This document shows, one piece after another, positions 1 to 64,000 of a stretch of 64,000 nt of DNA (within the stretch, counting starts at the first letter, position 1; each line of letters opens with the position of its first letter). The position numbers and the translations under genes are program-made. The notes below the pieces were generated by a model, which saw nothing but the letters and a program-made list of their open reading frames with translations, did not search any database and was not told the DNA's origin. The DNA comes from Verrucomicrobiia bacterium (GTDB lineage: Bacteria; Verrucomicrobiota; Verrucomicrobiia; Verrucomicrobiales; Akkermansiaceae): positions 1 to 64,000 of the forward strand of contig CANHQJ010000007.1 of assembly GCA_947462875.1 (NCBI GenBank), read 5' to 3'.

Positions 1-35
1 GCGGGCGCTCCTCCGCTACGCTCCGAAGCGCCCGC
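1..35. repeat. 9-bp inverted repeat at the left edge
   Basis: Perfect 9-bp arms GCGGGCGCT (1-9) and AGCGCCCGC (27-35) enclose a 17-nt loop. No T-run follows on the plus strand within the window. It may be a transcription terminator or structured 3' end of a gene lying to the left, but only its edge is visible. Confidence 0.4.
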
Positions 36-82
36 AGGGGCAACCAAACCAACCACCAAAAACAAAGCCGCTATGGTGTCTC

Positions 83-145
83 AATTATGAGGCAACGATC
101 CCGATCATTCAGGAACCTTTGGGTGTGCTCGAATTATGAGGCAAC
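83..145. repeat. Two direct copies of a 14-bp word upstream of the first gene
   Basis: AATTATGAGGCAAC occurs at 83-96 and again at 132-145, a 49-bp period. Each copy sits in a similar context (TGTCTC or TGCTCG before it). The first copy also contains a CTCA/TGAG palindrome. The pair lies 60-120 bp upstream of the first CDS, so it could be a regulator-binding pair; this is inference from position only. Confidence 0.4.
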
Positions 146-205
146 AGGTGGCATGCGAGGGACGGACGAATTTTGCATTTTCATCAGGCTCGTGTAGGGT
201 CCGGC

Positions 206-646
206 ATGATGAAGGAGAATCAAAAACTGGCACTCGCGCGCATGGCGGGATTTTTTCAGGAAATGAGCCCGCAAACGGTGGCCCGCGTGGCGGAGCTGTA
301 TGCGCCTCAGGCGACGTTCCGCGATCCGATCAATGAGGCGACGGGTGCCAAAGCGATCGAAAAAGTGATGGCGGATTTGTTTCACCAACTGCGCAACATC
401 CGCATCGTGGTGCGGGAAATGCACGGCGATGATGATGCGGGGTGCTTGTTGTGGACGATGCACTACGACTTCCGCGGCAAGCAGCGGACCTTGCCCGGGG
501 TGAGTCACTTTGCGTTCAATGAAGCGGGATTGGTGACGGCGCAGGAGGACTACTGGGATGCCTCTTTTGTGCTGTATGGGGAATTTCCGATCCTGGGCCT
601 GATGATGCGCGGCATCAAGCGCATGGTGCGCGTGAAGACGGCGTGA
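206..646 (+). CDS. NTF2/SnoaL-like domain protein
   Basis: The protein is a single small alpha+beta domain of about 146 residues resembling the nuclear transport factor 2 / SnoaL-like family. It starts with an amphipathic helix (residues ~5-35, MAGFFQEMSPQTVARVAELY), followed by the typical phrase ATFRDPINEATG and a C-terminal beta-sheet with WDASFVLYGEFPILG. Such proteins bind small hydrophobic molecules or act as isomerases or cyclases; no substrate can be read from the sequence. I start it at 206 because AGGG (196-199) is correctly spaced before that ATG; an in-frame ATG at 173 would add 11 residues of non-family sequence. It is not coupled to a neighbour and runs convergently to the flavin reductase gene. 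Confidence 0.75.
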   Translation: MMKENQKLALARMAGFFQEMSPQTVARVAELYAPQATFRDPINEATGAKAIEKVMADLFHQLRNIRIVVREMHGDDDAGCLLWTMHYDFRGKQRTLPGVSHFAFNEAGLVTAQEDYWDASFVLYGEFPILGLMMRGIKRMVRVKTA

Positions 647-661
647 TTTTTTGTCAGAAGC

Positions 662-1264
662 TCATCGCGGGCGCGGGATGGCATACTGGTCACTCGTGCG
701 GCAGTACCAATCCGGCACGGCCATGCGCCCCACCGGGTGATAGAGGTCCGTGCGGATGCGCTTCTGCGCGGAATCGACCAGTTCATCGCGCACGTGGATG
801 CGGTGGACCAGTCCAATGATGAGCCGGTTGTTGCCGATTTCCCGGATATCGTGCACCACGCATTCCAATGCGGCGGGGGCATTCGTGATAATCGGCACCG
901 CGATCGTGCTGCCGGGTGAGAGGGCAATGCCTTCTTTTTCGGTTTCGCTCACGGCGTAGGGGAGGCTGGCGGAGGTATGGACCATGAGCTGGCCTAGCGC
1001 TTCATCGACGAGGTTGATGACAAATTCGCCACTGCGCTGGCAGTTCCGCGCCGTGTCCTTCGGGCTGCCATCCTCGCGATTTCCCGGGCAAAACATCACC
1101 ATGGGCGGATCATCGCCCAGCACGTTGAAAAACGAAAACGGCGCGGCATTGACGCTGCCGTCCTCATTCAGCGTCGTCACCCAGGCGATCGGTCGCGGGC
1201 ATACGAGCGAGGCCAAAAGTTGATAGGCCCGCTCCGCATCAGCGCCGCACAAGTCAAACTGCAT
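662..1264 (-). CDS. Flavin reductase-like (FMN-binding split barrel) protein
   Basis: About 200 residues, the usual length of flavin reductase-like split-barrel proteins. The N-terminal part carries the family signature PRPIAWVTTLNEDGSVNAAP followed by FSFFNVLGDDPPMVMFCPG, which forms the FMN phosphate pocket. A second block, DTARNCQRSGEFVINLV, is also typical. These proteins bind FMN and reduce it with NAD(P)H or serve as flavin-dependent oxidoreductases in the cytoplasm. It ends 15 bp from the convergent NTF2-like gene and stands alone, so the physiological partner is unknown. Confidence 0.85.
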   Translation of the reverse strand: MQFDLCGADAERAYQLLASLVCPRPIAWVTTLNEDGSVNAAPFSFFNVLGDDPPMVMFCPGNREDGSPKDTARNCQRSGEFVINLVDEALGQLMVHTSASLPYAVSETEKEGIALSPGSTIAVPIITNAPAALECVVHDIREIGNNRLIIGLVHRIHVRDELVDSAQKRIRTDLYHPVGRMAVPDWYCRTSDQYAIPRPR

Positions 1265-1343
1265 GAGGGAAAACTACACATTTCCGGGCGCGCGGCGACT
1301 GTTTTTTCTTGCCTACAGGTAGTGCCACAGTGAGACTGATGAC

Positions 1344-2612
1344 GTGAAAAGAACAATATATCGCATGGTAGTAGCAGCAGGCCTCGCCCTCGGCGCGAGC
1401 GCACTCGCTGAAGATGTACGGACCTGGACTTCGTTGAAGGGTTCCACGGTGGACGCCACCCTTGGCAAACTGGACGGGCCGACGGCCATCCTGGTGACCA
1501 AGGACCGGAAAGAAATCAAACTGGCCGTCACGGACCTGTCGCTCGCGGACCGTCAGTATCTGGTGGAGAATTTTCAGGCACCCGAAGCCATTCTGACGGC
1601 GGGTGAACTGAGCACTCCGGAGAAAGATGTGAAGATCGATTCCGGCACATTCAAGAAACTGCCGGAGAAACTGAAGCTATCGAAAGACCAGTCGGAAGGA
1701 ATCTTCGATCAAATGCAAACCGAGCATTTCCTGATCGCTTATGCCGGTGACGTCCGCCCGCAAGTGGTGGCGGAAATCGCCGAGCGGTTGTGGCACGGCA
1801 TGGCATTCTATCACATGAATTTCCGCCGCGACTGGGGTGAAAAGCGCCGTGTGATTTTTGTTTGCGAGGATCGCGAGGCCTACAAGGCGCTCGGTGATTG
1901 GGTTGCGCAAAATCTCGCGGCGGAAGCCGTGAATGCCGAGGGCCAGCAACGCGCGCAACAACATGCCGCGACCTGGAATCGCGTGGGGGGGACTGCGATC
2001 GGTCTGCCTGACGAGATGTGCGAGGAACAGAAGTTCCATCCCTCCGCCACGGTGTTCAACATGGATAACGGCCGCGAGTTCAAAAAAGTCTTCACCGCTT
2101 TCCCCACCCACTGCATCGCGGGGGATCTGCTCAATCAGCAAATGGGTGGCGTCAGCGGCATTGGCAACAAAGGCTACTTCACCATCGTTACTGGTCATGC
2201 CTTCTACAAGGAGATCCGCTTGTCCGGTGTCACGGAAACGCATTTGTTGGATGTCAGCGGCACGGGCGGAGATGAGATTTCCTCCAAATCCGGCTTCGAT
2301 GACGGCACCGCATGGTCGCGCATCCTGAAGTCCGAGGTGAAACGCGAAAAAATCAAGCCGAACTTGGAGGAGATTTTCGCGGTGCAATCGGATACCTTGA
2401 ATCCCGCGAAGCTCGTGCTCGTATACTCACTCGCCAACTACCTGCAAAGCAATCCGAAGCGCGTCTGCGCCTTCGCCCGCACGATACGCCGCGTGGAGTC
2501 GAACAACACCATTCCCGAGTTGGAAGAGTTGGCGAAGATTTATGGCTTTGACAGCGTGCAAGCCATGGAAGCCGACTGGATCGAGTATATCAAGAGCAAC
2601 GACTTCAAATAA
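1344..2612 (+). CDS. Secreted SHD1-domain protein with DUF1570/peptidase-MA-like region
   Basis: A signal peptide (residues 1-22, ending SALA) is followed by an SHD1-like domain (about 26-75: RTWTSLKGSTVDATLGKL then VTDLSLADRQYLVENF), a module common in secreted Planctomycetes and Verrucomicrobia proteins. The region 125-400 (EHFLIAYAGDVRPQ, VIFVCEDREAYKALGDWV) resembles the DUF1570/peptidase-MA-like fold. However, the place where HExxH is expected reads THCIAGDLLNQ, so I see no zinc-binding motif and catalysis is doubtful. The next gene, 30 bp downstream on the same strand, also has SHD1 modules, so the two are probably co-transcribed. The function is unknown. Confidence 0.7.
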   Translation: MKRTIYRMVVAAGLALGASALAEDVRTWTSLKGSTVDATLGKLDGPTAILVTKDRKEIKLAVTDLSLADRQYLVENFQAPEAILTAGELSTPEKDVKIDSGTFKKLPEKLKLSKDQSEGIFDQMQTEHFLIAYAGDVRPQVVAEIAERLWHGMAFYHMNFRRDWGEKRRVIFVCEDREAYKALGDWVAQNLAAEAVNAEGQQRAQQHAATWNRVGGTAIGLPDEMCEEQKFHPSATVFNMDNGREFKKVFTAFPTHCIAGDLLNQQMGGVSGIGNKGYFTIVTGHAFYKEIRLSGVTETHLLDVSGTGGDEISSKSGFDDGTAWSRILKSEVKREKIKPNLEEIFAVQSDTLNPAKLVLVYSLANYLQSNPKRVCAFARTIRRVESNNTIPELEELAKIYGFDSVQAMEADWIEYIKSNDFK

Positions 2613-2642
2613 CATCCCCTTCATTTTTTCAATTATCACTTT

Positions 2643-4052
2643 ATGAAATTTCACACATTCTGTTTTACGCTTCTGTGCGCCCTTTCCCCTCTGATGGCGC
2701 AGGACACCACCACCGGCCAAGAGGTGCGCGTGTTCAAAGGAGCCACTGGCAAGGAAATCAAAGCCGCTCTGATCGACAAGGACGACACCAGCGCCACACT
2801 GCTGCTCGAAAACAAGCGCCGCGCCGTGGTGCCTCTGACGAGTTTGTCCGAGGACGACCAGAAATACATCAAGGAGTGGAGCAAGGAAAAAGCCTACTTC
2901 CTCCAGAAATGCCTCGGCCTCAGCGTCCGCCAATTGTTGGAACTGCGCGGTTATGAGTCGTTCCCGATGACGCTCCAGGGGAACTCCATCATCATCACCG
3001 CCAAGCTCAACGGCAAGGACGCCAAATTTATCATCGATACGGGTGCCGGCACGAGCCTGCTGCACACCAAGACGGTGGAAAAATGCGATCTCAAGGTCGG
3101 CCCGATGACGGAGATTGTCTCGGGCGTCGCCGGTGATGTGCCCGCCGGTTGGGTCGAGGTGCCGACACTGGCTCTGGGAGAGTCGCTGTTCAAGGATCGC
3201 AAGATTCTGGCGACCGATATGGACAAGGACAAACCGGAAGGTGCGAAGTCGAACGACACCGCGGGTCTTTTCGGCGCGGATCTCCTGTCGCAGCTGGACA
3301 CGGTGATTTCCTACAAAGAGAACCGCATCTTCTTCCGTCCCGATAAGTCGGATCGCACTCAGGTCGAGGGCGATGCCGCGAAGTCGGAGGATGCCGGCAT
3401 TGAGGGCGAAGTGAAGCACAAGGACGAGGCGCTCAATTTCCGCATCTTCAAGACGCGCGATGGCAAGAGCTTCCGTGCCAACATCGTCTCAAAGACCTCC
3501 ACCGTCATTACCGTGAAACTGGTGAATGGGAAATCGCAGCAAGTGCAGATCTCCAATCTATCGGATGAGGATCAGAAGTATGCGGATACCTGGACCGAAG
3601 CTGGCGACTTTTTCCTGCGCTTCTGTGGTGCCCTGACCATCGAGGAGCTGCTGAACCTTCGCAAGTACAATGCCTTCGTCTATGAACGCCGCGGCAACCA
3701 CATTTTTGTCGATGGCACGCTCAATGAAAACGCGGTGACATGGATGATCGATACCGGAGCGGACAGCTCCCTGCTCGATCTGAAGCAGGCGAACAAGAGC
3801 GGTTGCGAGGTCGGCCCCATGGATCACAAGGTCTATGGCATCGGCGGCTCCGCACCTGCCGGTGAGACGGTGATGAAAAAAATCAGCCTCGGCAAAGTGG
3901 AGCTCACGAACCGCCGCACCCTCGCCACGGACATGTCCGCGCGCAGTGGCCGTGAGCTGGACTACGTTGGGCTCTTCGGTGCCGATTTCATGCGTGAGCT
4001 CGATGCCGTGATCACCTACAGCGAGAAAAAAATCTTCCTGTATCAGCGCTGA
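2643..4052 (+). CDS. Secreted protein with two SHD1 + retropepsin-like aspartic protease units
   Basis: The signal peptide ends at about residue 20 (LMAQ). The mature part is an internal duplication: SHD1 (about 27-80), then a retropepsin-like domain with catalytic DTGAGTSLL (Asp132), then SHD1 again (about 263-315) and a second retropepsin domain with DTGADSSLL (Asp370). Both halves continue with similar blocks (KVGPM.../EVGPMDHKVYGIGG, and LFGADLL / LFGADFM before the end). Retropepsin domains work as dimers, so the two halves could form one active site within a single chain. It follows the other SHD1 gene by 30 bp and overlaps ygfZ convergently by 10 bp. The substrate is unknown; the location is probably periplasmic. 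Confidence 0.75.
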   Translation: MKFHTFCFTLLCALSPLMAQDTTTGQEVRVFKGATGKEIKAALIDKDDTSATLLLENKRRAVVPLTSLSEDDQKYIKEWSKEKAYFLQKCLGLSVRQLLELRGYESFPMTLQGNSIIITAKLNGKDAKFIIDTGAGTSLLHTKTVEKCDLKVGPMTEIVSGVAGDVPAGWVEVPTLALGESLFKDRKILATDMDKDKPEGAKSNDTAGLFGADLLSQLDTVISYKENRIFFRPDKSDRTQVEGDAAKSEDAGIEGEVKHKDEALNFRIFKTRDGKSFRANIVSKTSTVITVKLVNGKSQQVQISNLSDEDQKYADTWTEAGDFFLRFCGALTIEELLNLRKYNAFVYERRGNHIFVDGTLNENAVTWMIDTGADSSLLDLKQANKSGCEVGPMDHKVYGIGGSAPAGETVMKKISLGKVELTNRRTLATDMSARSGRELDYVGLFGADFMRELDAVITYSEKKIFLYQR

Positions 4053-4876
4053 TCCGGTTGCGATAGCACCGCATGTGCGACAACAGTTCCCTCGGGCAAA
4101 CGGACACAGAAGTTCGTTTGCCCGAATCCTTTTTTGGACACATAGCCCAGCGCGTGCGGGTGGGCTATGCTGGTGATTTCTCCCATGGCTGTGCCGGATT
4201 CGTCGGTCAAGACCGAGCCGGGAGTGACGCCTTCGCCCTCTAACAGGAAACGACCAAGCCGGCGATTGACCTTCCCCGCGGACTTGATGCGCGAGATGAC
4301 TTCCTGACCGATGTAGCATCCTTTTTGATAGGAAATGGCGGAGGCATCCAGTCCGGCTTCCGGCGGCAGCATGCCTTCCGTGAGCTCGCGGCCCCAGGCG
4401 GGGATGCCGTTTTGTATCCGCAGGCGCTCGGCTTTTTCTTGATCCCACAGCGTCAGATCCGTCAGGTCCGCATCCGCAGGCAGCCAGCGATCCACCCCCG
4501 CGATGCCAAAACGCGCATGGGAAAAATCTTTCTCTTGTGTGGGCTCATCGATGAGGTGAAGCAGGCGATAGTGATCCGAGATGTCATCGATCTCCGCATC
4601 GTCCGCAATCAGATAGCGGGACACGCGCGCCAGCAAGACATCGCGCAAGTCCGCTGGTGCCTCGATCCGGATCGCAGGCCGCCCGGCATCATGCAGGTAA
4701 AGCGTGACATAGGCCTGCAAGCGCCCCTTCGCATCGGTGATGCACGAGGCCAACGCCTGCTGCGGATGGCGCGCCATCAGGCGGACATCCTGGGTGACTT
4801 GACCGTTCAGGTAGCGCACGGCATCCGGTCCATGGATTTCCAGCAAACAACGCATTCCCAAATCAATCACAGGCAT
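4043..4876 (-). CDS. ygfZ: YgfZ/GcvT-type folate-binding protein
   Basis: The protein belongs to the YgfZ family, tetrahydrofolate-binding relatives of GcvT that help maintain certain Fe-S enzymes. The diagnostic motif KGCYIGQEV lies about two thirds into the protein, with AWGRELTEGMLPPEAG just before it and the C-terminal small domain (LGRFLLEGEGVTPGSVLTD) after. I place the start at 4876 (MPVIDLGMRCLLEIHG), because the open frame upstream to 4966 encodes a Cys/Arg-rich stretch unlike the family and runs into the divergent tRNA promoter. It stands alone, divergent from tRNA-Phe and convergent with the retropepsin gene. Confidence 0.88.
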   Translation of the reverse strand: MPVIDLGMRCLLEIHGPDAVRYLNGQVTQDVRLMARHPQQALASCITDAKGRLQAYVTLYLHDAGRPAIRIEAPADLRDVLLARVSRYLIADDAEIDDISDHYRLLHLIDEPTQEKDFSHARFGIAGVDRWLPADADLTDLTLWDQEKAERLRIQNGIPAWGRELTEGMLPPEAGLDASAISYQKGCYIGQEVISRIKSAGKVNRRLGRFLLEGEGVTPGSVLTDESGTAMGEITSIAHPHALGYVSKKGFGQTNFCVRLPEGTVVAHAVLSQPDQR

Positions 4877-4951
4877 GGCCGAACCATAGCGGCTGTGGCA
4901 TCGCTTGGCAATGCGGGCGGGAAAATTTTTGGCAAATGATGCATTTTTGCA

Positions 4952-4979
4952 TTGCCAAAACGTCAATCGTCGTCATAAT
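4952..4979 (+). promoter_or_regulatory. Sigma70-type promoter of tRNA-Phe
   Basis: TTGCCA (4952-4957) and CATAAT (4974-4979) are separated by 16 bp and lie 45 bp upstream of the mature tRNA. The -35 box forms the right arm of an imperfect inverted repeat (TTTTGGCAA ... TTGCCAAAA, about 4927-4960), which could be an operator or chance. Confidence 0.6.
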
Positions 4980-5024
4980 CCGCGCCCCCACACCGAGTGG
5001 GGACACCAAGATGCAGCAATGCAT

Positions 5025-5097
5025 GGCTCGATAGCTCAGTTGGTAGAGCAGCGGATTGAAAATCCGCGTGTCGCTGGTTCGATCCCGGCTCGAGCCA
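5025..5097 (+). tRNA. tRNA-Phe (anticodon GAA)
   Basis: A 73-nt cloverleaf: the acceptor stem GGCTCGA (5025-5031) pairs perfectly with TCGAGCC (5090-5096), with discriminator A at 5097. The D-arm is GCTC...GAGC. The anticodon stem GCGGA/TCCGC encloses the loop TTGAAAA, with the GAA anticodon at 5058-5060. The T-arm is GCTGG TTCGATC CCGGC with one G-U pair. Only CC of the CCA end is encoded (5098-5099, then T). Confidence 0.97.
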
Positions 5098-5105
5098 CCT
5101 TCTTG

Positions 5106-5135
5106 AATCCCTTGCAAAACAAGGGATTTTTTTTT
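5106..5135 (+). terminator. Rho-independent terminator of tRNA-Phe
   Basis: AATCCCTTG (5106-5114) pairs with CAAGGGATT (5120-5128) around a 5-nt loop and is followed by a T-run to 5135. It begins 9 bp after the tRNA. Confidence 0.9.
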
Positions 5136-5248
5136 GGAGAACAGCCTAGTGCGGGAAACGGACTCCAGCAGAGCGGGTGCGGCGAGCGGCGCTGAAAGAT
5201 TCCAGCCCCTCCAAGCGCATGCCGCGCGGCCATGTCTGAAAAGCCGGT

Positions 5249-6235
5249 TCACTTTTTCAGCCAGCCGAGATCGACAAGGAATGCGTCGGCTTCGGCAAGG
5301 GTCTTAACGGAATCCTCACCGCGGTTGAAAAAGCCGTGTCCCGCGCCCTCGTAGCCCACCAGTTTGCAGGGCCTTTCCGCCTTTTTCATCACACTGTCGA
5401 AGGCGACGACGGAATCGTAGGGAACCGTGGTGTCGTTCTTGCCATGAAGGATCAGGGTCGGCGGCGTGTGCGGGCCGATGTGATGGGCCGGCGAGATTTC
5501 CTTTGGCTCCACGCCAAAGCGCTCGACACCGACATTTGTTTTGGCCTCGTTGGGCTGCCAGTCGGCGATCGGCCCCAGCGTGCAGGCGGGGTTGAAGAGG
5601 ATCATGGCGTTGGGACGTTCGTCGCTGCCGAAGCCGCTGATCGTGCCGGTGGCGGCGGCGAGGTGACCGCCAGCGGAACCACCGGAAGCGGCGATCTTGT
5701 CCGGATCAATGCCGAGACGTTGCGCATTTTCCCGGACCCAGGCGATGGCGGCTTTGGCGTCTTTGACGCATTCCACCACTGGCACTCCATGCCGGGATTT
5801 CACACGGTAGTCGGCGGTGATGGCGACCATGCCACGCTTGGTGAAATGTTGTGCCTGTTTCTCGAACTGGGTCGGCGACCCGGAATTCCATCCGCCACCG
5901 AAGAAAAATACGATGGCCGGCACCTTCGCGTCGGCCTTATGATTTTCCGGCGCATACACAAACAGTGCCAATTCCGTGGTACCGATCGTTTTATACACAT
6001 GGCGGACGGCTCCTTTCGGGACAGCACCTTGCGGAGCGGCTTCTTCGGTCTTGCCGCGTTTGTTCTTGAATGCCTTGGCTTCCTCGATCGTGAGGATGCC
6101 GTTTTTGTCGGCGTCTGCCTCGGGATATTGCTCTAACGCTTTTTTGAGCCGGGGATTGTCCGCCGAGGTCTGAGCGAAGAAGGGCAGGGCGGTGAGGCCC
6201 AGCAGAATGGTCGTGAGACAGAGGCGTTTTTTCAT
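5249..6235 (-). CDS. Secreted alpha/beta hydrolase with EF-hand, BD-FAE/esterase type
   Basis: A signal peptide (ending FFAQ, about residue 22) is followed by an EF-hand-like calcium loop (DADKNGILTIEE, residues ~41-52), then an esterase/lipase fold. The oxyanion region is IVFFFGGGWNSGS, the nucleophile elbow is GGSAGG (in KIAASGGSAGGHLAAATG), the acid is in HGKNDTTVPYD and the catalytic His is in GAGHGFF. This is the layout of carbohydrate esterases and BD-FAE-like hydrolases that are often linked to polysaccharide breakdown. It lies 90 bp downstream of another secreted esterase on the same strand, possibly in one transcript. The substrate is not evident. Confidence 0.82.
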   Translation of the reverse strand: MKKRLCLTTILLGLTALPFFAQTSADNPRLKKALEQYPEADADKNGILTIEEAKAFKNKRGKTEEAAPQGAVPKGAVRHVYKTIGTTELALFVYAPENHKADAKVPAIVFFFGGGWNSGSPTQFEKQAQHFTKRGMVAITADYRVKSRHGVPVVECVKDAKAAIAWVRENAQRLGIDPDKIAASGGSAGGHLAAATGTISGFGSDERPNAMILFNPACTLGPIADWQPNEAKTNVGVERFGVEPKEISPAHHIGPHTPPTLILHGKNDTTVPYDSVVAFDSVMKKAERPCKLVGYEGAGHGFFNRGEDSVKTLAEADAFLVDLGWLKK

Positions 6236-6325
6236 CCCTGATGAATCACCGGGCGCGACAGGAAGTTGCGTGGGAAAACGGCAAGGTCGTGAAAAAACAC
6301 AAGTCAGAAGAGGAACGGCTCTCGT

Positions 6326-7129
6326 TCAACGCCACAGCCAACGCAGGCTTTCCGCGAAAATTTTCCCACCGCCCTTGCCGCCGTGGCCGGTATCGTCGGT
6401 GACGAACTGGTAGTCGTATTTCCGGAATTTCAGCGCCGCCGCCATCTGCTGGTTGGAGAGGAACCAGTTGCCGTGTTCGTTGTCGAGATCGTTGGTGCCA
6501 TCTTGCAGGAAAACGCGGATGGGGCGAACGGGTTGCTTGCGGATCAAGGCGGGATACACGTGACCACCGCGGATGTTGGTAAAGCTGCCGACGTGACTCA
6601 TGACTTTGCCGAACAGATCAGGCCGTTCCCAGCCAACGGTGAAGGCGCAGATGCCGCCGGATGACAGGCCGCAGATCGCGCGTTGCGCGGGTGCCTTGCT
6701 GAGTGCCTGCACTTTTTCCGCCAGGGGCAGGATTTCTTTTTCCAGCATCTGCGCGTACTGCGGCGAGAGCGTGTCATACTCGACCGAGCGATTGCTTTTG
6801 TATTCCTTCTGCGTGTTCCAGGTGGGCGGTCCTTTGAGTTCATTCGCAAACACTCCCGGATTGACGAAGACCAACAGCATCGGCGGCAGCACGCCCTCAT
6901 TGACCAGCTTGTCGATGACTTTCGGCGCATGAAAATCACCGGCGGCGTAAGCGTGGCCGTCCTGAAAGACCATCAGCGCGGCAGGCTTTTTGGGGTCGAG
7001 TTTGGGCGTTTTGTGAAAGGCGTAGTGACGGATGGTGCCGGGATAGACCGTGCTCTGGAGTGTTTGCCACTCGATCGCATGAAGCGGGAGCAGGAGCAGC
7101 AGAGATAGGGAAAGGAGGTGTTTCATCAC
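6326..7129 (-). CDS. Secreted esterase (enterochelin esterase-like / esterase D family)
   Basis: The signal peptide (MMKHLLSLSLLLLLPLHA, ending at about residue 18) precedes an esterase-D/Fes-type alpha/beta hydrolase. Family features are ALMVFQDGHAY, the nucleophile elbow GLSSGG and the catalytic His near VTDDTGHGGKGGG. Relatives include acyl-esterases acting on sugars, so with the next gene this may form a small deacylation pair. Met1 or Met2 (7126) may be the true start. It stands 77 bp downstream of kbl on the same strand. Confidence 0.8.
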   Translation of the reverse strand: MMKHLLSLSLLLLLPLHAIEWQTLQSTVYPGTIRHYAFHKTPKLDPKKPAALMVFQDGHAYAAGDFHAPKVIDKLVNEGVLPPMLLVFVNPGVFANELKGPPTWNTQKEYKSNRSVEYDTLSPQYAQMLEKEILPLAEKVQALSKAPAQRAICGLSSGGICAFTVGWERPDLFGKVMSHVGSFTNIRGGHVYPALIRKQPVRPIRVFLQDGTNDLDNEHGNWFLSNQQMAAALKFRKYDYQFVTDDTGHGGKGGGKIFAESLRWLWR

Positions 7130-7206
7130 GTCCGCATTCCATCCGGTTTCCCTCTCTGGCGCAAGCGCGAAAGAGGGACGCTACCAGTCGCCAGGCCGTG
7201 GACTGC

Positions 7207-8406
7207 TTAGGCGATGACCTTGAGTGATTTGCCGACTTTGACGAAGGCGTCGATCGCTTGATCGAGCTGCTCGCGGCTGTGGGCGGCGCTGATTTGGGTG
7301 CGGATGCGGGCCTTGCCTTGCGGGACCACGGGGTAGAAGAATCCGATGGCAAAAACACCGTGATCGAGCAGTTGACGGGAAAATTCCTGCGCCAGCGTGG
7401 CTTCGCCGAGCATCACGGGAGTGATGGGGTGATCCTTGCCGCTGATGGTGAAACCGGTCTGCTCCATGGCTTTGCGGAAGTAGTCGGTGTTCGCCTTGAC
7501 TTTGTCGGCGAGCTCGGTGGATTCTTCCAGCATGCGGAAGACTTCGAGCGAGGCGGCGACAATCACGGGCGCGATGCTGTTCGAGAAAAGGTAGGGACGC
7601 GAGCGCTGGCGCAGCAGCTCGATGATTTCCTTTTTCCCGGAGGTGTAGCCGCCGGACGCACCGCCCAAGGCTTTGCCGAGGGTGCCGGTGGTGAGATCGA
7701 TCTTGCCGAATAGCCCGCAATGCTCGTGCGTGCCGCGACCGCGCGCGCCAAGGAAGCCGGTGGCGTGGCAGTCATCGAAGTGCACGATGGCATCGTATTT
7801 TTCGGCGAGGGCATAGACTTGATCGAGCGAGGCGATGATGCCATCCATGGAAAAAACACCATCGGTGGTGATGAGTTTGAAGCGGGCCCCATCGGCGGTG
7901 GCCTGTTGCAGTTGTTTTTCCAGATCGGCCATGTCGTTGTTGGCATAGCGGTAGCGCTTGGCTTTGCAGAGGCGCACGCCATCAATGATGGAGGCGTGGT
8001 TGAGCGAATCGGAAATGACGGCATCGGCATCGCTGAGCAGCACTTCGAAGAGGCCGCCATTCGCATCAAAGCAGCTGGGGTAGAGGATGGTGTCCTCGGT
8101 GCCGAGAAAACGGGAGATGGTTTCCTCCAGCTCGCGGTGGAGCGTCTGGGTGCCGCAGATGAATCGCACGGAGGCCATGCCGAAACCCCATTTTTCCAAC
8201 GACGCACGCGCCGCTTCGACGACGCGTGGATGATCCGCGAGGCCGAGATAGTTGTTGGCGCACATGTTGATCACATGGCGGCCGTCCTCGAGCTGGATCT
8301 GCGAGTTCTGCGAGGAGGCGATGGCGCGCTCGGACTTGTAGAGACCATCGGCCTTGATTTGCGCGAGGGTATCCTGGAAAAAGGAAAGCGGTTTCGGAGA
8401 GATCAC
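7207..8406 (-). CDS. kbl: Glycine C-acetyltransferase (2-amino-3-ketobutyrate CoA ligase)
   Basis: A PLP enzyme of 399 residues, almost exactly the family length. It cleaves 2-amino-3-ketobutyrate with CoA to glycine and acetyl-CoA, the second step of threonine breakdown. Visible hallmarks are [27 protein letters not shown], the [18 protein letters not shown] block and the PLP-lysine motif [15 protein letters not shown] (about residue 245). Related oxoamine synthases (BioF, HemA) differ at RFICGTQ and in length, which favours Kbl. Threonine dehydrogenase (tdh) is not next to it here, unlike in many bacteria. Confidence 0.93.
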
Positions 8407-8483
8407 GCGCCACTCATACGGTGGCGAGGGTAAAATGCAAAGTCAAATTTCGCAAAAATTTGAACTGTTTGCCAGTACAGCTA

Positions 8484-9128
8484 TTACTGCACGGTCACGG
8501 GCGTGCCGACTTTGACCTTGGCGTAGATCTCGGGCATGGCCTTGTGGTAGCCACGGATGCATCCGTGCGATACGGGGCGGCGGCTGCTGGGGATGGGGCC
8601 GATGTGGTGGCCCACGCCGTCCCAGGTGAGGCGCATCCAGTATTTCATGAAAGCACCTTCGAACTTGCCACCTTCGGGGATGGTGTCGGTGGTGGCATCG
8701 GCATCGGAATTGACCACTTCACCGGCCGCATCATAGATCCTGCCGTAGCGGTTGGATTTTTTATCGACGATTTTTTCGAGCACGACGAAGCGGCCTTTGG
8801 GGGTGGGGTGCGAGCTGCGACCGCTGGAGATGGGGTAATCCATCACCACCTGATCGCCGAGCATGAGCTTGCCGCGCTGCTTGGCGGTGTCCAACACGAT
8901 CTGCGACTTGCTGGGATCGACCTGCGAATACAGCTCCTGGTTTTTGTAAATCGCGTAGGTTTTCGGATACGAGGGCTCGGCGGTGAAGTGCTCGTAAGTG
9001 CCCGCAGGGTGGGGATTGACGAAAGGTTTCGTCTTGTCGGCCTGGGTGTCCGCACGATTGGCGCAACTGTTGAGCGCGAACAGCAGGGCAAATAGGGAAG
9101 CCAAAAGGGGGAACAGACGTGGATTCAT
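8484..9128 (-). CDS. L,D-transpeptidase (YkuD) lipoprotein
   Basis: The start at 9128 gives a lipoprotein signal MNPRLFPLLASLFALLFALNSC with the lipobox Cys at residue 22; the open frame upstream to 9308 is unlike the family. The mature part is a YkuD domain with strands IVLDTAKQRGKLML and VMDYPISSGR, and the catalytic motif VSHGCIRG near the C terminus. It cross-links or modifies peptidoglycan, or attaches proteins to it, from the membrane-anchored periplasmic side. It is monocistronic and divergent from the GH20 gene. Confidence 0.88.
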   Translation of the reverse strand: MNPRLFPLLASLFALLFALNSCANRADTQADKTKPFVNPHPAGTYEHFTAEPSYPKTYAIYKNQELYSQVDPSKSQIVLDTAKQRGKLMLGDQVVMDYPISSGRSSHPTPKGRFVVLEKIVDKKSNRYGRIYDAAGEVVNSDADATTDTIPEGGKFEGAFMKYWMRLTWDGVGHHIGPIPSSRRPVSHGCIRGYHKAMPEIYAKVKVGTPVTVQ

Positions 9129-9522
9129 ACGGGCAGATTCCCTAAGGTAAATCGAGTTGTTTGGCAAGGAAAAGTTCACGCCTCTTCTGACAGCGCCGGA
9201 GCTGAGAGGTCCACCAGTATGGAACTCATCTGAGCGGATTACCAGACGAAAGGTCGTTACAAACCAACGTATTTTGTAAGCAAACGGCCGCTGATAAATT
9301 TCATACAAACGATTGTTTTGATTGATTGTTTTAACGTGGCTCCTGGTTTTTTCTTAACGCTCAATGGTTTTCGGTAAAATCAAACATGCGATTGTTTCAT
9401 GATGTCGTATGAATCCTGCTAAAAAATGTATAAGTATTTTTTAAAAATCAGTCAAATGGTCACATTTATACCAAATTTTCTTGCGCGTGGTCTGCGAAGC
9501 CGATAGTTCCATTTCTGTACAC
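9129..9522. other. AT-rich divergent intergenic region with three GATTGTTT words
   Basis: The 394-bp gap between the divergent L,D-transpeptidase and GH20 genes is clearly AT-richer than its surroundings. GATTGTTT occurs at 9311-9318, 9324-9331 and 9390-9397. The first and third sit in AAAC...GTTT half-palindromes. They may be binding sites for a regulator of the GH20 gene. No gene is apparent here. Confidence 0.4.
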
Positions 9523-11529
9523 ATGAAACATACATTTATTTGGATTTTGACTACCGCGTCGATCATGGGACAGAGTTTGCCATTGATACCCCAGCCGAAA
9601 GTGTTGCAGAAGCAGGAGGGCTCGTTTGCGTTCAGCGCGGAAACGGCGATCCGGTTTGATCGGCAGCTGAGTGTCGAATCGGGCCTGCTCGCGGAAAAAA
9701 TCGGACGTTTGACTGTTGAAAAAACCAAAACATATGCCGAAGAACTGCGCATCATGCTGCATTCGGAAATCGCGCTTGATCTCGATCCTGCACTGGCGCT
9801 CAAGCCCGGCGGCTATGAAATGACGGTCACACCGCGCGGGGTGAAAATCACGGGCAAGGATGCGGCTGGCGCGTTCGCCGGGATGCAGACGCTGTTGCAG
9901 CTCTTGCCAGCTGCGGCGCCGATGACGGAAAAATCGGTGAGCATCCCCGCGCTGAAGATTTCCGATGAACCGGAGTACGGCTGGCGCGGCATGCATCTCG
10001 ACTGCGGACGCCATTTTTACCCGATCGAGGACTTGAAAAAATTCATCGACCAAATGGCGTTTCACAAGCTCAACGTCTTTCACTGGCACCTCACCGAGGA
10101 CCAGGGCTGGCGCATCGAGATCAAAAAATATCCCAAGCTCACCGAGGTCGGCGCGTTTCGCGACTCCACGCCGCCGTATGGCAATCGCAATAGCGACGAC
10201 GGCAAGCGCTACGGCGGCTTCTACACCCAGGAGCAGGTGAAGGACCTCGTCGCCTATGCCAGCGCCCGCCACATCACCATCGTGCCGGAAATCGAGCTGC
10301 CCGGACACGCGGCGGCGGCGATCGCGGCCTATCCGGAATATGGCAATACCGACATCCCCGGCTACAACCCGAAAGTGATGACGCGCTGGGGCGTGCATCC
10401 GTATGTGTTCGCGCCGAAGGAGGAAACCTTCCGCTTTCTCGAAGACGTGCTCACGGAGGTGTGCGACTTGTTTCCCTCGAAGTTCATCCACATCGGCGGC
10501 GATGAGGCGCCGAAATCCCAGTGGAACCAATCGAAGTTCGCCAAGGAAGTGATGAAGCGCGAGGGCCTGAAGAATGCCGATGAGCTGCAAAGTTATTTCA
10601 TCCGCCGCATCGAAAAATTCCTCGCCTCGAAAAACCGCTCGCTGGTCGGCTGGGATGAGATCCAGGAAGGCGGCCTGCCGAAATCCGCGACGATGATGGT
10701 CTGGCGCGATCTCAAGTGGGCGCAGCACGCGCTCGATCTCGGCAACAACGTGGTGATGGCGCCGAACGCCTTCGCCTACCTCGATCACTACCAGCGCCCC
10801 GCCGGCGAGGAGCTATCGAAGGGAGCCGAGTATGAGGCGATCGGCGGATTTTTGCCCGTCTCGAAACTCTACGGCTACGATCCGGCCTCGGTGGCGCGCA
10901 ATGAGAAGGAGCGCAAGCAAATCCTCGGCGTGCAGGCGCAGCTGTGGACGGAATACATGAAGGACTGGAAAAAGGTCGAATACATGGCCTTTCCTCGCAT
11001 CGCGGCGCTGGCGGAGATCGCCTGGCTGCCGAAGGACAAAAAAAACTACGAGGACTTCCGCGCGCGACTCGACGGCGTGATGAAATTCTACGACGCGCTC
11101 GGCATCAACCGCGCCGTGCCGTTGGATCCGCCGAAGAAGGAGACCAAGGACGGCTCGGTGATCGAGACCTCCCTTAACGTGCATGCCGATCACGCCATCG
11201 AATTTGCCTACGATGGCCGCGCGGACACGTTTTTCTGGGCGGGACGGGAATTGAAAAAGGACGACCACATCACGCTGCGCCTGAAGTCTCCTCTCACCAA
11301 GGCCGCGAAAGTCACGGTGCAAACCGGCGGCAAAGCGAGCCAGAACGGCGATCGTCTGGAAAAGGGCGAGCTGCAGTATTCGCTCGATGGCAGCACCTGG
11401 ATCAAAGTGGCGGACTTCGCCGAAGGCAAAGCCACAGGCTCCATCCCCGCGCAAAGCAAAGCCCTGCGCGTGCTGGTCAGCGCCCCGCAAAAATTCTGGA
11501 TGATTGTGCACGAGATGACCATCGAGTGA
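9523..11529 (+). CDS. Beta-N-acetylhexosaminidase, glycoside hydrolase family 20
   Basis: A secreted exo-hexosaminidase that removes terminal GlcNAc/GalNAc. The start at 9523 (MKHTFIWILTTASIMGQS) gives a signal peptide; an upstream TTG-started frame adds 14 unlikely residues. Domain order: GH20b N-terminal domain (about 20-145), then the TIM barrel with GWRGMHLDCGRHFYP, HWHLTEDQGWRIEIKKYPKL, PEIELPGH and the catalytic DE pair in HIGGDEAPKSQW (Asp327, Glu328), then WTEYMKDW near the barrel end. The C-terminal ~130 residues are a beta-sandwich of the chitobiase C-terminal or F5/8 type. Catalytic residues are intact. holA follows 22 bp downstream. Confidence 0.93.
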   Translation: MKHTFIWILTTASIMGQSLPLIPQPKVLQKQEGSFAFSAETAIRFDRQLSVESGLLAEKIGRLTVEKTKTYAEELRIMLHSEIALDLDPALALKPGGYEMTVTPRGVKITGKDAAGAFAGMQTLLQLLPAAAPMTEKSVSIPALKISDEPEYGWRGMHLDCGRHFYPIEDLKKFIDQMAFHKLNVFHWHLTEDQGWRIEIKKYPKLTEVGAFRDSTPPYGNRNSDDGKRYGGFYTQEQVKDLVAYASARHITIVPEIELPGHAAAAIAAYPEYGNTDIPGYNPKVMTRWGVHPYVFAPKEETFRFLEDVLTEVCDLFPSKFIHIGGDEAPKSQWNQSKFAKEVMKREGLKNADELQSYFIRRIEKFLASKNRSLVGWDEIQEGGLPKSATMMVWRDLKWAQHALDLGNNVVMAPNAFAYLDHYQRPAGEELSKGAEYEAIGGFLPVSKLYGYDPASVARNEKERKQILGVQAQLWTEYMKDWKKVEYMAFPRIAALAEIAWLPKDKKNYEDFRARLDGVMKFYDALGINRAVPLDPPKKETKDGSVIETSLNVHADHAIEFAYDGRADTFFWAGRELKKDDHITLRLKSPLTKAAKVTVQTGGKASQNGDRLEKGELQYSLDGSTWIKVADFAEGKATGSIPAQSKALRVLVSAPQKFWMIVHEMTIE

Positions 11530-11551
11530 TTGCACGCTTGCGCGCGGGCGG

Positions 11552-12718
11552 GTGGCTCGCTACAACGGGGGCGTGGCCGCGAAAAAATCACAGAGCAGTT
11601 CGAACATTCATGTCGTCGTCGGAACGGACGAAGGCATGGTGCGTGAGCAGGCGCTCAAGCTCTGGCGCGACCTGACGGGCGGCGCGGACGAGGGCTTCAA
11701 TCACGAGGTGGTGGAGGGCAATGCTCTCAAGGTGGACGATGTCTTTCGCATCGTGGCGGAGTTGCTGCAATCTCTGATGACCTATTCGATGTTCGGCGGT
11801 GACAAGGTCGTATGGCTGCGCAACGCGAATTTTTTCGGCAGCGACCGCACCTCCGATTCCGAAAGCGTGCTGAACGAAGTCATTTCCCTCACCCAGCAGC
11901 TCGAAAAGGGCCTGCCCGATGGGGTGGCGCTGATCATCAGTGCCAATAAGATCGATAAGCGGCGGGCGTTTTGGAAATTTCTGGAAAAAAATGCCAGCGT
12001 GCAGGTGCATGACCGCATCGACATGAGCCAGGAAGGCTGGGAAGAGCAGGTGGCGGCGTTGGTCCTGGACAAGTCCCGCGCGGTGGGCTTGCAGTTCGAG
12101 TCAGACGCGCTGGAGCTCTTCATCAATCTCGCCGGCGAGGCCACGCAGCAGATTGTCAATGAACTGGAAAAACTGCACTTGTATCTGGGCGATCGCACGG
12201 TGGTCACCATCGATGACGTGCGGGTGATGGTGCCGCTCAGCCGCGAGGGGGTGATTTTTGAGACGGGCCGCGCCTTGCAAGCGGGGAATGCGGCGCGGGC
12301 GATCGAGCTGATCAACGAGCAGATGGAAATGGGGGAATCGGCGGTGGCGATCATCCGCGCCTCGATCATCCCGACCGTGCGGAATCTGTTCATGGCGCGC
12401 ATCGTGCTGGATCTGACCAAGTCATCGGGCCGCAACTACAATGAATTTCAGACGGCGGTGAACCGGCTGCCTGCCGATAAAAAAGCCTGGCTGCCGCAGA
12501 AAAAATCGGGCGATGGCGTGAACATCTATCCCTTGTTTTTATCGGCGGCGGGGGCGCAGTCATTTAGCTTGGAGAATTTGGAAAAAATCATGCACGCGGC
12601 GGCCCGGGCGGACAAGATGCTGGTGACCACCGGTCTGGACGACCGCATGATTCTGCACCGGCTCGTCACCGAGATCGCCACCCTCGCCAACCCTGTCCGC
12701 GCCAGTCGCGCCCGCTGA
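11552..12718 (+). CDS. holA: DNA polymerase III subunit delta
   Basis: The protein has the HolA layout: an N-terminal AAA+-like domain with LMTYSMFGGDKVVWLRNANFF and GVALIISANKIDKRRAFWK, a lid region with LFINLAGEATQQIVNELEKLHLY, and a C-terminal collar domain. The delta subunit opens the sliding clamp within the clamp loader. At 388 residues it is slightly longer than the E. coli protein. The frame begins with GTG at 11552; a second GTG at 11573 (VAAKKSQSSS) is equally plausible as the start. It lies between GH20 and a TSUP-like gene that begins 2 bp after its stop, so translation of the pair is probably coupled. Confidence 0.88.
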   Translation: MARYNGGVAAKKSQSSSNIHVVVGTDEGMVREQALKLWRDLTGGADEGFNHEVVEGNALKVDDVFRIVAELLQSLMTYSMFGGDKVVWLRNANFFGSDRTSDSESVLNEVISLTQQLEKGLPDGVALIISANKIDKRRAFWKFLEKNASVQVHDRIDMSQEGWEEQVAALVLDKSRAVGLQFESDALELFINLAGEATQQIVNELEKLHLYLGDRTVVTIDDVRVMVPLSREGVIFETGRALQAGNAARAIELINEQMEMGESAVAIIRASIIPTVRNLFMARIVLDLTKSSGRNYNEFQTAVNRLPADKKAWLPQKKSGDGVNIYPLFLSAAGAQSFSLENLEKIMHAAARADKMLVTTGLDDRMILHRLVTEIATLANPVRASRAR

Positions 12719-12720
12719 TC

Positions 12721-13080
12721 ATGAAAAGCATCGTCACACTCCTGCTCATCGGAGCCGCCGCCGGATTGCTCGGCGCGCTTTGCGGCATAGGCGGTGGCAT
12801 CGTGATGGTGCCCGCCTTCACCCTGGCACTGGGCATGGATCAAAAAAACGCCGTGGCCACCTCGATGGCGGCCGTGGTGGTGACGGCCGTGGTGGCCACC
12901 GCGAACAACATGCGCACGGAGCGCTTGATCGATTGGAAAGTCGTGATGCTCGTCGCCCTCAGCGCGGCGGTGTTTTCGTGGTTCGGCAGTGACTGGATGA
13001 AGCAGCTCTCGAGCCCCGTGCTGACGAAAATTTTCGCCGTCGTGATGATCCTGGTCGGGCTGCGGATGTTGTGGAAGTGA
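12721..13080 (+). CDS. Short TSUP (TauE/SafE, DUF81) membrane protein
   Basis: A 119-residue membrane protein with about four hydrophobic segments. The TSUP family signature LLGALCGIGGGIVMVPAF is near the N terminus, followed by KNAVATSMAAVVVTAVVA. Normal TSUP transporters have two such repeats and about 250 residues, so this is a half-size protein that would have to act as a homodimer or with a partner. No frameshifted second half follows: after the stop at 13080 the sequence becomes non-coding and repeat-bearing. It starts 2 bp after holA. Confidence 0.75.
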   Translation: MKSIVTLLLIGAAAGLLGALCGIGGGIVMVPAFTLALGMDQKNAVATSMAAVVVTAVVATANNMRTERLIDWKVVMLVALSAAVFSWFGSDWMKQLSSPVLTKIFAVVMILVGLRMLWK

Positions 13081-13155
13081 GGGAGAATGGAGCGCGGAGG
13101 TTAGGTCGATGCGTTTGAGGATTGGGGAATTCCTCAGCACCAAGGGTGCGTCACA

Positions 13156-13321
13156 TGCCAGCCTAGGGTAACGCCCTAGGAACGGGCATGAAACGAATCC
13201 AGAGCCCTATCAGGGCGACACAAATGGTGGATAGTCGCGCCGTGTTGTTACGCCCATTCAGGGCTTTGAAATCTTGGGCAAACTCGTTCCTAGGGCGTTG
13301 CTCCCGCTCAGCGGGACTGGC
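13156..13321. repeat. Palindromic intergenic element (REP/MITE-like)
   Basis: The 454-bp gap between the TSUP and A2M genes contains nested inverted repeats. The outer arms GCCAG (near 13158) and CTGGC (13317-13321) enclose perfect 15-bp arms AACGCCCTAGGAACG (13170-13184) and CGTTCCTAGGGCGTT (13285-13299). Inside are two small hairpins built on GCCCT/AGGGC (13204-13216 and about 13250-13265). It resembles the non-coding palindromic elements dispersed in many verrucomicrobial and planctomycetal genomes; that comparison is from memory. No transposase is present. Confidence 0.6.
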
Positions 13322-13534
13322 TTGTGGAAGGCCTTTGGCCGAGAAGAGCTACTCGATTCGAACTCGAATCCTTAAAGTCCGCGCTCCAAAGAATTTCGCC
13401 CGCTTTCCGTGCGCCGAAAAAAATCTACCGTTTGAAAAAAAGGATGATCCTTTTAACGAAGAAATCTCGTATCTCTGGATAACAGGTCGTCGCATGCTCA
13501 GACACCGCGCCCTTGCCCTTTACCCTACCCACCT

Positions 13535-16500
13535 ATGAAAACACTCGTTCGAGTCTTCCAATCCCTATTCTCCGCGATCGCGATGGTCGTGGGCGCCCTT
13601 ATCGGAACCTGGCAGCCGCCCACCTGGCTGCGCTGGATCAGCGGAAAAATCGCGGGCATTCTCGCGAAGCGACCGCGCACCTGGGCGGGGCTGGCGGTGG
13701 CGGGCGTGGCGGTCTTTTTCGGCGTGCAGCAGTGGCAGAAATGGTGGGAAATGCATCGTCCGCAAGAGCGGCAGTTGGTGGTCCTGCGCGAGCTGGGCGT
13801 CACCCTCACGGCTCCGCCCGTGACGGTGTGGAAAGACGGCAAGCCGACCTTTGGCTCCCTGACGGTGGCGTTCAGCGATGCCGCCGCGCCCTTAGAAAAA
13901 ATCAAACAAGTTGTCACCGATGTCGTCGTGATCCAGCCCGAGACGCCGGGTTCGTGGACCTGGACGAATGATCGCACGCTCGTGTTCGCACCGCAACAGG
14001 AGTGGCTGGCAGGTCAGGAATACACTCTGGTGTTGCAGCCCGCGGCGTTTCCCGAGGAAGTGAAACTCACGACGCCCAAGCCGACCTTCCGCACGGCAGC
14101 GCTGGAAGTCAACGTGGTGAGCTATCAATTTTATACCCAGCCCGATCAGCCCGACATTCACGAACTGACCGCCACCCTGCGCGGCAACTACGCTCTCACG
14201 CAAGAGGCCTTGCAGGCGCAGGTGAGTCTTTTGCCGCTCGCCGAAAAACCGGAAGCCTTCGCCGGAGCCGCGCCGACCTATACGCTCAAAGCCAGCACCG
14301 CGCCGAACGAATGGTATTTGCGCAGCGCCCGTGTGCAGGTGCCGGGCAAGGCGGAAGAGGTGAAACTGACCATCGCCAAGGGCCTGCGCGCCGTGAGTGG
14401 TGGCGAAGCGCTGGCCGCCGATGTGGTGGCGAAGGCCGTGGTGCCGGACAAATTTTCCGCGCTGAAAATCACCGCCGCGGAGCCGAAGGTGATCAAGAAC
14501 GAACAAGGCGAACCGAAGCAGTTTCTGACCATGGCCACCAGCCTTGGCGTTTCGCCGCTGGAACTGAACAAACGCGTGCATCTGTGGCGCTTGACCCCCG
14601 AGGATGATGAAAACTTGCGCTCCGGTCGCAAGACGGAAAACGACGTGACCGCTGAGATGCTGGCACGTGCGACCAAGATTCCGTTGGAGCGGGTGCAGCA
14701 GGAGGATGAGTCGCCGCATCCGAAAGCACACGGCTATCAGTTTTTCTCGCCCATGCCCGGGCGCCTGTTCCTGCGCGTCGATGCCGAATTGCCCGCCTTG
14801 GGCGGCTTCGTGCTGGCGGAAGAATACCGCGATCTGTTTTCCGTGCCACCCTATCCGATGGAGCTTGAGTGGACAGGCAAGGGCATGGTGCTGGCGCTGC
14901 AAGGGGAAAAAACCATCCAGTTCAAATCACGTGGGGTCGATTTCATCAAAATCACCTGCGGTCGTGTGCGTGCGGGTGAGGTCAATCACATGATCACGCA
15001 AAACGACTATGGCGATTTTTCCAATCCCTCTCTCGATGGCGGCTTCAGCAAGGAGAACCTCGTGCGCAGTCAGACCTTCATCGTGCGTGTGGACAAAAAA
15101 AACAACTGGGATGCGTACTTCACGGCCTTCGATCTCAGCAAGGCGATGGCCACGGCGGACCCGAGCGACATCGAACCCTCACGCGGCTTGTTTTTTGTGG
15201 AGGTGGAGGCGGTCATTCCCTCGCTGCCCGGGGAAAAAGATACCTCCGTCTATTCCCGCATCGCTGAACCGGAGGATGCGTATTATTATGAAGACGATAG
15301 CGATGGCTATCGCGAAATCGATGCCGATGAAGCGGAAAAAATTCTCGTCAACGCAAACGGCAGCACAGCCCTGCCCAGCGAGTGGTTTTCCGATGTCAAG
15401 CCCGGCGGGACGGTCTATTGGCGCAGTCGTGATTTGCAAAGCAATCGGTTTGTGATGCTCACGGATCTGGGACTGCTGGTGAAAACCAATGCGGATGTCA
15501 GCCGCGATGTGTTCGTGATGTCGCTCAGCGAACAAAAGCCGGTTCCCGGTGCTGTCGTCACGATGATTTCCCGTAACGGCAGCACGCTGGCCGAGGCGGT
15601 CACCGACGGCATGGGACGCGCCCAGTTGCCCAAGCCGAAGGTAACGGCCAAAGAGCAACAGGCGATGGCGCTGGTGGTGCGGCGCGGCAATGACCTTACT
15701 TTCATCCCGCTGCGGCCGGGGCAGTTGCCGGGGATCGATTATTCGCGCTACGACGTTGACGGTATTCTGCACTCCCGTGCGCAGGCGGTGGAAGCACACA
15801 TCTTCACCGAGCGCGGTGTCTATCGTCCGGGCGATCCGGTGCATTTCGCCGCGATCGTGAAACGTCGCGACTGGCAATCCGTCATCGAAGGTCTGCCGGT
15901 GCGAGCCAGCTTGCACGATAGCGAGGGGCGTGAGGTCGCGACAAAAAATTTCAAGCTGCCTGCCGATGGTTTGATCGATGGTAACCTGGCAACCCTGGAG
16001 ACTCACCCCACGGGTGTCTATGAACTGATGCTGTGGGTGCTGAATCGGGATGAAACGACGACGGAGTTTCTGTTAGGTCGCATCGCGCTGCGCGTCGAGG
16101 ATTTCCGCCCTGATCGCATGAAGATCAAAGTGGCATTCGATCCCTCGCTGCCGAAGGGCTGGGTCAAGCCCGGTGAAATGAGTGCCAAAATTTCGTTAGA
16201 GAATCTCTTCGGCGCGCCGGCAGGCGAACGACGGGTCACGGGCGAGATGGTCCTGCAGCCTGCCCATTTCCGTTTTGATTCCTGGCCGGACTATCAGTTC
16301 TACAATCATACCTCCGGTGCCTCCTACTCGATTGCAGGAAAAAAAATCCCCCTCGGGGAAGTGAAGACCTCGGCGGAAGGTCAGGCGGAAATGGCACTCG
16401 GTTTGCAGAATCTGGATAAGGTCAACATGAGTGTGTCGCTGCAACTCGAGGGCTTCGAGAGCGATGGCGGCTTCGGCGTGCGCGACTCACGCAGTTTCCT

Positions 16501-19500
16501 GGTGTCGCCCTGGGATTACGTGGTGGGCTTTGATGCCGATTGCCAGCTGGACTACCTTGGCAAGGATACCGCGGGTAAAGTGAAATTCGTCGCGCTCGAT
16601 CAGAACTTGCAGCCCAAAGCGGTGCAGGGCCTGCGCTACAAGCTGAATGAAACGCGCTACGTCTCCGTGCTGCGTCAGGAGGACAATGGCAGCATGAGCT
16701 ATGAGTCGCAGCAACGGCAGGTGCTGGTGCGCGAGGAGAAAAATGTGAACTGGGAAGCGGCCCCCACCGAGCTGACGATCGATACCGGCAAGGTAGGAAA
16801 TTTCACCTGGCAGGTGCTGAATGACAAGGACGAGGTCATCTGCCAATTCACCTATCGCGTGGTTGGCAAGGGCAATGAGGATCGCAGCCTGGAACGCGAA
16901 GCGGAGCTGGGTCTGACGGTCGCGCAGAAGTCGGTAAAGGCGGGCGGCGAGGTGGAGGTGTCGATCGTGGCGCCGTACGCCGGTGCCGGGCTGATCACGC
17001 TGGAGCGCGAAAAAGTATTGCATGCGCAGTGGTTCACAGCCGACACCAATGCCACGGTGCAACGCATCACCATTCCCGCAGGACTGGAGGGAACCGTGTA
17101 TTTCAATGTGTCGTTCGTGCGTTCGTTGGATTCGCCCGATGTGCTGATGTCGCCGCTGAGTTATGCTACGCAGCCGATACGCATCGAGCCGGAAACCAGG
17201 CAACTGGCCGTGGAGCTGACAGCGCCGAAAATCGTGAAGCCTGGTGACACTCTGAAGTTGCAGTACCGCACCGATCACCCGGCCCGCATCGTGGTCTATG
17301 CGGTGGATGAGGGCATTCACCTGATCACGCAATACAAACGCCCGCAGCCGCTGGATTTCTTTTTCCGCAAGCAGGCGCTGGAAGTGCGCACGCAGCAGTG
17401 GTTCGATCTCTTGCTGCCCGAGTATCGTTTCCTCAAACAAAATGCCGCCTTCGGTGGCGGTGCGGAAGGCATGCCGCCGCTGACGATGACGCTGAATCCG
17501 TTCAAACGCAAACGCGATGCTCCGGTGGTGTGGTGGTCGGGCATTCAGAGCGCCGGGCCGGAGAGCAAGGAGCTGAGCTATACCGTGCCGGATTATTTCG
17601 CAGGCACGCTGACGCTGATGGCGGTGGCGGTGAATGAGAGCCGTGCGGGCTCGGCGCAAGCATCGTCGCTGGTGCGCTCGCCGCTGGTGCTGACGACCAA
17701 TGCTCCGACCACGGTGACGCCGGGCGATGAGTTCACTTTTTCGGTGACGGTGACGAATCTGTTAGAGGCGGAAGGTCCTGCGGACGTGAGTTTGCGCCTG
17801 GAGCCATCGGCTTCGTTGCAGGTGGTGGGTGAGGGGACAGCTACGGTGGTCGTGGAGAAATCGCGCGAGGTGACACACCGTTTCCGCCTGAAAGCGCTGG
17901 ATTCGTTAGGTTCGGCGAGCATCAAGTGCCATGCGGCGGCAGGCAGTGAAACGTCCGTACGCACGGAGACGCTGAGTTTGCGCCCGGCGACTCCTTTCCG
18001 CACGCAGGTGAGAAGCGCCTACATTCGCACGAAGGATCACGAGCAGGAAGTGACACGCGGTTTGTATGAAGCCTATCGTCGCTGTGAAGTGGTGGCATCG
18101 CCCCTGCCGGTGGTGCTGGCGCTGGGCATGAAGGACTACATGTCGAGTTATCCGTACGATTGCACGGAGCAACTGACAAGCAAGGGGTTGACCATGTTGT
18201 CGTATCGGGCGATGACAGCGCTGCCGCAGCAGGAGGAAAGATCGGCGCAAGCCATCACCTCGATCATCGCGCAGTTGCAAAGCCGTCAAAGCAACACGGG
18301 CGGCTTCGGCTACTGGCAGGGCAGCACGCGGGAGAGTGATGATTTCCTCAATACCTATGTCGCACATTTCCTGTTAGAAGCGAAAGAAGCGGGCTTCGCG
18401 ATTCCGCAATCGATGATCAATCGCTCGAACAACAAACTGCGTGCGATCTGCCAGTCCGGCGAGGTGAACAGTCTGGGGCTTGCCGATCGCAAGGCCTATG
18501 CGATCTATCTGCTCACCCGGCAAGGCGAACGTCCGAACGGCTTGCTCTCGCTGCGCGAGTCGCTGGACCGGAGCTTTGCGGATCAATGGCAAACGCGCCT
18601 GTGCGGCAGCTTGTTGGCATCGAGTTATGCCTTGCAGCAAAAGCCGCAAGAGGCGGAGAAGATTGTGAAAACGTGGAAGCTCGCCAAAGCCGCCGAATAC
18701 AAAAACGGCGAGGATTATTGGTCGCAGGTCGAGGTGGACTCGTTGTTGTCCTTCGCGATGCGCGCCCGTCATTTTCCCGATGCGGTGAAAAACTATGGCT
18801 ATGCCGATTGGCAGAAACTCTACGGCGTGCTGTGGCAGCTACGCTACAATACCATCACGGCGGCTTGTGCGACCCTGGGCATGCGCGAGTTCGCCAAGGT
18901 GGTCGCTGCGAACGCGTTCCATTTCGAGATCGATGCCCTGCCGCGCGATGGCTCCGCCGCGTTGTCCTTGGTCAAGAGCGATGAGATTTTTGCGAAGGCC
19001 TCGTTTGCCGATGCCATGAAATCGCTAAAATTCCGTCTTGAGCAGAAGGATGGTGATCAGGGGCTGTTCTATCAGGTGGTGGAAGAAGGTTATGATCGCG
19101 AGACTCCGACCAAGGTGCAGAAAGACGGCATCGAGGTCTATCGGGAAATCACCACGATGGATGGCAAGCCGATCGAGTCGCTGCCCGTGGGTGAAGCCAT
19201 GAAAGTGACCTTGCGCATCCGCAACATCAGCAACATTCCGTTAGGGGATCTGGTGATGATCGATCTGTTGCCCGGTGGCTTTTCGCTGGAACCCGGCGGC
19301 ATCAGTCCCGGCATCGGCACCGTGCCCGGTACGGAACGGGTCGATCTGCGCGAGGACCGCAATCTGTTTTTCTTCGGACTGCAAGGGGCGAAGGATCTGA
19401 CCATCCAATACGCCTTGCGCGCCACCTGCGCCGGTGAGTTTGTCGTTCCTCCCTTGTTTGCGGAATCGATGTATGACCGCGGCGTCAATGGTGTCGGTCT

Positions 19501-19534
19501 CGGTCGTCGTATCAAAGTAACCTCACGCGAGTGA
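13535..19534 (+). CDS. Bacterial alpha-2-macroglobulin family protein (YfhM type)
   Basis: A 1999-residue envelope protease trap. The N terminus has a hydrophobic segment (about 45-65, VAGVAVFFGVQQW), so it is membrane-anchored and faces the periplasm. Macroglobulin-like domains follow, with the bait-region neighbourhood ARAQAVEAHIFTERGVYRPGDPVHF, then PDYFAGTLTLMAVAVNE. The thioester motif is intact: CTEQ in SSYPYDCTEQL (Cys1543, Gln1546), followed by the alpha/alpha toroid. The thioester covalently traps attacking proteases. The stop overlaps the pbpC start by 4 bp, the classical arrangement in which PbpC repairs cell wall after host or competitor attack. The protein is full length with no visible damage. 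Confidence 0.95.
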   Translation: MKTLVRVFQSLFSAIAMVVGALIGTWQPPTWLRWISGKIAGILAKRPRTWAGLAVAGVAVFFGVQQWQKWWEMHRPQERQLVVLRELGVTLTAPPVTVWKDGKPTFGSLTVAFSDAAAPLEKIKQVVTDVVVIQPETPGSWTWTNDRTLVFAPQQEWLAGQEYTLVLQPAAFPEEVKLTTPKPTFRTAALEVNVVSYQFYTQPDQPDIHELTATLRGNYALTQEALQAQVSLLPLAEKPEAFAGAAPTYTLKASTAPNEWYLRSARVQVPGKAEEVKLTIAKGLRAVSGGEALAADVVAKAVVPDKFSALKITAAEPKVIKNEQGEPKQFLTMATSLGVSPLELNKRVHLWRLTPEDDENLRSGRKTENDVTAEMLARATKIPLERVQQEDESPHPKAHGYQFFSPMPGRLFLRVDAELPALGGFVLAEEYRDLFSVPPYPMELEWTGKGMVLALQGEKTIQFKSRGVDFIKITCGRVRAGEVNHMITQNDYGDFSNPSLDGGFSKENLVRSQTFIVRVDKKNNWDAYFTAFDLSKAMATADPSDIEPSRGLFFVEVEAVIPSLPGEKDTSVYSRIAEPEDAYYYEDDSDGYREIDADEAEKILVNANGSTALPSEWFSDVKPGGTVYWRSRDLQSNRFVMLTDLGLLVKTNADVSRDVFVMSLSEQKPVPGAVVTMISRNGSTLAEAVTDGMGRAQLPKPKVTAKEQQAMALVVRRGNDLTFIPLRPGQLPGIDYSRYDVDGILHSRAQAVEAHIFTERGVYRPGDPVHFAAIVKRRDWQSVIEGLPVRASLHDSEGREVATKNFKLPADGLIDGNLATLETHPTGVYELMLWVLNRDETTTEFLLGRIALRVEDFRPDRMKIKVAFDPSLPKGWVKPGEMSAKISLENLFGAPAGERRVTGEMVLQPAHFRFDSWPDYQFYNHTSGASYSIAGKKIPLGEVKTSAEGQAEMALGLQNLDKVNMSVSLQLEGFESDGGFGVRDSRSFLVSPWDYVVGFDADCQLDYLGKDTAGKVKFVALDQNLQPKAVQGLRYKLNETRYVSVLRQEDNGSMSYESQQRQVLVREEKNVNWEAAPTELTIDTGKVGNFTWQVLNDKDEVICQFTYRVVGKGNEDRSLEREAELGLTVAQKSVKAGGEVEVSIVAPYAGAGLITLEREKVLHAQWFTADTNATVQRITIPAGLEGTVYFNVSFVRSLDSPDVLMSPLSYATQPIRIEPETRQLAVELTAPKIVKPGDTLKLQYRTDHPARIVVYAVDEGIHLITQYKRPQPLDFFFRKQALEVRTQQWFDLLLPEYRFLKQNAAFGGGAEGMPPLTMTLNPFKRKRDAPVVWWSGIQSAGPESKELSYTVPDYFAGTLTLMAVAVNESRAGSAQASSLVRSPLVLTTNAPTTVTPGDEFTFSVTVTNLLEAEGPADVSLRLEPSASLQVVGEGTATVVVEKSREVTHRFRLKALDSLGSASIKCHAAAGSETSVRTETLSLRPATPFRTQVRSAYIRTKDHEQEVTRGLYEAYRRCEVVASPLPVVLALGMKDYMSSYPYDCTEQLTSKGLTMLSYRAMTALPQQEERSAQAITSIIAQLQSRQSNTGGFGYWQGSTRESDDFLNTYVAHFLLEAKEAGFAIPQSMINRSNNKLRAICQSGEVNSLGLADRKAYAIYLLTRQGERPNGLLSLRESLDRSFADQWQTRLCGSLLASSYALQQKPQEAEKIVKTWKLAKAAEYKNGEDYWSQVEVDSLLSFAMRARHFPDAVKNYGYADWQKLYGVLWQLRYNTITAACATLGMREFAKVVAANAFHFEIDALPRDGSAALSLVKSDEIFAKASFADAMKSLKFRLEQKDGDQGLFYQVVEEGYDRETPTKVQKDGIEVYREITTMDGKPIESLPVGEAMKVTLRIRNISNIPLGDLVMIDLLPGGFSLEPGGISPGIGTVPGTERVDLREDRNLFFFGLQGAKDLTIQYALRATCAGEFVVPPLFAESMYDRGVNGVGLGRRIKVTSRE

Positions 19535-21789
19535 AATCCAGATTCCATAGAATCCTCCGAGTAGGAATGATCGCCAGCGGCATCGTGTTGATGCTGCTCG
19601 GAGTTCTGTGGCTGACGATTCCCCGCTGCGAGCTCTATCGGGAAGATCTGACCTGGTCGCCGCTGCTGCGCGATCGTGAGGGGAAGGTGCTGCACTTGGG
19701 CCTGGCGAAAGATGAGCGCTACCGCATCCGCGTGCCGCTTTCGGAAATTTCACCGAACATGGTGAACGCCACCTTGGCATTCGAGGACGAACATTATTTT
19801 TCCCATCCCGGAGTGAATCCGCTGTCCATGCTGCGTGCTTTGATTGGCCGGGTCCAGGGCGTGTCGCGCGGCGGTGGTTCTACGATTACGATGCAGTATG
19901 CGCGTCTGCGTTTCGGGTTATCGACACGTTCGATCACAGGAAAATTCCAGCAAATGCTTTGCGCGGTTCAGTTGGAAAAATACCACACCAAGGAGCAAAT
20001 CCTCGAAGCCTATCTGAACACCGCGCCCTATGGAGGCAATGTGGAAGGCGTGGCGGCGGCGAGCCTGCGATGGTGCGGGCAGGAGTGCCGCGATCTGGCG
20101 GTGGCGGAATCGGTGGCACTGGTGATGCTGCCCCAGCGTCCCGCCCTGCGCCGTCCGCGTCCGGGTGTGGAAGAGTTGCCCGGCACTCTGGCTGCGCGCA
20201 AGCGCTTGTTGCAAAAGCTCGGCCAAGCGGATGGGCTGCTGGCGGAATACCGATGGGAGAAGATTCCCGTGCCGCGCGAAGTGCCGCATCTGGCGCGTCG
20301 ATTGCGCGGCGAGGCGGTTGTGTCGACAATCGATCGCAGGATGCAGAGTGTGGTGGAGCAGACCGTGCGCGATTATCTGCTGCGCGTTCAGGAAAAGGGC
20401 GTGAACAATGCCGCGGTGATGATCGTGGATGCGCCGACGCGGGAGGTGCGCGCCTATGTGGGCTCCGCCGGTTTTTTCCAAGAGAAGATCGAGGGCCAAA
20501 TCGATCTCTGCCGCGCCAAGCGCTCGCCGGGCTCGCTCTACAAACCGTTTCTCTATGGCCTGGCGATCGAGCAAGGGTTGCTTCATCCGAATACGCTCGT
20601 GGCCGATGCTCCGATGCGCTTTCGCGATTACAATCCGGAGAATTACGAACGCGATTTTCTCGGTCCCGTGAAGGCGGGCGAGGCACTTCACCGCAGTCGC
20701 AATCTCCCCGCGATCGCATTGATGCGCCGCGTGAAGGGTCATGGACTCTACAACTATCTTACCCAGGCCGGATTGCATTTCGAACAACGCCCTGATTATT
20801 ACGGCCTGGCGCTGGCTCTCGGAGCTGCCGCCGCCACACCGCAGGAAATGGCGATGGTGTATGCCTCTCTCGCCGATGACGGACTGCCACGGCCGCTGGT
20901 CTATCAGTTAGGGAAAACTACTTCGTCGTTTTCGCAAACTCCCGCCCTGAGCGAGGGCACTCGTTGGTTGATCCGGCAGATGCTGGTGGATCCTCCGCAG
21001 GGCGATCCTTTTGTGGTGCCCACCGTTTCGTTCAAGACAGGTACCTCGCAGGGATTTCGTGATGCCTGGGCGATCGGTATGAGCGGGCGCTCGGTGATCG
21101 TGGTGTGGGTAGGTCATACCGATGCGCGCTCCAACCCAGCCCTGGAAGGCCGTGCGATGGCGGCTCCTTTGCTGAACGAATTGTTCCGACGCACGGGGCT
21201 TTCCGCGCCCTTGCCTGTGCCGCCGGATAGTGTGCGAAAAGTCGAGCTATGCGCGGTATCGGGAATGATTCCCTGCGAACATTGCCGTCACCGTAGCAGT
21301 GGTTGGTTCCTCGCGGGAGTCTCTCCTATCGTGCCCTGCGACATGCACCGATTGGTGTGGGTCGATCAACGCACAGGACTCCGTGTCGCCCCGCGCGACG
21401 ATGACCCTAACGTTAAAGCACAGATTTGCGAATTCTGGACGCCGGAATTTTTGGAGCTTTTCCGCCTCGCGGGCCTGCCGCGTCGTTCGATTCCCGAGAG
21501 CGCGGAGGTGATGGCTCAGTCGAACGAAGCTCCGCAAATCCTCACCCCGATGCCCGACCATCTCTATCAGATCGGCAGTGGTCCTCAATCGGGCCTGATT
21601 TGCAAAGCCAAGGCTGCGGCAGGTGTTAGCCGCTTGTTTTGGTTCGGCAATGGTGAGTTTCTCGGCTCCACCACGCCCAGCGAGGCATTCGTCTGGCAGG
21701 ACGCCGAAGGGCGAAATGAGATCCACGTCATGGACGACCGCGGCATGTCCGCCACCGTGCGAGTGACGGTGGAGAGGCAATCACCGTGA
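19531..21789 (+). CDS. pbpC: Penicillin-binding protein 1C
   Basis: A bifunctional class A PBP of 752 residues starting with GTG that overlaps the A2M stop (GTGA). An N-terminal anchor (residues ~8-30) is followed by the glycosyltransferase domain with FEDEHYFSHPGVNPLSMLRA and GGSTITMQYARL. The transpeptidase domain has the SxxK motif SLYK (Ser335) and KTGTSQGFRDAW (Lys502). The C-terminal BiPBP_C domain carries paired cysteines (CAVSGMIPCEHC). It polymerises and cross-links peptidoglycan in the periplasm and is partnered with A2M. It ends immediately next to the convergent AMP-ligase gene with no spacer. Confidence 0.95.
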   Translation: MKSRFHRILRVGMIASGIVLMLLGVLWLTIPRCELYREDLTWSPLLRDREGKVLHLGLAKDERYRIRVPLSEISPNMVNATLAFEDEHYFSHPGVNPLSMLRALIGRVQGVSRGGGSTITMQYARLRFGLSTRSITGKFQQMLCAVQLEKYHTKEQILEAYLNTAPYGGNVEGVAAASLRWCGQECRDLAVAESVALVMLPQRPALRRPRPGVEELPGTLAARKRLLQKLGQADGLLAEYRWEKIPVPREVPHLARRLRGEAVVSTIDRRMQSVVEQTVRDYLLRVQEKGVNNAAVMIVDAPTREVRAYVGSAGFFQEKIEGQIDLCRAKRSPGSLYKPFLYGLAIEQGLLHPNTLVADAPMRFRDYNPENYERDFLGPVKAGEALHRSRNLPAIALMRRVKGHGLYNYLTQAGLHFEQRPDYYGLALALGAAAATPQEMAMVYASLADDGLPRPLVYQLGKTTSSFSQTPALSEGTRWLIRQMLVDPPQGDPFVVPTVSFKTGTSQGFRDAWAIGMSGRSVIVVWVGHTDARSNPALEGRAMAAPLLNELFRRTGLSAPLPVPPDSVRKVELCAVSGMIPCEHCRHRSSGWFLAGVSPIVPCDMHRLVWVDQRTGLRVAPRDDDPNVKAQICEFWTPEFLELFRLAGLPRRSIPESAEVMAQSNEAPQILTPMPDHLYQIGSGPQSGLICKAKAAAGVSRLFWFGNGEFLGSTTPSEAFVWQDAEGRNEIHVMDDRGMSATVRVTVERQSP

Positions 21790-23340
21790 TCAATCGCGGT
21801 TCGTGCTTTCGATCCATGCCCGCAGCGCCGTGTAGTCCACCTTGGCGTTGTGGCGGCGGTCTAGCGGGATTTTTTCGATCCAGTGCAGGTCATCGAGATG
21901 ATGATCCGTGGCAAATTCCTGCCACTCTGCGGGATTCATGGATTCGTATTTTTCCACAATCAGACAATGGCGGCCGCGATGGGAAATGACCGCCGCGCGC
22001 CGTTGTGGCCAGCGGTGGCGGATCACGCACTCTAACGAAAAAGGGTAAAGCACGGAGCCGTTTGTTAGCTGCATTTTTTCAGAGCATCGGCCGAGCAGCC
22101 AGAGTCTGCCGTTTTCATCAAGGTAGCCCGCATCCCCCGTGCGGTGCCAGATGGTATCGCCGACACGGAATTTCGTCTCGTGATCGCCCAGTCCATCGAG
22201 GTAGCCCTTGAGAACGTGGTCACCGGAAACGACGATTTCACCCGCTTCTCCGGGAGCGCATTCGCGAGCGAGAAAGGTTTCTTCCTGCATCGGCGATAAG
22301 GCTTCGCCCCAGGCATCGCGCATGACTTTGCAGCGAATGTCATCGACCACTTCGCCCGCACAAAGGCCGCGACCTTGTGCGGAGGCGCGATGCAGATCAT
22401 CGAGTGATGCATCGCGGCATTCGGCAATCGGTTCCGCTTCGGTCGATCCATACACGGATACGATTTGTGCATCGGGGAGGGCTTGCGTGAGTCGCTCGAT
22501 GAGATCGGGAAACACCGGCGCGCCACCGGTGTAGATCGACTGAAAGGACGGCATACGACCACGCAACAACGCTTCAAAAAATGCCGGCGAAGCGGAGCAG
22601 CGGGTGACGCCATGGTCTTCGCACTGTCGCGCGATCTTCTCCGCATCAGCCTGCGCGGGATGGGCGAAGTTCATGTCGGCCAGCACCGAACACAGTCCCG
22701 AGGCGAGATTGGCCAAACAAAAAACCGGCAAGGTCACGAGGTCCACTTCGCCTTGTTGCAAACGCAGCGCCTGTGACAGCGATCGATGCTGGGCTAGCAG
22801 AAATCCATGCGTTCGCACGGCGGCCTTGGGCACTCCTGTGCTGCCGCTGGTGAATGTGATCAAGGCTGGATGGTCATCGGCGCACTCGTAAGCTGGCTGA
22901 TGATCATGCTCTTTCTTCAACACGTCGGAAAATGGCAGGTAGCCGCCTTCATGAAACGCATAGGTCACGCGCCGCAGCGCTGGCACCAGCAATCGCAGCG
23001 CATGGGCCTTGCGGATGCCGACAAATGCATCGACTTTTTTCCGCGCACAACAATGCGCGATGAACGCACGCCCCGCCGATGGATCGGCCAGCATGACCAC
23101 CAACCCGGCGTGAAGCGCCCCGAGCAAGGTGACATAGAATTCGATGGTGATCGGGTAAAATAAAAAGACCGTCTGCCCCGGTTCCAGTCCGCGTTGGCGG
23201 AATTGCCGCGACACTCCGCAGACGCGTTGGAGCAGTGTGTGAAACGTCATGCTGCGCCGCTGACCTTCGTGCACATCGCAGAGGGCCAGGGCATCGGGGC
23301 ATTGTTTGGCCCATGTTTCCAAATGTGTGACCAGATTCAT
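21790..23340 (-). CDS. OleC-like AMP-dependent acyl ligase (last gene of the seven-gene operon)
   Basis: An ANL-superfamily adenylating enzyme of 516 residues. Motifs: the P-loop ITFTSGSTGVPKAAVRTH, A5 YGSTEAEPIAE, A7 WHRTGDAGYLDENGRLWLLGR, and the C-terminal catalytic Lys in RRHNAKVDYTALR. YGSTEAEPIA and SIYTGGAPVFPDLIERL are closest to the fatty-acid-CoA-ligase/OleC branch, whose members activate fatty acids or close beta-lactones; which reaction applies here is not readable. Its ATG overlaps the GNAT stop (ATGA), so it is translationally coupled. It abuts pbpC convergently. It probably activates an acyl or hydroxyacyl group for the operon product. Confidence 0.85.
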   Translation of the reverse strand: MNLVTHLETWAKQCPDALALCDVHEGQRRSMTFHTLLQRVCGVSRQFRQRGLEPGQTVFLFYPITIEFYVTLLGALHAGLVVMLADPSAGRAFIAHCCARKKVDAFVGIRKAHALRLLVPALRRVTYAFHEGGYLPFSDVLKKEHDHQPAYECADDHPALITFTSGSTGVPKAAVRTHGFLLAQHRSLSQALRLQQGEVDLVTLPVFCLANLASGLCSVLADMNFAHPAQADAEKIARQCEDHGVTRCSASPAFFEALLRGRMPSFQSIYTGGAPVFPDLIERLTQALPDAQIVSVYGSTEAEPIAECRDASLDDLHRASAQGRGLCAGEVVDDIRCKVMRDAWGEALSPMQEETFLARECAPGEAGEIVVSGDHVLKGYLDGLGDHETKFRVGDTIWHRTGDAGYLDENGRLWLLGRCSEKMQLTNGSVLYPFSLECVIRHRWPQRRAAVISHRGRHCLIVEKYESMNPAEWQEFATDHHLDDLHWIEKIPLDRRHNAKVDYTALRAWIESTNRD

Positions 23341-24290
23341 CGGATTGTTTTGCTCATCAGCGCGTATCTGCGGAATACCACGCCGCCAAATCGTTCGGTG
23401 ATTTTGAGCGAGGTGTTGTCTTCAAATTGTAAGGCATGAATGGCCTCGCGATAGCCCGATTCGTAGGCTCGGCGATGGCATTCATCGACCAACCAATTGC
23501 CCAATCCCGCATAAGCCCGCTCCGCTTTTGCCGCCAGTGTTTTGACGATCAAAGCGGCATTGCGTCCCTCCCGCAGCGCGAGGAAATCGGGAATGCCAAA
23601 CACAAAACCCACGGCCTTGCCAGCGCAGCGGGCGATGATCACATAGCGCGGATCGATGCCCGCTCGCACGCTTTGGTATTGCGAAAAAAACTGCTCCCAG
23701 CTCATCGGCGTGTATAAAAAGTTCTGCGAAAAGCTCTGCACGCTAAGCTCATAGATATCGCGCAGTTCTTCTTCAAAGACATCGAGATCAATCGTTTGAA
23801 GGACAATACCATGAGCTTGCAGCCTGCCGCGCACTCGTTCATTAGTCACCTGGGATCCGTCTAACGGAACCACAGAAGAGGAGTACCGGGACAAGACCGC
23901 ATACCCCGCCTTTTTCCACCATAAGGGTTGTTCTGCATGATCGTTGGTTGGCTCCAACGCAAAGGGCTGTCTGCCGTTCGACTCGACTACCCAGCGATGT
24001 TTTCGCCACGTATTGCCATTCATAGGTCCAATGACTATCGTGGCACCATGTTCCCTCAGCATCTTTTCCGCACGCTCTAACAATTTTTCGCAAGCTTCCG
24101 CAGAACTCGCCCGGAAAGACCCGATGCAACCAATCGTTTCTCCGGGGTAAGCGGGAATATCCGACCACCAGAGACCCGCGCAGCCGAGGCATTCCTCCTG
24201 CTCCAACAGACCCATCACCGCATCCGCAGATGCCGCTTCAGGTAGGACCGCCTTTTCTAACAAAAAATTCTTATCGTCACTCCAGTTCAT
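23337..24290 (-). CDS. GNAT-family N-acetyltransferase (sixth gene of the operon)
   Basis: A 317-residue GNAT-fold protein, apparently with two halves. The N-terminal part contains REHGATIVIGPMNGNTWRKH. The C-terminal half has the acyl-CoA site region YVIIARCAGKAVGFVFGIPD and the terminal ERFGGVVFRRYALMSK. It probably transfers an acyl group to an amine or hydroxyl of the pathway product. The ATG (24288-24290) lies inside a 30-bp repeat that also exists at 31243-31272, where the same ATG overlaps the stop of the kinase-like gene. Here, however, the kinase-like gene is 7 kb away because of the insert. It is coupled to the AMP ligase by ATGA. The frame is intact. Confidence 0.8.
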   Translation of the reverse strand: MNWSDDKNFLLEKAVLPEAASADAVMGLLEQEECLGCAGLWWSDIPAYPGETIGCIGSFRASSAEACEKLLERAEKMLREHGATIVIGPMNGNTWRKHRWVVESNGRQPFALEPTNDHAEQPLWWKKAGYAVLSRYSSSVVPLDGSQVTNERVRGRLQAHGIVLQTIDLDVFEEELRDIYELSVQSFSQNFLYTPMSWEQFFSQYQSVRAGIDPRYVIIARCAGKAVGFVFGIPDFLALREGRNAALIVKTLAAKAERAYAGLGNWLVDECHRRAYESGYREAIHALQFEDNTSLKITERFGGVVFRRYALMSKTIR

Positions 24291-24306
24291 AATATTGCCA
24301 TGATAA
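24277..24306. repeat. Left copy of the 30-bp direct repeat bounding the insert
   Basis: Positions 24277-24306 are identical base for base to 31243-31272. The core is TCCAGTTCATAATATTGCC. Read on the minus strand it contains the last codons of the kinase-like gene (IMAIL stop) overlapping the first codons of the GNAT gene (MNWS). After the repeat the two copies differ by one base and then match for three more (AGA). Confidence 0.95.
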
Positions 24307-24456
24307 GAGATTTATCTTGCGTAATTCTCGTGCCAAATGAAGAGCCTGCATCTATGGGAAATTCATCCAATTATTTAATTAGTGAACTTTCTTGTGCGTA
24401 TGATGGCAAAAATAAGACATACGGAAATGACAAAAGAGCTGTCATGGGAATCTGTC

Positions 24457-24486
24457 ATGGTCATAAGCCGCCCACTCGGGCTTGCG
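24457..24486 (-). pseudogene. Fragment of a second TSP3-hydrolase C-terminal region
   Basis: On the minus strand, 24486-24457 reads RKPEWAAYDH and stops soon after. The intact giant protein has RNPEWAAYDK at the corresponding place (DNA about 26198-26224). The two 27-bp stretches match at 25 positions. The rest of 24307-24496 shows no open frame of substance. It is probably the relic of another copy of the hydrolase C-terminal region, left at the end of the insert. Confidence 0.55.
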
Positions 24487-24496
24487 CCGAAGTAAC

Positions 24497-25489
24497 TTAT
24501 GGTGCCAATGGCTTTTCATCATCCTTAAGATTTTGAAAGAGATTCTTGGTCATGTCAAATTCTAGATTGCGGTCGTTGGGGGTGGGGTTGAAGTAGTATT
24601 TGATATAAACAGATTTTGGATGTGAAGGCAATGCATCATATCGAAAATCATTGTGTATTTTTACGTAGTTAGCAGATATCAATTTGTTTTTTTCATCGGT
24701 TTTGCTGCGAACACGTAAAAAATAAAAGTTGCGATCTGAAACATTGGTATGCAACATCAGTTCTTTCGGATCCACGAATTTTGTTTTTTCTAATTCCTGG
24801 AAATACCCGTTTTCTGGCGCATGATATGGCATGATGAGTTCAGACCCTTTATTTAGGGCATCAATCTCCATCTGCATAAATCCATCCATGGGATGAGGAA
24901 AACGAATTTTGAGTTTTGATTCTTGATCTTCGCGTCTCACATACTTGCTTGTTAAATGAAACTCGACATCAGTTATGACACCTTTTCCATGAGGTGCAAC
25001 GAGGTCACCTTGCTCAAAATCATAACCCAACCAAACATTTTCGAATGGCAATTTTATAATTGCTCTCTTTGCATACAGTGCAATCGGATTTTTGATTGGT
25101 TTTAGTTTGAATTCAATGAGTGGGTTATCCGGTTGCCATACTCCTTTGGATTGGGAGGTGTAAGTGTATTCCACTGAATGTTGCTCGTAATACCCTTGGG
25201 CTTCTCTGATGCCAAAAAAAACTACACTACTTTTTGTTTCATTGGATAACTGCGCTAGTCCTAAATGGTTTGTAGTAGCTACAGTGCTTTTGTTTTGAGC
25301 ACTCCCAAAACCTTGAGTATTTGCTAACTTGTCGAAGTATGTGCCGCCGACGGTCACGCCAGCCAATGGTTTGCCATCAATATCGGTGACTTTGATTGTT
25401 GCATTGGTTTTTGCGGAGGAAATTTTTTGACCGCATGATACATTGATGAATAAAAATGCGATGAGAGTTATGATAGATATTGTTTTCAT
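24497..25489 (-). CDS. Lipoprotein next to the TSP3-hydrolase giant (candidate immunity protein)
   Basis: A 330-residue lipoprotein: MKTISIITLIAFLFINVSC has the lipobox with Cys at residue 19. A beta-rich segment (NATIKVTDIDGKPLAGVTVGG) resembles a carboxypeptidase-regulatory-like fold, and the rest is unfamiliar. The C terminus (YYFNPTPNDRNLEFD) looks like a conserved closing motif. It begins 11 bp after the stop of the giant hydrolase gene, so the two are co-transcribed. A membrane lipoprotein immediately downstream of a secreted lipase-like protein resembles the Tle/Tli effector-immunity arrangement; that role is inference. GC is markedly lower than in the neighbouring operon genes. Confidence 0.7.
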   Translation of the reverse strand: MKTISIITLIAFLFINVSCGQKISSAKTNATIKVTDIDGKPLAGVTVGGTYFDKLANTQGFGSAQNKSTVATTNHLGLAQLSNETKSSVVFFGIREAQGYYEQHSVEYTYTSQSKGVWQPDNPLIEFKLKPIKNPIALYAKRAIIKLPFENVWLGYDFEQGDLVAPHGKGVITDVEFHLTSKYVRREDQESKLKIRFPHPMDGFMQMEIDALNKGSELIMPYHAPENGYFQELEKTKFVDPKELMLHTNVSDRNFYFLRVRSKTDEKNKLISANYVKIHNDFRYDALPSHPKSVYIKYYFNPTPNDRNLEFDMTKNLFQNLKDDEKPLAP

Positions 25490-25500
25490 GGTGTTGCTAG

Positions 25501-28500
25501 TTATGGATTTCTGAGTTCGCCGAGTTCACAAAATTTGTCGAAGAGTTTGTAAATGTAGAGATAGGACATTTCTCTTATGTCACTGTGATGCCATCCAGTG
25601 TCGTCATTTCTTGTCGCAGGCCAGCCGTTTTTGAACTCCGTGTTCATATCGAAGTTATGACCTTCAGGGAACTCTTCCACCGGAGTCGATCCGACTGCAT
25701 AGCTGATAGCTGGGATGGATTCCGCTAGCAGGCGTGAAACTTCATCATAGTTTTTCGCGGCGGCTTCCTGGGTTTCTGTTTTGTGGAAATCATCGAAGCG
25801 GAAAGGTTCGAAGAACGGTTGATTGCGCAGTTGTTCGTTTGAGATGGATTGTGTTTCGGCGTTGTTGCGTTTACGTTGGTAATTTTCTATTCCAGAGAAT
25901 TCTGTAATATACCACGCAGGATTCCAATCCCATCCGCCTGAGGCTCCGATGTGTCCAATGCCTCCTCCCGAGAGAAAGCCAAAACCTTTGGTCATTTCTT
26001 GTTTCGTCCACGCTCGCAAACCAGAGGTGTCGATCGGTGGCATTGTACCTTCGGAATGTTTTAAAACTTCTTCGCCAGAAGAATAAAAGTTGTAAGCGTT
26101 AGGGAAGGCGGAGAAACGTCCCGTCCATTTGACTTTATCACGGCAGGCGTGGTTTTCGGGAAATGTTTGCCACCAGTTTGACGCCCACAGGCGTTTGTCA
26201 TACGCCGCCCACTCGGGATTGCGCATGTTTTGTTCTTCTTCAGCCGTGATGACTCCGCTGTATGCCTCACGTGGCACGGCGGCATCGATGAGGAAGTATT
26301 TGCTGACCTGCATTCCCCAATCGTGGATGGCACTGCTTGTCATGACGTTGCCAAGACTAAACGCGGAAATGATTTTTTCATTCGGTTTGCCATTTACGGC
26401 GGGTATTTCGTTCACTAAATCGGCTAATGACTTGGAAGTGCGGAAGGCATTGTGGACGTTGCGCCAGAAGTCTGGAGTGACATGGCTATTTCTGCTAACG
26501 CTGAACTGTGATTCATTGCCATGCCAAATCACGCCAAGAAATCGCGCTCTCGAACCCGATTGATACATGCGTTTGAATAATTCGGAGTGCCAGCCGCGTG
26601 ATTGATGGCCACTTACGTTGTATCCATTAACAAAAATAAATGTTTTACCATTTGTGAGGCTGTCAGGATAATTTACTGGTTCCGTGGGGAATCCACCTTG
26701 CGATCCGCCTGCTAAATTTTCATCCAGCCATTTAGCTCGAAACATATCCTCTACGTCACTAACTATAATTGGCAGGCGTAATTTTAACGCTATTTGATTT
26801 AATTCTCTATTACGTATAATGACTTCTATGTTTTTGCTAGTTGCAATACATCCTTCAATTAAAATTATTCCATTGCCGTTGGCTAGGCTTGTCAACATTT
26901 CATCGGAAATTGTATATCCGGCGCCATCATTATAGACGCGATGAGATTGCAATTTTATGACACTACGCGCGTGGTCTACATCTTTTAAATGACGATTACA
27001 ATCTCCATAAGAATTGTTCAAAGGGTAAATCGGCACCCATACCGCTCGTATGTAAGGAATATTTTCCACGCCATCAAGAGATATGCTGTATTGATGTGTT
27101 TCTTTTGGAAGCAAACTTAGTGCTTGCCGAATTTGCAAGGTCATAGAAAAGAAATCAACAAGATCACGTTCTTGATCAATGTATTGATTATATAAGTCTT
27201 TATCATTAGGACCGCTCCCTAATCCTTGAATATCAGTGCCGCCTGTTTCGCCCCAATCGTTATCTCCATTAGTCCAGATGCGCCAGGGTGCTTGTTCGGT
27301 GATTTGGCCTTCGTCTTCTTTGCTGAATTGTCCGTCACGGTTGGCGTCCACTAGGATGCTGGCGCGGAGGAGCACGACTCGTTTGGGCTCGTGGGTTTCG
27401 AGGAAGGTTTCTATGTCGTCGTTGTCGTCGTCGGCGGGGTTGAGGTCTTCTGGATCGCGTAATGGTTGAGTGGGATCGGTGGTTTTGGTGCGGGGATCGT
27501 AGGAGTCGATGAGGATATGGCTTTGATTTCCGTTCAGTGGCTCGATGACGAGGTGGTAGTCGAAGTCGGCTCCTTCGGCGTTAGCGCTACCGGGGCTTTG
27601 GGCGTTGTTGTTTGTGCCTTGCCAGTCGATTTGGAAGGTGTAGGTGTGGGTTTTGGGGAAGCTGCGGGTTTGTTCAGTGTATTGACCGAAGCCGCCGCTG
27701 CGGAGGGTGTAGAGGCGTTTTTCGCTGCCATCGGGCTGGAGTTGGAAGACGTTCAGGACGTAGTCTTCGCTGTGGCTGCCGCTGCGGTCGCCGACGCCGA
27801 GTTTGAGGGCGAGGAGTTCGGAGGCGGGAGGGCGGGTGCCGTTGTCGCTGGCGTCGTTGGGATTGCTGCCGTCGTCGGTCGCGAGGTTGCCATCGGGGCC
27901 TTTGGCTTCAGGGCCGTCAAGGACGCCATCGTCGTCGGTGTCGCGTTTTTTGGGGTCGCTGTTGTGGCGGTATTCATCGAGGTTGCTCAAACCATCGGAA
28001 CCGCCTGTGTCGTTGTCTAGCTGGGCATCGGCGGCATTTAGGGGATTGAGGCTATGGCTTACTTCCCAGCCATCGGGAATAAGGTCGCCGTCGCTATCGG
28101 GATGAGATATCTGAGTGCCTAGGGTTTGCTCTTGTATGTCGGTAAGGCCATCGCCGTCGGTGTCGCGGTTGTTGGGTTGGGCACGGAAGGGATCGTTTTG
28201 GAAGGTAGTTTCACCGGGGTCTGCAAGGCCGTTGGTGTTGGTGTCGCGCCACAGCTTTGTGGCTGTTTCAACTCGGTCAAATAATCCATCTTTGTCACTA
28301 TCGATATCGACGAGTGCGGTGACTTCGGTAGCACTGAGGGCGCGGTTGTGGATGGTGAAGCGGTCGAGTTTTCCGCGCAGGGCGGTGTCTGCTGTGGTGG
28401 ACTGGTGGAGTCTGCCGAGGGCGAAGTAGCCGGTAGAGGTGGCGGTGTAGGAGGCGGCGGAGGTAGTAAACTGATTGAGTTGGGCGGCGTTACGATAGAC

Positions 28501-30012
28501 TTTAATGATGCCGCTGTTTTTGGTAATGGTGAGGTGTTGCCAGGTATCGTTGTCTAATGGATCGTTTTGAGGGATTAGGGTGACAAGGTCTGGCTGGAGG
28601 GTGCCGTTGTGGTAGTGGGAGATGATGAGTTTTTGGCTGTCTTGGGCGGTGAGGGCTTTGTAGGCGTGAACTTGGAATTCGGGTGTGGTGTCGTTGTTGT
28701 TACTACCGTTGCCGTTGTTATAGGCCCACAGGACGGTGTTGAGGGTTCCTGTTTTGTTTTGGATGGAGCCTTGGGTGATTTTATACCAGAAGGAGATGGA
28801 CCAGTTGGTTTTTCCTGAGAAGACTTGGGGCGGGGCAATGAGAGAGTGGTTTGCAGTTTGGTAATTGGCGGAGCGTGAAATAAGTCCGTCGTTTGATACG
28901 GTTGGTCCGTAATATACGGCGGGATGACTGGCGTTGATGAGGTTGGCGTAGGCGAGACTGGTGCTGCCGTTGGCGGTGATATTTTGAAGGTTCTCGAAGT
29001 CCCAGAGTGAGGTAAGGCCGTTCAGGAGCGTACCAGTGATCCCGGCAAGGTCGGGGTTGGTGATGACGTTATTTTTAAGGGGGGTGTTGTCGATGTTGTC
29101 GGGGATGCCGTCGAGGTCAGTGTCGTTGGTGAGGGGACTGGTGCCGTTGATGATTTCTTGGGCGTCGTTGATTCCATCGCCATCGGTATCTGCGAGTAGG
29201 GGATTGGTGCCGAGATTTTTTTCTGTTAGGTCACTGAGCCCATCGCCATCGGTGTCAGCGAGAAGTGGATTGGTGCCGTTGGCGATTTCGTCGCCATCTT
29301 GGATGCCATCACTGTCGGTATCGGGGTTAAGAGGATGGGTGGTGAGGATGTCTTCTTGGCCGTCGTAGAGGCGGTCGCCATCGGTATCGGGGTTGAGGGG
29401 ATCGAGGGCGCGGAGGAGTTCGGCCTTGTCGTGGATGCCGTCGTTATCAGTATCGTTGTGGTAGGGGTTGGTTTGGAGGATGATTTCCTCGGCATCTGTT
29501 AGACCATCGTTGTCAAAGTCGTTATCGGTGATATTGACGCGCCAGAAGAAGCGTTCGGGCGGGACTCCGGCGGTGGTGGAGACGGCGCTGACGTGGTTGA
29601 GTTGTTCTTCGTGGGCGAGTGTGGCGTCGCTGATGGTGAGCCAGGAGAGTAGGTCGGGGGAGCCTTGGAGTTGGTAGTTTTTTCCGAGGATGGTGGGGTG
29701 ATCGATGTGGAAGAATCCTTGGGCGGGGTTGGGCTGGATGTGGGGTTTAAGGATGTCGTGCGGGGGCGTGGCATTATTGGGATTGGTGCCGGCGATGGAT
29801 TCTGTTAGATTATTCCAGCCGTCTTGGTCAGGGTCGGTGGTGGGGCTAAATTCTGGGGGAAAAAGTGCGTTGTTGTTGTATTGTTTTTCCCATACATCAC
29901 TGAGCCCATTTTGATTTTCATCGAGGATGGCGTGGGCGGATGTGGTGAGTATTGCCGCAATGACCACCAAGGTGAGGTGGTCGCAAAGTTTGGAAGAAAG
30001 GAAGGATTTCAT
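25501..30012 (-). CDS. Giant secreted TSP3-LamG protein with C-terminal alpha/beta-hydrolase-like domain
   Basis: 1503 residues. A signal peptide (to about residue 28, TSAHA) is followed by a linker domain, then a calcium-binding TSP3 array (about 165-310: repeated DTDGDGLSD..., NPLLADTDGDG), a LamG/concanavalin-like domain (about 330-565, WSISFWYKITQGS), more TSP3 repeats (575-720) and a C-terminal region. That region has lipase-like landmarks: IFVNGYNVSGHQSRGW (about 1125), the elbow-like AFSLGNVMTSSA (Ser about 1217, FSLGN instead of GHSLG), FLIDAAVPRE (about 1245) and GWHHSDIREMSYLYIYKLF at the end, a plausible catalytic His. It is probably surface-exposed or released. It is coupled upstream to a secreted protein gene by ATGA, with a lipoprotein gene 11 bp downstream. 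Base composition suggests recent arrival. Confidence 0.75.
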   Translation of the reverse strand: MKSFLSSKLCDHLTLVVIAAILTTSAHAILDENQNGLSDVWEKQYNNNALFPPEFSPTTDPDQDGWNNLTESIAGTNPNNATPPHDILKPHIQPNPAQGFFHIDHPTILGKNYQLQGSPDLLSWLTISDATLAHEEQLNHVSAVSTTAGVPPERFFWRVNITDNDFDNDGLTDAEEIILQTNPYHNDTDNDGIHDKAELLRALDPLNPDTDGDRLYDGQEDILTTHPLNPDTDSDGIQDGDEIANGTNPLLADTDGDGLSDLTEKNLGTNPLLADTDGDGINDAQEIINGTSPLTNDTDLDGIPDNIDNTPLKNNVITNPDLAGITGTLLNGLTSLWDFENLQNITANGSTSLAYANLINASHPAVYYGPTVSNDGLISRSANYQTANHSLIAPPQVFSGKTNWSISFWYKITQGSIQNKTGTLNTVLWAYNNGNGSNNNDTTPEFQVHAYKALTAQDSQKLIISHYHNGTLQPDLVTLIPQNDPLDNDTWQHLTITKNSGIIKVYRNAAQLNQFTTSAASYTATSTGYFALGRLHQSTTADTALRGKLDRFTIHNRALSATEVTALVDIDSDKDGLFDRVETATKLWRDTNTNGLADPGETTFQNDPFRAQPNNRDTDGDGLTDIQEQTLGTQISHPDSDGDLIPDGWEVSHSLNPLNAADAQLDNDTGGSDGLSNLDEYRHNSDPKKRDTDDDGVLDGPEAKGPDGNLATDDGSNPNDASDNGTRPPASELLALKLGVGDRSGSHSEDYVLNVFQLQPDGSEKRLYTLRSGGFGQYTEQTRSFPKTHTYTFQIDWQGTNNNAQSPGSANAEGADFDYHLVIEPLNGNQSHILIDSYDPRTKTTDPTQPLRDPEDLNPADDDNDDIETFLETHEPKRVVLLRASILVDANRDGQFSKEDEGQITEQAPWRIWTNGDNDWGETGGTDIQGLGSGPNDKDLYNQYIDQERDLVDFFSMTLQIRQALSLLPKETHQYSISLDGVENIPYIRAVWVPIYPLNNSYGDCNRHLKDVDHARSVIKLQSHRVYNDGAGYTISDEMLTSLANGNGIILIEGCIATSKNIEVIIRNRELNQIALKLRLPIIVSDVEDMFRAKWLDENLAGGSQGGFPTEPVNYPDSLTNGKTFIFVNGYNVSGHQSRGWHSELFKRMYQSGSRARFLGVIWHGNESQFSVSRNSHVTPDFWRNVHNAFRTSKSLADLVNEIPAVNGKPNEKIISAFSLGNVMTSSAIHDWGMQVSKYFLIDAAVPREAYSGVITAEEEQNMRNPEWAAYDKRLWASNWWQTFPENHACRDKVKWTGRFSAFPNAYNFYSSGEEVLKHSEGTMPPIDTSGLRAWTKQEMTKGFGFLSGGGIGHIGASGGWDWNPAWYITEFSGIENYQRKRNNAETQSISNEQLRNQPFFEPFRFDDFHKTETQEAAAKNYDEVSRLLAESIPAISYAVGSTPVEEFPEGHNFDMNTEFKNGWPATRNDDTGWHHSDIREMSYLYIYKLFDKFCELGELRNP

Positions 30013-30158
30013 TTGTTTTCTCCTCCCTCAATGGTGGCTGGGGTTTGGGCATCGGGGCTGACTGTCCAGTGTTGGATGATGATGTCGGGCTTCGGCACGG
30101 GGGGCATGGCGCGGCGGGCGGCGGCTTCTTGTTCGCGGATGGCTTTGATGCGTTGGTA
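30009..30158 (-). pseudogene. In-frame 49-codon tail cut off by the TAA at 30159-30161
   Basis: In the same frame as the preceding CDS and directly after its TAA, 49 sense codons follow: YQRIKAIREQEAAARRAMPP, a middle part with PDIIIQHWTVSPD, then ATIEGGENK. The frame ends in a TGA (30009-30011) overlapping the giant gene's ATG (30010-30012). An ATGA junction at exactly the end of this tail argues that it was the real C terminus. The TAA is therefore a recent nonsense mutation, a recoding site or a sequencing error. Confidence 0.65.
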
Positions 30159-30866
30159 TTAGCTGATGAGTGTGGTGTGGTGGCGTTGGTAAATTTCGTG
30201 AAGGCCTTTGATGGGGGCGATGTCTTCGGCGGTGGGGTTGCCTTGAATGATTTGGTAGGTGGGCTGGGTGGCTGGGTCCGTGGGTAGTGTGGGGATGTGG
30301 GGTAGGGTGTAGGTTCTGCCAAATCGGGCGTAGCGGGCGGCGGCTTTGGCCGTGTCTTCATCGCCGATGCCGTGCAGGAATGAGTAGATGGTATCGTTTT
30401 TTTTGAAGCGATAGATTGTATTAAAGTAGTGAAAGTTGACGTTACTCCATGCTTTGAATACTTCGATGGGTGTTTTGCCTTGGCTGGTCCAGGTGATAAG
30501 GGTGTGCTGGTGATCATAGACCGTGCAGGAGAGCATGAGAGTGCGGTACTTTGGGGCGTTGGCGATACGTGCGGCGCGTGCGGCGATTTGCTCTGGGGTG
30601 GGTGGAGTGGGCTCTGTAGGGATGGGGATGGGCGGTAGCTCAACGGGGGAGATTTGCTGGACGATGATGGTTTGATCGTCTTTTACGATGGTTTGTGAGT
30701 CGATGATGTTTTCAGCGGGGACTTCGACTTTGAGGACGGGGCGGGGAGCAGCGGGGGGAGGTGGTTCGTGCGCGATAGGATCAAGTATTTCGGCAGGTTG
30801 GTCTATGGGTTCTTGTGCCGCTAATGTTGCGAGAAATAGGAAGGGGAGGATGTATTTGATTATCAT
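30159..30866 (-). CDS. Secreted hypothetical protein, shortened by an in-frame stop
   Basis: From the ATG at 30866 the protein has a signal peptide (MIIKYILPFLFLATLAAQ, cut at about residue 17). A Pro/Glu-rich stretch follows (about 30-85), then a C-terminal part of unknown fold with YRTLMLSCTVYDHQHTLITW and GIGDEDTAKAAARYARFGRTY. The longer open frame to 31028 runs through a palindromic repeat and is unlikely to be translated. The frame stops with TAA at 30159-30161, yet coding-like sequence continues in the same frame for 49 codons up to the start of the giant gene (next entry). I do not recognise the family; it is probably an accessory of the giant protein. Confidence 0.6.
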   Translation of the reverse strand: MIIKYILPFLFLATLAAQEPIDQPAEILDPIAHEPPPPAAPRPVLKVEVPAENIIDSQTIVKDDQTIIVQQISPVELPPIPIPTEPTPPTPEQIAARAARIANAPKYRTLMLSCTVYDHQHTLITWTSQGKTPIEVFKAWSNVNFHYFNTIYRFKKNDTIYSFLHGIGDEDTAKAAARYARFGRTYTLPHIPTLPTDPATQPTYQIIQGNPTAEDIAPIKGLHEIYQRHHTTLIS

Positions 30867-30929
30867 GGCCTTACATGGTTTGATTTTATCCTCACAGGTG
30901 GACGGGGAGTTAAGAAGCCGCACAGAGTC

Positions 30930-31026
30930 GACCGCAACGGCCTTTGGCTGCCTCCGAGGAAGCAGCTTGGACATGCGCCGCTGCCTCCCCGGCCTTTCGG
31001 CTGGTTTGGCAGCAATGGTTGCGGTC
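30930..31026. repeat. GC-rich palindromic sequence upstream of the insert genes
   Basis: The arms GACCGCAAC (30930-30938) and GTTGCGGTC (31018-31026) bound a GC-rich stretch with further internal complementarity (GCTGCCTCC ... GAAGCAGC, and GGCCTTTGGC near GGCCTTTCGG). It stands out in an otherwise AT-rich region. It may be a REP-like repeat or a leader structure upstream of the three-gene unit starting at 30866. Confidence 0.45.
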
Positions 31027-31242
31027 ATTGCTAACCGCTATGTGTGTGGATTTCTAAGTCCTCTTCCGCTTGCGCAGATATGCTTATGCTGTCATAAGCC
31101 AAAACTTTGACAATTAAAAAATCCGCCAAAATATGCACATTCAATTTATGGATCGTCCGCAGTTTGCTTACAAAGACATCGAGATATATCCCAGGCAGTG
31201 AGACTTACTGCGCTTGTCCGATCTATCGAAAGTATCATCACA
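31027..31242. other. AT-rich right end of the insert
   Basis: About 215 bp between the palindrome and the right repeat, with no intact gene. The only recognisable content is a decayed GNAT-like fragment (next entry). Promoter-like AT-rich words are present, but none is convincing. Confidence 0.4.
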
Positions 31243-31256
31243 TCACTCCAGTTCAT
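31136..31256 (-). pseudogene. Decayed second copy of the GNAT gene
   Basis: On the minus strand the ATG at 31256 begins MNWSD, as in the intact GNAT gene. After about 67 bp, in another frame, 31189-31136 reads IYLDVFVSKLRTIHKLNV. The intact protein has IDLDVFEEELRDIYELSV at about residues 165-182: 10 of 18 positions are identical with no gap, and the DNA shares an exact 15-mer (31171-31185 and 23774-23788). I read this as a GNAT gene with an internal deletion and frameshift, left beside the kinase-like gene. The alignment is short, hence moderate confidence. Confidence 0.5.
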
Positions 31257-31272
31257 AATATTGCCATGATAA
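31243..31272. repeat. Right copy of the 30-bp direct repeat bounding the insert
   Basis: Identical to 24277-24306. Here the minus-strand ATG (31254-31256) overlaps the TGA stop (31253-31255) of the kinase-like gene as ATGA, which shows the ancestral junction of the operon. Confidence 0.95.
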
Positions 31273-32551
31273 AAGAAATCAACACACACCACAGTGAGCG
31301 CTCGTAGAGGATCCATTTGCCATCGGCATTGAATCGACGCAGCGAAAACTCATGCATGAACAGACAACCCAGCAACAAGCCGCAAAAAATCCCCAGCCTT
31401 TGATACGGTATCGTCAGTGACATGCTTGCGATCAAAATCAACACGCACAAAAGGCCTTTGACAAAGGCCCAGCCGATGAATTGCGAAATTTTGAAGCGAT
31501 ATACCGTCGCCCGTGCCATCAGGCAAATGTGCGTTCCCGCGATGGCCACCATCGCCCAATGACATACGGCAAGATCGATGCGATCGCGTTGATAGGCGAT
31601 CAAACACAGCAAGGTCGGCACGGATAGCGCGGCGATGATCGAAAGCCCATGCTGCAAGCTGCTTCCGATCTGGTAACGATGCGTCGTCCACAGATGCATC
31701 GCAAACACCAAGAGCAGCGGCAGCATCATCCGCCAGTCGCCCAGCGCGTGGCAGCCGTAGGCGAGCAGGATGGCCGCTTGCAACGCTCCTCCCGTGAGCG
31801 TCGTCTTACGATGGCAAATCCCTAACAAAACGAGCAACAGCACCAGCACAAGGATCTGCCAGTATAAAAAGTCATCTGCTTTCTGGTGCAGTTGATCGTA
31901 GAGAAAATATCCCGCCACGGGGATCGTGAGATTGTCGAATCCCCGATCCGCCACGGCCTCCACCATCATCGTGAGACACGCGAGGATGAATGCCACCAAC
32001 AGCGAGGAGACCAGCGTTTGTCCATTGAAGAAAAAATCGACCGATGCCACAACGGCAAAGGCGGCGACAAAAAACGCGCTCGATCCCTCAATCGTTTTTT
32101 TGCCCGTGCGTGCCTGATATTGATGAATGCCGTAGCGCACTCCCACGAGCGCTCCTGCGGCATCGGCGAGTGTCAGCAATAGCACGGGAATGAGATAGTG
32201 CGCCCAGCGATCGTCCGACCAGTAAAACACCGCCGCCACGGCCGGTGCAAACAGCAGGTCGCCAAAGGAGACGCGTGAAATCGATAGCAGCCCGTCACCC
32301 ATGCCACGCCGCAGCACCGGCACGACACGAACGGCGAACACCATCAGCACACTGCCCAGCGCGGTGATCCATACCGAAATGGGTTCCTGGAAAATCCACG
32401 GAAAAATCGCGCACACGGAGCCCATCGTCACATGGATCACCTTGCGACTCCACTCGACCGGCCAGGCTCGTTTCGCGGCAATCCAATGCACCGACCACAG
32501 CCCCGCGGCCAGCGCCAGAAGAATCGTAACAATGGGCAACCATTCGATCAT
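31253..32551 (-). CDS. Phytol/dolichol kinase-like (CTP-dependent) membrane protein, fifth operon gene
   Basis: A 432-residue polytopic membrane protein of the phosphatidate cytidylyltransferase/dolichol-phytol kinase fold. Signatures in order: SRKVIHVTMGSVCAIFPW (N-terminal), SFGDLLFAPAVAAVFYW, then LLTLADAAGALVGVRYGIHQ with GKKTIEGSSAFFVAAF, the nucleotide-site pattern of VTE5/SEC59-type kinases. A further ~200 residues of transmembrane helices follow, longer than usual, perhaps a second membrane domain. It would phosphorylate an isoprenoid or lipid alcohol with CTP at the inner membrane. Its ATG overlaps the DUF3419 stop (ATGA), and its own stop overlaps a GNAT start codon that is now only a relic. 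Confidence 0.75.
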   Translation of the reverse strand: MIEWLPIVTILLALAAGLWSVHWIAAKRAWPVEWSRKVIHVTMGSVCAIFPWIFQEPISVWITALGSVLMVFAVRVVPVLRRGMGDGLLSISRVSFGDLLFAPAVAAVFYWSDDRWAHYLIPVLLLTLADAAGALVGVRYGIHQYQARTGKKTIEGSSAFFVAAFAVVASVDFFFNGQTLVSSLLVAFILACLTMMVEAVADRGFDNLTIPVAGYFLYDQLHQKADDFLYWQILVLVLLLVLLGICHRKTTLTGGALQAAILLAYGCHALGDWRMMLPLLLVFAMHLWTTHRYQIGSSLQHGLSIIAALSVPTLLCLIAYQRDRIDLAVCHWAMVAIAGTHICLMARATVYRFKISQFIGWAFVKGLLCVLILIASMSLTIPYQRLGIFCGLLLGCLFMHEFSLRRFNADGKWILYERSLWCVLISFIMAIL

Positions 32552-33657
32552 CGGCCAACCTCCTCGATAACAAAACGCGAATAGAAAAACGCTTTATCTT
32601 GAAAAAACAACGCAGAAGAAAGTTCGGGAAGTGGAGCGATCACATCTGCCATCGCCTCCGGGCGCGAGCGCGGCGCGAGCATGTTCCAGTAGGCGAGCCT
32701 AGCACCCGGGTTGCTGCCCATCACGATCTGCCTGAGCAGTTCCTCCGTTTTCGCCTCGCTCATGTATTCAAAAATATCGCTAAGATTGAAGGCATCATAG
32801 CGAGTGTCCGGTTCCGCCGCGAGCAGTGCTTCGAGCGGTGCCTGCACGACCCGAAAACGATTTTCCTGCAACGCCGTTTTGATTGCGGCAAACGATTCCT
32901 CGCGCCACGCATGCGGCAGCGCATTCGCAAACGTGCCGCACAGAATCATGCGCAAGTAAGGGTTATCCGCTGGTTCCAGTTCCACCAGCGCATGGCGCAC
33001 GCGCTGCAAAATGCGATCTGCCACCGAACCCTCCACGTAGGCAAAAAACGCCGGATCACGACCGAGCCGTCCCATCACAAAGCGCGAAAAAAAGACCTGA
33101 AACAACCAACGCCAGCGCCGATGATTCCACACCGTTTCATAAAACGCCAAGCGCTCTTCGCGGTTGCGACTTTCCAGCAATTGCATCACGCGTTTTTTTC
33201 CATGAGCCAGCGGCAAGGCTCTGGATCGGAACAGACGAAAGTAATTTTCAAATTTGCCCAAGCCGATGATGCCATCGCGCCACGCATTCTCCTGCAATTG
33301 CCAGAAACGGATCGTTTCCTCCGGCATGTGTGCCTGGCATTTCACAAACATACGCTCACGCTGGTCAGCGCTTGCCTCGCGCACTCCTAAGAGTTGGAGA
33401 AATTCCTGATAATCCAGCGCAAGATACGCCGCCTTGCGCAGTTCGATGCAAGCGATTTGCGAAGGGTTCATCTCCACGGCGGTGACATGTGCCGCGCCCG
33501 CAGCGAGCAACGAAAAGCTGTTGTCGCCAGCGGAGCCGATGCTCAGGCAGCGGCGATCTTTCGGTGCCAACGCCGCAACCAACAGGTCCGCATCTTCCCA
33601 GCACATCGCGTAGCGGATGCGTGAGAAATCGGCTTTGTCTTGTACTTCAGTCTTCAT
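32548..33657 (-). CDS. DUF3419/BtaA-like SAM-dependent 3-amino-3-carboxypropyl transferase, fourth operon gene
   Basis: A 369-residue protein of the DUF3419 family, to which BtaA belongs. BtaA moves the 3-amino-3-carboxypropyl group of S-adenosylmethionine onto diacylglycerol in betaine-lipid synthesis. The SAM-binding block is RCLSIGSAGDNSFSLLAAGA followed by VTAVEMNPSQIACIELR; a typical later block is FNLSDIFEYMSEAKTEELLR. The N terminus SRIRYAMCWEDADLL is also family-like. The acceptor here is unknown; with a UbiA enzyme and a polyprenol-kinase-like protein next door it may be an isoprenoid lipid. BtaB, the N-methyltransferase of betaine lipids, is absent. It overlaps the PEP-enzyme gene by 11 bp and the kinase-like gene by 4 bp. 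Confidence 0.8.
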   Translation of the reverse strand: MKTEVQDKADFSRIRYAMCWEDADLLVAALAPKDRRCLSIGSAGDNSFSLLAAGAAHVTAVEMNPSQIACIELRKAAYLALDYQEFLQLLGVREASADQRERMFVKCQAHMPEETIRFWQLQENAWRDGIIGLGKFENYFRLFRSRALPLAHGKKRVMQLLESRNREERLAFYETVWNHRRWRWLFQVFFSRFVMGRLGRDPAFFAYVEGSVADRILQRVRHALVELEPADNPYLRMILCGTFANALPHAWREESFAAIKTALQENRFRVVQAPLEALLAAEPDTRYDAFNLSDIFEYMSEAKTEELLRQIVMGSNPGARLAYWNMLAPRSRPEAMADVIAPLPELSSALFFQDKAFFYSRFVIEEVGR

Positions 33658-36043
33658 CGGCTATCAATCGGATTTCTCCCGTGCTGCCATTCATTTCTAA
33701 CAAGTCGCCCGTTTGCACCAGAGTGGTGATGCCCGGCAGCGAAACGATGCAGGGCAAGCGCATCTCGCGCGACACAATCGCCGAGTGCGAGAGCAGGCTG
33801 CCGCGCTCGACCAGCAGCCCCGCTGCCAGCGGAAACAACACCACCCAGCCGGGGTCGGTTTGTCGGGCGATCAGAATTTCCCCCGGCGCCAGCGAGGCCT
33901 GTCGCGGATCCAGCACCACGCGCGCGCGGCCTCGCACGATTCCCGGACAAGCCCCCGTGCCCTGCCACTGCACCGCCGTGCCGTGGTGCGGCGCAGGCGC
34001 TTCAAATCGCTCGTAGCGATGCAAGGGACCATGCGTCACGATGCGATCGGGCGGCGCTTCGGACTGCTCGTATTCCTGAAACTCACGCTGGCGCAGGGCG
34101 ACGATCTCCGCAAGCTGCGCGGAACTGTTGACGCCTTCCCACACGCCTAACAACTCGCCGATCTCCAGGTAAAACACATCATCCGCTTGATGCAGTCGTC
34201 CATCCGCCACCAGTCGCAAGCCCATCTCGCGAATCAAGGAACGCACACGACCGAACAACAGAGTGCGTTGAAAGCGCAAGTTCTCGCGGCACAGCACCCG
34301 CGCTCTCGCGTGCTTGAGAACGAAGCGAAAGACCATGCCGCGCATGCCGTTGAGCCCGATCTCCGGCGCTGCTTCGCGGGCGGCTGGTGCGGCCTTTTCG
34401 CGCAGTGCCATCACGCCGAGCGCTTGCAATAAGGTCGATGGATCATCGCGCACCGTCGCGCTTTCCAATTTCAATTCCTCCATGCAGCGATCACCGAATT
34501 CGAACAGATACGCTTGAACCAATGTTTCCAACTCCGGCCAAGCCGCGATCTGTTGTTGTTTGCTGGCGATGGAAACTTTCGCATCCGCCAGCACCGTCGC
34601 GACTTCACGCCGCGTGCGCAAAAGATCCGCCATCGCTTCCATGCGGCGCGGTGGCTCGGCACTGATCATCTCGCCCGCATCAAGCAGCAATTCATTCTGA
34701 AAATTCGCACCGCGATCCGGCAGCCACTTCTTGCACAGTGCGCCTAACACGCCATAAAAAATCATCGCGAAAAAGTCATTCACCAGCGGCGCATCCCAGC
34801 GCTTGAGCAACTGACGTTCCAGTCCGCGATACTCCGCCACAAGGGCATCGCCGCTGGCACGTTCGAGAGAAATCGCCGATGAAGCAAGCGCTGTGCGGAA
34901 ACGAACATCGAAAGCGCTGATCTGTTTTTCCAGTCCCCACCACTGCCGCAGCAGACCGAGGCAGGTCTTCGACAACGCCACCCATTCGGCCATGCGCCCG
35001 CCACGGTTCTCGGCAATCACTTGCTCCACCAGTGAATCAGGCAATGGTTCGCGCACGCCCATCATCTGCTCCATGAAACTGCGATTCAATCGGAAACCCG
35101 GCAGCATCGCCAGCACCCGATACCAGCTCAGCAAATTGTAATACACCCGCCCGCGAATCAGCCCGAGCATTTGCGCATAGACATCATCCGCTGCGGCGAT
35201 GCGGTTTTTTGGCACAGCGAGCAGGCCGCAAAATTCCCGATAGACCGCTTCGTAGATGCGTCGTGCGAAGGAAAATGTCATCGGCGTGGTGACACCGCAG
35301 TAGCTCTCCGCGATGTTGCTGTTGTCCCACACCCGCACCTGATCATTGGGATCGGGCAAGAGGCCCAGAGTGGTGATGGCACGCGATTGCAGCAGCCACA
35401 ACACGCCATCACCATCCAGTGCCCACTCGATGTCCTGCGCTCTCCCGAAGTGTCTTTCACAGGCGCGGGCGAGGGCTGCGATCTCCCGTAGTTTTTCCAT
35501 CGAAACCAGTGTGCCGCCATCGCTGATCACTGCATCCGTTTCATCGAGTATCCAGCGTTGTCCATCGACCTCTCCCGAAACCAGTGCCTCGCCCGTGCCT
35601 TCGGTCGCACAGATCACCACGCGCTGACGATGCCCGCTCACCGGGTCCGCGCTGAAGGCGACACCTGCCGATCGCGCGGCAATCATCCGCTGCACGATCA
35701 CCGCAGGCTGCGCAGGAAAGGGCAGTTTGTTTTCACGACAATAGGACAGGACCCGCTCAGAGCGAACCGAGTCGCGCACGGCATCGATGCGCTTAGCCAC
35801 CTCCTCCGCAGGGACTTCGAGAAACGTATCGAACTGTCCCGCGAACGAATGCTTCACGCCATCCTCTGCCAGTGCCGAGCTGCGGACCGCAAAAAGCGCG
35901 CCGCCCAGCGACTGCAATTTCGCAACGTCAAATGGCTCTCCTGCGACCACCGCAAACCACGCTGGCACCCGAAAGCCGGCCTCGCGCAATGCATGAAGAG
36001 CCAGGGCCTTGCCGCCCCATTCCTGATGGATCGTATGTTTCAT
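33647..36043 (-). CDS. PEP-synthase/rifampicin-phosphotransferase-like dikinase, third operon gene
   Basis: A three-part enzyme of 798 residues when started at 36043 (MKHTIHQEWGGKAL), where the ATG overlaps the UbiA stop; 17 upstream residues in the open frame are unlikely. The N-terminal ATP-grasp domain shows AVRSSALAEDGVKHSFAGQF and IVQRMIAARSAGVAFSADP. A large middle domain contains VWDNSNIAESYCGVTTPMTF. The C-terminal swivelling phosphohistidine domain has LLSHSAIVSREMRLPCIV, with the catalytic His. This order is that of rifampicin phosphotransferase rather than classical PEP synthase, since no PEP-binding TIM barrel is seen. It would split ATP to AMP and Pi and phosphorylate a hydroxyl of an unknown substrate bound by the middle domain, presumably a pathway intermediate. 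Confidence 0.8.
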   Translation of the reverse strand: MKHTIHQEWGGKALALHALREAGFRVPAWFAVVAGEPFDVAKLQSLGGALFAVRSSALAEDGVKHSFAGQFDTFLEVPAEEVAKRIDAVRDSVRSERVLSYCRENKLPFPAQPAVIVQRMIAARSAGVAFSADPVSGHRQRVVICATEGTGEALVSGEVDGQRWILDETDAVISDGGTLVSMEKLREIAALARACERHFGRAQDIEWALDGDGVLWLLQSRAITTLGLLPDPNDQVRVWDNSNIAESYCGVTTPMTFSFARRIYEAVYREFCGLLAVPKNRIAAADDVYAQMLGLIRGRVYYNLLSWYRVLAMLPGFRLNRSFMEQMMGVREPLPDSLVEQVIAENRGGRMAEWVALSKTCLGLLRQWWGLEKQISAFDVRFRTALASSAISLERASGDALVAEYRGLERQLLKRWDAPLVNDFFAMIFYGVLGALCKKWLPDRGANFQNELLLDAGEMISAEPPRRMEAMADLLRTRREVATVLADAKVSIASKQQQIAAWPELETLVQAYLFEFGDRCMEELKLESATVRDDPSTLLQALGVMALREKAAPAAREAAPEIGLNGMRGMVFRFVLKHARARVLCRENLRFQRTLLFGRVRSLIREMGLRLVADGRLHQADDVFYLEIGELLGVWEGVNSSAQLAEIVALRQREFQEYEQSEAPPDRIVTHGPLHRYERFEAPAPHHGTAVQWQGTGACPGIVRGRARVVLDPRQASLAPGEILIARQTDPGWVVLFPLAAGLLVERGSLLSHSAIVSREMRLPCIVSLPGITTLVQTGDLLEMNGSTGEIRLIADED

Positions 36044-36927
36044 CTGTTGAGTAGGGGAATGATGCCTAAGGTCAGATACAGCACGAGTGTCCACAGTGCC
36101 GACATTTTTTCCAGATGGGAGCCTTTCATCGAGGTGAGTGTGTAGTTTTTTGCCAGGATCAGCGAACCTGCCATCAGTAAACCTAACGAAAGGGCAATCG
36201 GCAAGTCAAAGCCGATGGCGCGCCCCGCATTCCAGGCACAGAAAAGGGTCGCAGCCATCGCCATCAGCCACGTCACCACCGCACGCCGTTTCCCCCACAG
36301 GGCGCTGTAGGTTTCCACACCTTCCTCCTCCTGCGCCGGTTGGCGGAGCTTTCGACCAATCTCGATCACGACACCATTGCAGAAACTCGCTGCGAGAAAC
36401 CACGACAATCCCTCGGGCATCGTGCCGTGATTCAAGGACCACACACAGGCCGTTGCAAACAAATCCACCAGGGGCATGATGCCCATGTGCGTGAGAAGAT
36501 AGATCACCGGTCGCGCCTTGAGCCAATCGCGGCAGAAAAACTCCACACTCATCAGCGCGAGATATACCCAACCGAGCAGCAAGACCCACAGCAGGGCAGG
36601 GGAGAGCGCATAGGCGAGTCCCGCTTGCAAAACCGCACCGATGACAAATACGACGCGCAGTTCCGCCAAACGAATCAACCCGCGCGGCACAGGACGATAC
36701 GGTCGCCAGCGTGCGTCATCCTCGCGGTCCTTGAATTCATCGGCGATGCGCAGTTGCAGGAAAAAGACCAAGCACACCACGAAGGCCACGGCGTAACTCG
36801 TCCACGAGGGAATGCCGCGATCCATCAACAGCGCGACATAAGAGACCGCGCAACTGCTGAATGCCAGAATCAGCGGTCCATGGGCCAGCAGCGGAAATCG
36901 CTCTCGTTGATAAATCCACCACTTCAT
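36040..36927 (-). CDS. UbiA-family prenyltransferase, second operon gene
   Basis: A 295-residue membrane protein with about eight hydrophobic helices. The first Asp-rich motif is clear: RIADEFKDREDDARWRPYRP followed by VPRGLI, matching the UbiA superfamily diphosphate/Mg site. The second motif position reads EIGRKLRQPAQEEEGVETYS, with Glu-rich instead of the usual Asp-containing loop. The enzyme would transfer a prenyl group from a prenyl diphosphate to an aromatic or polar acceptor in the membrane. It is coupled to HMG-CoA reductase (ATGA at 36924-36927) and to the next gene (ATGA at 36040-36043). The acceptor is unknown; no quinone-pathway gene is nearby, so a specialised role is likely. 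Confidence 0.82.
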   Translation of the reverse strand: MKWWIYQRERFPLLAHGPLILAFSSCAVSYVALLMDRGIPSWTSYAVAFVVCLVFFLQLRIADEFKDREDDARWRPYRPVPRGLIRLAELRVVFVIGAVLQAGLAYALSPALLWVLLLGWVYLALMSVEFFCRDWLKARPVIYLLTHMGIMPLVDLFATACVWSLNHGTMPEGLSWFLAASFCNGVVIEIGRKLRQPAQEEEGVETYSALWGKRRAVVTWLMAMAATLFCAWNAGRAIGFDLPIALSLGLLMAGSLILAKNYTLTSMKGSHLEKMSALWTLVLYLTLGIIPLLNR

Positions 36928-38225
36928 GAGTCATTCGTTTTTTTGGAACGTGCCAGTTTGTGATGAGCGCGGGCGAAATGTCCGGCACTCATGGCGGCGA
37001 TGATCGATAACTCACCCGCCAGCAACAATCCCGCGCACACCTCCGCCAGGGCCCGTGCCTGCCCGCTGCCATGGAGCCCCATCAGTTCCAAACACGCCCG
37101 CTGTGTCGGCAATCCCGTGCCGCCGCCCACGGTTCCCACCATGATGCCCGGCAAGGTCACCACGGCATAGAGCGATCCGTCATCGCGCGCTTCGAATCGC
37201 GTCACCCCCGTGGCCGATTCCGCCACGCAGGCGACATCCTGACCTGTCGCAAGATACAAGGCCGCGAGCCCGTTGGCAAAATGCCCATGCACCCCCATCG
37301 TGCCGCTCAGCACGCCACCGATGGCAGAAACGCGCCAATACTCTTCCATTTCCCTCGCCGTGACGTGCAGAAGTTTTTCCAGCACCTCCGCACTCACACG
37401 CACCTCCGCCGTCACTTTTTTCCCGCGCACCGTGGTGAAGGATTTCGCGCTGGCCTTTTTATCGCCGGACAAATTCGATTCCACATAACACTGCTGCGGT
37501 GGCACTGGCGATTCCTGCATGATCCAGTCGCAGGCCGCCTGCGTGGCGATCGTGACCATGTTCTGTCCCGAGGCATCGCCGGTGATGTACTCGAAATTCA
37601 GATAGACATGATTCCCTTCGAGAATGCAGCCGAGGTCGATCAGCTTGCCGTGGGCGGTGGTGGATTCGGCGATCTGCTTCAGTTCCTCAAAACGTGCCAT
37701 CACCCAAATCACAAACCGCGCAGCATTAGCCGAGGTGGAAAACAAGAACGCTGGTGCCCGACTCACATTTTCCGAGAGCAACAGGGTCGTGCATCCACCG
37801 GATTCATTGATCACGTGGCAGCCGCGATGATAGCTCGCCACCAGCGCGGCTTCGGTGGTCGCCAGCGGCAATGGATAGTCGCCCTTCGCCGCCAGTCCAT
37901 TCACTCGCAGCGGCCCCGCCAGACCGATCGGCATCCGCAACTCGCCGATGAAATTCTCGATGTTTCCCTGATACGCTTCGATGTCCGATGCTTTTTCTAA
38001 CAGAATTTCCGCTTGCGTTGCAAAGTCCGTCAGCGCAGCCCACCGTTGTCGCGCCCGCTCCCGCGAAACCTTGGCCGATACACGCTCCATTTTCGGCAGG
38101 TTGCCGAAGTCCGGCGCCAATCGCCGTGCCAACTGCTCCTCGCTCATGGTCTTGAGAAATGTCGCCATGTGCTGCATCGTCAATCCGCGCTTCCCTGTCA
38201 TGGCCCTAGCATAAAAGAGATTCAC
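36924..38225 (-). CDS. Class I-type HMG-CoA reductase, first operon gene
   Basis: About 420 residues of HMG-CoA reductase, which reduces HMG-CoA to mevalonate. Conserved blocks: ENFIGELRMPIGLAGPL, ATTEAALVASYHRG (catalytic Glu), ITGDASGQNMVTIATQ, SNLSGDKKASAKSF (catalytic Lys), YLATGQDVACVAESA (Asp), GTVGGGTGLPTQRACLELMG and MSAGHFARAHHKL (catalytic His). The GTVGGGTGLPTQ and AGELSIIAA phrases match class I enzymes of eukaryotes and archaea more than the class II degradative type. Starts at 38225, 38201 and 38177 are all possible. It heads the operon and is divergent from a sulfatase gene across 71 bp, which must hold both promoters. No mevalonate kinase is in the window. Confidence 0.88.
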   Translation of the reverse strand: MNLFYARAMTGKRGLTMQHMATFLKTMSEEQLARRLAPDFGNLPKMERVSAKVSRERARQRWAALTDFATQAEILLEKASDIEAYQGNIENFIGELRMPIGLAGPLRVNGLAAKGDYPLPLATTEAALVASYHRGCHVINESGGCTTLLLSENVSRAPAFLFSTSANAARFVIWVMARFEELKQIAESTTAHGKLIDLGCILEGNHVYLNFEYITGDASGQNMVTIATQAACDWIMQESPVPPQQCYVESNLSGDKKASAKSFTTVRGKKVTAEVRVSAEVLEKLLHVTAREMEEYWRVSAIGGVLSGTMGVHGHFANGLAALYLATGQDVACVAESATGVTRFEARDDGSLYAVVTLPGIMVGTVGGGTGLPTQRACLELMGLHGSGQARALAEVCAGLLLAGELSIIAAMSAGHFARAHHKLARSKKTNDS

Positions 38226-38296
38226 TACACTGCCAATGATTTTACGAGATGGTAATAAGCTCGACAGATCAGTGAAAAATCTTATCCTGCTTCAAC

Positions 38297-39757
38297 ATGA
38301 AAACCCTTTTCATTCTTCTCTCCTCATTTGCCCTCGCGAGCTCTGCTTTCGCGGCCAAACCGAACATGCTCTTCCTACTCAGTGATGACCACAGCTATCC
38401 GTTTCTGAGCTGTTATGGCGATAAGAATGTCAAGACACCCACTCTGGATCAGCTCGCCGCCGAGGGGATGAAGTTCCATCGTTTTTTCACCGCCGCGCCG
38501 CAATGCGTGCCCTCCCGCGCCGCGCTCCTGACGGGGCGTTCGCCGGTAGCGGCGCGCATCACCCGGTTTTCGGCACCGCTGGCCAAGGACGAGATCACGT
38601 TCCCTGAGTTACTCCGATCGCAGGCGGGATACTTCACCGGCATTTGCGGACGCAGTTACCATCTCGATGGATCGGGGAAGCACTCCGGTACTGAGATGAA
38701 TGACATTTTCGAAAAAAACAAACTCAAGACCTTTGCCCAGCGGGTGGATTTTCTCAACGTCTGTGCGGATAACGTCGTGGCATCGCAGTTGGAGACATTT
38801 CTCGACCAGAAGCCGGCGGAGAAACCGTTTTTTATGTGGGCCAATTTCAGCGATCCGCATCATGAGTGGAGCGCTCCTGCCGCATACCGTCCAGACCCGG
38901 CCGCCCTCACCTTGCCCGCTCACTGGCCCGATCTGCCCGGTGTGCGTGCGCAGTTGGCGGACTACTGCGCCGAGGTGAACCGCTTGGATTCCACGGTCGC
39001 GGGTGTTCTCGCCGTTTTGAAAAAACGCGGCCTGCTCGAATCGACCGTGATTGTTTTCATCGGCGATAACGGTGCCGCTCTTCCGCACGGCAAAGGCTCT
39101 CTCTACGATCCCGGTTGCAACGTGCCTTGTCTGGTGCGCTGGCCGGGTGTGGTGAAACCCGGGACGGAGTCGCGCGCGTTGCTCAGCGGTGAGGACCTGG
39201 CCCCAACCCTGCTCGCCGCCGCCGAAGTGGCCGCCGGATCTAACATGAGCGGGGTGAGTTTCTTGCCGTTGCTGAAAGGGGAGGCAAACGAACCGCGCAA
39301 ACACGTCTTTCTCGAACGCGGCCCGCATGGCAATGCCCCGGTTGTGTTAGGGATGTCGAACAGCGGCTACGACCTCTCCCGCGCCGTCCGGAGCGATCGC
39401 TACAAGTTGATCTACAACTGCACGCCGTGGCTTCCCTACTCGCCGGTGGATTCCGCCGGCGGGGCGGCATGGAACCAGATGCGGCAAGCCAAGGAGCAGG
39501 GGAAACTTTCGGCGGGATTGGTCGCGACATACTTCACCACTCCGCGTCGCGTGTATGAACTCTACGATCTCGAGGCCGATCCCTCGGAGCTGAACAACCT
39601 CAGCGGCAAGCCCGAACACGCGGCGGTGGAACGTTCCCTGCGCCTCGCCCTGGCGGAGAAGATGATTCTCGATTTCGACTACCTACCGCTGCCCGATCTC
39701 ATGAATGGAGCTGCGGGAAATATGCCGAAGGGAAAAGGGAACAAGAAAGGGCAGTGA
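38297..39757 (+). CDS. Secreted sulfatase (Cys-type, family S1)
   Basis: A formylglycine-dependent sulfatase of 486 residues with a signal peptide (cut near SSAFA, residue ~20). The metal site is in MLFLLSDDHSYP. The modification motif is CVPSRAALLTGR with Cys70, canonical C-x-P-S-R, so anaerobic or aerobic maturation to formylglycine is expected. Further signatures: FMWANFSDPHHEWSAP and VIVFIGDNGAALPHGKGSLYD. It resembles heparan N-sulfatase-like members that desulfate glycans in the periplasm. It is followed 110 bp downstream by a PL14-like lyase gene on the same strand, consistent with attack on a sulfated polysaccharide. Confidence 0.9.
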   Translation: MKTLFILLSSFALASSAFAAKPNMLFLLSDDHSYPFLSCYGDKNVKTPTLDQLAAEGMKFHRFFTAAPQCVPSRAALLTGRSPVAARITRFSAPLAKDEITFPELLRSQAGYFTGICGRSYHLDGSGKHSGTEMNDIFEKNKLKTFAQRVDFLNVCADNVVASQLETFLDQKPAEKPFFMWANFSDPHHEWSAPAAYRPDPAALTLPAHWPDLPGVRAQLADYCAEVNRLDSTVAGVLAVLKKRGLLESTVIVFIGDNGAALPHGKGSLYDPGCNVPCLVRWPGVVKPGTESRALLSGEDLAPTLLAAAEVAAGSNMSGVSFLPLLKGEANEPRKHVFLERGPHGNAPVVLGMSNSGYDLSRAVRSDRYKLIYNCTPWLPYSPVDSAGGAAWNQMRQAKEQGKLSAGLVATYFTTPRRVYELYDLEADPSELNNLSGKPEHAAVERSLRLALAEKMILDFDYLPLPDLMNGAAGNMPKGKGNKKGQ

Positions 39758-39867
39758 GTGTGCGTCACTGATGAGTCCCGCTGTTATGTGACTGAATCCA
39801 TGCGTTTGTTGATTGATATAAATGCCGCATAGTTTCGCCTTGAACATTCCCTGTAACTGACGACGCT

Positions 39868-40656
39868 ATGGGAAAAATGAAACTCTCCATAAAGCGTTTG
39901 TCCCTGATTGTTGCGGTTTTTTCCGCGCTGCTGCCGCATGTCACTTGCGCCAATGACGTCCTGCTCGAGGAAAACTTCGACCGAACCGGGCCTTTCGGCA
40001 GACAGCTCCTCGCGGATCCGCATGTGATATTGCTGCGTAAGGGTGGCGCGGATGGCTCCGATGCGATTCGCGTTGCCTATGTGGGATCCAAAGAGGGATC
40101 AGAACGCATTGTCATCCGCCATCCGCTGAAAAAGGCGGTGGAGGAGGCCACTCTCAGTTTCGATGTCCGCTTCGGCGACGATTTTCAATGGGTGAAAGGA
40201 GGGAAGTTGCACGGACTCGGCCCGGAAAATCCCGTCACGGGCGGAAAATCCCGAGCGCCGGAGAAATGGAGCGCGCGGCTGATGTTCGGTGGCGAAGGTC
40301 AAACGAAGTCCTACCTTTATGAACAAAGTCCCGACAAAAAATTCGGGATCGGTGGAACCTCAAAAGCACCCGTCTTCAAAAAGGCTGTCTGGCATCATGT
40401 GGTGATCCGGGTCAAGGTGAACACTCCCGGGAAAGCCGATGGCACGTTCTCCGTGAACGTCGATGGCAAGGAGGTGAACAAGGAATCCGCCGTCACATTC
40501 CGCGCCAGTGATGACAAGAGCACATTGATTTCAACGATGCTTTTCAGCACCTTTCACGGTGGAGAATCTCCTGCGCATGCACCGACGGACAAGGCAGGAA
40601 AATACACCACCGTATATGCCGATTTCGACAACTTCACGGTGAAAAAAGGCGGGTGA
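39868..40656 (+). CDS. Secreted polysaccharide lyase family 14-like protein
   Basis: A 262-residue secreted beta-jelly-roll protein. The signal peptide ends at about residue 29 (HVTCA). The core FDVRFGDDFQWVKGGKLHGLG, then WSARLMFGGEGQ and SYLYEQ, then HHVVIRVKVNT resembles PL14 alginate/glucuronan lyases (GGKLPGL... and R-L-M-W patterns). It would cleave an acidic polysaccharide by beta-elimination. Identification rests on pattern recall, and some PL14-like proteins are non-catalytic. It sits between two sulfatases and a sugar-isomerase-like gene; it converges with the latter, leaving only 16 bp. Confidence 0.65.
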   Translation: MGKMKLSIKRLSLIVAVFSALLPHVTCANDVLLEENFDRTGPFGRQLLADPHVILLRKGGADGSDAIRVAYVGSKEGSERIVIRHPLKKAVEEATLSFDVRFGDDFQWVKGGKLHGLGPENPVTGGKSRAPEKWSARLMFGGEGQTKSYLYEQSPDKKFGIGGTSKAPVFKKAVWHHVVIRVKVNTPGKADGTFSVNVDGKEVNKESAVTFRASDDKSTLISTMLFSTFHGGESPAHAPTDKAGKYTTVYADFDNFTVKKGG

Positions 40657-40672
40657 TTTCGGCGAGTAACGA

Positions 40673-42001
40673 CTATCTCGCCACAGCAACACCGGGCGTT
40701 TTGGAATGTGCGTGTTGTGGGAAGTCGAAGGTCAATACGAGCGGTTCCGTTCCGGTGTTTTCGATTTCCACTCCGCCGCGGTTGAGTGCGGCTTGGGTGA
40801 TGAATCCGATCTCGGCATAGAGTTCGCCCAGTTTCATGTTCTGGTTGTATTGCACCGCGAGCTTGCCAACGCGGCCGCGGCCACGGTTCGTGTGGAACAA
40901 GGTCGGGCTCTCCGGGCGGAAAGTCGTCTTGGCTCCGGGGGCAATGGTGAGACGCAGAATCGAGCACTTTTGGTCGCCGAGGACATCACCGTAAACGATC
41001 CACTTGGCTTCCACGCCGTCAGCGGAAAATTCTTCGGAGGTGATGGCGGGGCGCGAGTATTTCTGGACGAAGTCCGGGTCCTGGTTGGCTTTGAAGTCGA
41101 AGGTATCGACGAGGAATTCCCAGTCTTCGTGGCGGGATTTCGGATAGTCTTCTTCTCGGCAGGCGTAGAAGGCATCGGCCGCGCCGATCCGTCCATCGAG
41201 TGTCAGATCCTCGGCGAGGAAATGCTCGTCCATCGTGACGTGCAGCTCGTGGGTGCAAAGATCCGTGGGCGAGTGCAGCACGCCATTGGGCATCACGAAG
41301 CCGTTATCAATGTGCATCATCGTGTGCGGCGATAGGTGCCTGACGCCGTTGTATTCCCCCTTGCCCCAGCTCTTCATGCAGGCGAGGAACTGGTCCTTCG
41401 TCACGAACGGGTAAAGTCCCATGGCCGTGGTATGATAGTGCGACGGGCTGACTCCGGGGTTGTCGAAAGAATTGATGTCGTACACTTCCCACTTCGACCA
41501 GTGGAGATGGTGGGGGATGGGGTTGAGGTTGTCGAACTTCTTCGAAACAATCGGCCAGGTGGCCTTGCCGAACAAGGATTTCGAAAATTCCGTGACTTTT
41601 TCGCCCATGACTGCCACCGGATCAGCCTCAATCAAGTCCTGCAAGGAAATCACTTGCCCGCTGGGCGTGAGGACGTGCGCTTCCCCTTCACGGAATGGCG
41701 CTTTTCCCGTGCGGGTGTCGATCACGCCCGTCACGATAGGCACGGTGCAGCACATCCAGATTTCATCCAGACCGGTTCCGCCCATATAGTCCGGGTAGTA
41801 GGATTTTTCATCGAGACGCAGGCGTTTGCCCGGCGAGCAAAATGTCCGGCCGGCATAGCGGTGCAGAAGCTGCAGCACGCCGTCGTTCTGATTGAGGCAA
41901 TCATCGAGTATCGAATCCGATCCGCTGCCAGCGCCGTCGATCAGATTTTGCTGGGGGTATTCATGCAGTTTATCCGGAAGAATTGAAGTATAAGCAGCCA
42001 T
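40673..42001 (-). CDS. Cupin protein resembling class I phosphomannose isomerase
   Basis: A 442-residue cytoplasmic protein with no signal peptide. The two-cupin layout shows metal-ligand-like blocks: PHHLHWSKWEVYDINSF, SPSHYHTTAMGLYPF, and TMMHIDNGFVMPNGVLHSP with HELHVTMDEHFLAED. The C-terminal cupin (RLTIAPGAKTTFRPESP) precedes FDFPQHAHSKTPGV. The pattern recalls mannose-6-phosphate isomerase-like sugar isomerases, but the length and many blocks are unlike ManA. A role in converting a sugar released from the polysaccharide is suggested by its neighbours. It starts 203 bp downstream of a sulfatase on the same strand. Confidence 0.5.
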   Translation of the reverse strand: MAAYTSILPDKLHEYPQQNLIDGAGSGSDSILDDCLNQNDGVLQLLHRYAGRTFCSPGKRLRLDEKSYYPDYMGGTGLDEIWMCCTVPIVTGVIDTRTGKAPFREGEAHVLTPSGQVISLQDLIEADPVAVMGEKVTEFSKSLFGKATWPIVSKKFDNLNPIPHHLHWSKWEVYDINSFDNPGVSPSHYHTTAMGLYPFVTKDQFLACMKSWGKGEYNGVRHLSPHTMMHIDNGFVMPNGVLHSPTDLCTHELHVTMDEHFLAEDLTLDGRIGAADAFYACREEDYPKSRHEDWEFLVDTFDFKANQDPDFVQKYSRPAITSEEFSADGVEAKWIVYGDVLGDQKCSILRLTIAPGAKTTFRPESPTLFHTNRGRGRVGKLAVQYNQNMKLGELYAEIGFITQAALNRGGVEIENTGTEPLVLTFDFPQHAHSKTPGVAVAR

Positions 42002-42204
42002 GGCGGGGGGATGCTAAAGACGGGGAAGGGGAGAATCAAGAGTGAATTGCCTGTATGACTCTCAGGACGGGTGTGAAAAAAATCGCCCGTCGTGCAGGGA
42101 GGAAACGGCCGTAGGCGGTTTCGCGGGATTTTTTGTCAGGGGCCGCAAGTTAGCTGGCGAAGGGAAGAAAAAGCACAGTGAGCATGCGGCGCTCATGAGT
42201 CCTG

Positions 42205-43566
42205 CTATTTCTTCGCCTGCTCCATGCGTTTTTTGAGGAGTTTTTTCATTGTGGCGACGGTTCCGGCATGTTTGGGATCATCTGCGATGTTTTTATTTTC
42301 CTGCGGGTCTTTTGATAGATCGTAGAGCATTTGGGCTTTGCCGTTGTCATAGCTGGTGTAGCTGAATTGATCGGTGATGACGGCATCGGCATTGAGGAAA
42401 CGGCTGTAGGCGGCTTCGTGGAATTTTTTGTTAGGGTCATCGAGCAGAGCGGTGAAATCGCGGCCCTGCACGGTGGCGGGCGTGGCGATGCCGGCGAGCG
42501 CGCAGAGACTAGGGAAGAGGTCGGCGGTTTCCACCAGCGAGGACGAGGCCCCTGGTTTCTTGCCGGGGACTCTCACGATGAGCGGCACGCGGATGGCGAG
42601 GTGCATGGTGTTGTGCTTGCCCCAGAAATTGTGCTCGCCGAGATGCCAGCCGTGGTCGCCCCAGAGTACGACGATGGTATTGTCCGCGAGGCCGAGACGA
42701 TCGAGTTCGGCGAGGACATCGCCGGTGAGTTTGTCGGTATAGCTGGTGCAGGCGAGGTAGCCGTGGCGCATGATGCGGTGAAACTCGTCGGAGTTTTCCA
42801 CGAGATCGGCGAGGTGGTAGCTGCGGAACTCGCCGCTGCCCTTGAGCTGCTCGGGTGCCTTCGCCGGGCGTTGGCGATTGGGGGCGAGTTGGATGGCATT
42901 GCGCGGGTAGAGGTCCCAGTATTTTTTCGGCGCGTAGAAAGGCATGTGCGGTTTGAAAAATCCGCAGGCGAGGAAAAAAGGTTTTCCTTCCTGCTTGAGG
43001 CGCTGCAGATCTTTGATGGTTTTTTCTGCTGTCTCGCCATCGGGATACGCATTGTCTGCCACTTCGGGCAGTTCGTAGATACGCCCGCGCTGTTTGGTTT
43101 TGGAGAGTCTACGCGTGGTCTCCGGGTCGAAGCTACGCATGTTATCGCGCGGTTGCCACGGCGCTTTGCTCCAGCTTCGGTCCGCCGCGTCTTCCTGATT
43201 GTGATAGATTTTTCCGTTAGAAAGAGTGGTGTAACCGGCTTTGCGGAACACCTCCGGCAAGGTCGCGGCTTTGGGAACATCCACGTCCATGCGACAATTT
43301 CCGACGAAGCGTTTGGCGGTCGGCAGCATCCCGGTCATCAGCGAGGCACGTGAGCCCATGCAGATCGGCACCTGGCAATACGCGCGCTCGAAGCGCAGGC
43401 CGCTGGCGGCGAGTTTGTCGATGTGCGGCGTCTTGACCTGCGGGGCTCCGTAGCATCCAAGCTCGGGGCGCAGGTCATCGATGGCGATGAATAAAATGTT
43501 AGGTCGCTCGGCAGCTGATGCGGTGGCGAGCAGGATCAGGGATAGGATGAATGGTTTGAGAAACAT
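42205..43566 (-). CDS. Secreted sulfatase, iduronate-2-sulfatase-like, with unusual CMGSR motif
   Basis: 453 residues. The signal peptide ends near residue 19 (ATASA). The N-terminal metal site NILFIAIDDLRPELGCYG and the later NTIVVLWGDHGWHLGEHNFWGKH strongly match the iduronate-2-sulfatase subgroup. The modification site reads CMGSRASLMTG (Cys69), where C-x-P/A-x-R is expected; Gly71 replaces Pro/Ala. Whether formylglycine is made there is uncertain. It lies 33 bp downstream of the beta-helix giant on the same strand, so it is probably the distal part of the sigma-FecR-giant transcription unit. Its partner sulfatase at 38297 has the normal motif. Confidence 0.87.
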   Translation of the reverse strand: MFLKPFILSLILLATASAAERPNILFIAIDDLRPELGCYGAPQVKTPHIDKLAASGLRFERAYCQVPICMGSRASLMTGMLPTAKRFVGNCRMDVDVPKAATLPEVFRKAGYTTLSNGKIYHNQEDAADRSWSKAPWQPRDNMRSFDPETTRRLSKTKQRGRIYELPEVADNAYPDGETAEKTIKDLQRLKQEGKPFFLACGFFKPHMPFYAPKKYWDLYPRNAIQLAPNRQRPAKAPEQLKGSGEFRSYHLADLVENSDEFHRIMRHGYLACTSYTDKLTGDVLAELDRLGLADNTIVVLWGDHGWHLGEHNFWGKHNTMHLAIRVPLIVRVPGKKPGASSSLVETADLFPSLCALAGIATPATVQGRDFTALLDDPNKKFHEAAYSRFLNADAVITDQFSYTSYDNGKAQMLYDLSKDPQENKNIADDPKHAGTVATMKKLLKKRMEQAKK

Positions 43567-43599
43567 GAGGCGATGGTAGAGTGACTGCTGGAAAAACGC

Positions 43600-46500
43600 T
43601 CAAGGTCCCGTCACCCTAACATCGACAAACAGACGGGCGGGAATCGTGCCGGTGGCCGTGGCGGTGACGCGGGTGAAGCCGGGGGAGGGCGTGTTCGCCT
43701 CGGTGGTGAAGGTCACGGTGGTTCCGCCGCTGGTCACGCCGCCGAGTTGAAAGGTTGTCAGATCGGTGGACCAGCGGTAGTTTGCGCTGAGGTCGCTGGC
43801 GGGACTGGCGTTCTGCGGATGGGTGAAGGTGAAGGTGTTGCCGCTTTTGTTCCCCGCGATCAGCCCCTGCGTGAAGGCACTGGGATTGGTGCCGCAAAAG
43901 TTTTCCACGCCGTTTTGAATGCCGTCACCGTCGGGATCGTCGGCGAGATCGCGGTCGGCAACCGCAAGACCGAAGCTGGGGTTGGAGATCCAACCGGAGA
44001 AGGTGGGGAGGGCGGTGGTGAAGTTCCAGGCGGTCGTGCTGGAAATGCCACCGAAGGCATGGCCGCCGGAGCTATCGACGATCGCGGTGGAGTCGATCAG
44101 GAGATAATAACTCACACCCGCACTGAGGTTGTTGGTCGGATTGATGGTCAGCGTTTGTCCGCTGATGGTGAGTGCGGGGGAGGTGGCGATGTTGAAACTC
44201 TCGACAGTGCTGTTGTCGGAGGTTCTCTTGAGCGTCACCGTGCCGGTTCCCTTGACCACTGGCTCGCTGAAGATTGCGACGAGGTTGGCAGCGATAGGCA
44301 CCTCGGTCGCATTGTCCGTCGGGTTGGTGGTGGTGATGACCGGTGCGGCAGCCGCCGGCGCGAAAGCGGCGAGAGCGTTGTTGTCGGTCGCTGGGGCACT
44401 GACCGTCCAAGTGTAATTGGCGGAGCCCGCCGCAGGCACCATCTGGTAGCCTGAGTTGCCGGCGGACGAACCCGAATCGCCGTTATAGAGGGTGCTGGCG
44501 AAAGGACCGGTGATCGTGGGTAAATTGTTAGATGTGTAAACGCCGGTCACGAGGCACCCATTGACCGGGACGATCAGGTTGCCGGAAACGCCGGAGGTGG
44601 TCGAGGTTCTCGCGACTCCACGCGCGGCGCCCACCATGCTCAGCGCGCCGACGCGTGACTGGGTGGACCCAGAGAAGGTCACGACGATGTTGCCGGTGCC
44701 CGGGGTCGGGTCGTCGAGGTAAAGGATGGCAGCGTTTCTGCCGGCTGCGGATTTCACCGCCGTCGTGAAATTCTGGGTTCCGTTCCAAGTCGCGCTGATG
44801 CCCGCCGGACTCCCTTGTTCCCAACTGGCGGTCAGCACCAGCTTGCGGTAGCTGCCGCTGGGGACGGTGAAGTTGGAAATGGTATGGGTCAGCGATGCGG
44901 GGTCTTGGTATCGCTGGGTGCTCGCATTGACTTCGATGAAGGCCGGCACGCTCCTGTCAAATTCCAGTGCCGGAGCGGCGAAAGTGGTGTCTTCCTTGGA
45001 GGCGACGATGGAGTTGCCGGCCGCGGTGCTGGCGCGGGTGACGATGAATGTCACCCGGTCGTCGGTATCCGCTAACAGAAAGGCATCCAGGGCTGCGGAG
45101 CGCAGCTCCAGCACCTGTCCCAGTGGCTGAGCTCCCGTGACCGCAAGCGTGCCGAGCAGCGTCACCCGGCTGCTGACGAGTCCATCTCCCGACCCTGTGG
45201 TATTGGCCGGCGCGTTGTTCCACGTGATGGTGCTCTCGCCCCAGGCTTCCCCCACATCCGCGTTTTTTAATCCATAGACCTGCAACGGCGTCGCATCAAC
45301 CCAGGCACTGGAGACGGCGAACTGCAAGGAAGCGTTCGGCGTGGCGTTGATGTCTTGCCCAGCAAGATCGAAGCGAATGTAGGACTTCCGTTGGGTATCG
45401 GCGGTTGCTGAATTTTTGACGACGAGTGTCGCCGAAGATCCGAAGTTGGTACTGCTATTGGTGCTGCCTGCCCGCACAAAGGCATCCGCGCTGGCTTCCA
45501 GCGTGGTCTTGCCGGAAAGTGTACTCGGAGTGGCGCTTACGGTCTCGCTGGCAGGGCTCGTGCCCAGGGCCGTGGTCATGGTGACTCTGTAGAAATACGG
45601 TGTGCCTTGCACCAAGTGCGAGTCCATCCAGGTTGTGCCGGTGATTCCCGTCACGACGTTGGTGAAGGGACCCGCCAGGGAAGTCGACCGGGAGACGGTG
45701 TAGGTGACAGGCGTGGCCTCTCCCGTCCATCCCTCCCAGGCCAGCGCGATTTTCGTGGCGGAAACAGCGTTCGCGGTCAGGCTTTCGGGGGCGAGAGGCG
45801 AGGAAAGTTGTCTGCCGTAAATTTCCACGTAATCAACCTTGGCCGGAGTACCGGAAACGGGTGTGACATCGAGCCGGATCACCGCTCCGGCGGGCAGTGC
45901 GACCCCGCGCTTGATGCGATGGCGGATTTGAAGTCCTGTGCCTGCCGGGGTCAGCTCTGCGGTCCATGAATCGACACTCGTTCCATTCACGCGCAGCACG
46001 TAACTCGCTGCGGCGCTGGAACCGGTGACATAAGCCGCGTGGAGATTGTAGGTTCCGGCCACACCGGCAAAGGTGGTGCTCAGATTTCCAGCAGCGCTGA
46101 AAGTGAGCCCCGCATCGTTGGAGTAGGATGTTCCGGACTCGGTGGTTCCTCCGGTGGTCGTCATGCTCTCGGCCTCGATCTTGGTGGGCCAGACATAGTT
46201 TTCCTTACGACCCGCATATTGGGTGATGGTCGGTTCCGCCGTGTTGTAGTTGTTGATCAACCGAATGTTTTGCACTCCGCCGCCGGTATTCTGGTTGATG
46301 TCGTCGGAACAATTCGAACTGGCGTTTCGTTCGTAGGTGATGAATTCCGAGAAGTTGTCGGCATAGATCCCTGCCACCGGGTAAGCACCTGTTAGCTGGG
46401 CCCACTGGATCGAGTCCGCCCAGTTGTCCACGATATGGGTCCCTTGCTGGCGGGCCAGCGTGTAATACGCCGCGCCGTCGTCGTGGAACTGCATCACGTG

Positions 46501-47967
46501 ACGCACATAATTGTTTCTTACGATGTTGTCCTTCATTCCGACATCGACGTTGCCACCGGCCTGCCCTCCCGTCTGTGTGCCCATGTAGGTGCCGTAACAG
46601 ATTTCATTGTCCGCGATGAGCATGCGTTTCACGAAATAACTGACGATGCCGATGCCGTTGCTGTATTGCTGGCCGAACCGATAAATGCCGTTGTTGACGA
46701 TCCGGATGTTCTGGCACTCCTCGCCTGCGGCCGGGTTATCATTGGCATCGTCATCAATCACGATGCCGTTCCCGGAGAGCCAGCGGAAATCGCAGTTGCG
46801 GATGGAGCCGCCCGTGACTCCCTTCACATAGGAAATGGCGGTGAAGCCGAGAAATCGGAATTTGCAGAAAGCGATATCCAGATTGTCGGCATACTGCACC
46901 GTGATCGCGCCATGCTTCGCAAAGGGCTGGACCAGTTCCCTGGCACCCTGGGTCATGGCGGAGCCTTTGGTGCTGGGGCCATTCCAGCCGGTCTGGGTAA
47001 GGGTCAGCCCTTCGAAGCGGACATTGCGCACTTTGTTGCCGGAGGATGCACCGGAGATCTGGATCAGCCTTTCCAGCACCGGCACTTCGATGGTGGCGCT
47101 GGACATGGATTCACCCGGGCGCGGCTTGTAGTAGAGGGTGTCGGCGGTGGTATCAAGAAACCACTCGCCCTCGGCATCGAGAAAATCAATGGAGTTCTCG
47201 ACAAAGTAAGGAACTGGATAGGTTGCGCTATTCCAGAAGCTGTCGCCTTTCGCAAAAATCGATCCGTTCTCCGGCGATTGGAATTTGAAACGGACCTGGG
47301 TCGCATTTTGGTAGGACGCATCGGGGTCGATTCTCCCGCGGTAATGGTACCAATGCGGGTGCATGACCATTTCCACGTTGGCGAGGCCGGTGACACTTCT
47401 CCAGCCTTCGATGGGGGCGCGAGGCACGATCGCCTCTTGGGCCGTGGCGTCGATGCCGACCATGGTGAGATACGGGCCTAGCGTTTCCGCATTGGTTTGA
47501 TTCGGCGTTCTCGCCCTGATGGTAGAGGAGGCATTCACGGTCAGTTGCCGGAACTGGTTCGTGACTCCGGTTTTCTTGAAGATGTTTTTCGCGGCATCGT
47601 GAAGCACCCAGCCGCCTGAGAGATCCACGCCGCCGTGGAGGATGGGGACTTCGCTGCCGTAATTGCGATACACCACAGTGAAGCCATTCGTTCCCGAATC
47701 CCCCGACCCCAGCGTTAACGTCGCGGTGAGGCGGTGGATGCCGCCGCGCAGATGGACGGTGATGTCCTCTGTCATGCTGCCATTGATCGCATCCACCGCC
47801 TGGCGCGCTCTCTCTATGGTCTTGAAAGCGGTGGCGAGGGACGTGCCATTGTTCGCATTGTTTCCGGAAACAGGATCGACGTAAAAGTCCTCAGCGTATG
47901 CAACGGTGCCGCCGCACAGTGCGAGCGCCAGCAGGATCAGGGGGAGAATGAGGTGTTTGAGAAACAT
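43600..47967 (-). CDS. Giant secreted protein with right-handed beta-helix and adhesin-like modules
   Basis: 1455 residues. Signal peptide (to about residue 25, GTVAYA). The N-terminal ~600 residues form a right-handed parallel beta-helix of the pectate-lyase/alpha-L-fucosidase-like type (FYVDPVSGNNANNGTSLATA is the usual opening of such proteins; ITVQYADNLDIAFCKFRFLG follows). A carbohydrate-binding-like domain (~610-710), an FN3 domain (~730-815), a DNRLRE-type domain (~825-990), a further beta domain, an SbsA-like Ig domain (TNPTDNATEVPIAANLVAIF) and a closing TSP3-like DPDGDGIQNGVENFCGTNP follow. The last ~445 residues are near-duplicated in the giant at 49965. It probably binds and processes a polysaccharide at the cell surface. 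It lies 29 bp downstream of the FecR gene. Confidence 0.78.
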   Translation of the reverse strand: MFLKHLILPLILLALALCGGTVAYAEDFYVDPVSGNNANNGTSLATAFKTIERARQAVDAINGSMTEDITVHLRGGIHRLTATLTLGSGDSGTNGFTVVYRNYGSEVPILHGGVDLSGGWVLHDAAKNIFKKTGVTNQFRQLTVNASSTIRARTPNQTNAETLGPYLTMVGIDATAQEAIVPRAPIEGWRSVTGLANVEMVMHPHWYHYRGRIDPDASYQNATQVRFKFQSPENGSIFAKGDSFWNSATYPVPYFVENSIDFLDAEGEWFLDTTADTLYYKPRPGESMSSATIEVPVLERLIQISGASSGNKVRNVRFEGLTLTQTGWNGPSTKGSAMTQGARELVQPFAKHGAITVQYADNLDIAFCKFRFLGFTAISYVKGVTGGSIRNCDFRWLSGNGIVIDDDANDNPAAGEECQNIRIVNNGIYRFGQQYSNGIGIVSYFVKRMLIADNEICYGTYMGTQTGGQAGGNVDVGMKDNIVRNNYVRHVMQFHDDGAAYYTLARQQGTHIVDNWADSIQWAQLTGAYPVAGIYADNFSEFITYERNASSNCSDDINQNTGGGVQNIRLINNYNTAEPTITQYAGRKENYVWPTKIEAESMTTTGGTTESGTSYSNDAGLTFSAAGNLSTTFAGVAGTYNLHAAYVTGSSAAASYVLRVNGTSVDSWTAELTPAGTGLQIRHRIKRGVALPAGAVIRLDVTPVSGTPAKVDYVEIYGRQLSSPLAPESLTANAVSATKIALAWEGWTGEATPVTYTVSRSTSLAGPFTNVVTGITGTTWMDSHLVQGTPYFYRVTMTTALGTSPASETVSATPSTLSGKTTLEASADAFVRAGSTNSSTNFGSSATLVVKNSATADTQRKSYIRFDLAGQDINATPNASLQFAVSSAWVDATPLQVYGLKNADVGEAWGESTITWNNAPANTTGSGDGLVSSRVTLLGTLAVTGAQPLGQVLELRSAALDAFLLADTDDRVTFIVTRASTAAGNSIVASKEDTTFAAPALEFDRSVPAFIEVNASTQRYQDPASLTHTISNFTVPSGSYRKLVLTASWEQGSPAGISATWNGTQNFTTAVKSAAGRNAAILYLDDPTPGTGNIVVTFSGSTQSRVGALSMVGAARGVARTSTTSGVSGNLIVPVNGCLVTGVYTSNNLPTITGPFASTLYNGDSGSSAGNSGYQMVPAAGSANYTWTVSAPATDNNALAAFAPAAAAPVITTTNPTDNATEVPIAANLVAIFSEPVVKGTGTVTLKRTSDNSTVESFNIATSPALTISGQTLTINPTNNLSAGVSYYLLIDSTAIVDSSGGHAFGGISSTTAWNFTTALPTFSGWISNPSFGLAVADRDLADDPDGDGIQNGVENFCGTNPSAFTQGLIAGNKSGNTFTFTHPQNASPASDLSANYRWSTDLTTFQLGGVTSGGTTVTFTTEANTPSPGFTRVTATATGTIPARLFVDVRVTGP
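43603..44945. repeat. Copy 1 of a ~1.34-kb dispersed direct repeat (shared C-terminal module)
   Basis: The DNA encoding the last ~445 residues of the beta-helix giant closely matches the end of the second giant (49968-51300). In the first 150 bp I estimate roughly 85-90 percent identity, with identical runs such as GACAAACAGACGGGCGGGAA. The boundary corresponds to VNASTQRYQ / VNASTGRYQ. Confidence 0.8.
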
Positions 47968-47996
47968 GAGGGGTTTTGGTCTTTTTTGAAAATGCG

Positions 47997-49292
47997 TTAG
48001 CGATGATGAGGCGGGGCTTTTTTGATAGGCAAGGCGGCGATCCCGTAGAGAATCGTGCTGGTGCTGATGGACTCGGTCCGTGCGGCAGGACCGAGCTCGA
48101 CATCACCGCCTGTGGGCATATCTCTGCGCCAGATATCGAAGGAAACCGGCTTGTTCTCGCGGTCTTTTTCAATGCTGACCTTGCCGATCATTTGGCCCGT
48201 GCGAACAAATCCATCGGACAGCCACTGCGGAGGTGGTTGGTTTCGGCGCTGGAAAACGAAGAGTGCGGTGGCCGGCGCTACCGTGACGGTAACACGAAGA
48301 TCCTTCCGATCGCGGTGGGAATGGGCCGGCAGCACCAGATCCGCGCCGAGCAACCACGCGGGGATCGGTTTTTCGGGCAAGCTCACCCATCGGGCATTGC
48401 GGTTGTGATGCGCTGGCACGGCTTCGACCAGCCCGCCTGCGACGATGTGATAGACGGATTGGTCCTTTTGATTGTTGCGAACCGAGCGGATCAGCGAGCT
48501 GCCGTCATCCAGCGCGCCGGTACTCCACTGCCCGGTGCGGGGATTGAAACGCACTTGGTCGAGTTTATCGATGGTGCCGGATGTGTTCACCACCACGCCT
48601 TCTCCCTCGGCGAGATGGTTCACGCTGCCTTCTTTGGAGTGCAGTTCGACACTACCTTCGATGACCACGACGCCGGTGGAATCCGCAGTGGAGGCATCGA
48701 CGCCGAACCGGGTGCCGAGATCAACAACCCGGGTCTGGGGCGCGTCCAGGATAAATCCCTTGCCTTGCTGACCGACATCGACCGTCGCTTTTCCCGATAA
48801 AATCTGAACATGCAGGGGATCGAGAAAACGCAATTGTGCGGGAGCGAGCAACTCGATCGAAACATCGTTGGCCAATCGCAGATGAAGGATTCCTGTTTCG
48901 ATCGTGAGCTCGCGCACACGGCTCCGGCTTCCAGCTTCGGGAGAAAGTGTGCCCTGCGAGACCTTGAGGTCTTTTGAGGTGATCACTTCGACCTCTACGC
49001 CGCGGGTCATGTGGGTCCATGTCGCACATGAGATGGCGATCGCAGCAGCGGCGGCGAGCCCGATGATGCGTCGTTTTTTCCGTCGCGTCTGCCCGCCGAT
49101 GCATGGGAGCGATTCCTCAAGCACCGCGCTGCTGCGAACGGCGGCCCTGAGTTGTTCCTCGCGGATGCCCGTGATGACAAATTCTTTCAACAGATCGGGA
49201 TCGCCATCGAGCAAATCACGGAGTTCCCGGCATTCGCATTCGTCCAAGCGATTCTCGTAATAACGGGAGGTCAGATCTTCAAAGCGGTTCAT
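47997..49292 (-). CDS. FecR-domain regulatory protein (anti-sigma type)
   Basis: About 431 residues from the ATG at 49292 (MNRFEDLTSRYYENRLDECE), which overlaps the sigma-factor stop as ATGA. The N-terminal cytoplasmic segment carries an anti-sigma-like ECRELRDLLDGDPDLLKEF. A membrane span (RIIGLAAAAAIAISCATWTH) is followed by a periplasmic FecR domain (LSGKATVDVGQQGKGFILDA, RVVDLGTRFGVDASTADSTG, VVVIEGSVELHSKEG). The C-terminal ~180 residues may form a LamG-like sensor. It should hold or transmit signals to the adjacent sigma factor in response to an envelope or substrate cue. It lies 29 bp before the beta-helix giant. Confidence 0.85.
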   Translation of the reverse strand: MNRFEDLTSRYYENRLDECECRELRDLLDGDPDLLKEFVITGIREEQLRAAVRSSAVLEESLPCIGGQTRRKKRRIIGLAAAAAIAISCATWTHMTRGVEVEVITSKDLKVSQGTLSPEAGSRSRVRELTIETGILHLRLANDVSIELLAPAQLRFLDPLHVQILSGKATVDVGQQGKGFILDAPQTRVVDLGTRFGVDASTADSTGVVVIEGSVELHSKEGSVNHLAEGEGVVVNTSGTIDKLDQVRFNPRTGQWSTGALDDGSSLIRSVRNNQKDQSVYHIVAGGLVEAVPAHHNRNARWVSLPEKPIPAWLLGADLVLPAHSHRDRKDLRVTVTVAPATALFVFQRRNQPPPQWLSDGFVRTGQMIGKVSIEKDRENKPVSFDIWRRDMPTGGDVELGPAARTESISTSTILYGIAALPIKKAPPHHR

Positions 49293-49819
49293 GGGTATCT
49301 CCTTTCTCGTTGGTATTGATTCTCGATGCACTTGCGCAATTGCTCGCGGATGCGCAACAAGCCCACGCGTATCGAAACTTCCGTGGTGCCCATCACGCGG
49401 GCGATCTCTCCCGAATCGAGCGAATCGTAGTAACGGAGGCGGACCATCCTGCGTGCTTTGGGGTCGAGTTTCGTGAGGCAGATATCGAGAAACGCCTCCT
49501 CTTCCCGCTGGGCGGGAGCGACTTCGAGAAAAGTGTTGGAGATGCGCTCCAGCAGCGCCTCATCGAAGACCAAACGCGATCTCGCATAGTCTCTTTTGCT
49601 ACCCAGAATCGCGAATTTGGCGAATCCCATCGCCCACGGCAGGAAGGGCTTCGACGTGTCATAGCTGGTGAATTTGCGCAGCAAGGTCATCGCGATTTCC
49701 TGCAGCAGGTCCTCCGCATGCCCGCGGTCGCGAATGCTGGTGTGAACAAAACACGCCACCGTGGACTGCGCTTGCGTCCACAGTTGGGTAAACTGTTCCT
49801 GTTGTTCGGTGGTGAGCAT
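49289..49819 (-). CDS. ECF RNA polymerase sigma factor (Rhodopirellula/Verrucomicrobium type)
   Basis: A 176-residue ECF sigma factor. The region 2 part has GHAEDLLQEIAMTLLRKFTS and FLPWAMGFAKFAIL; region 4 has CLTKLDPKARRMVRLRYYDS, LDSGEIARVMGTTEVSIRVG and LLRIREQLRKCI. The LLRIREQLRKCIE ending is typical of the sigma-70 subfamily found in Rhodopirellula and Verrucomicrobium. Its stop overlaps the FecR start (ATGA), forming a signalling pair. A TTTTTTGTAAC box 30-40 bp upstream of its start is repeated upstream of the PL8-like giant, suggesting autoregulation and a direct target. Confidence 0.92.
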   Translation of the reverse strand: MLTTEQQEQFTQLWTQAQSTVACFVHTSIRDRGHAEDLLQEIAMTLLRKFTSYDTSKPFLPWAMGFAKFAILGSKRDYARSRLVFDEALLERISNTFLEVAPAQREEEAFLDICLTKLDPKARRMVRLRYYDSLDSGEIARVMGTTEVSIRVGLLRIREQLRKCIENQYQRERRYP

Positions 49820-49823
49820 TCTT

Positions 49824-49948
49824 TTATATGTTCTCCGAAAGACTTCCCGTTGTTACAAAAAATGAGAAAAAAGAAACGAGGGAATTCAGAATCGCCAGGA
49901 GCGCGAGACTGAACCCAAGAGTGAGCAGCAAGAGGATAATTTTTTCAT
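49824..49948 (-). pseudogene. Small hydrophobic ORF, one base out of frame in an A-run
   Basis: Between the PL8-like giant and the sigma gene, the minus strand has ATG plus six A (49948 onward). In the existing frame this gives a 20-residue peptide. With one more A in the run, the frame would read MKKIILLLLTLGFSLALLAI followed by LNSLVSFF and end at 49824, a signal-peptide-like sequence of about 41 residues. The tail overlaps promoter A. It could be a tiny membrane peptide with a homopolymer slip, or chance hydrophobicity from a T-rich promoter. Confidence 0.3.
49831..49873 (-). promoter_or_regulatory. Candidate ECF promoter A in front of the sigma gene
   Basis: On the minus strand the sequence has CATTTTTTGTAAC (TGTAAC at 49857-49852) and, 15 bp after GTAAC, GGAGAA shortly before the sigma start. 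The 22-bp upstream block (49852-49873) matches 54796-54817 with a single internal mismatch, and the downstream GGAGAA is also shared. TGTAAC is a plausible ECF -35 element; the -10 assignment is tentative. Confidence 0.5.
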
Positions 49949-49964
49949 AGGGGTGAACGAAGAT

Positions 49965-52900
49965 TCAAGGAGCTGTCACCCGGACATCGACAAACAGACG
50001 GGCGGGAATCGTGCCTGTCGCTGTAGCCGTGACGCGGGTGAAGCCGGGTGAGGGTGTGTTCGCCTCGGTGGTGAAGCTCACGGTGGTTCCGCCGCTTGTC
50101 GCGCCGCCGAGATGAAAGGTGGCGAGATCGGTGGACCAGCGGTAGTTGGCGGTGAGGTTGGATGCCAATGTGCCCTGCGGGTGGATAAAGGTGAAGGTGT
50201 TGCCGTTCTTGCTACCGGCGGCGAGTCCCTGCGTGAAGGTACCGGGGTTGGTGCCGAAAAAGTTTTCCACGCCGTTTTTCACACCATCGCCATCGGGATC
50301 ATCGGAGAGATCGCGGTCGGCGGGTGCGAGTCCATAGGCGGGGATGGCAATCCATTCAGCAAAAGTGGGGACGACGGTGGTAAAGCTCCATGCGGCGGTG
50401 CTGGAAATGCCCGCGAAGGCGTTGCCACCGGAAGTGTCGATGACAGCCGTGGGATCGATCGAAACATAACACTCCGTCAGATAATCGAGGTTGACGGTGG
50501 GATTGATGGTGAGCGTTTGGCCGCTGAAGGTGAGAGAGGGGGAGGTGGCTACGTTGAAACTTTCCACCGTGCTATTGTCGGATGTTCTCCTGATCGTGAT
50601 CGCGCCGGTTCCTTTTACGACCGGTTCGCTGAAGGTGGCGACGAGGTTGGCAGCGATTGCAACCCCGGTGGCATTGTCGGCTGGACTGGTGGTGAGCATC
50701 ACCGGTGCGGCGCTTGCCGGCACGAAGGCAGCGAGAACGTGGCTGTCTTCCACAGGGTTGGTGACCGACCATGTATAATTGGCGTTACCCGCTGTTAGCA
50801 TCACTTGGTAGCCCGCGTTCCCCTCACAGGAACCTGAATCTCCATTATAAAGAGTGGTGGAGAAGGGGTTGTGGATCGTGGGCAAGCCGTTGGATGTGTA
50901 AACGCCTGCCACGAAACTGCCATCCACCGGGTGGTTCAGGCTGCCGGATCTGCCGGAGGCTCTTGAGGTTCTCGCCACGCCAGGCGCGACGCCCACCAAG
51001 CTCAGCACTCCGACGCGTGACCGGGTCGAGCCAGGGAAAGTCACCACGATGTTGCCGGTGCCTGCGGTTGGTGCATCGAGGTAAAGAATGGCCGCGTTTC
51101 TGTCGGACGTGGAATTGACTGCCGCCGTGAAATTCTGGGTTCCGTTCCACGTCGCGCTGATGCCCTGATTTGTATTTTCCCAACTGGCGAAGAGCACCAG
51201 TTTGCGATTGCTGCCGCTGGGCACGGTGAAGTTGGTGATGGTGTTGGTGGTCTGCGCGGTGCTCTGATATCGCCCGGTGCTGGCATTGACTGTGATGAAG
51301 CTGGTGGAGGCGGGATCGAAGTTCAGCAACAGATTTTGATAGCCGGGATAGGAAACGGTAGCCAGATCCGAGCCATGGGTCATCGAGAGGTAGGGGCTGT
51401 CGTAGGTCTTGGCCGGATTGAGGCCCACGGTGGTCCCGTTCACCTGCGGGGTGGTTTTGCTGTTGGCGTAAATGGTGAAAACATCGCCCGCCTCACTGGT
51501 ATAGTTGAGTATGTTAGAGGAAAAGGTCAGCGCGTTGGCGATGACCGATGTCCGGAATGCGGCGAAGTCGGCATAGCTCGACGCCTGCCCCATCTGGATG
51601 ATCACCGGCGCCCAGCTATTGCTCATGGATATGTCCACACCGTGAGCGGCGGCCGTGGCGGTGTATGTGCCGCCCGCAGGGCGCAGCGCGCAGTAGGCAT
51701 TTCCACTTTGCAGGAAAATCCAGCTCGAGGCTTCCACGCGGGCGTTCCAGAGGGCGTTAGGAACGAAGGCCAGCATGCCGCTGCCGCTGTTATTGGCGTT
51801 CTGGTCGCGTTGCACCACCATGCAGTTCGCGCGGGTCACGCCGTTGAGGTCGGCATAACTTTTGTCATCGGTGGAGGCACCTTCCCCAAAGACCATCACC
51901 CGGTTGTTGGGACCGGAGGCAAACATCACCCCCATCGCGCGATTCTGATCGCTGATCTGGGTGTATTGCCGGTTCATGTCGTAGGTGATGGAGCCCATGG
52001 TGTAGTCTGGCGTGACCCAGGTGTCGCGGCGTATGTTCGAGTTGCCGCTGTCGAAGCCGATGATGTAGTCAAGCCCTACGGAGCCGCCCTCGCGGCCAAA
52101 GCGGCGGGAGGTGTAGAGGTAGTTCGGGCGGGCGGGGTCGGTGGCGCAGGCGGTGATGAGCGCGGGCACGCGGTAGGAACTGGCGGCGGGAATCAGGCCA
52201 TAGGTCCTAGCCGTGCTGGAAGTGGCATGCCAGCCATAGCCATAGAGCAGTGAGTAAAAGGAATACTGGTTGCCGAGACGGACGTAGTTGTCCTTGTAGC
52301 AGCGTGCCTCCCCACCGCCGCGCACGCCGGATGAAGTCCAGTCCGATGCGGTGTCCGCCCAATACAGGGTGACGAAGCGTTGTGCCAGAGTGCGCAGTAC
52401 GGGCGACTCCGCGAAGTCCATGAGGTTGTAATAAACCCCGACGCTGTATTTTGCGTAGATCGGGCTGGCGATCTCGGCATTGATGCCTTCTTCGGCGCGA
52501 CTGGTGAAATAACGTTGGAAAAAGCCGCTCCAAGCGGTGGCGTGTTGGGCGAGCGTCTGCCCATCGGCGAGGACCATGCCAGAGCCATAGTCGGGCGCAT
52601 CTTTGAGAGCCTCCGCGCAGAGCAGGAAGCTGCTCTTCTGCATGGCGTCGTGATTTTCACTGTCGTGAATGCCCCACGTGTTCTGCGCGTCGCTGGTTCT
52701 GCTGCGCGTCCGGATGAAATTCCACATCATGTCCTGAATGTTGGTGCGGGCCAGCGTCGTCAGTCGCGCGTTCATCACGGGATCATGGTAAATGCGCCAG
52801 ATCAGGTGCAGCCAGAAGTAGGAGTCGAAGCCGATGGTGTCGCTGTCCGGCACCGGATACTGGTCGTGGAATTGGTTGATGAAATCGTTGGCAGTTACCA

Positions 52901-54401
52901 GGTCGGTGCCCAGATGGAAGGCCGCCAGCGCATAGCAGGCCATGCCCGCTGAACTCGTCGTAGAGGGCCATGGGTTGGTGACGTTCTGCTGCATCGTCCA
53001 GGTGAGCCGTCCCTCCACCGTGGCCAGGTCTGGCAGCGCGGTGAAATTCCAGACGGTGGCATCCGAAATGCCCGCGTAAAACTGGTTGGCGTTGTTGCGG
53101 AATGCGGTGGAGTCGATTCTCACATAATATCCAGCGCCAGCGACGAAGTTGTTGACAGGATTGATCGTCGCCTTACTTCCGGCCAATGTCACGGCGGCGG
53201 AGGTCACGTTGATGGTTTCAAACACCGTGCCATCAGCCCTGTGAATGGTGATGTTGCCCGTGCCCTTCTGGATGGTTTCGGTGAAGGTCGCCACGAGATT
53301 GGCATTCACGGCGACAAAGTAGGCGTTGTCCTTGGGGGAGAAGGTGGCAGAAAGCGGCGGGGTGCTGCCGGTGGAGAAGGACCAAGTGGAGGAGTTCGTG
53401 ATTCCCGTGAACGCATGGCCGCCGGAGGTATCGACGACTGCGCCGGAAGTGATCGTGACATAGTAGATGGTGTTGGCAGCGAGATTGGCCGATGGATCGA
53501 TGGTGAGGGTCGATCCATCGATGGTGATTTGGGGGGAAGTTGCCACATTGAAGGATTCGATCAGGGCGCCGCCGGACTGCCGCAATTCGATGGTGCCGCT
53601 ACCGGCCACCACCGCCTCGCTGAAGGTCGCCACCAGATCGGCGTCCGGCGAGACAGAGATAGCGCTGTTAGCAGGGCTGGTGCCCGTGATCACCGGGGCG
53701 GCGGAGGCCGGCAAGAAGATCGCGGCGCAGGTCGCCGGTGTTGAGGAGCTGGTATCACCGTAGGTGTAGGTCCGGGAGCCGACGGCTTGGCCAGTGGCAT
53801 AACCCGCCGCCGCATCTGCGGAACCGATGTTGGTGGAATTGTACATCGCCGTGTGACCGGAGGGCAGCGTGATCGTGCCGGAGCCATTGTCGGCATAACC
53901 GCTGACCACAAGACAACCCGACACCGGCACTGTCAGTGTCACGCTGCTGGTGGCATTGGCCAAGGCGGCTGTGGCGTCCCCGGGGGCGGCTCCGGAAACC
54001 GAAATCACGCCGACGCCGACCCCGTTGGTGATCCCTTCTTGCATGGTGACCGAGAGATTGGCCGCGCCGCCGGTGAACGGGTTGTCCAGATAGTAGATCC
54101 CCCTGTTGCGCCCGGTGCCATTGATCGCCGGCGTGAGGGCGACTCCCCCATAGGTGATCGAGGCCACATTCTGACCCTCCGCACTGACCTGGACGATCAA
54201 CTTGTTCGCCGCCCCGGCATTGAACGAAAGCACGGCGGTCTTGGGATCATCGGCCACGGCTGATACCACGGAGCCGGAATTGACCACGGTGATCTGAGCC
54301 ATCAGCGGCGCGGTCATGGCGACTAGTCCGGAGATAACGACCAGAAAGTATGACTGGATCACGCGGGATAGGGTTTGGATCGAAAAATGCGGGGGAAACA
54401 T
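49965..54401 (-). CDS. Giant secreted PL8-like lyase with Ig/SbsA-like modules
   Basis: About 1478 residues from the ATG at 54401 (MFPPHFSIQTLSRVIQSYFL), giving a signal peptide ending APLMAQ; upstream ATGs at 54458 and 54431 are less likely. Order: a beta domain (~20-230), two SbsA-like Ig domains (SPANSAISVSPDADLVATFS and SPKDNAYFVAVNANLVATFT), then a PL8-type region (~470-1010). That region has an alpha-toroid part (ALAAFHLGTDLVTANDFINQ, DSYFWLHLIWRIYHDP, TWGIHDSENHDAMQKSSFLL) and a beta-sandwich. PL8 enzymes cleave hyaluronan, chondroitin or xanthan. The last ~445 residues repeat the C-terminal module of the other giant. Lyase assignment is moderate; secretion and module layout are clear. 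Confidence 0.72.
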   Translation of the reverse strand: MFPPHFSIQTLSRVIQSYFLVVISGLVAMTAPLMAQITVVNSGSVVSAVADDPKTAVLSFNAGAANKLIVQVSAEGQNVASITYGGVALTPAINGTGRNRGIYYLDNPFTGGAANLSVTMQEGITNGVGVGVISVSGAAPGDATAALANATSSVTLTVPVSGCLVVSGYADNGSGTITLPSGHTAMYNSTNIGSADAAAGYATGQAVGSRTYTYGDTSSSTPATCAAIFLPASAAPVITGTSPANSAISVSPDADLVATFSEAVVAGSGTIELRQSGGALIESFNVATSPQITIDGSTLTIDPSANLAANTIYYVTITSGAVVDTSGGHAFTGITNSSTWSFSTGSTPPLSATFSPKDNAYFVAVNANLVATFTETIQKGTGNITIHRADGTVFETINVTSAAVTLAGSKATINPVNNFVAGAGYYVRIDSTAFRNNANQFYAGISDATVWNFTALPDLATVEGRLTWTMQQNVTNPWPSTTSSAGMACYALAAFHLGTDLVTANDFINQFHDQYPVPDSDTIGFDSYFWLHLIWRIYHDPVMNARLTTLARTNIQDMMWNFIRTRSRTSDAQNTWGIHDSENHDAMQKSSFLLCAEALKDAPDYGSGMVLADGQTLAQHATAWSGFFQRYFTSRAEEGINAEIASPIYAKYSVGVYYNLMDFAESPVLRTLAQRFVTLYWADTASDWTSSGVRGGGEARCYKDNYVRLGNQYSFYSLLYGYGWHATSSTARTYGLIPAASSYRVPALITACATDPARPNYLYTSRRFGREGGSVGLDYIIGFDSGNSNIRRDTWVTPDYTMGSITYDMNRQYTQISDQNRAMGVMFASGPNNRVMVFGEGASTDDKSYADLNGVTRANCMVVQRDQNANNSGSGMLAFVPNALWNARVEASSWIFLQSGNAYCALRPAGGTYTATAAAHGVDISMSNSWAPVIIQMGQASSYADFAAFRTSVIANALTFSSNILNYTSEAGDVFTIYANSKTTPQVNGTTVGLNPAKTYDSPYLSMTHGSDLATVSYPGYQNLLLNFDPASTSFITVNASTGRYQSTAQTTNTITNFTVPSGSNRKLVLFASWENTNQGISATWNGTQNFTAAVNSTSDRNAAILYLDAPTAGTGNIVVTFPGSTRSRVGVLSLVGVAPGVARTSRASGRSGSLNHPVDGSFVAGVYTSNGLPTIHNPFSTTLYNGDSGSCEGNAGYQVMLTAGNANYTWSVTNPVEDSHVLAAFVPASAAPVMLTTSPADNATGVAIAANLVATFSEPVVKGTGAITIRRTSDNSTVESFNVATSPSLTFSGQTLTINPTVNLDYLTECYVSIDPTAVIDTSGGNAFAGISSTAAWSFTTVVPTFAEWIAIPAYGLAPADRDLSDDPDGDGVKNGVENFFGTNPGTFTQGLAAGSKNGNTFTFIHPQGTLASNLTANYRWSTDLATFHLGGATSGGTTVSFTTEANTPSPGFTRVTATATGTIPARLFVDVRVTAP
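49968..51300. repeat. Copy 2 of the ~1.34-kb dispersed direct repeat
   Basis: Matches 43603-44945 in the same orientation, coding for the final SbsA-like Ig domain, the DPDGDGVKNGVENFFGTNP segment and the closing PARLFVDVRVTAP tail. Because both copies are in the same orientation about 6.4 kb apart, recombination between them would delete the sigma-FecR pair and most of one giant. Confidence 0.8.
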
Positions 54402-54907
54402 AGAGTTGGGTTTAGGGGATACAAATGCCATATTCCGTGGCGCGGGACAAGGCATCATTGCTTTGCATCATGACATGGTGGCACCACCTTCTCAGGCGGT
54501 GCCACCATCCGTGATCCAGCAGAACGTAGCGCCGATAGGACACCGGGGAGGAATCGGCTGCTGGGATGGGTAGTCATAGGTAGTGGCCAGGAAAGTGGTG
54601 TGGCTGATGGTTGCATCGCATTCACGCGGCGAAGGCTTTGCTGGTGGCCGTAGCGCAGTAATGCACGACGCAGGGGCAGAGTCCGCGCGTCAAACCGGCC
54701 AAGAGAAATCGGTGGTTAGGAGCGGATGTTATGGAGGATGAATGACTCGGATGTTGCATCAGGTTCAGATCTATTCTCCACGCAACACTCCTGACGTTAC
54801 AAAAAATGTGAAAAAAATGCAGGAACTCCCATCCATGGGAGAAATTCTATCAAAAAGCAAAAATAGGAGTGAAAATCAGCTCGTGTCTCGCCGTAAATGA
54901 CCGCATC
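54402..54907. promoter_or_regulatory. Divergent regulatory region between the PL8-like giant and the DUF4261 gene
   Basis: A gap of about 500 bp with no gene. It holds a perfect 11-bp inverted repeat, ATGGTGGCACC (54475-54485) and GGTGCCACCAT (54498-54508), inside the probable leader of the giant. It also holds promoter box B (TGTAAC on the minus strand at 54801-54796, with GGAGAA 16 bp after GTAAC) and a 7-bp palindrome CTCCCATCCATGGGAG (54826-54841) just upstream of the box. If box B is the promoter, the giant's mRNA has a leader of about 350 nt containing the hairpin. Confidence 0.5.
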
Positions 54908-55747
54908 ATGAGTTTGTTCAGAAAAATGTTTGGATTCGGAAAACGGGAAGCCCCCAGTCTGGAAAAACCCAAAAGTCATTTGGCTTTTGTGTTGCTACCG
55001 TTCGACGAATTCCCCGCGAACGATGCGATCATCGCCGCGTTTGAGAAGTATTCACAGGGTCATCATGCCATCAGCATCGCATCCGATGAAGAAAGCGACT
55101 CTGCGGGCACGGAGACAAAAGACGTGGTGCTTGTGACCGTGGAGGGCGTGGGCACGGCGTTTGTCGCGCTGATGCCCCGGCCCATTCCCCATGGCGAGGC
55201 GGAAGCGGCATTTTCCATGTCCATGTCGTCCTTTGCGCAAGACAGCCGGTTGCCGGAACACAGGGCGCACCTCGTGGTCACTCTGATGCCATCGGCGGAG
55301 ACCGATGTCATCGAAGGCATGATGGCGTTTACGAGTCTGCTCGCAGCCGTCACGGATGCCGCGCAGGGTGTTGGGGTCTATTGGGGCAATGCTGGCGCCA
55401 CACACACGCGTGATTTTTTCCTGTTGATGGCATCGGAACACGAGATCGGCCCGCGCATCCTTCTCTGGAATGGTGTATCACGCGCTGCGGAAGGTGGCGG
55501 AAAAGTGAGTTTTCTCAGCCATGGAATGAATCAAATCGCGCTGCCTGATCTCTATCTGACGTGCGATGCCAGATCGGGGGGTGATGGTCTCGGGCGCGTG
55601 TTTGATCTGCTGACCTACATTGCGTCTCGCCGCAAGGCCATACCCGCAGGAGACACCATCGGCGCCACTGCCGAGGAAAAAATCCGCGTGCAATACGTGA
55701 AGTCGCCCGCGGACCCCAAGCAGATTGTCTGGAAGGTGGAGATGTAG
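54908..55747 (+). CDS. DUF4261-domain protein
   Basis: About 279 residues from MSLFRKMFGFGKRE (ATG 54908); 13 upstream in-frame residues are unlikely. It is cytoplasmic with no signal peptide. The DUF4261 pattern is visible: FVALMPRPIPHGEAEAA, HRAHLVVTLMPSA, AVTDAAQGVGVYWGNAGATH and the C-terminal DLLTYIASRRKAIPAGDTIG. The function of this family is unknown. It is monocistronic and ends 16 bp from the convergent argF gene. Confidence 0.8.
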   Translation: MSLFRKMFGFGKREAPSLEKPKSHLAFVLLPFDEFPANDAIIAAFEKYSQGHHAISIASDEESDSAGTETKDVVLVTVEGVGTAFVALMPRPIPHGEAEAAFSMSMSSFAQDSRLPEHRAHLVVTLMPSAETDVIEGMMAFTSLLAAVTDAAQGVGVYWGNAGATHTRDFFLLMASEHEIGPRILLWNGVSRAAEGGGKVSFLSHGMNQIALPDLYLTCDARSGGDGLGRVFDLLTYIASRRKAIPAGDTIGATAEEKIRVQYVKSPADPKQIVWKVEM

Positions 55748-55763
55748 CAAAGCGCACGAGGCC

Positions 55764-56660
55764 TCACTTCCGCGCGATCGCCACTAGCACGGCTTTTTGC
55801 GCGTGGAGGCGGTTTTCGGCTTGTTGGAAGATGACGCTGGCGTGGTTCTCTAACACTTCTTCGGTGATCTCTTTGCCGCGATAAGCGGGCAGGCAGTGGA
55901 GGACGATGTGACCGGGTGCCGAGTGGGCGAGCAATGCGGCATTCACCTGGAAGGGGCCGAACGCGAGTTCTTTGTCCTTTTGATCCTCCTGGCCCATCGA
56001 GAGCCAGACATCGGTATTGATGACGTGCGCGTCTTTGGCGGCGGCGACGGGATCGTGCGTGATGGTGACGTTGGGGGCGTTGAGTTTTTCGAGGAACGCG
56101 GCGCTTGGCGCGTAGTCGGCGGGGCAGGCGACCGCGAGTTCGAAGCCGAGGTGTTTCGCCGCCCACATCCACGAGATGGTCATGTTGGAAAAGCCATCGC
56201 CGATGAAGGCGATTTTTTTGCCGTCCCAGCCGCCGAGGAATTCCTGCACGGTGAGCAGATCGGCGAGGATCTGGCAGGGGTGTTCTTCATCGGTGAGCGC
56301 GTTGATCACGGGGATGCCGGAGAGTTGGGAGAAATCAACGACGTCCTTCTGATCAAACGTGCGGATGACGATGCCGTGCACCATGCGACCCAGCACGCGC
56401 GCGGTGTCCTGGATCGGTTCGCCGCGTCCGAGCTGGATGTCGTTTTTCGAGAGAAACATCGGGAAGCCGCCGAGCTCGCGGATGCCGACCTCGAAGGACA
56501 CGCGGGTGCGGGTGGAGGACTTGGTGAAGATCATCGCCCAGGTCTGGCCTGCGAGAGGTGTTTCGTGCGAACCGCGCTGTGCCTTGAGGCGCGTGGCATC
56601 GGCGAGCAGGTGCTCGATGGTGGCGGCGTCCAGTTCTTCGATGGAGAGCAGGTGTTGCAT
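55764..56660 (-). CDS. argF: Ornithine carbamoyltransferase
   Basis: Arginine biosynthesis: ornithine plus carbamoyl phosphate gives citrulline. 298 residues, typical length. The carbamoyl-phosphate motif is SSTRTRVSFEVGI, with MVHGIVIRTFDQ, the HPCQILADLLTVQE motif, DVWLSMGQE for ornithine and HCLPAYRGKEITEEV with the active Cys. It starts 4 bp after argD, so the two are one operon in which argD comes first. Confidence 0.96.
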   Translation of the reverse strand: MQHLLSIEELDAATIEHLLADATRLKAQRGSHETPLAGQTWAMIFTKSSTRTRVSFEVGIRELGGFPMFLSKNDIQLGRGEPIQDTARVLGRMVHGIVIRTFDQKDVVDFSQLSGIPVINALTDEEHPCQILADLLTVQEFLGGWDGKKIAFIGDGFSNMTISWMWAAKHLGFELAVACPADYAPSAAFLEKLNAPNVTITHDPVAAAKDAHVINTDVWLSMGQEDQKDKELAFGPFQVNAALLAHSAPGHIVLHCLPAYRGKEITEEVLENHASVIFQQAENRLHAQKAVLVAIARK

Positions 56661-56664
56661 GGTG

Positions 56665-57912
56665 TTAGAGAGAAGTGACGGTTTGATGGAGGATGCGCAG
56701 TGCTTCGTCGATTTCCTCGCGGCTGACGTTGAGTGGGGGTAAGAAACGCACGACGTCGGGACCGGCGGGGACGGTGAGAAGCCCGCGCTCCATGAGTTGT
56801 GCGACGATGACTTGTGCGGGCGTTTTTCCTTCCACAGCGGGGATCAGCGAGGCATCCAGTGAAAACCCTAACAACAAACCGAGGCCGCGCAGACCGGTGA
56901 GGGCGGGGGTGTTCCAGGTCGCGAATTGCTCGCGCATGTGCGCTTCCATCGCGAGGGCGTGAGCGCCGAGTTGCTCGCGTTCGATGACATCCAGCACCGC
57001 CAGCGATGCCGCGCAGGCGAGGGGATTGCCGCCGTAGGTGGAACCGTGCGAGCCGGGGCTCATCAGCGTGCTCAGAGGTTTTTCTTCATCGATCAGGCGA
57101 TCGGAAACCCAGAACGAGCCGATGGGGAAACCGCCGCCCATGCCCTTGGCCCAGGAAATGCCATCGGGCTCGATTTCGGGGCACAGCGCGCGCCACGCCA
57201 TGGCATGACCGCAACGACCGAAGCCCGCTTGCACTTCATCGAAAAACAGCAGCAGGTCGTGTTTTTTTGCCAACGCGGCGGCACCGCGGATGAAAGCGGC
57301 ATCGGCCACATTCACGCCGCCTTCACCCTGCACCGGCTCTAACAAAATCGCGGCGGTGATGGGAGAAATGGCAGCTTCGAGTGCGGCGAGATCGTTGAAG
57401 GGGCAGTAGCGGAATCCGGGGAGAAGCGGATCGAAGCCCTCGTGGATTTTTTTCTGCGCGGTGGCGGCCATGGAGCCGAGCGTGCGACCGTGAAACGATT
57501 GTGTGAACGTGATCACCTCGTAGCGCGCCTCGCCATTCGGCTGCGGGCGTGCATGGCCGAAACGGCGGGCGGTTTTGATCAGTCCGTCGTTCGCCTCCGC
57601 GCCGGAGTTCGAGAAAAAGACCTTGCCGGGGAGCTTGACGTGGGTTTCCACGATCACGCGCGCCAGCTCCGCTTGTTGCGGAATTTGATAAAGATTCGAA
57701 CAATGCATCAAGGTCGCGGCCTGTTGTTGGATCGCGGCGGTGAGGGCGGGATGGCAGTGGCCGATGGAACACACGGCGATCCCCGTGCAGAAATCGAGGT
57801 AGCGTTTGCCCGTGTCATCCCATAGATACGAGCCCTGACCCTTGACGGGTACAAGCGGAAAACGACCGTAGGTCGGCAATACGTAGCGGGAAAAATCGGC
57901 GGCGGTGTTCAT
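56665..57912 (-). CDS. argD: Acetylornithine aminotransferase
   Basis: A PLP-dependent class III aminotransferase that makes N-acetylornithine in arginine synthesis. From the ATG at 57912 (MNTAADFSRYVLPTYGRFPL) it has about 415 residues; the open frame to 57954 adds 14 atypical residues. Blocks: GSYLWDDTGKRYLDFCTGIA, FFSNSGAEANDGLIKTARRF, EPVQGEGGV, LLFFDEVQAGFGRCG and the PLP-lysine motif SWAKGMGGGFPIG. argF follows 4 bp downstream. No arg-box could be recognised upstream. Confidence 0.95.
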   Translation of the reverse strand: MNTAADFSRYVLPTYGRFPLVPVKGQGSYLWDDTGKRYLDFCTGIAVCSIGHCHPALTAAIQQQAATLMHCSNLYQIPQQAELARVIVETHVKLPGKVFFSNSGAEANDGLIKTARRFGHARPQPNGEARYEVITFTQSFHGRTLGSMAATAQKKIHEGFDPLLPGFRYCPFNDLAALEAAISPITAAILLEPVQGEGGVNVADAAFIRGAAALAKKHDLLLFFDEVQAGFGRCGHAMAWRALCPEIEPDGISWAKGMGGGFPIGSFWVSDRLIDEEKPLSTLMSPGSHGSTYGGNPLACAASLAVLDVIEREQLGAHALAMEAHMREQFATWNTPALTGLRGLGLLLGFSLDASLIPAVEGKTPAQVIVAQLMERGLLTVPAGPDVVRFLPPLNVSREEIDEALRILHQTVTSL

Positions 57913-57998
57913 CGCGGGAAGGGTGAGTGTAGCGGATTTCCTCAGGAAATGCAAGATTGCGATTGGAAAGATTTCGCAACTTGGGTTATGGCTGATTC

Positions 57999-58541
57999 AT
58001 GCAAAAAAACGTGTTGTTTGTCTTCGGTCACGGAGTGGAGGAATTGGAACTCATCGCACCGGCGGATCTGCTGCGTCGCGCGGGGTTGGCGGTGAGTTTT
58101 GCCTCTACGGAAGAGACGCGGCTGGTGAACACGCGCGGTGGCTTTGTGGTGCAGTGCGATCGGAGTTTTTCGGGGATTGACGTCACCGATGTGGATCTGC
58201 TGGTGCTTCCGGGCGGTCCGGGGGTGATGGCTTTGCGGCAGCGGCAGGATCTGTTAGGTTTTCTGCGCGAGTATGGACAAAGCGGAAAGCCACTTGCCGC
58301 GATCTGTGCCGCGCCTTTGTTATTGCAGGATGCCGGTTTGTTGGAAGGCAAACAGTTCACCTGTCACGACAGTTGCTGGACGGAACTAGTCACGGCTCAT
58401 CCATCAGAAAAGGTCGTGATCGACGGCGCGCTGATCACATCGCAAGGAGCTGGCACAGCGCTCGACTTCGGGCTCGTCCTTGTCGGGCTGATGTGTGGCG
58501 AAGAAGTGCGCGCGCAAATCGCGCGCGCGATCATGGCGTAG
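57999..58541 (+). CDS. DJ-1/PfpI family protein (YajL-like)
   Basis: 180 residues of the DJ-1/ThiJ/PfpI superfamily. The opening VLFVFGHGVEELELIAPADL contains the conserved Glu next to the nucleophile, and AAICAAPLLL holds the reactive Cys at the elbow. GALITSQGAGTALDFGLVLV matches the C-terminal family block. These proteins act as glyoxalase/deglycase-like or redox-stress proteins. The 3' end overlaps the convergent hflC gene by 11 bp. Confidence 0.9.
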   Translation: MQKNVLFVFGHGVEELELIAPADLLRRAGLAVSFASTEETRLVNTRGGFVVQCDRSFSGIDVTDVDLLVLPGGPGVMALRQRQDLLGFLREYGQSGKPLAAICAAPLLLQDAGLLEGKQFTCHDSCWTELVTAHPSEKVVIDGALITSQGAGTALDFGLVLVGLMCGEEVRAQIARAIMA

Positions 58542-59535
58542 GCACGGCCGGTTCCGCGGCAGCTTCCTTTTCCACGCTCTTCAGCAAGCGGAACAAATCG
58601 CTGTCCGTGGTGAAAATCGCGGTCGTTTCCCGATCAATCGTTTTTTCATACGTATCGAGCGTTTTGAGAAACTGATAAAAATCCGGTGCCTTCGCGCTGC
58701 TGTTGTAGGCGGTGGCGTAAATTTGTGTGGCTTCGGCATCGGCCTTGCCTTTGATTTCCTGTTCCTTGCGATAGGCTTCCGATTGGATTTGCAGCAATTC
58801 TTTTTCCGTTCTGCCCTTGATCTTCGCGGCCTCGCCCTCGCCTTCGGAAATGTATTTCGAGGCGATCTGCTGCCGCTCGGTGCGCATGCGGTCGTAGATC
58901 TTGTCGATGACCCCGGCCTTGTAGTTGATGCGTTTGAAGCGCACATCGATGAGCTCGATGCCCCATAATCTCGCCTTGTCTTTGGCTGCGGCGAGGATTT
59001 CCTGATCGAGAAACTGGCGGCCGTAGCGGATGCTCGGCAGCGTCGCGGGAATGCCCGTTTCCACCAGGTCTTCCGGCAGGGTGGCGACGCGTGCTTTGTC
59101 GGTGCGGATCACTTCAATCAGATCGTGTTTGGCGATGATGCTGCGGGTGGCGCCGCCAATGGCGTCATCGAGCCGCGACAGCGCGGTGCGGGTGTCGCGC
59201 AAGCTCTCGAAGTATTTTTTCGGATCCGCGATGCGCCAGCGGGCGAAGTTATCGACGGTGATGTAGAGCTTGTCGCGTGTCGGCATTTCCGTCGGCGGGC
59301 CGTCCCATTCCATCACGCGTTTTTCGATGCGGTTGACGGTTTGGATGAAAGGCTTTTTGAAATGCAGGCCGGCCTCTTTGACGTTCGGGTCGCTGTTGAT
59401 GGGGGTGCCGACCGGTTTGCCGAATTCGGTGATAATGACCTGTTCGGTCTCATCGATCACATAGGCACTGCTGGAAATCACCACGACTGCGATGAAGCTG
59501 AGGAAAACGATAGCGGGAAAGGAAAGTTTGTTCAT
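58531..59535 (-). CDS. hflC: Protease modulator HflC
   Basis: 334 residues. An N-terminal membrane anchor (LSFPAIVFLSFIAVVVISSS) is followed by an SPFH/band-7 domain (TEQVIITEFGKPVGTPI, GLHFKKPF, DNFARWRIADPKKYFESL) and a coiled-coil tail (ISEGEGEAAKIKGRTEKELLQ). With HflK it forms a large periplasm-facing cage around FtsH and modulates its proteolysis. It follows hflK by 5 bp. Confidence 0.94.
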   Translation of the reverse strand: MNKLSFPAIVFLSFIAVVVISSSAYVIDETEQVIITEFGKPVGTPINSDPNVKEAGLHFKKPFIQTVNRIEKRVMEWDGPPTEMPTRDKLYITVDNFARWRIADPKKYFESLRDTRTALSRLDDAIGGATRSIIAKHDLIEVIRTDKARVATLPEDLVETGIPATLPSIRYGRQFLDQEILAAAKDKARLWGIELIDVRFKRINYKAGVIDKIYDRMRTERQQIASKYISEGEGEAAKIKGRTEKELLQIQSEAYRKEQEIKGKADAEATQIYATAYNSSAKAPDFYQFLKTLDTYEKTIDRETTAIFTTDSDLFRLLKSVEKEAAAEPAVPTP

Positions 59536-59540
59536 AACGA

Positions 59541-60530
59541 TTAGCGTTTGGGAGTGGGGGATGCCTGGAGGTTCATGAGCGGCAGGAACTGCTTGGCATC
59601 TTCATCGATGATGACCTTGCTGCCCATTTTCGGCAGCACGGTGTTCATGGTTTCGAGGTAAAGCCGTTGTTTCGTGACCAGCGGTGCCTTTTCATACTGC
59701 ACCAGCAATTGGTTGAAGCGAGCGACGTCGCCCTGCGCCTCGTTGGTGCGTTGCAGCGCGTAGCCCTCCGCGGCGGAAATCATTTGCTGGGCGAGTCCGC
59801 TGGCCTTGGGGATGACTTTGTTTCTCTCGCCATTCGCGATGTTGATGCGTTCCTCGCGTTCCTGTTGCGCGCGGTTGACCTCATCGAAGGAATTTTGCAC
59901 CGCACGGGGCGGATGGACGTTTTTCAACTGGATCTGCTCGACGCGGATCCCCATGTTGAACTGCTCCATGGTGGTCTGCAGCTTTTTCAGGCAGTCGATT
60001 TCGATTTCGCTGCGGCCATACGTGAGCACCTCGTCAATGGTGCGGTCGCCCACGACTTCATTCATCGCGCTCTCGGAAATATCGCGGAGGGTGGCTTCCG
60101 GTTCATGGACATTGAAAAGGTACTGCACCGGATCGGAAATGCCGTACTGCACGACCCACTCGACTTCGGCGGCATTGAGGTCACCTGTGACCATGTTGCG
60201 TTCCAGTTCCGGTTGCTGGCTACCCTGGTATTCATTCGTGGCGCCGCGGGTGGAGAAGCCGAATTCCAGTTTCAGCTGGCGCAAGGTAGGCACGATGGTG
60301 ACGCGATCCACGGAAAAAGGGATCTTGAAATGCAATCCCGGCGGGGCGGTTTTGTGATAACGGCCGAAGCGCTGCACCACGCCAACCGATTCCGTATTGA
60401 CCGTGTAAAAAGAGCTGAATGCCCCTACCAGGACGATGATGAAAAACGGCACATACAGCAGTTTCCTGAAAGAAAAACTGCGCGAAGATGCCGGGCCATC
60501 GTTAGAAAAAACATCGATCACTCGTTTCAT
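59541..60530 (-). CDS. hflK: FtsH protease activity modulator HflK
   Basis: About 329 residues from the ATG at 60530 (MKRVIDVFSNDGPASS); the frame upstream to 60620 is not family-like. It has one membrane span (LLYVPFFIIVLVGAFSSFYT), then the SPFH domain with ESVGVVQRFGRYHKTAPPGL, VTGDLNAAEVEWVVQYGISD and EVLTYGRSEIEIDCLKKLQ, and the coiled coil with NKVIPKASGLAQQMISAAEG. It is the partner of HflC, in the same operon, with hflK first as is usual. Confidence 0.94.
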   Translation of the reverse strand: MKRVIDVFSNDGPASSRSFSFRKLLYVPFFIIVLVGAFSSFYTVNTESVGVVQRFGRYHKTAPPGLHFKIPFSVDRVTIVPTLRQLKLEFGFSTRGATNEYQGSQQPELERNMVTGDLNAAEVEWVVQYGISDPVQYLFNVHEPEATLRDISESAMNEVVGDRTIDEVLTYGRSEIEIDCLKKLQTTMEQFNMGIRVEQIQLKNVHPPRAVQNSFDEVNRAQQEREERINIANGERNKVIPKASGLAQQMISAAEGYALQRTNEAQGDVARFNQLLVQYEKAPLVTKQRLYLETMNTVLPKMGSKVIIDEDAKQFLPLMNLQASPTPKR

Positions 60531-60606
60531 GAGTGGACAGGCTAACCGCTGATCGTCGCGAGGCAAGTGGAATCGACGGGGCATTTTCCATGCGCGCGTG
60601 CATGGC

Positions 60607-60639
60607 AGAAAAAAGGCCAAGGAGCGAATCCTTGGCCTT
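60607..60639 (-). terminator. Rho-independent terminator after the low-complexity lipoprotein gene
   Basis: Perfect 11-bp stem AAGGCCAAGGA (60613-60623) and TCCTTGGCCTT (60629-60639) with a 5-nt loop; on the minus strand it is followed by a T-run. It separates the lipoprotein gene (60659) from hflK. Confidence 0.85.
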
Positions 60640-60658
60640 GGGAGAAACAGGGAAAAAC

Positions 60659-61609
60659 TCAGCGCTGGAAGCGACGCAAGCCACCGCCCGAGCTGCCCGA
60701 GCTGCCGGAACCGCCGGAGCCAAAGCCTGGATTGCCATTGAATCCGCCGCTATTGCCTGGTGAGTCACTGCGTGATTCCGAGCGCTGCGGGGCCTGGGGG
60801 GCGCTGCGCTGAGAAGGTGGCTCGGCCATGCGGGTGGATGTCGGGATTGGTGCGGGAGCTTGGGGGCGATTGCTATTGCTGCGATTCAGCCCATCAAACA
60901 TGCCGCCGCGTGCGGGCCGCGGCTCGATTGCTGGAGTCTGGCGAATGGAGGGCTGCGGCGTGCCGCGGTTGATCTGTGTGCGCGAGGAGCGATTTCCATT
61001 GTCGAAGGAAAAACCGGGCTGGCTGAATGGCGAGGTGCTGGTGCGCAATCCACTGCTGCCGCTGCTGCCGCTGCTGGGGCTGAGACCGCCGTTCATCCAG
61101 CTTGGGGATCCCTGACGGTCCGGTGCGGCCTGTGGTTGACTGGCGCGCTGCTGCAACTGCGTGCGCTGCGAGGAATTCATCCATGAGGACGAACCGGCGC
61201 TACTGACACGGCGGGCCCATTGGTAATTGGCGGTCTGATAGTTGCTGATGCGGTTATCATACCGGCTCAGCGTGGTGTAGCGCACCTGGCGGGGAGGGGG
61301 GCAGACACCGCGACCGGACCAGTTGTAGGGATGCGGGCAACCGCGCACCGGCACCGGGCAGTAGCCGACAGGATAGTAGCCGTAGAGATAGGGGTCATAA
61401 TAACACGAACGGACGCGGTCGAAGTAACAGAGGCGATACGGATCGTAAGACCAACGAGGATCACCTGTGCTCACAAAAAACGAAGAGCTGTAGCCGTTGC
61501 CATACGAGCTCACGCCGTAGCCGACCGAGCCGCCGTAGTAGGGATCCACATAGCAGGAACTGAACAAGGCACTCAGAAGCGCCGAACCAAACAAGAGGTA
61601 CTTTTTCAT
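60659..61609 (-). CDS. Low-complexity lipoprotein of unknown function
   Basis: 316 residues. The signal MKKYLLFGSALLSALFSSC has a lipobox with Cys19. The next ~100 residues are rich in Tyr, Gly and paired Cys/Pro (CYVDPYYGGSVGYGVSSYGN, RVRSCYYDPYLYGYYPVGYC). The C-terminal half is Ser/Gly/Pro/Gln-rich and disordered, ending GGLRRFQR. I recognise no family beyond a general resemblance to Tyr-rich surface proteins. It is monocistronic with its own terminator. Confidence 0.7.
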   Translation of the reverse strand: MKKYLLFGSALLSALFSSCYVDPYYGGSVGYGVSSYGNGYSSSFFVSTGDPRWSYDPYRLCYFDRVRSCYYDPYLYGYYPVGYCPVPVRGCPHPYNWSGRGVCPPPRQVRYTTLSRYDNRISNYQTANYQWARRVSSAGSSSWMNSSQRTQLQQRASQPQAAPDRQGSPSWMNGGLSPSSGSSGSSGLRTSTSPFSQPGFSFDNGNRSSRTQINRGTPQPSIRQTPAIEPRPARGGMFDGLNRSNSNRPQAPAPIPTSTRMAEPPSQRSAPQAPQRSESRSDSPGNSGGFNGNPGFGSGGSGSSGSSGGGLRRFQR

Positions 61610-61710
61610 CTCATCCGTGTGACGCGATGGTGGCGATTCTATTCAAACAATTGCCACAATTTTTTTCATGGCCGGAAAGGAAGGTTGGTTCACTTGCGGA
61701 ATGGGGAGAA

Positions 61711-61751
61711 CAAAGAAAAAGGCGATTTTCACACGGAGTGAAAATCGCCTT
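61711..61751 (-). terminator. Rho-independent terminator after the outer-membrane barrel gene
   Basis: Perfect 14-bp stem AAGGCGATTTTCAC (61719-61732) and GTGAAAATCGCCTT (61738-61751), 5-nt loop, followed on the minus strand by TTTTTC. It lies 65 bp past the barrel gene's stop. Confidence 0.88.
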
Positions 61752-61815
61752 GGTTGCATCAGCGCTCGGCCAACAAAACCCATGCTGGGATCTTGCTTCT
61801 GAGTGCCGGAAGCAA

Positions 61816-62550
61816 TCAGAATTTATAGGTAACGGATAGTTCGAAGATGCTGGCACCGATGTTGTCAAAGCTGATGTCGCTCGAGTCCGCCATGTCTGTG
61901 TCGACATCGCCGCTGTCATCGACTCCCCCCATCATCACATAGCGGTAGTTCAAACCTACTTTGGTATTGGGGTTGATGTCGTATGAGACTCCGAGGATCA
62001 ATTGGCTGGCAAATACGGTATCACTGCTATCGGCCACAAGCACGTTGCCCTGATCCGTCATTTCATCATAGCTGAGATGGGCAAAACCAATGCCGGCACC
62101 TACCGTGAAGGTGAACGGTTTGAAATCGAAGTCCCAGAGGGCATTGCCCATAAGGCCGATCGTGGTGAGATTGCTGTCGACCGAGATGGGACCGGTCATG
62201 GATTCGATCGTATCGATGTCGGCATCGACGTAGTTGAATTCACCTTCGAGACGTAGAGGACCGAAGCTGTGCCCGGCGCGCAGGGCCAGGGAGTAGCCGG
62301 TATCGAAATCGAAGTCGTCCGCTCCCGAGTTGTTGTTCCGGACATTCACAGCGCCATCGCCGAACAATGCGACACCTGCCGCAGCGCTCATGTAGAAGGA
62401 TCCGGGTTGATTGAAAGGATAAACACTCCATTGAGTGATGTCCCATGTTTTTTTTGTGTTCTGGGCCGGCGCCGGTGCGGTGGCGTCCTCGGCTATCACT
62501 GGTGCGATGCTGGCCAGAGCGAGCAATGTGGTGGTGGTAATGATTTTCAT
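61816..62550 (-). CDS. Outer-membrane beta-barrel protein
   Basis: About 244 residues from the ATG at 62550 (MKIITTTTLLALASIAPVIA, signal peptide). The mature part begins with a short linker. It alternates beta strands in the OmpA/Omp25-like barrel style (YSLALRAGHSFGPLRLEGEF, GLMGNALWDFDFKPFTFTVG, GVSYDINPNTKVGLNYRYVM) and ends in Phe (ELSVTYKF), the usual outer-membrane insertion signal. Acidic loops such as DDSGDVDTDMADSSD are visible. It is probably a structural porin-like or adhesion barrel. It has its own strong terminator. Confidence 0.85.
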   Translation of the reverse strand: MKIITTTTLLALASIAPVIAEDATAPAPAQNTKKTWDITQWSVYPFNQPGSFYMSAAAGVALFGDGAVNVRNNNSGADDFDFDTGYSLALRAGHSFGPLRLEGEFNYVDADIDTIESMTGPISVDSNLTTIGLMGNALWDFDFKPFTFTVGAGIGFAHLSYDEMTDQGNVLVADSSDTVFASQLILGVSYDINPNTKVGLNYRYVMMGGVDDSGDVDTDMADSSDISFDNIGASIFELSVTYKF

Positions 62551-62582
62551 ATCGTATTTTTTATGGTTTTGCTTAGGGAGAA

Positions 62583-64000
62583 TCAAGGCGTGGGTAATTC
62601 CAGGAAGCGGTAGAAGCGACGTGGCGCTTCCAAGGGGCGCACCATGGTCACGGAACCGTCATCGAGGAATTGGATTTGGCGCGGGAATGCGGATGCCGCA
62701 ATCGGTGTGGTCCAGTTGGTCCAGTTGACCAGGTCCGCGCTGTATTGGAACTGATAGATTTTGTTCGCAGCCAGATTCGTGGTGATCAACATGGCTCCAG
62801 CAGGAGTCTGTGTGATGGTGGTGGCACCGATGGCACCCACAGGAGCGGCCATGGTCAGGCTGACGCGGAGCGTCGGGCGGATGGCGATCGGGTTGATGGT
62901 CGATGCCTGATAGGTCAGGTGAACCACCACCGAGCCGCCGGGCGCGATGCCGAGGCTGTATTTCGCGTCATGGGCCGAGGAGGACCGCGCCAGGCGGGTC
63001 ACGCCGGAGCTAGAGCGGGTGTCATCCGCAAAATTCGTCAGCGTGCCGTTTTCGTTGGTGCTGTATTCCGCATTGATGAAGGAAATGTTGCTCACCGGTT
63101 GGTTCAGGTCCGTGATGTGGACGATGAAGGATGTCACGGGCAAGGTTCCGGGATTCTCGATGCGGAAGGCCTGGCGGTAGGTGCGGACGCTGCCGTTGCT
63201 GCTGATGAGCGTGGCGGCAAACGGGCTGCTTTCGCCCGGTGGCAATACGATCACAGGAGGACCCTCCACGGTGACACGGAAGGATGTTTCCACAAACAAT
63301 CCGCCGCGGTCGGTGCCTCGCAGTGTGATGTCACTGAAGCCGACCTGATTCGGTGCGTAGTTGAAGGTGAGTTGTTTCGTGGGCGCATTGATGACCGTGC
63401 TGGCGAAGAGCGAGGGATTGGTGTTCTGGGTGACGGTCCAGACGATTTGACCACCGGACACCGAGTCATCCACATCGGCGAAGTGGAAGAGCAGGTTGAT
63501 CACGGTGGGCATGGCATTCACGTGAGCAAACTGGTTCGGGATCGGGGTGATGATGGTGGGGGCATCGTTCACGGGGGTGACCGTTACCAGCGTGGTGAAC
63601 TGCAGCGGGGATGGCACCCAGAAGTCGGTGACCGTGAGCTGGAAGGCGACGTCCTCCTGACCCGGATTGATGTAATCGATGATGTTTTCAAACGGCGTAA
63701 AGACCATGGCGCGCAGTGCGGCGGTGACCTGGGCGGGGGTGCCGTCTTTGGTGTAGGTACCGGCTGAAACGAGGGTCATGCCGGGAGCGGACATGGTTCC
63801 CTTGGTGGGATTGAAGCTCACGGTGACGCGCTGCAATTGGTTGCCCCACTCATCGAGGTCGCTGATATCGATGGTCTCGAACGGTTTGACGGTCTGCTTG
63901 TCGGTGATGGCGCGATTGGCGAGGCCCACAACAACGGGCACGTCGTTCACGCCGGTGATGCGCATGGTGAGCACGCCTCCGTCGCGGTCGGCGAGTGTGG
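62583..64000 (-). CDS. C-terminal part of a giant Ig/cadherin-like repeat protein (runs off the right edge)
   Basis: The frame is open from the stop at 62583 to the edge at 64000, about 472 residues seen; the true start lies outside the window. The visible part has cadherin-like/Ig repeats (ITGVNDVPVVVGLANRAITD, VTVTPVNDAPTIITPIPNQF), a DUF11-like domain (GSVRTYRQAFRIENPGTLPV) and the closing QFQYSADLVNWTNWTTPIAA segment common at the ends of verrucomicrobial surface proteins. It is probably a surface adhesin. An internal Met at 63974 is not a real start, because sense codons (TLADRDGGVL) precede it. It is 32 bp upstream of the barrel gene on the same strand. Confidence 0.8.
   Translation of the reverse strand, partial: TLADRDGGVLTMRITGVNDVPVVVGLANRAITDKQTVKPFETIDISDLDEWGNQLQRVTVSFNPTKGTMSAPGMTLVSAGTYTKDGTPAQVTAALRAMVFTPFENIIDYINPGQEDVAFQLTVTDFWVPSPLQFTTLVTVTPVNDAPTIITPIPNQFAHVNAMPTVINLLFHFADVDDSVSGGQIVWTVTQNTNPSLFASTVINAPTKQLTFNYAPNQVGFSDITLRGTDRGGLFVETSFRVTVEGPPVIVLPPGESSPFAATLISSNGSVRTYRQAFRIENPGTLPVTSFIVHITDLNQPVSNISFINAEYSTNENGTLTNFADDTRSSSGVTRLARSSSAHDAKYSLGIAPGGSVVVHLTYQASTINPIAIRPTLRVSLTMAAPVGAIGATTITQTPAGAMLITTNLAANKIYQFQYSADLVNWTNWTTPIAASAFPRQIQFLDDGSVTMVRPLEAPRRFYRFLELPTP

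Follow-up and report, generated by a model that had tools for sequence, protein, structure and literature searches.

HMG-CoA reductase (HMGR) is among the best-studied enzymes, and a PF00368 match is routinely taken as a sign of mevalonate synthesis. In the Arabidopsis and human enzymes, Lys735 forms a salt bridge with the carboxylate of the HMG moiety and Ser684 makes a conserved polar contact (PMC9500038; see also PMC3875450). We compared these class I enzymes with an HMGR-like protein from a Verrucomicrobiia bacterium, encoded in a 64,000-nucleotide stretch of contig CANHQJ010000007.1, called the window here. Three other described systems bear on its neighbours. In the betaine-lipid pathway, BtaA is accompanied by the N-methyltransferase BtaB; the salvage of phytol and other prenols by kinases relies on VTE5, VTE6, and the UbiA-type VTE2; and textbook UbiA proteins carry a second acidic motif, DxxxD. 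No description of the gene cluster reported below was found in the literature, in a search made largely without subscription journals.

A seven-gene cluster headed by an HMGR-like gene

The cluster encodes a reductase, a UbiA protein, a PEP-synthase-like phosphotransferase, a DUF3419 protein, a CTP-kinase-like membrane protein, a tandem GNAT, and an OleC-like AMP ligase. Its features in the window are as follows.

36924..38225, minus strand: HMG-CoA-reductase-like gene, 433 aa, GTG start; cluster gene 1
37479..37481, minus strand: codon for E249 of the reductase, equivalent of human S684; Glu in 67/67 aligned rows
36040..36927, minus strand: UbiA-superfamily membrane protein, 295 aa; PF01040, 48.8 bits
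33647..36094, minus strand: PEP-synthase/rifampin-phosphotransferase-like protein; PF01326, PF00391
32548..33657, minus strand: DUF3419/BtaA-like SAM-dependent aminocarboxypropyl transferase, 369 aa; PF11899, 210.9 bits, positions 3-382 of 385
31253..32551, minus strand: membrane protein, 432 aa, with an N-terminal half like CTP-dependent prenol(-phosphate) kinases/CdsA (VTE5/VTE6 kind), from family and model matches
24307..31242, no strand: insertion of ~6.9 kb between genes 5 and 6; repeat at its ends; genes adjacent in relatives
24497-25489: lipoprotein-like ORF in the insertion
25501-30012: 1503-aa TSP3/laminin-G protein in the insertion
30159-31028: third ORF in the insertion
23337..24290, minus strand: tandem GNAT acyltransferase, 317 aa, core cluster gene 6; Acetyltransf_1 in 41/43 members
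21790..23340, minus strand: AMP-forming acyl ligase, OleC/PRK09274-like, 516 aa, core cluster gene 7; PF00501, 183.3 bits

The reductase frame is intact, with no internal stops, and matches PF00368 over its full length (384 bits, cut-off 27, E 9.5e-115, profile positions 4-368 of 368). Among solved class I HMGRs, it aligns most closely with the archaeal enzyme 6hr7 (1.4e-91), and also with 1dq8 (7.7e-56). Residues E125, K256, D330, and H421 are the equivalents of Glu559, Lys691, Asp767, and His866. An earlier note, made from the letters of the window, had described a complete class I-type reductase with all four catalytic residues, heading a specialised operon and encoded near a possible phosphorylation partner. 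The alignments bear out the first two points; the gene does stand first in a same-strand run, its 3′ end overlapping the UbiA gene by 4 bp, in a seven-gene cluster that recurs elsewhere, and the partner corresponds to the PEP-synthase/Rph-like gene of that cluster. The reductase scores under the cut-offs of both the NADPH HMG-CoA reductase equivalog TIGR00533 (334.4 bits, cut-off 441.8) and the class II degradative HMGR model TIGR00532 (55.7 bits, cut-off 259.95). Its own genome (a 3.95-Mb draft in 39 contigs, 97.7% complete) has no second PF00368 match; the family is present in 13 of the 57 genomes searched, own genome counted, and in 0/9 of the other same-genus genomes.

The partner proteins could be assigned with varying precision. 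The UbiA protein has the first acidic motif as DExxDxxxD and, in place of the usual second DxxxD, a conserved ExGRKxR..EE stretch (62 rows); this departure from the textbook form makes a prenyl-transfer step uncertain. The phosphotransferase-like gene, whose true start is perhaps ~50 bp downstream of the listed GTG, encodes an ATP-binding domain (PPDK_N) and a mobile His domain, and no PEP-binding domain was found in the protein. Its nearest solved chains are 5fbs/5hv1/5hv2, and its SHxAI and RSS..EDG motifs are conserved at at least 95% (one letter at 80%) in 81 rows. The DUF3419 protein belongs to the family of BtaA; the sequence search for a solved relative gave no clear one (best E 0.018), and Pfam detected no methyltransferase domain in the other six cluster proteins. 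The window membrane protein encoded by gene 5 has no Pfam match of its own, and its family members match DUF92 in 5/46 cases and CTP_transf_1 in 1/46. Its structural model (pLDDT 88.9) gave a best VIA Z of 9.0 to CdsA 4q2g over 163 residues at 5.0 Å, which is weak for a helical protein; the sequence search of solved structures was empty and Foldseek returned no match at E <= 0.001. We assign it, with moderate confidence, as a CTP-dependent prenol-kinase-like enzyme. The model of the GNAT (pLDDT 93.6) superposes on the tandem GNAT 7q3a (VIA Z 21.4, 276 residues, 3.6 Å) and on mycothiol synthase 2c27 (VIA Z 19.8, 254 residues, 3.1 Å). The AMP ligase scores 357 bits against PRK09274, under the cut-off of 478.

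The operon described in the earlier note in fact continues past the 6.9-kb insertion. A 30-bp exact direct repeat lies at the insertion ends (24277-24306 and 31243-31272) and spans the ATGA overlap formed by the gene 5 stop and the gene 6 (GNAT) start. Since the repeat is terminal and genes 5 and 6 are adjacent in relatives, the window cluster was probably once contiguous and was then split, with both flanking genes left whole. GC drops to 0.43-0.45 in the left part of the insertion, and no transposase was found among the ORFs examined. Besides the lipoprotein-like ORF and the TSP3/laminin-G protein, the insertion carries a proline-rich ORF.

Two other loci of this genome were noted in passing. 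Adjoining the cluster, 38297-49819 of the window is a carbohydrate-use region, with two sulfatases, a polysaccharide lyase 14, a GH141/CBM96 protein, and a sigma factor/FecR pair. Elsewhere in the genome (L095, 252-1226), a UbiA-family protein whose best match is EboC (98.5 bits, under the cut-off of 250) is encoded directly before galactokinase.

Distribution and co-inheritance of the cluster

Genome contigs were scanned for the phosphotransferase-like protein, and flank families were obtained by grouping the non-overlapping ORFs around the best 80 of at least 570 loci, many of these 80 being cut by contig ends. Within this set of the best 80, the DUF3419 gene was present in 69, UbiA in 62, the membrane protein in 60, the AMP ligase in 57, the GNAT in 48, and the reductase in 50 (54 with all ORFs counted rather than only non-overlapping ones). 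The common order is reductase-UbiA-phosphotransferase-DUF3419-membrane protein-GNAT-ligase; a GNAT-ligase pair placed before the reductase is seen in Desulfobulbus, Rhodothermales, and a Bacteroidetes MAG. Median intergenic distances along the cluster are 7, 119, -4, -1, 0, and 0.5 bp, the value of 119 bp varying with where the phosphotransferase gene is taken to begin. The cluster occurs in about eleven phyla, as given in sequence records that include many metagenome-assembled genomes, and also on a Roseinatronobacter plasmid, where the first position of the circular record falls inside the reductase gene. The seven families have correlated protein distances (Mantel r 0.63-0.90, 0/999 permutations in each of 21 pairs), with a contribution from shared organismal descent.

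Not all clusters encode a reductase. In the 57 loci whose flanks reach far enough, the long membrane kinase is found in 40 of the 42 with a reductase and in 1 of the 15 without, whereas a radical SAM/SPASM gene, C7, is found in 1/42 and 9/15, respectively. C7 is accompanied by C8, which encodes a membrane protein of no known family. These counts indicate that the reductase and the long kinase behave like a single module, replaceable by another, and, as reductase-less clusters retain other genes, that the reductase is dispensable for the conserved core.

Genes for a P450 and a sulfotransferase lie beside some clusters. They are seen alongside two reductase-less variants (L084 and L088) that have two phosphotransferase-like genes and, between these, a gene for an 848-872-aa protein; the L084 protein, the one compared with Pfam, has an N-terminal class III aminotransferase. 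The verrucomicrobial locus L031 (3521-17519) has the C7 and C8 radical-SAM module, a short kinase-like gene, and a complete seven-gene cluster together.

The substrate pocket and the place of the clade in the family

The earlier note did not go beyond the catalytic residues; we found that conservation does not extend to the HMG-binding part of the pocket. The window reductase has E249 at the position of human S684, A126 at G560, and V299 at K735. We aligned 67 reductase rows, comprising the window, 12 loci with a reductase, and 54 of the best 80 of at least 570 phosphotransferase-scan loci; four of the 12 (L004, L005, L009, and L011) have motif rows identical to those of L017, L028, L021, and L050 and are apparently the same contigs, the reductase of L012 is divergent and does not belong to a cluster, and some rows are truncated. 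Catalytic Glu, Lys, Asp, and His are retained in 66-67/67 rows. At the Ser684 position all 67 aligned reductases have Glu, and at Gly560 all 66 rows having a letter there have Ala. The Lys735 column, which sits in an alignment stretch with a one-residue gap, is non-basic in 67/67 rows (V/M/T/L/F/A/I), and an Arg one position away is frequent in cluster reductases, without being invariant.

Ser684 and Lys735 both occur in the three mevalonate-type references, which are 6hr7, 8ecg, and L113, a reductase from a Streptomyces mevalonate operon, the Lys of the plant reference 8ecg being displaced by one column (the column itself reads L). Positions constant in the clade, constant in these three references (two of them partial), and differing between the two sets are S684E, C688S, A751G, and a few others. 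The equivalents of R590, K692, and N755, which also contact the HMG group, are retained in cluster reductases, so some HMG-like binding is still conceivable.

A reductase tree places cluster reductases from many phyla and stand-alone reductases of Vibrio and Photobacterium together in a single group, separate from the mevalonate-type references (SH-aLRT 96), and phyla are intermixed within that group; several reference branches are long, which makes the placement of those references unsure. The stand-alone proteins, encoded on plasmids or second replicons, nest within the cluster clade at 53-56% identity. Two of them (L107, Vibrio, and L109, Photobacterium) also lack Ser684 and Lys735, with Asp and Met at these positions, and may thus not be HMG-CoA reductases either; unlike in the cluster, relatives of UbiA, the dikinase, and DUF3419 are absent within about 10 kb of them. 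More distant bacterial ‘HMGRs’ from a Streptomyces plasmid and an Alteromonas plasmid are also without the Ser/Lys pair. The Streptomyces plasmid ORF (L110, 5332-8205) joins an HMGR-like part with Glu at 684 and an APH-type phosphotransferase in one frame and adjoins a gene for a GH3-type adenylating protein, and the Alteromonas gene is grouped with genes for an AMP ligase and a haem-oxygenase-like enzyme.

Function of the reductase and comparison with known systems

A reductase serving an ordinary isoprenoid mevalonate pathway, with the remaining genes elsewhere, would have the usual role of its family, and the draft genome, at 97.7% completeness, leaves some room for such genes. However, IspC (DXP reductoisomerase, MEP pathway) was found in the own genome, HMG-CoA synthase (PF08540) was absent from this 97.7%-complete draft, and 0/3 GHMP kinases are of mevalonate type, the three being GalK (galactokinase), ThrB (homoserine kinase), and IspE. 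No HMG-CoA lyase scored over the cut-off in this genome (best 45.5 and 40.3 bits, cut-off 246, in ORFs of 527 and 1162 aa). Together these results mean that the mevalonate pathway and the usual HMG-CoA enzymes were not found. The cluster genomes are alike: in the 49 searched, each with a reductase-bearing locus, HMG-CoA synthase turned up once (a weak match in a 423-aa frame), ispC 45 times, and an over-cut-off HMG-CoA lyase six times, the lyase being absent or below the cut-off in the other 43. The clade thus exists almost wholly without the usual HMG-CoA-making enzyme. The earlier note had placed the reductase outside isoprenoid synthesis, expected to run by the MEP route, and had reported no other mevalonate-pathway genes, which holds genome-wide as tested; a complete mevalonate pathway elsewhere in the genome was looked for and not found. 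We rejected such a pathway on ispC/ispE, the missing PF08540, and the identities of the GHMP kinases, and give it hardly any probability. A degradative HMGR that oxidises mevalonate to HMG-CoA for catabolism, which has the superfamily in common, was likewise ruled out, by the TIGR00532 score and an HMG-CoA lyase below the cut-off, and is just as improbable.

It is harder to dismiss a true HMG-CoA reductase whose mevalonate serves as a building block or is phosphorylated by the neighbouring dikinase-like protein, as the earlier note had suggested. Indeed, the family, the fold, and the catalytic residues are retained, as are the R590, K692, and N755 equivalents, and a phosphotransferase gene lies two genes downstream. 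In principle, leucine breakdown might supply HMG-CoA, and mevalonate as a building block without a known HMG-CoA source is possible. Nevertheless, the synthase is absent in the own genome and 48/49 cluster genomes, the lyase is absent or under the cut-off in the own genome and 43/49, and S684 is replaced by Glu with K735 not conserved in all 67 rows, and we consider this reading rather unlikely. The earlier note had left a choice between mevalonate and a related 3,5-diol acid; these results count against mevalonate itself, and a related hydroxy- or amino-substituted acyl thioester is possible. A catalytically idle or regulatory paralogue, retained to support the membrane enzymes structurally, would agree with the clusters that do without the reductase, but retention of the four catalytic residues in 66-67/67 rows and about eleven phyla gives this explanation little weight.

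The reading that we favour, with some reservation, is that these proteins form a distinct class I HMGR clade and would be re-purposed acyl-thioester reductases of a seven-gene, horizontally mobile biosynthetic cluster. We base it on the observed gene content, co-occurrence, pocket changes, and absence of the usual HMG-CoA source. As the usual substrate is apparently unavailable and the pocket is altered, the reductase probably makes something other than mevalonate, which is an unlikely product. Retention of the Glu-Lys-Asp-His chemistry leads us to expect NAD(P)H reduction of a thioester to an alcohol (or aldehyde), and the loss of the Ser684 and Lys735 contacts together with the invariant Glu suggests that the substrate is probably an acyl thioester without the distal carboxylate of HMG, rather than HMG-CoA.

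For the re-purposed reductase, we infer the substrate, the step order, and the product from gene and family roles. The AMP ligase would activate an acid, the reductase would yield the alcohol, and the Rph/PEP-synthase-like protein and the CTP-kinase-like membrane protein would phosphorylate this alcohol; reductase and long kinase co-occur. UbiA may then couple the phosphorylated unit to a partner, DUF3419 may donate an aminocarboxypropyl group from SAM, and the tandem GNAT may acylate an amine. Judging by what the DUF3419, GNAT, UbiA, and ligase families do, the end product would be aminolipid-like, and the pathway served is probably an undescribed one of lipid type. A broader proposal, which we put forward only tentatively, joins these elements: a clade annotated as HMG-CoA reductase in about eleven phyla would not make mevalonate; the charge reversal from Ser684 to Glu would suit an acyl thioester that carries an amine or a neutral polar group at that place; the reduced, phosphorylated unit would enter an undescribed aminolipid class by way of UbiA, DUF3419, GNAT, and the OleC-like ligase; and a radical-SAM route would replace reductase and kinase in most reductase-less clusters, chiefly cyanobacterial.

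If the clade does act on another substrate, numerous annotations and pathway reconstructions in bacteria are in error, and a new substrate class, clearly marked in the sequence by Glu at 684, is added to the HMGR family. The spread of the cluster over phyla and its occurrence on a plasmid suggest a hitherto undescribed metabolite of lipid type. Isolates with the cluster include Luteolibacter, Haloferula, Rubritalea, Desulfobulbus, Brevibacillus, and cyanobacteria, several of them culturable.

Compared with known systems, the reductase shares with class I HMGRs (6hr7, Arabidopsis HMG1, human HMGCR, and those of Streptomyces mevalonate operons) its family, the catalytic Glu/Lys/Asp/His, and the NADPH-type model family. 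Unlike them, it has Glu for S684, Ala for G560, and no conserved K735, scores below the TIGR00533 cut-off, and belongs to a seven-gene cluster without mevalonate genes. The phosphotransferase combines ATP-binding and mobile His domains without a PEP-binding domain, as do rifampin phosphotransferase and the PigC-RedH ligases, but it falls far under the Rph model NF041857 (245 bits, cut-off 999) and the PigC/RedH models (263 and 297 bits, cut-offs 1300 and 1350). With the betaine-lipid synthase BtaA, the DUF3419 protein has a whole-length PF11899 match in common, whereas its cluster partners differ from the pathway partner BtaB. Finally, although no tocopherol genes were seen and the assignment of the cluster kinase draws on weak matches, the cluster resembles VTE5/VTE6/VTE2 salvage in bringing together a CTP-kinase-like membrane protein and a UbiA protein.
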